Shown here: positions 1 through 24,195 of the stretch, piece by piece
Position numbering within the stretch: the stretch's first letter is position 1
Layout of the letters: each line of letters begins with the position of its first letter
IMG/VR virus record: IMGVR_UViG_3300027659_002652
Span: 1-24,195 of that record
From: a virus
Length of the DNA stretch: 24,195 nucleotides
Strand: one strand, 5' to 3'
The notes under the pieces: generated by a model
Told to the model about the DNA's origin: nothing
The model's database searches: none
Seen by the model: only the letters and a program-made list of their open reading frames with translations
Translations under genes and position numbers: made by a program

Positions 1-1762
1 TGCCAGTGATTAGCTCATTGATATACCCATCCATGTGATGAGCAATTGCACGTCCGGTCAGTGTGGTACTCTGCCCGATGCGCTTGTCAAAGAATCTGCA
101 ATGTGGGTTAAGAATAGCACCGTATAGGCTGTTCAAGTTAATCTTCTTGACCAGTTGACGTTTGTCCCAAAACTCTTGTTGCCCCTTGTCAGTGGCTTCG
201 TTGAGTTTGGCCTGCAGTTCTTTACGTTCCCGATACCAACGTGCCAGTAACCCTGGGATAACACCCTCTTTTTCATAGGTAAAGATTGTTCCATTGGCAC
301 TGAGAATCCAGGGTTGATTGCTGTCAAAAATTAATTTCCAAATTTCAGCACCGCTGTGTACACTCTCATTGCCGTCTTGCCAATCAATGGTAATCTCTGA
401 GCCACGTTGTTGTTCCATTACAGAAGTATATTCCAAACTACCAAACAAACCCTCCCAGGCAGCGGCAAAACTCATGCCATTTGCTTGGCGCTCCTTGATG
501 TATTTGTCTGTGGCACTTGGCCGGAGTTGTCCGATAATGGTTTCTGGGGCCATGTTAAGAGCACGGATAGCTGACGGGTAGAGCGAGTTAATGTCAACTG
601 ATCCAATCCATTCTGTGATACCTTTTTTGGGGTAAGCAACATAGGCACCTGCGGCTTGCGTGTCTTCATCATTGAGTCTTTCTTGACGGTTAGGAACTAC
701 TAATCCACGTTCGTGGGCTTCATTGATAATTGCCTGCTCTGTAACTGCTACAGCACCCATTGTGGTTTGTAGTAACACAGTGTTGGCGTGTGCTAGTTCA
801 CTGGCTAAATCCAAGAACCTGAGCTTCTTGTCGAGCTTGGCCAACAATAGTGTATCTTGTCGGTTGTACTCAATAAATGTTTTGAAGTTTTGATTGTACA
901 ATTGATCCAACGTACCTTCAAAGGCAGTTTTTCTTTCATCTAGTTCGTACTCGCCAATGGCATCCAGACTGTAACTGTGTCTTTCTTCATATGTGTACTT
1001 TCTATAAAGTTGCATGTAGTCTAAGTGCACACGACCAATCAAATCGTAGGTTTCATTCTCAGCACCAAAGCGTTCAAATATACGTTTTTTAGGCAATTGT
1101 CCCCAGAGACAAAACTTACGAGTATCATCCTTGCTTAACACTCTTGTGATCCTGTTAACTGTGTAAGGAATATCATAGCCCTCACTGTTCCACCCACTGA
1201 GAACATCTGCGTCATCTATTAGATCAAGGAAAGTCTTGAGCATGTCAGCTTCGTTGTCAAACAACATTGTGTTTTCAAAGTCAGCAACTAGCTCTTGTGC
1301 AGTCTCCTGGCTTAAATGCTTGGGAGGAATAGCCAGGGTTACTAACTGATCAATCCAGTTTAGATAAACAGATATTGCAGTAATTTTATTAAACGGGTCA
1401 GACGGTGGACTGAATCCTTTTTCTGGATCAAAATCCACCTCAATGTCAAAAAATGCTGTTTGTAGTTTGGGAGCATCCTTGCCAGCAAAGTTTTCTGCTA
1501 GACAACGAAATACTGGGTTAATGTCGCTTTCGTATATTTTTTTATTGCTATGTACTCGAACTTCCTTGCGGAACTCTTTGTTGTTCCGAGTACTAAATCT
1601 ACTAACTGGATTACCATAGATACTACGAAATTTTCCTCGGGCATCGTCGTAATAAAATATGTAATTTGCTGGATACTCTCGGTATTCTCTTAGACCGTTA
1701 ATACGTTCAACAACGTGGATTCGATCGTGTTCACGATCATATAATGCGTCTACATAGCTCAT
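1..1762 (-). CDS. 43: Family B DNA polymerase, T4 gp43-type (partial, C-terminus beyond left edge)
   Basis: This is the replicative DNA polymerase with 3'-5' proofreading. I translated the minus strand from ATG at 1762; the frame stays open to the left edge, giving about 587 residues, so the C-terminal third is outside the window. Visible motifs are Exo I (FFDIEVD, D106/E108, close to the T4 position), Exo II (GWNSEGYDIPY), Exo III-like (YNRQDT, where T4-type enzymes usually have a V or I after the D), polymerase motif A (DINSLYPS, about residue 390) and motif B (KKINLNSLYGA, about residue 540). Motif C (DTDS) must lie past the edge. The start overlaps the stop of the upstream gene as ATGA, so the two are probably translationally coupled. 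No other family fits this motif order. Confidence 0.95.
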   Translation of the reverse strand, partial: MSYVDALYDREHDRIHVVERINGLREYREYPANYIFYYDDARGKFRSIYGNPVSRFSTRNNKEFRKEVRVHSNKKIYESDINPVFRCLAENFAGKDAPKLQTAFFDIEVDFDPEKGFSPPSDPFNKITAISVYLNWIDQLVTLAIPPKHLSQETAQELVADFENTMLFDNEADMLKTFLDLIDDADVLSGWNSEGYDIPYTVNRITRVLSKDDTRKFCLWGQLPKKRIFERFGAENETYDLIGRVHLDYMQLYRKYTYEERHSYSLDAIGEYELDERKTAFEGTLDQLYNQNFKTFIEYNRQDTLLLAKLDKKLRFLDLASELAHANTVLLQTTMGAVAVTEQAIINEAHERGLVVPNRQERLNDEDTQAAGAYVAYPKKGITEWIGSVDINSLYPSAIRALNMAPETIIGQLRPSATDKYIKERQANGMSFAAAWEGLFGSLEYTSVMEQQRGSEITIDWQDGNESVHSGAEIWKLIFDSNQPWILSANGTIFTYEKEGVIPGLLARWYRERKELQAKLNEATDKGQQEFWDKRQLVKKINLNSLYGAILNPHCRFFDKRIGQSTTLTGRAIAHHMDGYINELITG

Positions 1763-2733
1763 GTATTAAGTGTGTCCAATTTTTTCTTAGCGTTAGCAAT
1801 TGTTATTATAAGGTCTTCACCCCAAGATTCATACCATTTAGACAAGATGTGTTGGTTATGCTTGGCAGCAGTGGCCAGCCTGGGAAAAATATTTTCTGTA
1901 TTTAGATCATACATTTTTTTACAAACTGCTAATATTTCAACCTGTCGATCTACAAGATTTTCCATTGTGTCGTAGCTATGATCAACTACATCGTCGAGTA
2001 CGTCAAATCCCATGTCTCTTAGATATTGGACTGCTCCTTGTACGGAAAACAACAACCAGGGGCGTGGGAGTTGCAGACACCGAAAAATCTTTTCACTAAA
2101 GGATATTACATGGTTATCATGCACGTATGTTTCCAAACAGACAGTAACTCTACTCTGCATGATTTGATCGGCAATGTTACCAGTTTCAATAAAGTTCTTG
2201 AAAGGTATTTGTTTGCGTAATACTTGATGTTCTTCGGAAAAAACTTCAAAGTGTTCACGGTAGTGGTGATCAAATGCTTCAACTTGAGTCAACCCTTTTA
2301 AATAAGGTATCCTTGCCAAACTCATGTTAAAACTAACATATCCATCGTCGATCATGCCTTGACGATGCAAAGCATATAGCCAACTTTGTCTAAATGCATC
2401 TGTGCGATTAATTAAACAATTGAATTGTCGTTTAATTACTTGATCTTTAATAACATAAGGGATATGCCACATACCATAAAAACTACTATTAGTCAATTCG
2501 TATAAGTTGGGGTCTATATCAACATCAACCAACGGCGAACTTATAATAATAACTTCTTTTCCGTAATTGGGAGAGTTGATAAATTCCTGATACTTAAACG
2601 CATCAATGAGTTCTCTTTTGAGTTGTGGATCTGCCAGTTTAATCAAATCATGACTAAGGTCGCGGCGATCGATATCTCGCACACGGTCAATAAAAAAGGA
2701 ATTAAACGTTTGATCTTTGAGTGTTGGATCCAT
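1759..2733 (-). CDS. Glycosyltransferase-like phage protein
   Basis: The product has 324 residues from ATG at 2733; an in-frame TTG just upstream is less likely as the start. The C-terminal half reads as a stretch ending in a phenylalanine-rich core (FSEKIFRCLQLPRPWLLFS) followed by YLRDMGFDVLDDVVDHSYD. That arrangement, a conserved K, a 'P-W-L-L-F' strand, 'L-R-x-x-G-F' and 'D-x-S-Y-D', resembles a phage glycosyltransferase group with a GT-B-like sugar-nucleotide half. The N-terminal half is unrecognised. There is no signal peptide or membrane helix. It sits between the DsbA-like gene and the polymerase and overlaps the polymerase start by four bases. The family call comes from remembered pattern similarity, and substrate and target are unknown. 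Confidence 0.5.
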   Translation of the reverse strand: MDPTLKDQTFNSFFIDRVRDIDRRDLSHDLIKLADPQLKRELIDAFKYQEFINSPNYGKEVIIISSPLVDVDIDPNLYELTNSSFYGMWHIPYVIKDQVIKRQFNCLINRTDAFRQSWLYALHRQGMIDDGYVSFNMSLARIPYLKGLTQVEAFDHHYREHFEVFSEEHQVLRKQIPFKNFIETGNIADQIMQSRVTVCLETYVHDNHVISFSEKIFRCLQLPRPWLLFSVQGAVQYLRDMGFDVLDDVVDHSYDTMENLVDRQVEILAVCKKMYDLNTENIFPRLATAAKHNQHILSKWYESWGEDLIITIANAKKKLDTLNT

Positions 2734-2752
2734 CAATTAATCTAGATGGGTA

Positions 2753-3013
2753 TTAAAGTGTTTTGCCTACTGCGGTAAGAATATTTTCCAACAACTCTTG
2801 TTCTTGTTGTGTTTTACCAAATTCGGCCTTGTGTGCAACTCGGATGGCTTTTTTAAGCACACTGGGTTTGACTTCAAGTTCTTCGGCAATGGCTTTAATG
2901 GTATCACTGAGTCCAGCATTCAATGTTTCAACCTCGTGCATGACCTGCATGCCTTCGTTGATGAGTTGAGTGAGTTTGAGTTTTTGCTCGCCGTTAAAAG
3001 TTTTATTTTCCAT
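2753..3013 (-). CDS. dsbA: DsbA-like double-stranded DNA-binding protein
   Basis: This is a small, charged, mostly helical protein of 86 residues. I chose ATG at 3013 because AGGAG lies eight bases upstream (TTTAGGAGCACTATACATG); a longer frame reaching 3079 would run through the promoter and has no ribosome site. The sequence (LTQLINEGMQVMHEVETL, then AIAEELEVKPSVLKKAIRVAHK) resembles the T4 DsbA family in length, in its helical pattern and in its 'E-L-x-V-x-x-x-x-x-K-x-x-x-x-x-H-K' core. T4 DsbA binds double-stranded DNA and assists late transcription. It is the first gene behind a strong sigma70-type promoter, followed by the glycosyltransferase-like gene and the polymerase. An unrelated small helical protein remains possible. 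Confidence 0.6.
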   Translation of the reverse strand: MENKTFNGEQKLKLTQLINEGMQVMHEVETLNAGLSDTIKAIAEELEVKPSVLKKAIRVAHKAEFGKTQQEQELLENILTAVGKTL

Positions 3014-3034
3014 GTATAGTGCTCCTAAAGTGTA

Positions 3035-3063
3035 ATAATATACTGATATCAGACGATTGTCAA
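3035..3063 (-). promoter_or_regulatory. Sigma70-type promoter for the dsbA-polymerase unit
   Basis: On the minus strand a perfect -35 box TTGACA (3058-3063) is followed after exactly 17 bases by TATTAT (3035-3040), one mismatch from the consensus -10. The -35 box overlaps the stop codon of the radical SAM gene. The start codon of the DsbA-like gene is 21 bases past the -10 box, leaving room for a short leader with AGGAG. The spacer contains the perfect 10-bp palindrome CTGATATCAG (3043-3052), a possible operator. Confidence 0.75.
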
Positions 3064-4121
3064 TGGTGTAAACCGCCAAACGTCATGACGTCGGTTAAGT
3101 GTGCTAGTTTGGTAGATGATTTTAAAAATTTATCATAGTTGATATTTTTTGGATCTGCCACGTCTAGCAACAAAAATTCCCTGTGATCTTGTAAGTGGCC
3201 CCAAGGCAAAATCCTTCCGTACTCAACCACATCAGCAGAATACTGTTTGCTTAAATTATAAAAATCCAACATTTGATGATAGTTGTCAGCCTGCACTACC
3301 ATTCGAGTATGCAATTGCATGCCGGTTTCTTTTTTCTGTGCTTGTAAAAAACTGAGATTTTCTAATAGATCTTCCCAAATGCCACCACGACGTAGTTGTT
3401 CATACACAGGTTTGGTAGAAGCATCAATTGTAATAGTAACTTTTTTTACTGGTATGTTATTGAGACGGTGCCATCTTGCCTTTGACAATAGTCCATTGGT
3501 TTGTATTTTTAATGCTACATTTGGAAAGTCATTCTTGTTGATAGAATTAATAAAACTCAACATCATTGGGCTGGCAAACACTTCCCCCGATGTGCTTAAC
3601 ATGATGTTAATTTCCTGATCCGTGGGGTGTGAAAACAAGTTGCGGGCCAGTGTGTTTCCCACGGTTATCATGTCCGCAAGGTCTTCATCAGCTGTGTTTA
3701 TAATCTTTGTTCGGCAACTTGGACAACTAAGATTACAGGTCAAATCCCCGGCTAGTGTTATTTCTTTGGGTAGTTGGTTGCTAGTAATTATATGCTGTAC
3801 AGTATCAACATCATTTAATTGATTGCTGTGCATAATCCCGCAAGTCTGCTCATTACAAAACTCGTAATCTCCATTGATGATGGATTCTTTGATCTGTGTT
3901 GAGTACGCATTGTTAACAATATTGGTCAATGAGTCTTCTAATATGTTGCCAACAATACTGGGCATCCAAGCGGAACAACTGCACAATCTAACATTACCAA
4001 AAAAATCTATTTCGGCAGACACAAACGGACTCAGACAAATTTTGCCCAATAATGATTTTTTTGGAAAACGCACAAGCTCGCCCTGAGCTTTGTAGTCGGG
4101 GTAAATGGAAAATACTTTCAT
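3060..4121 (-). CDS. Radical SAM protein with N-terminal SPASM-like cysteine region
   Basis: The product has 353 residues. The radical SAM cluster motif CNLSCPSC (C129, C133, C136; CX3CX2C) binds the 4Fe-4S cluster that cleaves S-adenosylmethionine. It is followed by strand-helix repeats typical of the partial TIM barrel (LKIQTNGLLS, VKKVTITIDAS). The first 95 residues carry C29, C47, C49, C89 and C94, with 'I-D-F-F-G-N-V-R-L-C-S-C' and 'V-G-N-I-L-E-D-S-L'. That pattern looks like a SPASM/twitch auxiliary-cluster region, which normally follows the SAM domain rather than preceding it. The ATG at 4121 overlaps the preceding stop as ATGA. Related enzymes modify peptides or sugars; the substrate here is unknown, and no obvious precursor peptide sits next to it. 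Confidence 0.85.
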   Translation of the reverse strand: MKVFSIYPDYKAQGELVRFPKKSLLGKICLSPFVSAEIDFFGNVRLCSCSAWMPSIVGNILEDSLTNIVNNAYSTQIKESIINGDYEFCNEQTCGIMHSNQLNDVDTVQHIITSNQLPKEITLAGDLTCNLSCPSCRTKIINTADEDLADMITVGNTLARNLFSHPTDQEINIMLSTSGEVFASPMMLSFINSINKNDFPNVALKIQTNGLLSKARWHRLNNIPVKKVTITIDASTKPVYEQLRRGGIWEDLLENLSFLQAQKKETGMQLHTRMVVQADNYHQMLDFYNLSKQYSADVVEYGRILPWGHLQDHREFLLLDVADPKNINYDKFLKSSTKLAHLTDVMTFGGLHH

Positions 4122-7100
4122 TTGCCTAAGGCAAATTCGCTACCTTCTTCACTGGCTTCTCCGCCAAAGTCATGTGCAATCTCTTTAATTCTAGACCATA
4201 TATTTCTTGGTGCAGTCATTGAATCATCGCTCCAATCAATCACATGACCAAAGCGATCCATCACAGCATCATAAGCACGCTCGCCGTCGATACTAAACTT
4301 AACCATGTCGTTGGCAGTTTCTTGTATACCTTCACCGTAAGTGCCAGTTCTCTTCTGTGGTTCTTCGGGCTCGTCAAAGTTGTCAAGATTGGGTGCCGCG
4401 CCCAGGTGTCTAAAATCAACATCAACTGCATCTGCTGTGTTGTACTGGGAAGCAGGTTGTGGAGTCATGGCTGGTAAAATAGTCTGCTGACCCTGGGGTA
4501 TCTGTAACATAGTTGGACTTTGCACTGCTGTGGATGGACTTTGCACTGCTGTGGATGGGTCGGGTAATGATATGCTAGGTGTTGAAATACTAGGTATTGA
4601 AACATCAGCTGGCACCTTGTTGCCTATGGTGGGACGAGGTCTTGCCATGGGAGGCATTCTAGCAGGTTCAACCGCTGGGGCAACAGGAGTAACTGTGGAT
4701 TTCTTAGGTGCCGGTGTGGGTTCAGTTTTGGCAGGTGCAGTTGCTCCAGGAACTTTGGATATTTGTCGTTCTAAACTGCGAATAGCACGTTGCTGATCGT
4801 TGTTGACACTGTCAGCTTTTTTCAGCATGTCCATTTGACGTTGATTGTCTGCTTCAATGTCGGCTAGTTTTTGCTGTGTTTTTTCCTGCGACTTTAAATC
4901 TTGTTTGACCAATGCACCAATGTCACTGCTGGCAGTGGGTGTGGCTGCCCGGGCTCGTTGTAGTGCACGTTGAACATCTACATCACGTGCCCCAGCTGAG
5001 CTCAGGTCATCGTTAGGTCTTTTTTTTTCTGTCAGATCCAACTCTTGCTGTCCAGGTGTTGGAATTCCCGAGTTTGGTAAGTTGGCTTTTTCCAGCAATG
5101 CCACTAATTTTTCTAAACGACTCATTGTCTCATAGATAAAATACCATTTGCTGTTGTCGTCGGGCAATGCTTTGTAATAGCCCAATAGGTATCTAATCAT
5201 GCCACGATCAAGTCTGTACTCACCGCTTTTACCAAATGTAAGCACTACATTGGGACGATTTTCTCTCCAAGCTCTTGAAATCAATTCTGTGTTAATTGTG
5301 CCTAGTTTCTTAGATCCTTCGGCACCAAACCCTGTTTCGGCTCCGGGGCCAGGGCCGGGACCTTCTTCTTTGACTGCAGGAGAATTCGCTGTGCCAATGT
5401 AGTGATGATCGTGTACCTTATAACCTTTTTTGCGATGGTGCGCAATGGCTCGGTTAATAGCCTGCTCTTGATTGCCACCTGTGACACGCACGGTCTTTTG
5501 TACGGTTTCACCACGCTTGCTGACCATGGGGTGGTTGGGATCAGTGACAGTTAATCCGATTCGGTGGACAACATCTTTGCTTTCATTTAACTCTAAATCA
5601 CTGTGATTAAACGCAATATAGCTGTCGCCATGCTCGTCGCCTGCACGTATTAAAAACACACCTGCATCGTCGTCACCAGATTCATCTTGGCCAATTTCCC
5701 AACCCATTGCAGCCAGAGTTTTTTGTGCTCGGGCCATTTGTTGTTCTGTACCATTCCACCATTGTGCGGCTAACTGGCGCAGTATAGCTTCTTCGTCGGG
5801 TTCACGATCATCACCACCAGGTGGAGCAAATTCATTGAGTCCCGTGCGTTTTAAATCACGTGTAAGTACATCTTGAGTAACACCGCCCATGCCCTTTGCA
5901 ATTGTAATGCGAGAATGTTTACGATCTTTTGATTGTGCAAGAATCTTTGCTTTTTGTCCAAGGTATGTTACAGTGTCACCTACTTGAATTGGTTTAACTG
6001 TTTCCCCACCAATGTTGACCGGCTTATCACCTGCAAAGTTACCCTGGTCGCCCCAAGGATCATCCAAGCCTTCTTCCAGACCTGGTGCATCAATTCTACA
6101 CTTGATACCACGTGCCTGGAATTCTTTAACCACTTTCTGTGCTATGCTTAGTGGCTTGGTTGTGACTACGGCACCACCATTTTTTGCAATTTCCCACCCT
6201 TTAAGTTCAGCCGGGCTTGACGGCACGCCTTGTGTGTTGTGCGATGACCCAGGTGGATATTCTCTGGGCAATACGTCTTCCAGTGCTTGTACTACCTTGT
6301 TGAATGTGAAGTCCTGGGGCATACGGCCAAAGATTATAACATCCACATCCTTTTCTCGTTCCAGGCCAGGATCTTGTGCTGTTGCCTGTGGAGTCACAAA
6401 TTCATTCAACGAGCCTTCCGCCACACCTTGCTGTTGTGCTTTTAATTCACGAATAGCCTGATTTAATATACTTAATCTTACGTTTCTTGTATCGTCGGCA
6501 TTCCAAGTTAAATCTTCAATTCTTTTTCTAACGCCTTCTCTGTCATAATAAGCAAAATGAAAGTGACCGCCCCATTCTTCAATGGTAGCACCATAATGTT
6601 TTAATATCTTTAGAGCATCAGGTAGTGGGATCCACTCTGTTTTTCTAAAACGGCTGTCTATCTTTTCCGCCAGACCTTCGTTTGATTTTTTCTTGGTGTT
6701 GACATTGATGGCTGGACCGCTACGCTCAGCATTGGGATCTTCTCTACGCTTACGAGCTGCCGCACTAGCACGACCCTTCTTACCTAGGCTGTGAGCTTTA
6801 CTTTGCGGCAAACACTTGGGCTTGCCCTCACTGTCATCACCTCTGGCACAGTCTCCTTTGATTTTGCCATCAGGACCAAATCTCACCCACTTGTCACTGA
6901 ACCATTTTTTTAAGTTTTCATCCAGCTGATCATATTCTTCTTGTGTGATGCTTTCATTGGAATTGCCCCAGTTGGCGGCACCTTTTTTACGACACTGCAC
7001 CAAGGCTCCGGATGCATAGGCACTGGGCCATACTTTGTAGCGGCTCTTGACTTTGTGATAACAGGCATCTTGTTTTTCGTGTAAATGTGATTCTGCAACC

Positions 7101-7852
7101 ATTCGTTCACCACAACCTGGGCATTCACCTTTGCGGATGTAAGTTTCTAGACTTTCGTTTTTGTTTTTGACACAGTTGGGATAGCGTTTACCAAACATGG
7201 TCTTCATGCCTTCTTTATGATAACCTTTCCAACAAGCTTCGTCTAGACTTTGTTGTGAATGATCACCGTGTGTTTCACACATACCACAGTCTTCGCACAC
7301 CATTTCCATCTCCGTGCTTTCGTTGTGCTTCTTCTTGCCTGCACAGTGAGCCCGTTGACTAAAGCCTCGGGGGTGACTGCAATTGATACTAGATTTGTAT
7401 TTTTGACTCCACTCTTCCTTGACAGTGTTCAATTGACCGGTGGGCCATTTAACTTGTACTGTTTTGTTTGGGTACTTGGCAGCAATTGTTTTTGCCACAG
7501 CAAATGCTTTGTTGCTTGTGAACTCTTTCCAGGGTCGGCCATCAATTACAACAGCAAACATGCCTTCGGGTTCACCTTCGCCACTTAAATCACGCTGTGG
7601 TTTTGCAAAGCCTGTGCGATTTGCGTGATAGTTGTTGTGCGCTTCGTCAAGAACTTGTCCTTGTTCTGTATCTAAATCAAACACTCCAAAACTGCGATCC
7701 ATGCCAGGAACTTCGGCTGACACTTGGTTGTCCCGGCCTAGAAATTTAATCTTTCCTGCATGTTCTGGATAGGCTTGTAACACCTGTTGCTTCCAAGCAT
7801 CCAGTGCTTGAAAACCGCTGTCGTTTGATTCAAAAAGATTTAACAAATTCAT
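4118..7852 (-). CDS. Giant mosaic protein of short Cys-rich and basic modules, candidate internal head protein
   Basis: The product has 1244 residues and no single recognisable fold. It starts MNLLNLFESN, a short leader with L-F-E. Modules in order: residues 1-150, globular; 158-196, Cys module (HPRGFSQRAHC, then CEDCGMC); 206-228, ACWKGYHKEGMK...PNC; 244-258, zinc-ribbon-like CPGCGERM; 264-295, CYHKVKSRYKVWPSAYASG; 320-390, very basic (GRASAAARKRRE); 395-474, globular; 475-480, QGVAEG linker; about 498-595; about 598-670, SH3-like (QVGDTVTYLGQKAKIL); 672-755, acidic; 756-825; 851-925; 950-1035, coiled coil; 1035-1170, Pro/Thr/Ser linker; 1175-1240, globular. I recognise several modules as recurring in environmental phage proteins, but not their functions. 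A structural or DNA-condensing internal protein is the best guess. Confidence 0.75.
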   Translation of the reverse strand: MNLLNLFESNDSGFQALDAWKQQVLQAYPEHAGKIKFLGRDNQVSAEVPGMDRSFGVFDLDTEQGQVLDEAHNNYHANRTGFAKPQRDLSGEGEPEGMFAVVIDGRPWKEFTSNKAFAVAKTIAAKYPNKTVQVKWPTGQLNTVKEEWSQKYKSSINCSHPRGFSQRAHCAGKKKHNESTEMEMVCEDCGMCETHGDHSQQSLDEACWKGYHKEGMKTMFGKRYPNCVKNKNESLETYIRKGECPGCGERMVAESHLHEKQDACYHKVKSRYKVWPSAYASGALVQCRKKGAANWGNSNESITQEEYDQLDENLKKWFSDKWVRFGPDGKIKGDCARGDDSEGKPKCLPQSKAHSLGKKGRASAAARKRREDPNAERSGPAINVNTKKKSNEGLAEKIDSRFRKTEWIPLPDALKILKHYGATIEEWGGHFHFAYYDREGVRKRIEDLTWNADDTRNVRLSILNQAIRELKAQQQGVAEGSLNEFVTPQATAQDPGLEREKDVDVIIFGRMPQDFTFNKVVQALEDVLPREYPPGSSHNTQGVPSSPAELKGWEIAKNGGAVVTTKPLSIAQKVVKEFQARGIKCRIDAPGLEEGLDDPWGDQGNFAGDKPVNIGGETVKPIQVGDTVTYLGQKAKILAQSKDRKHSRITIAKGMGGVTQDVLTRDLKRTGLNEFAPPGGDDREPDEEAILRQLAAQWWNGTEQQMARAQKTLAAMGWEIGQDESGDDDAGVFLIRAGDEHGDSYIAFNHSDLELNESKDVVHRIGLTVTDPNHPMVSKRGETVQKTVRVTGGNQEQAINRAIAHHRKKGYKVHDHHYIGTANSPAVKEEGPGPGPGAETGFGAEGSKKLGTINTELISRAWRENRPNVVLTFGKSGEYRLDRGMIRYLLGYYKALPDDNSKWYFIYETMSRLEKLVALLEKANLPNSGIPTPGQQELDLTEKKRPNDDLSSAGARDVDVQRALQRARAATPTASSDIGALVKQDLKSQEKTQQKLADIEADNQRQMDMLKKADSVNNDQQRAIRSLERQISKVPGATAPAKTEPTPAPKKSTVTPVAPAVEPARMPPMARPRPTIGNKVPADVSIPSISTPSISLPDPSTAVQSPSTAVQSPTMLQIPQGQQTILPAMTPQPASQYNTADAVDVDFRHLGAAPNLDNFDEPEEPQKRTGTYGEGIQETANDMVKFSIDGERAYDAVMDRFGHVIDWSDDSMTAPRNIWSRIKEIAHDFGGEASEEGSEFALGK
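4514..4558 (-). repeat. 21-bp tandem repeat in the Pro/Ser linker
   Basis: Two perfect copies of a 21-bp unit (4514-4534 and 4535-4555) are followed by three bases of a third. It is in frame and encodes two copies of a seven-residue unit (STAVQSP) at about residues 1100-1113 of the 1244-aa protein. The region is a low-complexity linker, so slippage duplication is the simplest explanation. Confidence 0.9.
6416..6430 (-). repeat. 15-nt in-frame QGVAE linker repeat, copy 1
   Basis: The minus strand reads CAAGGTGTGGCGGAA, in frame as Gln-Gly-Val-Ala-Glu (residues 475-479 of the 1244-aa protein), between two globular modules. Identical or near-identical copies occur at 11895-11909, 12093-12107 and 13298-13312. 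A 13/15 relative encoding EGLAE lies at 6665-6679 in the same gene. Confidence 0.85.
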
Positions 7853-7853
7853 T

Positions 7854-8471
7854 TTATTCTTCTTCTAAGTAGTCTTGATTGATTGGCATTGCCATGGGTG
7901 CCATGCCACCACTAGTGGTGTTTTCTGCGGCAACAGGTTCAACAACTTCGTTTTGCACACGTCTGCGATTGCAGTACATTTCGCAGGCCATCACAGCATG
8001 ATCCAATGTGTCAAACCGGGCGGCCATTGGCTTCTCACGCACTGTGATACGGAACCCATCATCTTCGTTGCCGTGTATTTTAAATTCGTGCCCGTCATCA
8101 CTGGTAATTGTTTTAACTGCCGGTCCAATGACATCACCAGACTGCCTGGGTTCTTGTTTGTTGGGTAAGTCGCTGTCGCCTTTGACTTCGTCTTCAATAC
8201 TTTTCAAATAGTCATTGAGACCTTTTTTAACTTTGCTGAGCAAGTCTTCTTGCACTTCTTCGCTTTCACCACCAACAAAATATTTCTTTGCTGGATGTTC
8301 AGGATCTTTTTTAGCACCAAGTACGGTGCTGATATCACGAGGTTTGAACAATGCCGGCAATTGTGGAACACTCTTTTGTTGAGCATTCAACCCTTGCTTG
8401 ACACCCACGGGTGTTATTTTGCCTTCGACGATTTTTAGTCGTTCGATAATGTCATGGATGTCATTGCTCAT
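7854..8471 (-). CDS. Conserved phage protein of unknown function (205 aa)
   Basis: I cannot assign a function. The protein is hydrophilic and acidic at both ends. It begins MSNDIHDIIERLKIVEGKIT, with two possible (I/L)-x-E sites (DIIE, KIVE). Residues 23-70 (GVKQGLNAQQKSVPQLPALF, then GAKKDPEHPAKKYFVGG) look like a recurring phage module. Residues 75-115 are a charged helical stretch, and 118-170 form a compact segment (DGHEFKIHGNEDDGFRITVR, then DHAVMACEMYCNRRR). The tail is flexible and ends DYLEEE. The gene lies one base upstream of the 1244-aa gene and one base downstream of the Dps gene, so it belongs to the same operon. Its leader and context suggest a head-associated protein. Confidence 0.65.
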   Translation of the reverse strand: MSNDIHDIIERLKIVEGKITPVGVKQGLNAQQKSVPQLPALFKPRDISTVLGAKKDPEHPAKKYFVGGESEEVQEDLLSKVKKGLNDYLKSIEDEVKGDSDLPNKQEPRQSGDVIGPAVKTITSDDGHEFKIHGNEDDGFRITVREKPMAARFDTLDHAVMACEMYCNRRRVQNEVVEPVAAENTTSGGMAPMAMPINQDYLEEE

Positions 8472-8472
8472 T

Positions 8473-8913
8473 TTATGCTCTTGCGTCCTTTAAGAAACTC
8501 TTTAGCTGCCACATGTACTTGCCGTGTGAATCTTGACGTTCTGCCATAAAGTTGGCAATGTCTTCACGCTTTTCAGCTTGTGCGGCTTCAAACACTTGCA
8601 TGACCAAATCTTTCATGGTCTGCGTGTCTGCCAATAATTCTTCTAACATGAGACGAGCACGTGGAACTTTTGTTTGTGCTGGTATACTTGACAACTCATT
8701 AAATCGTTCAAAACTACCTGGGGCATATTCATCAAGGGTACGAATGTATTCTGCAATCTTGTCCACGGCACCGTAGGCATCACCGTAAATTTCGGCAAAA
8801 AATTCATGCAGTTGACCAAAGTCTGGGCCTTCTACGTTCCAATGGAACATTTGTGCTTTTAAATAATAAGCAAAATTGCTGGCCAACAACTGTTTTAATA
8901 AATCACTTAGCAT
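8473..8913 (-). CDS. dps: Dps-like ferritin (DNA-protecting mini-ferritin)
   Basis: The product has 146 residues, a little short for Dps. The ferroxidase ligands are all present: H24 (in FHWNVEG), H36 (QLHEFF), D51 and E55 (VDKIAEYI). Their spacing of 12, 15 and 4 residues equals that of E. coli Dps H51, H63, D78 and E82. KAQMFHWNVEGPDFGQLH is a clear family signature. Dps proteins form 12-mers that oxidise and store iron, and some bind DNA. The short N-terminus has only two lysines before the first helix core, so DNA binding through an N-terminal tail is not obvious. It starts within the last 11 bases of the 60-aa gene, which suggests coupled translation. Confidence 0.92.
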   Translation of the reverse strand: MLSDLLKQLLASNFAYYLKAQMFHWNVEGPDFGQLHEFFAEIYGDAYGAVDKIAEYIRTLDEYAPGSFERFNELSSIPAQTKVPRARLMLEELLADTQTMKDLVMQVFEAAQAEKREDIANFMAERQDSHGKYMWQLKSFLKDARA

Positions 8914-9085
8914 TCTTTTTACCTTTGTTTTGTTTTATTCTTTTCGGAGTGTTTGGAAAAGGATCGTTAGTATATTTACCAGAAAAGAAACTATCCCCAG
9001 ATCTTGTTTGCATCTCGCCCACGGGCATGGCCACAGTGGCTATGCTGCCAGACACTGTGTTTTCCATTATTTCTTTTATTCTCAT
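8903..9085 (-). CDS. Small basic protein with capsid-targeting-like leader
   Basis: The product has 60 residues. AAGGAT precedes ATG at 9085, a reasonable ribosome site. It begins MRIKEIMEN, the leader type shared by many neighbours: Met-Arg, Glu at position 5, then I-M-E before Asn. The middle (SGSIATVAMPVGEMQTR) is a pattern I associate with small phage proteins, and the tail is strongly basic (PKRIKQNKGKKNAK), which fits DNA contact. It overlaps the Dps start by 11 bases, and its ATG overlaps the preceding stop as TAATG. No enzymatic function is evident. Confidence 0.65.
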   Translation of the reverse strand: MRIKEIMENTVSGSIATVAMPVGEMQTRSGDSFFSGKYTNDPFPNTPKRIKQNKGKKNAK

Positions 9086-9372
9086 TATAGTATCCTTAAA
9101 ATATCATCGCCTTTGATTCTGCCTGGCCCTTGAACGACCCGCATGTTAGTTATTGATAACACAGCACGATGCGGTTGAACAAGTTCGTATTTTATACGAT
9201 ATTTGCCAGGTACTGCTTCAATCTGGATTAGTTCCTCCAAGAAGTATCCACGCCATTTCCAATTTCTTTCTGTAAATATCTCGTTGTTAACATAGACTCG
9301 ATATGAAGGGGATGATGCTCCCGACCAGTCCACATGGACATTACAAGCTACCTGTACAAACTGTTTTTTCAT
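9085..9372 (-). CDS. Small beta-rich phage protein (95 aa)
   Basis: I do not recognise a named family. The sequence alternates short strands (QVACNVHVDWSG, SYRVYVNNEIFTERNWKW, LIQIEAVPGKYRIKYELV, RAVLSITNMRVV) and looks like a single beta-sandwich, of the kind used in carbohydrate-binding or virion accessory proteins. It resembles in style the 144-aa product at 20727-21161. There is no leader peptide and no signal peptide. No Shine-Dalgarno sequence is visible; instead AATAAATA lies four bases before the start. Confidence 0.6.
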   Translation of the reverse strand: MKKQFVQVACNVHVDWSGASSPSYRVYVNNEIFTERNWKWRGYFLEELIQIEAVPGKYRIKYELVQPHRAVLSITNMRVVQGPGRIKGDDILRIL

Positions 9373-9376
9373 GCTA

Positions 9377-9384
9377 TATTTATT
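9377..9384 (-). promoter_or_regulatory. AATAAATA element, possible T4-like late promoter or AT-rich start region
   Basis: The minus strand reads AATAAATA four bases before the ATG at 9372, with no Shine-Dalgarno sequence. It differs by one base from the T4 late -10 TATAAATA. If it is a promoter, the transcript would be almost leaderless. The same octamer stands before the starts at 9592 and 20713. Confidence 0.3.
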
Positions 9385-9400
9385 TTAAAAAATATAGTGG

Positions 9401-9592
9401 TTAACTCATGCGAAGTTCTTGAACGTTGGATATTAATGAAGTTTTGCCGTACTGCTGGCGGATGAGTTTTCTTGCCATGTCAGCATTTTTGGCAGCAACA
9501 GTGATGTCTACCAAGCTAGAATAGCCAGGTTGCTTGATACGCACCTTGGCCTTGAATATCTTAAATTTGGGGATTATTTCTCTAGCTCGCAT
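9401..9592 (-). CDS. Small conserved phage protein (63 aa)
   Basis: The product starts MRAREIIPKF, a variant of the leader shared by neighbours but with proline in place of the cleavage-site glutamate. The rest (KAKVRIKQPGYSSLVDITVA, then AKNADMARKLIRQQYGKTSL) has a strand-strand-helix-strand pattern. I associate it with a small phage protein type whose 'A-x-N-A-D-x-A-R-x-L' helix is typical, but I know no function. It lies between the SGNH hydrolase gene and the 95-aa gene, and lacks a clear Shine-Dalgarno sequence. Confidence 0.6.
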   Translation of the reverse strand: MRAREIIPKFKIFKAKVRIKQPGYSSLVDITVAAKNADMARKLIRQQYGKTSLISNVQELRMS

Positions 9593-9596
9593 AATG

Positions 9597-9604
9597 TATT
9601 TATT
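9597..9604 (-). promoter_or_regulatory. AATAAATA element overlapping a stop codon
   Basis: The same octamer as at 9377 lies four bases before the ATG at 9592 and overlaps the TAA stop of the SGNH hydrolase gene. Its role is uncertain, as for the other copies. Confidence 0.3.
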
Positions 9605-10451
9605 TTAAATACTTAGACAGTGCGTCTACAAAAAATTCTGCTGTTTTAACTCCATAATGCGCACCATCTCTTCCAAGATCAAATTTGGGGAAAATATCAA
9701 TCACAGCATTGGTGGTAGTAAGTTTGTTAAAAAATAAATCTTGTTTCTGCGCTGGCAAAAACTCTGGAACAAAACTGTGTATTATTTTAGTATTGGTAGC
9801 ACATTGGTCCACCATCGATATACAATTAATAGTGTTATCTATGTCTTGTTCAACTGTGGCTTCTGGCAAAAAATGTATTAGTCTATTGTCGTCTGCAACA
9901 TTCTGCCAGGTCTGGTCAGGATTTGATTTAATCTCACTTTGAATGTTATCTGGCAATAAGTCAAAATCACACAGTCTAGGACAACTTGGCCAGCTGTTGT
10001 CCTTGATGCTATTATAAAATTTCTGCCAAAATTGTTCCTTAACTGTTAGCACATCTTCTTCCCGACGATTGATAAAACTCCATTGCAATATTAACATGTT
10101 TGGTTGTATAACATTTAGTAGCTCTGTGGCTTTACGTGCAATCCAATTATTGCTGGCGCCATCCATGCTAACATTTATGGTTTTTAAGTTAGATTTTTTT
10201 TCAAGCAAATATGGCCAGATATGTGTTCTAGGATTACCAACACCAACAGTATAACTGTCGCCAATACACCATACAGCATTGTGCAAATCATTGGGCCATT
10301 CTTCATCACGGAATCCACGACTATTGTATTGATATATTATTTCATGTGGATATTGTTTAAAATGCTGTTTATCCAGGCAATGGTCAAGTTCATCTATACC
10401 ACTATAGTAATAGAAGGAATTAATTTTTGAAGGTATTGTGAAAGACTTCAT
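9600..10451 (-). CDS. SGNH/GDSL-like hydrolase
   Basis: The product has 283 residues. Block I is GDSYTVG (nucleophile S66 in 64-70), preceded by a hydrophobic strand (AVWCIGDSY). A block II-like DGASNN follows. Block V is GRDGAHYG near the C-terminus, giving the D262-x-x-H265 pair. These support an SGNH esterase/acyl hydrolase fold, and the length fits. There is no signal peptide. The ATG overlaps the desaturase stop as ATGA, so the two enzymes are probably made together. Possible roles are removing or moving acyl groups on glycans or lipids; the substrate is not readable from sequence. Confidence 0.8.
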   Translation of the reverse strand: MKSFTIPSKINSFYYYSGIDELDHCLDKQHFKQYPHEIIYQYNSRGFRDEEWPNDLHNAVWCIGDSYTVGVGNPRTHIWPYLLEKKSNLKTINVSMDGASNNWIARKATELLNVIQPNMLILQWSFINRREEDVLTVKEQFWQKFYNSIKDNSWPSCPRLCDFDLLPDNIQSEIKSNPDQTWQNVADDNRLIHFLPEATVEQDIDNTINCISMVDQCATNTKIIHSFVPEFLPAQKQDLFFNKLTTTNAVIDIFPKFDLGRDGAHYGVKTAEFFVDALSKYLK

Positions 10452-11149
10452 CTAACGGAGGCAAGTTTTAACTTGTGTAATAGTACAATATACATCCAGC
10501 CTATGTCAAACTCCCACCAACGACGACTCAGTCGAGGGTTAGCAGGATCCAAATGATGGTTATTATGCAGGCATTCGCCACCAACAACAATGTCCCAAGG
10601 AACAATATTTCTACTTTTATCTTTAGTTTCTCCATTACGATACCCCCACCAATGTCCTACACCGTTGATAACACCAGCGGCCCAGAATGGAATCCATATC
10701 ATTTGTATACCCCAAACTACAAAACCCCACCAACCAAATAGTGCCAAGTCTATTAGTAACATAAGCATGATACCTAGTTTGCTGTGTTTGGAGTATATGT
10801 TTTGCTCCATCCAGTCGTTGGGTGTGCCTTGCCCGTATGTGGCAACCATGGCAGAGTCTTTGCTGGCTGAGTGATATAGCCCAGCACCTCGAAACAGCAC
10901 ACGCCAAATGCCATATACATGTGGGCTATGCGGGTCGCCTTCCGCTTCTGTGAATCTGTGATGTTTGCGGTGCACAGCCACCCATTGCTTGGTGACCATG
11001 CCAGTAGTAAGCCATAGCCAGGCTCGCATGAAATGTGCAACCACAGTATGGAATTCAACACCCCGATGTGCTTGGCTACGATGCAAATATAGTGTGACAC
11101 AGGCTATTGTGATATGCGTCATCACCAACGTTGCTATTATTGTTGTCAT
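10448..11149 (-). CDS. Membrane fatty-acid (acyl-lipid/acyl-CoA) desaturase
   Basis: The product has 233 residues. All three histidine boxes of the membrane di-iron desaturases are present: HRSQAH (23-28), HRKHH (60-64) and HNNHH (195-199), with the additional conserved histidine in NGVGHWWGYRN (H166). Hydrophobic segments at about 1-20, 40-52, 126-146 and 148-163 fit membrane anchoring. The type is delta-9-like (HRSQAHRGVEFH, HHRFTEAEGDPHSP), and it is shorter than usual at the N-terminus. It would introduce a double bond into host membrane acyl chains. Desaturases are known auxiliary metabolic genes in some cyanophages. It is coupled by ATGA to the SGNH hydrolase. Confidence 0.93.
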   Translation of the reverse strand: MTTIIATLVMTHITIACVTLYLHRSQAHRGVEFHTVVAHFMRAWLWLTTGMVTKQWVAVHRKHHRFTEAEGDPHSPHVYGIWRVLFRGAGLYHSASKDSAMVATYGQGTPNDWMEQNIYSKHSKLGIMLMLLIDLALFGWWGFVVWGIQMIWIPFWAAGVINGVGHWWGYRNGETKDKSRNIVPWDIVVGGECLHNNHHLDPANPRLSRRWWEFDIGWMYIVLLHKLKLASVR

Positions 11150-11153
11150 TATT

Positions 11154-12491
11154 TTAAGCTAATCCAATCTTGCCTGGCGCCATTGGGCCCGATTCCACAC
11201 GTTCACCACCATCAAAGTAACGTATTTCAATGGGCATGTCCTGCCAATTTAATCTGTAGGCGGCCATGATGCGATGGTTGCCTTCGTTGACCCAAGCTTC
11301 ACCATTGTAGGCCACCATGATGTAGGGCAAGTATTCATCGTCGGGACTGCTACCCATTGGCGGCAACTTGCCAGTCTTTTCCATGTAGTCCATTAACCAT
11401 GCTAGGTCATCTCGACGCACATTACGTTGTTCATCGCGCATGCCAGGCAGTGAAGCTAATCGCATTACACGCACTCTGGGTGGTGCGCCACGCACACTGG
11501 CTGTTGTACTGCCCATGTAAGGAACACCGTAGCTGTTGCGACCTTTGCTTTGAGCATAATCTATTTTGTCTTGCAACCATTCTTCGTTGGGCACATCTAC
11601 GCTTAGTTTTGATTCAACTTTGTTGTTCTCAGACAACGAGCCTGGCGCTTGTCCACCAACCAATTTAATTAGATAACCTTGTTTAAAATAAGTGGGATGG
11701 TACATCACCACGTTAAACGTGCCATCATCATTCCACAATATCTTTACATCGCCGCCAGCGTCTACAATTTTACTTTTTATATCTAACACTGCTTGTTTAT
11801 TTTTGTTGGGACCGTACATGGCATCGCCAAGAGCCTGAGCCAACTGCAATAGATAAGATTTCTTATCATTGTCATCGGCGGCACCAGGTGCAAATTCTGC
11901 CACACCTTGCTTCTTATAGTAGAAACTATGAACATCTGTTTCTGGATCATACTTGACAACTAAATCACCAACAGTAAATTCGTCACCGTGTTCTTCAACC
12001 ATGTTAGCAAAGTTATTAACATCACCAAAAATATGTTCAATAACATCATCTTCTGTGCAATTACCTTGATATGATAGATTGGAATCGGAGCCTTCCGCCA
12101 CACCCTGTGCAAGAGCTTCTCTGGCCTGACGTTCATTTTCTACCTTGAATTTTTGCAGGGCTTGATTATCATTGATTTGACCACGGTCCAATTGTTGCCA
12201 AATTGACAAGTCAAATTTTAGAATTTTTCGTTGTACTGCTTGTGCAAAACTAATTTCATCATTGCCTCGGCCTTGCCAATCAGGTTTCTTGCCCCACACA
12301 ACTGATATAGAGCGGTCAGTGTTTGGGACGTTGATACGCATACGCTCACCATAAAACACATAAGTAAGTCCTTGCCAAGTAAAGTAAAGATCTCCATTAA
12401 CTGTTGTGCCCGTAGACCAGCCATGCTTTTTTTGCAAAGCACTGACTGCAGCCGGATCTGCGTTTTCTATAATGAATTCTTGTGCTCTCAT
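11154..12491 (-). CDS. CTS-tagged multi-module protein with ParB-like C-terminal domain
   Basis: The product has 445 residues. I prefer ATG at 12491 (GGGTGAACAA before it) over an in-frame TTG four codons upstream. It begins MRAQEFIIENADP, very like the T4 IPIII capsid-targeting peptide (MKTYQEFIAE/A), with a possible cut after FIIE. Modules: about 10-130, a helical and beta module (WQGLTYVFYGERMRI); 15-nt linker repeats encoding QGVAE at 12093-12107 and 11895-11909, flanking a module of about 60 residues; a following module of about 85 residues (LGDAMYGPNKNKQAVLDIKS); and a C-terminal segment with WVNEGNHRIMAAYRLN, which resembles the ParB/sulfiredoxin-type 'G-x-H-R' nucleotide-binding motif. 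Activity is unknown. Confidence 0.75.
   Translation of the reverse strand: MRAQEFIIENADPAAVSALQKKHGWSTGTTVNGDLYFTWQGLTYVFYGERMRINVPNTDRSISVVWGKKPDWQGRGNDEISFAQAVQRKILKFDLSIWQQLDRGQINDNQALQKFKVENERQAREALAQGVAEGSDSNLSYQGNCTEDDVIEHIFGDVNNFANMVEEHGDEFTVGDLVVKYDPETDVHSFYYKKQGVAEFAPGAADDNDKKSYLLQLAQALGDAMYGPNKNKQAVLDIKSKIVDAGGDVKILWNDDGTFNVVMYHPTYFKQGYLIKLVGGQAPGSLSENNKVESKLSVDVPNEEWLQDKIDYAQSKGRNSYGVPYMGSTTASVRGAPPRVRVMRLASLPGMRDEQRNVRRDDLAWLMDYMEKTGKLPPMGSSPDDEYLPYIMVAYNGEAWVNEGNHRIMAAYRLNWQDMPIEIRYFDGGERVESGPMAPGKIGLA
11895..11909 (-). repeat. 15-nt QGVAE linker repeat, copy 2 (one mismatch)
   Basis: The minus strand reads CAAGGTGTGGCAGAA, in frame as Gln-Gly-Val-Ala-Glu, followed by Phe-Ala-Pro-Gly. 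It differs from the other copies by one synonymous base. Confidence 0.8.
12093..12107 (-). repeat. 15-nt QGVAE linker repeat, copy 3
   Basis: The minus strand reads CAGGGTGTGGCGGAA, followed by GGC as in the 1244-aa gene, encoding Q-G-V-A-E-G. It lies in the same gene as copy 2, one module (about 60 residues) away. Confidence 0.8.
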
Positions 12492-12506
12492 TTGTTCACC
12501 CAAACA

Positions 12507-12911
12507 TTATGTTACTGGTCCACCTTCTACCCAGGCATCACAGGTTCGTTTGGCAGCACATTTAAATTTCAAAAACTTACAATATCCCAATTGTCCAGCA
12601 TCTATTGTATTGTGTGGATCTGATCCTGGTTCTTCGCCAATACCTTTTGCAATACAATCTTGCATGGATTCAGAGACATCAAAGGCTGCACAATTGCCAC
12701 AGCGATTTTGTTTTACTGATTCAATGTTGTCGGTGTTCCATTTGTCTGCAAGTTCTTGCCAGTATTCTTCGTTGGGCTCGTTAGGGTTCAACGGACCGTA
12801 GTGATATTCGTCAATGGCCTTTTGACGATTCTTTAGATTAAGCTCGATGCTTTGTGTAGCAGGCGGGCAGCCTTTTTCCATAGCTTCTAATAAATTAATA
12901 AAGTTTCTCAT
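12507..12911 (-). CDS. Cys-rich HiPIP-like small protein with capsid-targeting-like leader
   Basis: The product has 134 residues from ATG at 12911, which has AGGAAAG upstream and an ATGA overlap with the previous stop; a longer frame to 12941 lacks these signs. The leader MRNFINLLEAMEKG gives a near-perfect L-L-E/A site. The body has seven cysteines: CPPATQ, CGNCAAF, DC, YC, KC and TC, ending GYCKFLKFKCAAKRTCDAW. The C-terminal pattern resembles high-potential iron-sulfur proteins, which hold a 4Fe-4S cluster and carry electrons. Whether a cluster forms is not known from sequence. The segment KNRQKAIDEYHYGPLNP is a signature I associate with this phage protein type. Confidence 0.75.
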   Translation of the reverse strand: MRNFINLLEAMEKGCPPATQSIELNLKNRQKAIDEYHYGPLNPNEPNEEYWQELADKWNTDNIESVKQNRCGNCAAFDVSESMQDCIAKGIGEEPGSDPHNTIDAGQLGYCKFLKFKCAAKRTCDAWVEGGPVT

Positions 12912-14119
12912 TTTTTCTTTCCTGATTTCATATTGGCACACCAGTGTGCCATGCGTTGCCGTTCACCAGAACTGTTGGCAGCAATGCTACGCAGTTTGCT
13001 CACAGGTTGTTTGCAGTTCACTCCCACACGCTTGGCAAGTCCTTTGCGGCCGGGCTTCTTGCCATCAGCAAAGTTTTCACTCATAATCCAGGTGTCAGGA
13101 ACTTCGTGATATTTGTCTACCCACATGTCATGTAACTTTTGTCCGCTGATGCTGTGAGTTTTTGCAATACGTGTCATGATCTTGTCAATGCTGTCGTACA
13201 CTTGATCATCTGTGGCAGACTGTAATCGTTGTTTGCGGGCTATCAATGCTGCCTTGAGTTCTTCCACTGCTTGATTATCTTTGCTGTGGTCCATATTTTC
13301 CGCCACACCTTGTTCTTCTTTAACAGAACCAATATTTTGTGTTTTAAGAACTGCTCCTTGATAGCGTAGTTCTAAGTTAGAAAAGTTAATATCTCGTTTT
13401 TCTAAAAATTCAGTTATAAACTCTTCTGCCTGATGTAACTGCGATTTAGCATCACCTTTGAATCTGCCAGTTAAATTAAATTCTTTAGATTCTCCGTTAA
13501 TATTAACAATTGCAATTAATTTATTTGGATCAGTTTGATTGTCAGCACGAGCACCACCTGCTGCCGAAATTCCAGCAGCCATTGCTCCAGCACCTTTAAG
13601 GAAACCTCTACGACTCATGTCTTCCGCTATTGGTGTTATTCTACTCAATTCGTACATGACTTTGTTGCCGGTTTCTGCACGGAACGCACGGAAGCCCAAA
13701 GCCCTTGCATAACGCTGAACCAAACTGTCATACAGTCTTGCCCTGGTCATTGCTTTCCTTTGATTCTCGTCTGGTTTAACTTCTTTTGAGGCTGAGAAAT
13801 ATATTTTATTGGGCTTGTATTTTCCTTTTGCACCAGGCACCCGGTCAGAAACAAATGTTTCAACAGCACTTAACACCGTGGCAAACACACGCTGTTGATC
13901 ACCCTCACCTGTCTTTTCTTGACTGTTGTTTCTAAAGAACTCAACACTCCAGGCTTCCTCTTTTGTCTCTTGTTTAAATCCCTTGTTAAACATAATGCTT
14001 AGAAAAGTTCCGTCATCTAATCGTGCTATTGCGTCTACATCACCGTAGTCACCCTTTTCCCATCGAAGTATTTTATAGGGGTGGTCTAATGATTCTGTGA
14101 TAAATTCTTGTGATCGCAT
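12908..14119 (-). CDS. CTS-tagged protein with internal Tat-like signal and basic C-terminus
   Basis: The product has 403 residues. It begins MRSQEFITESLDHP (candidate cut after FITE). Residues 12-161 form one compact module (GDYGDVDAIARLDDGTFLSI, FSASKEV, LVQRYARALGFRAFR), known to me only as a recurring phage module. Then comes P-I-A-E (163-166), followed at once by a Tat-like signal: MSRRGFLKGAGAMAAG (168-183) with A-R-A before D193. Residues 193-262 are a small domain. Q-G-V-A-E (270-274) is one of the 15-nt repeats. After it come a helical module (275-345) and a very basic tail (DGKKPGRKGLAKRVG, AHWCANMKSGKKK). The start lies one base past the preceding stop, with AAGAG upstream. An internal start at M168 (13618) is possible but has only a close-set GGAAG. 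Confidence 0.75.
   Translation of the reverse strand: MRSQEFITESLDHPYKILRWEKGDYGDVDAIARLDDGTFLSIMFNKGFKQETKEEAWSVEFFRNNSQEKTGEGDQQRVFATVLSAVETFVSDRVPGAKGKYKPNKIYFSASKEVKPDENQRKAMTRARLYDSLVQRYARALGFRAFRAETGNKVMYELSRITPIAEDMSRRGFLKGAGAMAAGISAAGGARADNQTDPNKLIAIVNINGESKEFNLTGRFKGDAKSQLHQAEEFITEFLEKRDINFSNLELRYQGAVLKTQNIGSVKEEQGVAENMDHSKDNQAVEELKAALIARKQRLQSATDDQVYDSIDKIMTRIAKTHSISGQKLHDMWVDKYHEVPDTWIMSENFADGKKPGRKGLAKRVGVNCKQPVSKLRSIAANSSGERQRMAHWCANMKSGKKK
13298..13312 (-). repeat. 15-nt QGVAE linker repeat, copy 4
   Basis: The minus strand reads CAAGGTGTGGCGGAA, identical over all 15 bases to copy 1 at 6416-6430 although it is in a different gene, and again in frame as Q-G-V-A-E. Confidence 0.85.
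13544..13621 (-). other. Buried Tat-like signal segment
   Basis: Residues 167-192 of the 403-aa protein start right after P-I-A-E. They contain a twin-arginine motif (SRRGFLK), a hydrophobic core and an A-R-A signal-peptidase-like end before Asp. It lies in the interior of the protein, where a Tat signal would normally not work unless exposed by cleavage or by internal translation. Confidence 0.6.
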
Positions 14120-14120
14120 A

Positions 14121-14834
14121 TTAACTCTTGGGTTGCATTAATTGTACAATAGCGGCATACTTGTCATGTCTATCCTGTAGACCTTTAAGACCACTGTTGA
14201 TGGGTTTGGTAACAGCCTCAGTATCGTTAAAGTTACTTACCTTGGGCGCCACACGATTCTGCCAAAACCATACTGCTACTTTGGCAGCTACATCTGGACG
14301 TTCAACAAGTTCTGGACGTTGTTCTAACGGCAACCCCAATGCTTGTCCAGCACGTCGGTAATTTTCACGCCCAGTAAGTTGTATATAACCCCGACCGTGA
14401 TAACGAGCACCATCGCCAGCTTGATTGTTGCCTAGTATCTTTGCTTTGCGTGGATTGTGCTTGGGGTCGTATTTTTTAAAATCCAATGACCCACCAAATT
14501 CTTTTAGACTAGAGAAGTTAGCAGTTTCATGAGCGCATTGTGCTACAAACTGCGCCAGTTCTTTGCCACGCATACCAGCGGCACGTGCTGTTTGTATTAG
14601 TATTTTTGCTTCGGGGCGCAGGATAGTCTGTGTCATTGCTTGTACATTGGGTGCTGATTGTTGTACAGCAGGTTGTACTTTTGCGGCAGGCGCAGTGGTG
14701 GGCCCGGGCTTGGCTTGTACCCCACCCAGGGCGGCAGCGCCAATGGCAGCACCGGCGGCCCAGTCTCGCCACCCTTCATCAATGTCGGTGTCTAGTAGTT
14801 TGTTTTCAATGATTGAAAATTCAACGGCCCGCAT
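14121..14834 (-). CDS. GH19 chitinase/lysozyme-like cell-wall hydrolase with capsid-targeting-like leader
   Basis: The product has 237 residues. The catalytic domain (about 68-235) is glycoside hydrolase family 19: CAHETANF holds the probable catalytic E103, GRGYIQLTGRENY (147-159) is the family signature, and PINSGLKGLQDR (211-222) is the late conserved block. Phage enzymes of this family cut peptidoglycan. The N-terminus is MRAVEFSIIEN, followed by DIDE/G (17-21) and a hydrophobic, Ala/Gly-rich segment (24-38) ending V-Q-A (39-41), which looks like a Sec-type signal placed behind a protease site. A Pro/Ala linker (42-66) then leads to the domain. It overlaps the upstream gene by 14 bases. 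It may act as an endolysin, as an entry lysin carried in the virion, or both. Confidence 0.9.
   Translation of the reverse strand: MRAVEFSIIENKLLDTDIDEGWRDWAAGAAIGAAALGGVQAKPGPTTAPAAKVQPAVQQSAPNVQAMTQTILRPEAKILIQTARAAGMRGKELAQFVAQCAHETANFSSLKEFGGSLDFKKYDPKHNPRKAKILGNNQAGDGARYHGRGYIQLTGRENYRRAGQALGLPLEQRPELVERPDVAAKVAVWFWQNRVAPKVSNFNDTEAVTKPINSGLKGLQDRHDKYAAIVQLMQPKS
14712..14774 (-). other. Buried Sec-like signal segment in the GH19 protein
   Basis: Residues 21-41 start just after D-I-D-E. Charged W-R-D-W residues are followed by an Ala/Gly hydrophobic core and V-Q-A before Lys. It could instead be a membrane-tethering or signal-arrest-type helix. Confidence 0.5.
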
Positions 14835-15201
14835 AACGATACTTTACAATGTAGGCCTTGTCTCTAGCAAGGTAAACATCATAGCTGCCAATGCCACGTT
14901 CACCAAACTGTGCTTGTGGAACTCGGATTTTGATTGCACCTATGGGCATATTCATCATGGTGTCGGGATGAGATAATACCACACCTTGATAGGGCTTGCC
15001 TTCGTATTTGACAATGATGTCTTCGCCATTGCGAACAACTTCGGCTTGTGGTTGTTGTACACGGATCTCAGGTTGATCGCCAGGCATGATTCCTTGTGCA
15101 TTTGCGCCCAATGCACCCAGTGCCATTGCACCAGCCGCTGCCGCCTTCTTAAGATTAAATTCTTCTAAAGTGGACATTGTAGTAAATTCATCGGCTCTCA
15201 T
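14821..15201 (-). CDS. Small protein with leader and Sec-like signal (126 aa)
   Basis: I do not recognise the C-terminal domain. The start MRADEFTTMSTLEEF has ACAGGAT upstream and the same leader type as its neighbours. L-E-E (12-14) is followed by F-N-L-K-K and an Ala/Gly core ending A-N-A before Q36, a textbook-looking signal peptidase I site. Residues 45-126 are beta-rich (GEDIIVKYEGKPYQGVVL, GAIKIRVPQAQFGERGIGSY, DVYLARDKAYIVKYRYAG), so a small secreted or periplasmic domain is plausible. It overlaps the GH19 gene by 14 bases, so the two may work together. With the leader removed it would look like an ordinary exported protein. Confidence 0.65.
   Translation of the reverse strand: MRADEFTTMSTLEEFNLKKAAAAGAMALGALGANAQGIMPGDQPEIRVQQPQAEVVRNGEDIIVKYEGKPYQGVVLSHPDTMMNMPIGAIKIRVPQAQFGERGIGSYDVYLARDKAYIVKYRYAGR
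15097..15159 (-). other. Sec-like signal segment behind a leader (126-aa protein)
   Basis: Residues 15-35 follow L-E-E. They have two lysines, a 13-residue Ala/Gly/Leu/Met core and A-N-A before Gln. This is the most convincing signal-peptidase-type end of the four such segments in the window. Confidence 0.55.
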
Positions 15202-15225
15202 TTTTGTTATCCTGTAAAAAGTATT

Positions 15226-15238
15226 AGTAAACTTTACT
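15226..15238. repeat. Short inverted repeat in intergenic gap
   Basis: Within the 70-base gap 15202-15271, AGTAAA and TTTACT face each other around a single central base. It is too short and AT-rich to be a convincing terminator. I see no sigma70-type promoter in the gap. The element might be a weak operator or chance. Confidence 0.25.
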
Positions 15239-15271
15239 TATTCCGCATTGATCTATAGGATCTTTGCTTGG

Positions 15272-16888
15272 TTAGTGGAACATCAAGTAACTGTCAATTA
15301 CATCCCGGCGGTTTGCGGCACGATCACCAGCACCAGGTTGTACAATAACGTTCCATTTTGGGTCAGGACCAATGGGCATTTTTAACATTTGATCGTAGGT
15401 AATAATAGTTTCTGGATCAACTTTGTATGTTTTTGCCAGTCTATCCTTGAACATTTCTAAGTTTGCTGGACTAGCAAATTGTGTACGCCCTTTGGCATCT
15501 TTGATCAAACTGTTACCTTTGCGGGCAATTAGATCAAAGAACATGTCCTTGGGCACAGTCACACCTTGCTTAACAACATTACCTTGGCCACGGTGTAATT
15601 CCACTTTCTTTTCTTCGCCGCGCTTGCTGCCTGAACTAAAGTTTATTATAAAGTTAGCGGGAGTTTTTCCTGTTGCAACGTCTCCCATTTTTGTGTAGGC
15701 ATAAAACTGCACGTCTGGATTGGACCTTGCAACATCATAGGCCAGGTCAAGATATTCTTTAGAAAAGAAGTCACCAGCATCGTGCCAACGAACAACTAAC
15801 TGTACACCTGCCTTGTCTGTTTTTGCTTTGATTGTTTTAATTTCTTCGTTGACTCTGGCATTATACCCAACTGGATCGTTGACCAGGAAGTTGAGTGCTT
15901 GTGCCGCACTCATGCTTGATGCTGGGAACATAACATACCCGCCCTTGCGAGCATAGCAGAACAATTGGCAAGATCCTGCGCCAGGGCAAGTTGCAATTTC
16001 TACAAAGTCGCCAGATCCTTCATCAACAACAATACCACTCAGTGCTGGCAATGTCAAGTCATAGATGATTTCGCCTTCAGTTTTACTTTTTTCCATTTTG
16101 GCATTGGTGCCAAGAATGGCTCTTGGGCGAGTAGTAATTTGTTTGGCCAAGTCGTCCAAGTCCCACTCAGTATTGGTATCATCTTTGGTAATAGCTTTGA
16201 TGTTGCTGGCATGAATGATGGGTGAAAATTTATCACGCTTAGTCTTGGTTCCAGTCTTGATACGATTGGCATAACCTTGTAACTCATCACGTGAAATAGT
16301 GCGACCGGGGGCATTGAGTTTTAATTCTTCTGACACGGCACGTGGCTTGGAATAGGCTGCACGTTTTTGTGCAATTCTGTTGCTGACACGGGGAATCACT
16401 GTGTCCAAGCGTTTGTTCAATGCAGTATAATCGTATCGGTTGGTTCTTACAGCATCTCTCACATACATCGATGTGTCAAGATCATCCACAACGTCGGGCT
16501 CGTTGAGCAAGGCTAGTTTTTTTGCTTGTGCACCCAGTGCATCTAGTTGTTGTTGTTTTTTTATAACAGCACCCAGCATGCTCAATTGAGCACGAAGTTC
16601 TGAATGACTTTGATCTGGCTGTGCCACTGGCGCCGGTTGTGATATTTGCTTTAATTGTTGTCCAGCACGTTGCGCTGTGTTTTTACGGAAGTCCTGTTCC
16701 CAGGCGGCAATTTCTGCGGCACGTTTTTGTTCTAGGTCTTGTCGGGCCTGCATCAACACTGCCAACGATGTATCCTTTAAGGTACCTTGTTCTTTTAATT
16801 CAGCGTCATCAGAACCCGAATTTTGTATGTGTATGGGCTTGACTTTGAAGCCACCTAGAGTTGTTTCTAATAGTTCTGTAAATCTCAT
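15272..16888 (-). CDS. GP88-like protein with coiled-coil N-terminus and leader
   Basis: The product has 538 residues. It starts MRFTELLETTLGGF (candidate cut after E-L-L-E). Residues 40-125 are helical and Gln/Ala-rich, probably coiled coil. The C-terminal half (about 225-538) matches the phage GP88-type family: IATCPGAGSCQLFCYARKGG with C301, C307 and C311, then RWHDAGDFFS (367-376), FYAYTK and a conserved end (WNVIVQPGAGDRAANRRDV, then SYLMFH). Three close cysteines in a C-x5-C-x3-C-Y-A frame suggest a metal or iron-sulfur site; the biochemical role of the family is not established to my knowledge. It starts by ATGA overlap with the preceding gene. Confidence 0.8.
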   Translation of the reverse strand: MRFTELLETTLGGFKVKPIHIQNSGSDDAELKEQGTLKDTSLAVLMQARQDLEQKRAAEIAAWEQDFRKNTAQRAGQQLKQISQPAPVAQPDQSHSELRAQLSMLGAVIKKQQQLDALGAQAKKLALLNEPDVVDDLDTSMYVRDAVRTNRYDYTALNKRLDTVIPRVSNRIAQKRAAYSKPRAVSEELKLNAPGRTISRDELQGYANRIKTGTKTKRDKFSPIIHASNIKAITKDDTNTEWDLDDLAKQITTRPRAILGTNAKMEKSKTEGEIIYDLTLPALSGIVVDEGSGDFVEIATCPGAGSCQLFCYARKGGYVMFPASSMSAAQALNFLVNDPVGYNARVNEEIKTIKAKTDKAGVQLVVRWHDAGDFFSKEYLDLAYDVARSNPDVQFYAYTKMGDVATGKTPANFIINFSSGSKRGEEKKVELHRGQGNVVKQGVTVPKDMFFDLIARKGNSLIKDAKGRTQFASPANLEMFKDRLAKTYKVDPETIITYDQMLKMPIGPDPKWNVIVQPGAGDRAANRRDVIDSYLMFH

Positions 16889-18573
16889 TTCTTTTCACCA
16901 ATTTGATTGGCAGCACCTGTGATCAACAAGTGTGGTTCGCCTTGTTTGCCCACATCAAGGGCAAGTTTATTAGCCTGGCGTCCTACTTCTCCGGGCTGTA
17001 CATCTTTGGACAATGCCATTACAAAACGTCGGTCTTTGGCCTGCTTCTTTGTGGGTATGTACCCACTGGCATTCTCCTTGACTTGGCCTTGTTGCATTTG
17101 ATATATTTTGCTTTGATTGGCAGCGCCGGCTTCACCACGGCGTGCTCTTAGATAGTTTTTGAGTTCTTGATTGAACTCTTCTTGTGCACCAGCACGACTT
17201 AGATTTCTTAGTCCATAAGCGGCACGAGCAACGTCTGCGGCTTGACCCACAGTCATTGGCTGTCCATTAGACTGTGGAGTTGCGCATCCCACAAGGCTGG
17301 CAGCCATGGCGGCAGCGGCTGCAATGTTGGCAACACGGCCTTCGTCTAGGTCACCCGAGTCAATGTTTTCATCAACTGGGGATTGTTCAAAGTAGTTGGG
17401 ATATCGGCGATCAAAATGTCGCATAATAACACCAGCTGTGGCATTCGCTTCGTTTTCGTATTTGCTGCCAGTCTCGCCGGCGGTGTCAGGCATGGGCTCA
17501 CGCTGGTCCTGCATGAAGTGCACCATCTCATGTGCCAGTGTGCGGAACACATCTAAAATATGACGATTTTTGATCTGTAAATGAATAGTTTCAGTGTCAT
17601 TGACATACTGTCCAAATGTTTTTTGTTTCTTGGAATATGCGTCATCATCTTTGATATCAATTTTGGGTAGTTTCTTTAATCCAAGTTCACGAGCACAGTA
17701 ACGGGCAAATTTATGTATTTCTTTGTGTATGTTGGAACCACGATTGTTGTCACCAACACTTTCACTGCTCATGTTACTGGCACGAGTCATCATCACGCCG
17801 TCGGTGTCAATGTCTTCGCCAACACCTTTAAATCCATACACAACTCTTGATGGCGGTGCTTTTTCTTTGAGACTTAGTTCACGATCATGTTCGGCATTGA
17901 TTGCCAATTTTAATTTCTCTATCAAGCCATGTGTGCGCAGTAATTTAAACGCTAAATTTTCAGGTCCAAACTCGCCATTTGTAGCAAGGCCAGACGTTCG
18001 CATGTCTTTGATCTTTTGCCACAATGATTTCATTGTGGTGATATTACGGTCTTTGAGTGCAGACTCAACACGATTGCCAATATCTTGGTATTTGCTACGC
18101 ACACTGATGTCATCAACATCTGCCTTGCGCGGCTTGGGAACTTGAAGCCATTTGTTGTTTAATACACTGTAGATACCTGAGCTGACGTGTTTGTCATCAC
18201 TGGGTTGTACATATAACTCAACATCATAACCGCCAATGCGAATATTGTGTTCATCATTGTATTGGTATTTTTTAGCATTGAATAGTTCGCGGTAAACATC
18301 ATCGTTTAACTCGGGAATGTCAACCACCAAGTGCAGGTCTATGTCACTGTTGGGTGTGTATGTATAGGCAGCATTACTACCACTGAGTGTAATGTCCTTG
18401 ACCTCAACATCAGCAACGCCCAGAAACTCTTTAAAGTCCTCGGCAATCTCCAAGAGTTTTTCGCGAACTCGAGGCAATAAGTGTTCGTTTTTGCCCCAGA
18501 GTCGCGGATTCAACTGATCGTGAAATCGAACAGCGTCTGCCAAGTTAAATGTTTCCAGTTCATGAATATTCAT
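16885..18573 (-). CDS. Nucleotidyltransferase / zinc metallopeptidase fusion with internal lipobox
   Basis: The product has 562 residues and several modules. Residues 25-235 are a pol-beta-type nucleotidyltransferase: LSGSNAAYTYTPNSDIDLHL supplies the G-S and the D77/D79 pair, and E119 in GYDVELYV is the likely third carboxylate. Residues 280-395 carry a zincin motif HEMVH (348-352) with KYENEANATAG (E373/E375) as likely third ligand. Then L-D-E/G (409-412) precedes an Ala-rich hydrophobic segment ending L-V-G-C (C430), a lipobox. The C-terminal module (501-562) starts SGYIPTKKQAKDRRF, a motif I know as a recurring phage tail module. The leader MNIHELETFN is a weak variant of the M-R-x-x-E type. 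No clear Shine-Dalgarno sequence is seen. Confidence 0.85.
   Translation of the reverse strand: MNIHELETFNLADAVRFHDQLNPRLWGKNEHLLPRVREKLLEIAEDFKEFLGVADVEVKDITLSGSNAAYTYTPNSDIDLHLVVDIPELNDDVYRELFNAKKYQYNDEHNIRIGGYDVELYVQPSDDKHVSSGIYSVLNNKWLQVPKPRKADVDDISVRSKYQDIGNRVESALKDRNITTMKSLWQKIKDMRTSGLATNGEFGPENLAFKLLRTHGLIEKLKLAINAEHDRELSLKEKAPPSRVVYGFKGVGEDIDTDGVMMTRASNMSSESVGDNNRGSNIHKEIHKFARYCARELGLKKLPKIDIKDDDAYSKKQKTFGQYVNDTETIHLQIKNRHILDVFRTLAHEMVHFMQDQREPMPDTAGETGSKYENEANATAGVIMRHFDRRYPNYFEQSPVDENIDSGDLDEGRVANIAAAAAMAASLVGCATPQSNGQPMTVGQAADVARAAYGLRNLSRAGAQEEFNQELKNYLRARRGEAGAANQSKIYQMQQGQVKENASGYIPTKKQAKDRRFVMALSKDVQPGEVGRQANKLALDVGKQGEPHLLITGAANQIGEKK
17284..17340 (-). other. Buried lipobox-like signal segment
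   Basis: Residues 412-430 of the fusion protein start after L-D-E. A single Arg, an Ala/Ile/Met core and L-V-G-C make a good bacterial lipoprotein lipobox, followed by A-T-P-Q-S. It lies 410 residues from the N-terminus, so it could act only after cleavage or internal initiation. Confidence 0.5.
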
Positions 18574-18591
18574 AAACTGTATTTACCGAAG

Positions 18592-19470
18592 TTATTTGGC
18601 TTTAGCTTTTGTTCGTTTTTTAGAACTTGCTACCACTTCCGCCACCACTTCCGATGGCGCTTCTGTAACAGTTGGTACTACAGTTGGTGGCAACGTAGTA
18701 GGTGTGCCATCTGTTACTGCTGGTAGTGCACCAGTTTTTGCCATCTCAAGAGCATGTAAATCAGTGTACAACTTTTCCTGGGTTTGGAAGTCAAACACAT
18801 AGGTACCAGTATGACGCAATAAAATACGCTTGTCAACCCAGACTTTGCCGCCTAGATCACGCCAGTTTTCACAGAATGTCCAGTCTTCGCTGTAGTAACG
18901 ATTTTCACGTACCGCTGTGTCAAAGTAGGTTTTCATGTGTGGGTTCAATTCAACTGGCAATCCAATGTCATTGGCAAAAGGCTTTGTTGCTGGATGCGCA
19001 GTTAGTTTGTCAAATACATCACGTTTGATCAACATAAAACCTGTGCCAGTCTTACTGACTTCCTGTAATCCATTTTCGCCTTCTTCAGCGCCATCAAACC
19101 CATTAACGCACCATTTAACTGGCAGGGATTTCATTGGGTATAATCCACCAATGACATCTTTTTGTCGATCAAGTAATACTAACAGGTGCCAGGGCTCCCA
19201 ACCAATGTCGGCGTCAACAAACATCAAGTGTGTACTGTCAGGATTGTTAAGGAATTTGGCCACTAACGTGTTTCGAGCACGACTAATAAGACTTTCGTTG
19301 GTCATTGTTTCCATGGTCCAATCAATGCCCAATTGTCGGCATGTATTGGCCCATTTAATATAACTCATGAATGTCTGTTCTGTGAGCATGCCACCATAAC
19401 AGGGCATACAAATATGTACTCGAGTGGTTCTTAAGTAATCAATATTAACTTGGATTTGCTGTTCAGCCAT
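18592..19470 (-). CDS. GT-A fold glycosyltransferase
   Basis: The product has 292 residues. RVHICMPCYGG is the first strand, and SLISRARNTLVAKFL with HLMFVDADIG holds the metal/nucleotide-sugar D-x-D (86-88). TGTGFMLIKRDVFDKL is an acceptor-side strand-helix, and YYSEDWTFCENWRDLGG (about 192-208) supplies a catalytic-base-like E-D. This pattern is common in phage GT2-like enzymes. The tail (about 248-292) is a low-complexity Thr/Pro/Val stretch ending in Lys-rich KKRTKAKAK. There is a clear GAAGGAA ribosome site seven bases before the ATG, behind a strong promoter. It may glycosylate a virion protein, DNA or a host surface sugar. Confidence 0.85.
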   Translation of the reverse strand: MAEQQIQVNIDYLRTTRVHICMPCYGGMLTEQTFMSYIKWANTCRQLGIDWTMETMTNESLISRARNTLVAKFLNNPDSTHLMFVDADIGWEPWHLLVLLDRQKDVIGGLYPMKSLPVKWCVNGFDGAEEGENGLQEVSKTGTGFMLIKRDVFDKLTAHPATKPFANDIGLPVELNPHMKTYFDTAVRENRYYSEDWTFCENWRDLGGKVWVDKRILLRHTGTYVFDFQTQEKLYTDLHALEMAKTGALPAVTDGTPTTLPPTVVPTVTEAPSEVVAEVVASSKKRTKAKAK

Positions 19471-19515
19471 TGGATTCCTTCTTTAAAAGTTGTGTGTAAT
19501 ATTTACAGTTTATAG

Positions 19516-19544
19516 ATTATAGCAGAAAATTTTCTGGTTTACAA
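19516..19544 (-). promoter_or_regulatory. Sigma70-type promoter of the glycosyltransferase operon
   Basis: The minus strand has TTGTAA (19539-19544), a 17-base spacer and a perfect TATAAT (19516-19521) preceded by TGC, an extended -10. The perfect 14-bp palindrome CAGAAAATTTTCTG (19523-19536) fills most of the spacer and could be a repressor or activator site. The element lies in the 124-base gap 19471-19594, which holds no gene, and is 45 bases upstream of the glycosyltransferase ATG. Confidence 0.75.
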
Positions 19545-19594
19545 TAGATATTCTGAATATATTCCACCATCCAGCGCCTTGCTGTCACTGCAAT

Positions 19595-20713
19595 TTAGCC
19601 AAAGGTTGTTGCCGATTCATCAATGTAATCTTCGCCGATGTCAATTTCGCGACCACGAGCAATGGGCCTGCGACCTTGTTTTTGTTTGAAATCTTCAAGT
19701 CTAGCCAGTGCTTGAACTTTGCTCTGCATGGCTCCGGCCTTGTATAAATTGTATTCCATGCCACGATAGTTGCCAGACTTTAACATGCCAATGATTTCTG
19801 CAAACTGTCGAGCCAGGCTAGACTTCAGTGTGTCTTCAGTCCAGGTACCAAGCCCGCCGTTGGGACGAATCATTTCGCCTTGTTCAGGATCATTGACTAA
19901 TGTAGCTTCGTCGACTTCTCCACTGGCACCTGCTGGCCCAGTGGGAGTCAATGCTATAGTTTTGGCCAACAATTGACCGTTGCCTTGATCTTCGTCAACC
20001 GGTGCATGTTGTCTAACAATGGCATTCATGGCCTTCTTGTTGAGATTTTTAGTTTCTGCTGGCGCTTCTTTGCTGTCAGTGCCCATGCCCTTGTCCATGA
20101 GTTTGACCGTAACGTCTGTAAGTCTTGGATTGTTCATTGAGGCAGGGTACATGATGTTTATCAACTGTGCTTTGGTGGCGTCATCATAGTTGGTCCATTT
20201 GGCACGTATTTCACTGCCCGATGTCATGCCATTGAATTCGTGCACAGGTAAGTATTTTAAGTACCCGTGTTGATTCATTGGGGCAAGCCCGTTGCGCTTG
20301 TAGTACTGTAACCAATCACTGACGGGTTGTCCTTTTCTAGCACCACGAGTAACTAATGGCAAACTACCATTCTCATCTCGCTCTGCTGGAAACGGTCCTT
20401 CGGGATCTGGTCCATTCTTAGCATTCTTCAAACTCTTGACAAACACAAGTTGCGTATCATTGTCGGGGTAGTGACTGGTAATTTCGTCGGGCTTAAACGG
20501 ACTTTTGACTTGTATGAATCTATGCGGCGGCACACCAGCTAACTGCGCCAACTTTTTCTTGATAGCAAAAGGAAATGGGCGTTCACTGCGATCATCAGTG
20601 GCTGCAATATAAACATCAGCTGAAGGAAATGCTTCTACAGCCTTGTCGTACAAGGCCTTGTGGCCTGCATGGAATGGGTGAAAACCACCGGGGATAATTA
20701 CTAGTTTTTTCAT
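19595..20713 (-). CDS. HxGH nucleotidyltransferase (cytidylyl/adenylyltransferase-like) with phage C-terminal extension
   Basis: The product has 372 residues. The N-terminal domain (1 to about 190) is a Rossmann-type nucleotidylyltransferase: GGFHPFHAGH (9-18) holds the H-x-G-H motif and TSGSEIR (164-170) is the S-x-x-x-R end motif. Such enzymes make NAD, CDP-activated or coenzyme A precursors; the substrate cannot be told here. Residues 200-290 are a flexible linker with VDED and VDEA sites. Residues 290-372 are a helical module (SSLARQFAEIIGMLKSGNYR, ALARLEDFKQKQGRRPIARG) ending IGEDYIDE, a type I remember from other phage proteins. There is no Shine-Dalgarno sequence; AATAAATA stands seven bases before the ATG. 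Confidence 0.82.
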   Translation of the reverse strand: MKKLVIIPGGFHPFHAGHKALYDKAVEAFPSADVYIAATDDRSERPFPFAIKKKLAQLAGVPPHRFIQVKSPFKPDEITSHYPDNDTQLVFVKSLKNAKNGPDPEGPFPAERDENGSLPLVTRGARKGQPVSDWLQYYKRNGLAPMNQHGYLKYLPVHEFNGMTSGSEIRAKWTNYDDATKAQLINIMYPASMNNPRLTDVTVKLMDKGMGTDSKEAPAETKNLNKKAMNAIVRQHAPVDEDQGNGQLLAKTIALTPTGPAGASGEVDEATLVNDPEQGEMIRPNGGLGTWTEDTLKSSLARQFAEIIGMLKSGNYRGMEYNLYKAGAMQSKVQALARLEDFKQKQGRRPIARGREIDIGEDYIDESATTFG

Positions 20714-20720
20714 GATACAT

Positions 20721-20728
20721 TATTTATT
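20721..20728 (-). promoter_or_regulatory. AATAAATA element before the nucleotidyltransferase gene
   Basis: The octamer lies seven bases before the ATG at 20713 and overlaps the TAA stop of the upstream gene. It is the third instance in the window and is one base from the T4 late -10 sequence. Confidence 0.3.
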
Positions 20729-21161
20729 ATAATAGTATATCTAGCAACCAAACATATATTGGGCAGGTGTAGCTGAATGTGACCGTACCATTACATCCCA
20801 TTGCCCCTGAAAATATATCATTGAATTTTTCTTGAGCGCCATTGAAATCATGTCGATACACAGCGTTCTTCCAGACCCAAAGATCGCAATTGATATTTTC
20901 AAATTTAATCTCAGAAATCTGTAGCATTGGGTTCTTGATTAAGTTGCCCTGATCATCAACTTTGGTGTCTCCGGGTAACTTACCGGTCATTGTAAATTGT
21001 ATTTTGTGTTCCTGTTTGTCGTCTTGTAATTCAAAACTCAGATCTTGAGTCGTTGATACTAGTTCATTAAATACGGTTTGTCCATCAATAAAAATATTCA
21101 AATTCAATGGACAATCGGATTCAGTGGCAGATACCCTACAAGAAAATGTATAAGGATTCAT
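20727..21161 (-). CDS. Beta-rich phage protein (144 aa), unknown
   Basis: I do not recognise a named family. The sequence has strand-like segments (YTFSCRVSATESDCPLNLNI, TVFNELVSTTQDLSFELQDD, KIQFTMTGKLPGDTKVDDQG) and ends in an aromatic region (LWVWKNAVYRHDFNG, YTCPIYVWLLDILL). Carbohydrate-binding or virion accessory folds look like this, and the 95-aa product at 9085-9372 has a similar style. The pair with the 122-aa gene just upstream suggests a shared structural role. There is no signal peptide or leader. The region before the start is AT-rich with no Shine-Dalgarno sequence. Confidence 0.6.
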   Translation of the reverse strand: MNPYTFSCRVSATESDCPLNLNIFIDGQTVFNELVSTTQDLSFELQDDKQEHKIQFTMTGKLPGDTKVDDQGNLIKNPMLQISEIKFENINCDLWVWKNAVYRHDFNGAQEKFNDIFSGAMGCNGTVTFSYTCPIYVWLLDILL

Positions 21162-21170
21162 TTAAAATTT

Positions 21171-21539
21171 TTAATAATTTGCAGTTACAGTAATGTTGCC
21201 AGACCAGAATTCACTGACAAACACACGCAACCAGGTAAAATTGCCGGTTATTGTTATGGGGTGACGATCAGTTAAAGGATATGTAGTTGACGGGTCACCA
21301 AACTCGGCAAGATCAAACCATTCAGCAACATTCCCGTCGCTTTCAAGTGTGCCTTGCAGTGTTACTAATCCCACAAAATTATTAACTCCAAAGGTAACGG
21401 TTTGTATGCTGCCTTGCCCACGATAATAATTTGCTGCCTTGCCGGGATCACCGTGCCAATCCTGACTACTGCCATCGTAGTTGCCCGATGCTTGTCCATA
21501 GATTGTGGTGGGTAGCAAAGTTACCGTAGTGATACTCAT
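21171..21539 (-). CDS. Small beta-rich protein, possible tail or virion component (122 aa)
   Basis: The protein is rich in Thr, Gly and aromatic residues in alternating strands. It ends ITGNFTWLRVFVSEFWSGNI followed by T-V-T-A-N-Y. That end pattern, 'G-N-F-x-W-x-R-x-x-V-x-x-F-x-x-G-x-I', is one I associate with small structural proteins of T4-like environmental phages. The middle has GDPGKAANYYRGQG. Its ATG shares one base with the stop of the 54-aa gene (TAATG), so translation is probably coupled. The function is inferred from pattern only. Confidence 0.6.
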   Translation of the reverse strand: MSITTVTLLPTTIYGQASGNYDGSSQDWHGDPGKAANYYRGQGSIQTVTFGVNNFVGLVTLQGTLESDGNVAEWFDLAEFGDPSTTYPLTDRHPITITGNFTWLRVFVSEFWSGNITVTANY

Positions 21540-21703
21540 TATGCTCGTTCTGCTTCTACAATAACGCCAGCACCCAGCAGTTCTTCTGCCACTGATTGCA
21601 ATGCGGTTACAACATCAGAGTCAGCAAGAACGCCAACTGTGTCGCTGTCTTTGATCAATTTTGATAGTTTGATCACAACTATTTCTTCGTGTATTTTAGC
21701 CAT
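21539..21703 (-). CDS. Small acidic protein (54 aa)
   Basis: I translated this from ATG at 21703. It begins MAKIHEEIVVIKLSKLIKDS and ends IVEAERA. The pattern is strand (EEIVVIKLSKLI), a short acidic loop (DSDTVGVLADSDV) and a helix (VTALQSVAEELLGAGVIVEA). It fills what would otherwise be a 170-base gap and overlaps the next gene by one base (TAATG), which supports it as real. There is no Shine-Dalgarno sequence; the upstream stretch is AT-rich. No function is recognised. Confidence 0.75.
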   Translation of the reverse strand: MAKIHEEIVVIKLSKLIKDSDTVGVLADSDVVTALQSVAEELLGAGVIVEAERA

Positions 21704-21709
21704 AGTTTA

Positions 21710-22426
21710 TTATTTAGTACGTTGACGTATGGGCACAGTCTTGGATACAAAGCCCGGAACCACCAAACTTATCATAGTTTCCCATTTACGATCGTTGTGA
21801 TCAATAAACGGGGTGGCGGTGAGATTTCGGCCGCGAATCCATGCGTGACCGATTGATGGGAAACTTGGACTTTGAGGTTTCACATATTTTAAATAAACAT
21901 CTAACCCAGGACTAGAGCGTATTTGCCCGTGACTGTTGTCAATCATAGATTTAACAGCAATTCGTTGTTCAGTGGTTAGGTTAATACTGCGTAGTTGTGT
22001 TCTATAAACATGCACAGGATTTTTAAGTAGCACAACATCTCTCTCATTTATTGCCAATGCCTGCGTCACTCGGATATTTTTAGGCTCACTGCGATGTTCA
22101 ATTGATTCAATAAGGTCAACATCATTGGTATACACTCGGAGGGTATTGCTTTCAACGTACAATTTGAATGCATGTTTGTTGGTCAACAAGAAGTCACACA
22201 TGGCATATAAGTCATTGATGTCTTCGGGAGTAACTGGTCTTTTGTTGGCCCAGCGTGAAGATGTGATCCACTCAATGCGTGAAGCAAGGTCCCGATGACT
22301 TAGGCCACGCAAACTCCCCGCTTCGTGCATGTTAAATGTACAGCAGTATTCCCAGGTATCAAAATACAGTCTGTCTCGTATTACTTGAATGGGTTGGTTA
22401 ATCAATTTGAATGTATCCTTGATCAT
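21710..22426 (-). CDS. Conserved phage protein of unknown function (238 aa)
   Basis: I cannot assign a family. The N-terminal part contains DRLYFDTWEYCCTFNMHEAG and LSHRDLASRIEWI. A helix EDINDLYAMCDFLL follows, then strands (FKLYVESNTLRVYTNDVDLI). The C-terminal part has LKYVKPQSPSFPSIGHAWIR and a basic end (VPIRQRTK). There is no signal peptide and no membrane helix. It starts 29 bases inside the end of the ClpA-like gene, an unusually long overlap that implies coupled translation. Its neighbours give no firm clue to its role. Confidence 0.6.
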   Translation of the reverse strand: MIKDTFKLINQPIQVIRDRLYFDTWEYCCTFNMHEAGSLRGLSHRDLASRIEWITSSRWANKRPVTPEDINDLYAMCDFLLTNKHAFKLYVESNTLRVYTNDVDLIESIEHRSEPKNIRVTQALAINERDVVLLKNPVHVYRTQLRSINLTTEQRIAVKSMIDNSHGQIRSSPGLDVYLKYVKPQSPSFPSIGHAWIRGRNLTATPFIDHNDRKWETMISLVVPGFVSKTVPIRQRTK

Positions 22427-24195
22427 TTACGCCTGCATGAAGTATGCCAGTATCGTTGTGTTTGATGTCAAATGTTATTGCATCGTTGTCTACACTTACT
22501 ACAATTTTAACATCTGACAGATTCTCAAACAACAATTTCTTACTCAGCGGCACTTTAACTAACTCATCAATTTTACGTGCCAATGGTCGTGCCCCCATTT
22601 TGTTATCGTACCCTTTTTCAGCGAGATAGTCAATTGCTTCTTCACTAAATGATAGTTTTATATTTCGATCTGCAACACTGGTCTTGAGTTCGTCAAGAAA
22701 TTTAACAACAATTTTCTTAATTGCCAGAGTGTCAAGTTTAATAAACTTACAAATTTTGTCAATGCGATTGCGCAATTCTGGTTTAAAGAAATCCTTGACT
22801 GCTTTATCTTCACTGCCAGTTTTTTCCAACAACGTGCCAAAACCAATGTTGTTGTTTTCATTGTCTTGTGCTCCCAGGTTACTGGTTAGGATAATAATAG
22901 AGTTTTTAATGTCAACTACTTTGCCGTTGCTGCCGGTAACACGAGCTTCATCTAGCATCTGCAAGAGAATGTTGCTGATATCTGGATGCGCTTTTTCAAT
23001 CTCATCAAACAAAATAACACTGAACGGATTCTTACTTAGGTCACTGATTAGTCTACCGCCGCCCACGTTACCATCTTCAAATCCAACGTATCCGGGAGGA
23101 GCTCCAATTAAACTGCTTAACGTATGCTTCTCTTGATACTCACTCATGTCATATTTTAGCAACTTCATATCCAGATTGCTGGCCAGTAGTCTAGCAAGTT
23201 CTGTTTTACCAGTGCCAGTTGGACCAAGAAATAAGAAACTTGCCATAGGTCGTGTTTTTGCACCAATACCAGAGAAGTTGATATAAATTCGCTCCAACAC
23301 CGCATCTACAGCATCACTTTGACCGTAGAGCTTTTGTTTGATGTTTAATTCAAGATTCTGAATTTTATCATTGGTTTGATTATCCAGTCGTTCAACTGGA
23401 ACACCGGTCATTTTTGATACTTGTTCTAAAATCATAGTACGATTGATGGTAACATTGCCTAAATCTTTAACACGTTCACGTGCACAGGCTGCATCTAACA
23501 CATCAATACTCTTGTCGGGATTTTTACGATCATGAATGAATCTATTGGCCAGGTCTACTGCAATGGTGATTGATTCTGTGTCGATCATAACATTGTGGAA
23601 CTGTTCGAGACGAGGACTAATGCCAATAAGAATTTGTTCTGTGATTTCTGTGTTGGGTTCATCGATGCCCAGTCGATAGAATCTACGCATTAATGCACGA
23701 TCTTTTTCAAAAGATTCGTAGAACTCTTCCCAAGTGGTACTAGCAATGACTTTGATATTACCACGTGTGATTGCTGGTTTGAGCATGTTGGCAAGATCAA
23801 GACTGCTGTTGCTACTAGATCCAGCACCCTTCATGGTATGCGCTTCGTCTACAAACAAAATACAATTCTTTTTAGCTTCCAATGCTGATATAATTTGTTG
23901 AAGTTTTTCTTCAAACTCACCACGGTACTTGCTGCCGGCTAGCAAATTGCCAACCTCTAGACTCCATACTTCGTGTCCTTTAAGGAATTCTGGCACACGG
24001 TTTGCGTGAATTTCCTGTGCCAACCCTTCAACAATACAGGTCTTACCAACACCAGGGTCACCAACCATAAGCACGTTGGCTTTGAAACGCCGGGCCAGCA
24101 CTGTGATCATTTCATGTAGTTCAGTGGCTCGACCAATCAACGGTTCTAGTTTATTCTTATTAGCTAAACTTGTAAGACTAGTGCAATGTTCTTTG
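22398..24195 (-). CDS. clpA: ClpA-type double AAA+ unfoldase (partial, N-terminus beyond right edge)
   Basis: The frame is open to the right edge; TTG at 24140 is an internal codon, because the 18 residues before it (KEHCTSLTSLANKNKLEP) match the start of a ClpA D1 domain. Counting from that TTG: D1 Walker A GDPGVGKT (27-34), pore loop KYRG (71-74), Walker B ILFVDEAH (94-101); D2 Walker A GPTGTGKT (306-313), pore loop GYVG (350-353), Walker B VILFDE (375-380), sensor 2 GARPL (516-520). No ClpB middle coiled coil separates D1 and D2. IGF (432-434) sits where ClpA has its ClpP-docking loop. It would unfold substrates and feed a ClpP peptidase, host or phage. Confidence 0.93.
   Translation of the reverse strand, partial: KEHCTSLTSLANKNKLEPLIGRATELHEMITVLARRFKANVLMVGDPGVGKTCIVEGLAQEIHANRVPEFLKGHEVWSLEVGNLLAGSKYRGEFEEKLQQIISALEAKKNCILFVDEAHTMKGAGSSSNSSLDLANMLKPAITRGNIKVIASTTWEEFYESFEKDRALMRRFYRLGIDEPNTEITEQILIGISPRLEQFHNVMIDTESITIAVDLANRFIHDRKNPDKSIDVLDAACARERVKDLGNVTINRTMILEQVSKMTGVPVERLDNQTNDKIQNLELNIKQKLYGQSDAVDAVLERIYINFSGIGAKTRPMASFLFLGPTGTGKTELARLLASNLDMKLLKYDMSEYQEKHTLSSLIGAPPGYVGFEDGNVGGGRLISDLSKNPFSVILFDEIEKAHPDISNILLQMLDEARVTGSNGKVVDIKNSIIILTSNLGAQDNENNNIGFGTLLEKTGSEDKAVKDFFKPELRNRIDKICKFIKLDTLAIKKIVVKFLDELKTSVADRNIKLSFSEEAIDYLAEKGYDNKMGARPLARKIDELVKVPLSKKLLFENLSDVKIVVSVDNDAITFDIKHNDTGILHAGVNDQGYIQID

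Follow-up and report, generated by a model that had tools for sequence, protein, structure and literature searches.

In E. coli, the ClpA unfoldase docks on ClpP by its IGL loop, which binds in hydrophobic clefts of the peptidase (PMC7707817), and the general ClpP-docking motif has been given as (L/I/V)-G-(F/L) (PMC8745299). Bacterial ClpP1P2 pairs, as in P. aeruginosa and C. trachomatis, consist of two ClpPs, one of which has an intact unfoldase pocket (PMC9823225). Among phages, seven Clp-family proteins including ClpA, ClpX, ClpS and a ClpP-like protein were reported in Atu_ph07 (PMC6102473). ClpA is among the common (core) orthologous groups of moraphages (PMC12619734), and phages encoding bS21 carry chaperones and Clp protease (PMC9723584); the passages on these genes contain no analysis of the docking loop, the ClpP pocket or ClpS. 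It has been suggested that jumbo-phage ClpA is a translocase or assembly aid, that ClpS feeds the host ClpAP and that ClpP is turned against the host (PMC7824862). In the literature searched, the phrase 'phage-encoded ClpP' was not found, ClpP was absent from the paper on phage Paride, and no description was found of a conserved complete Clp set with intact functional sites in the present clade. Phage ClpA of the kind described below is already known from phrog_4871, the moraphage core and the Atu_ph07 set. New are the conservation of the set, the contrast between the pockets of ClpP1 and ClpP2, and the presence of another ORF at the place where the closest syntenic genome, G024, has clpP1.

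The DNA analysed here (the window) is an entire viral record of 24,195 bases. It ends in a ClpA-like gene with the following features.

22398..24194, minus strand: clpA-like gene, 598 aa, 5' end open at the contig edge, N-domain (~160 aa) cut off
24039..24062, minus strand: D1 Walker A, GDPGVGKT (aa 45-52), by 81-sequence conservation
23907..23936, minus strand: D1 pore loop, GSKYRGEFEE (aa 87-96), by 81-sequence conservation
23835..23861, minus strand: D1 Walker B, ILFVDEAHT (aa 112-120), by 81-sequence conservation
23202..23225, minus strand: D2 Walker A, GPTGTGKT (aa 324-331), by 81-sequence conservation
23070..23105, minus strand: D2 pore loop, GAPPGYVGFEDG (aa 364-375), by 81-sequence conservation
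22986..23018, minus strand: D2 Walker B, VILFDEIEKAH (aa 393-403), by 81-sequence conservation
22839..22847, minus strand: IGF tripeptide at the position of the ClpP-docking loop (aa 450-452), by alignment, occurrence in 81/81 sequences and AlphaFold model
22500..22736, minus strand: C-terminal D2-small domain (PF10431), by Pfam

The Pfam domains AAA, AAA_lid_9, AAA_2 and ClpB_D2-small were found in the 598-aa ORF. Among NCBIfam profiles, ClpA ranked first (TIGR02639, 694.8 bits) against 587.1 for ClpB. The equivalog cut-off of TIGR02639 (993 bits) was reached neither by this 5'-truncated ORF at ~695 bits nor by three full-length relatives at 789-808 bits (ClpB profile, 639-667), and it is therefore labelled 'ClpA-like' and is no ClpA equivalog under NCBI's rule. 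In PHROGs the top match was phrog_4871, 'ATP-dependent protease' (726 bits, E 9.9e-218, profile positions 179-759 of 764), and with nearly the whole protein matched the ORF is assigned to this jumbo-phage ClpA family. The top PDB match was E. coli ClpA within ClpAP complexes (6uqe), covering query residues 4-571. ClpA and ClpC could not be told apart by the fold search (Z 31.8 and 33.5), and the assignment was therefore made by sequence, which identifies the product of the minus-strand ORF 22398-24194 as a predicted two-ring ClpA-type unfoldase. In a tree of 32 proteins comprising phage ClpAs, bacterial ClpA and other Hsp100 proteins, all phage ClpAs formed one group apart from the sampled bacterial ClpA and Hsp100 proteins (100/99), and the clade of the window was distinct within the tree (100/100). 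The phrog_4871 ClpAs of PA5oct, Atu_ph07, Phosso, RaK2, 121Q, CBB, SCTP-2 and XaC1 have the same domains and fall in the same tree group, but are only 41-44% identical to the ClpA of the window. Bacterial contamination was ruled out, as the ORF lies amid phage genes such as those for a phage DNA polymerase and an endolysin, and viral contigs of up to 353 kb carry its close relatives; the best bacterial match among the genome_contigs matches listed showed 43% identity. Where measurable, dN/dS among the ClpA relatives was 0.03-0.09, which argues for a working gene under purifying selection.

Conservation was analysed in the window ClpA and 80 viral relatives of 68-78% identity (n=81). Nearly all the functional residues were 90-100% conserved, including the pore-loop cores KYRG and GYVG and the Arg-finger and sensor-2 motifs, which are also present in the window ClpA. 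One of the six search patterns stopped at the I of IGF, where most relatives have RDNE and not QDNE, so that these were not retrieved with it. A distance of 279 residues separates the two Walker A motifs, no coiled-coil middle domain is inserted between D1 and D2, and only small gaps occur in the alignment with E. coli ClpA. The middle domain of ClpB is the part which binds DnaK. A ClpB-type disaggregase was ruled out on the missing middle domain, the presence of IGF and the higher score of the ClpA profile. The full-length relatives, which are of ~755-790 aa, lie in jumbo-phage contigs and begin with MQNNPEIE..., are likewise ClpA-like without a middle domain, and a Clp_N domain is present at the N-terminus in 30/30 related records. 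The first-pass annotation, which had read the ORF as a ClpA-like unfoldase with both AAA+ sites and both pore loops intact, with I-G-F in the D2 docking loop, without a ClpB-type middle domain and with its N-domain beyond the contig edge, thus agrees with these results on every one of these points. Neither of the two outcomes that would have contradicted it was observed, since IGF aligns within the docking loop and the full-length relatives are of ClpA and not of ClpB type.

The IGF of the window ClpA aligned with the IGL by which E. coli ClpA docks (6uqe) and fits the general docking motif in D2. Each of the three residues was invariant (81/81) while the neighbouring loop positions were variable, and a chance occurrence was ruled out by the 81/81 tripeptides in register. 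The AlphaFold model (mean pLDDT 79.9) shows disorder at residues 444-462 (pLDDT <50), which suits a predicted flexible docking loop.

No clpP, clpS or clpX gene is present within the 24,195 bases. Reading of the adjacent sequence had been proposed to find the N-domain and a clpP gene; the window holds neither, but both were found in the relatives. ClpP (PF00574) was present in 19/30 related records. It occurred, typically 40-75 kb upstream of clpA, in all 16 records with more than 62.05 kb of sequence on that side, and none of the ClpP-negative records reaches past 62.05 kb. Two types of ClpP were distinguished. The canonical ClpP1, present in 15/16 of the records extending past 62 kb, shares 54-66% identity with E. 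coli ClpP, and the Ser-His-Asp triad was found in 17/17 sequences. Its unfoldase pocket, at positions of the kind described earlier (PMC9823225), is intact: Y62, L114 and R192 were found in 17/17 and F82 in 16/17, with Y in the remaining one. Two ClpP1 representatives scored 317 and 256 bits on NF001368, above the cut-off of 249, and 305 and 241 on the equivalog TIGR00493, below the cut-off of 308.6. ClpP2, often present in addition to ClpP1, also retains the triad (13/13) and its model has the ClpP fold (Z ~25), but it shares only 23-27% identity with E. coli ClpP, scores 94 bits against the NCBI ClpP subfamily cut-off of 228, and has an altered pocket (Y62M, F82S/A, L114T, L189S/A, R192 lost). 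ClpP1 only was found in G009, G011, G012 and G013, and ClpP2 only in G017 (in 200 kb). The neighbours of ClpP2 mostly have no family match. In 15/20 loci compared, the clpP genes have as neighbour on the opposite strand a gene of 510-540 aa without a known family (e.g. L095:7255-8874). The ClpP1 of L092, L094, L095 and L109 has a 10-residue insertion past the catalytic His (MIHRVSSGTP against MIHQPSGG), a possible handle-region change.

ClpS was found above the Pfam cut-off in 14/14 large records tested. Its N-degron pocket residues (PMC8346999), N34, D35, T38, H66 and L99, were each present in 14/14. On the NCBI equivalog profile the 79-aa domain scored 75 against a cut-off of 149. E79 and K84, contacts with ClpA, were also found in 14/14. 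Full ClpX scored above its cut-off in 14/14 large records, and the zinc-binding N-terminus and an IGF were present in the 13 ORFs read. The clp genes do not form a single operon but are dispersed across tens of kb. A bS21 gene lies, by coordinates, between clpX and clpS in 11/14 large records (L116-L129, e.g. L116:4008-6582), and in encoding bS21, here next to clpX, these relatives are like the bS21-encoding phages (PMC9723584). Among ten named jumbo phages with ClpA, all ten had ClpP, nine had ClpS above the cut-off and four had ClpX. Atu_ph07 resembles the relatives of the window in having ClpA, ClpX, ClpS and a ClpP-like protein in one genome; it is one isolate whose genes were listed without functional-site analysis and in which ClpB was also reported (PMC6102473), while in the clade of the window the set recurs in 14 records. 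With E. coli ClpAPS, the phage set shares the D1/D2 anatomy, the docking-loop position, the ClpS pocket residues and the ClpP triad and pocket. It differs in sequence (ClpA ~42% identity, and ClpP1 as given above), in having IGF in place of IGL, in the extra ClpP2 of many phages and in the dispersed genes. The co-occurrence of a ClpP whose unfoldase pocket is intact with a second ClpP is comparable to the bacterial ClpP1P2 pairs; the phage ClpP2, however, has the low identity noted above.

Synteny of the window with the 342-kb record G024, the closest syntenic genome, extends from clpA through the DNA polymerase. There the gene between the homologue of the small conserved ORF 2753-3079 and the polymerase is clpP1, and the following ORF is present at this position in the window.

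1759..2736, minus strand: 325-aa ORF of no known family, holding the clpP1 position of G024 (between the homologue of ORF 2753-3079 and the polymerase)

This ORF has no homologue in the loci compared and is unrelated to clpP1, so the phage of the window lacks clpP1 at this place. It might have lost the gene or carry it elsewhere. As most relatives have clpP1 tens of kb upstream of clpA, which is beyond the contig here, a clpP1 outside the contig is likely. The rest of the window showed several other genes. The Radical SAM/SPASM protein (3060-4121, minus) is kept beside the polymerase in G024. The ORFs 4118-7852, 11154-12503, 12908-14119, 14121-14834, 14821-15201 and 15272-16888 (all minus) have a similar short N-terminus (MRxxEFIxE / MRFTELLE / MNLLNLFE), which resembles the capsid-targeting propeptide of T4; their products may be internal head proteins that enter the capsid, and later the host cell, together with the DNA. 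In 14121-14834 an endolysin/chitinase-like domain follows this N-terminus, and the protein is perhaps carried in the virion. A Ferritin/Dps-like protein (8473-8913, minus) has the PHROGs label DNA-binding protein. A fatty-acid desaturase-like gene (PF00487) lies here at 10448-11149 (minus), whereas in related phages its homologues are located close to the clpP genes.

The likely explanation of this locus is a phage-encoded ClpAP(S) protease in which ClpA docks on the phage's own ClpP, most likely ClpP1, with ClpX as an alternative unfoldase. The partner set of the window phage is taken from relatives with 68-78% identity in ClpA. From the anatomy, conservation, purifying selection and genomic co-occurrence we infer the assembly, docking, choice of partner and substrates of such a protease. 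ClpA would form a hexameric two-ring AAA+ unfoldase of the jumbo phage, its N-domain would recruit ClpS-bound or direct substrates and its pore loops would thread them. The D2 loops with their IGF would bind in hydrophobic clefts on ClpP, most probably those of the phage ClpP1. ClpA with ClpS, and ClpX as the alternative, would so give a phage-encoded ClpAP(S)/ClpXP protease, which may degrade selected proteins during infection, either host regulators and defences or aggregated phage proteins. Points against pairing with an own ClpP are the absence of clpP, clpS and clpX from the window, the other ORF at the clpP1 position of G024, the G017 record with ClpP2 only, the scattering of the clp genes, and that an E. 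coli-type host ClpP should also accept IGF.

In a rival reading, the phage ClpA docks the host ClpP through the conserved IGF and redirects it, a phage ClpP being secondary or absent in this phage. The fit of IGF to the general motif (PMC8745299) should suit a host ClpP, another ORF holds the clpP1 position in the window, and a canonical ClpP1 is missing from the available 200 kb of G017; set against them, the canonical ClpP1 of nearly all sufficiently long related records and the ClpP of every named jumbo phage with ClpA make this reading unlikely. The first-pass annotation had left the choice between own and host ClpP open. Pairing with an own ClpP is now much better supported, since the relatives themselves carry the genes for ClpP, ClpS and ClpX, and redirection of the host ClpP less so.

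An assembly-type role has been proposed for jumbo-phage ClpA (PMC7824862) and discussed for Atu_ph07 (PMC6102473). ClpA would then work without ClpP as an unfoldase or remodeller with the upstream J-domain protein, in virion assembly or the handling of aggregates. A J-domain gene is indeed found just upstream of clpA in 62/78 relatives and beside it in PA5oct and Atu_ph07; in Phosso it is one gene further away. The clpA of RaK2-type phages is flanked by virion genes, and the loop has drifted there to IGV/IGM/LGM. We regard such a role as quite improbable for the window, as its clade has IGF in 81/81, has retained ClpP1 with intact pocket and triad, has kept the ClpS adaptors, and its ClpA has no ClpB-type middle domain. 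That ClpP2 is a ClpP-type head-maturation protease, with the Clp genes serving capsid processing, is very doubtful: ClpP-like head proteases do exist, ClpP2 scores 49-52 bits on NF045542 and several database records name a phage ClpP 'head maturation protease', but ClpP1 and ClpP2 fall below the head-protease cut-off (120) and score better as ClpP, and T4-type S77 prohead proteases, present in 6/8 of the related records of greatest length and in all 4 of the named jumbo phages tested, disfavour such a role.

Returning to the phage-encoded ClpAP(S) protease, the docking loops of the named jumbo phages were compared with their ClpP clefts. PA5oct, Atu_ph07 and Phosso have IGF, XaC1 has VGF and SCTP-2 has IGY. 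Drifted loops were found in RaK2 and Vibrio 2.275 (IGV), 121Q (IGM), CBB (LGM) and pEa_SNUABM_47 (VGM), and all five of these phages have changed ClpP pockets, while the clade of the window has IGF with an E. coli-like pocket. Altered loops thus tend to pair with altered clefts. PA5oct, with IGF and a partly changed cleft, and XaC1, with VGF and a changed cleft, are exceptions to this trend, and most drifted loops belong to one clade; the covariation was not accepted as proof of pairing and is taken as a lead, a trend only. Tentatively, and as a little short of probable, we propose that the window phage belongs to a clade with a largely host-independent Clp system, comprising ClpA, ClpX, ClpS, a ClpP1 keeping the docking face and a ClpP2 which has lost it and could either join ClpP1 in an asymmetric barrel or act as a peptidase of its own. 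Co-evolution of loop and cleft in these phages may have made the phage pairs orthogonal to the host pair.

The variety of loops in related phages (IGF, VGF, IGY, IGV, IGM, LGM and VGM), with matching or altered clefts, is a natural experiment on the ClpA-ClpP interface, and makes the specificity between unfoldase and peptidase testable by swapping. The virus probably carries a machine of its own for protein degradation and does not only borrow that of the host. If this is true, large phages bring a complete regulated proteolysis including N-degron selection, beyond exploiting that of the host, and such phages could decide the survival of host and phage proteins during infection.
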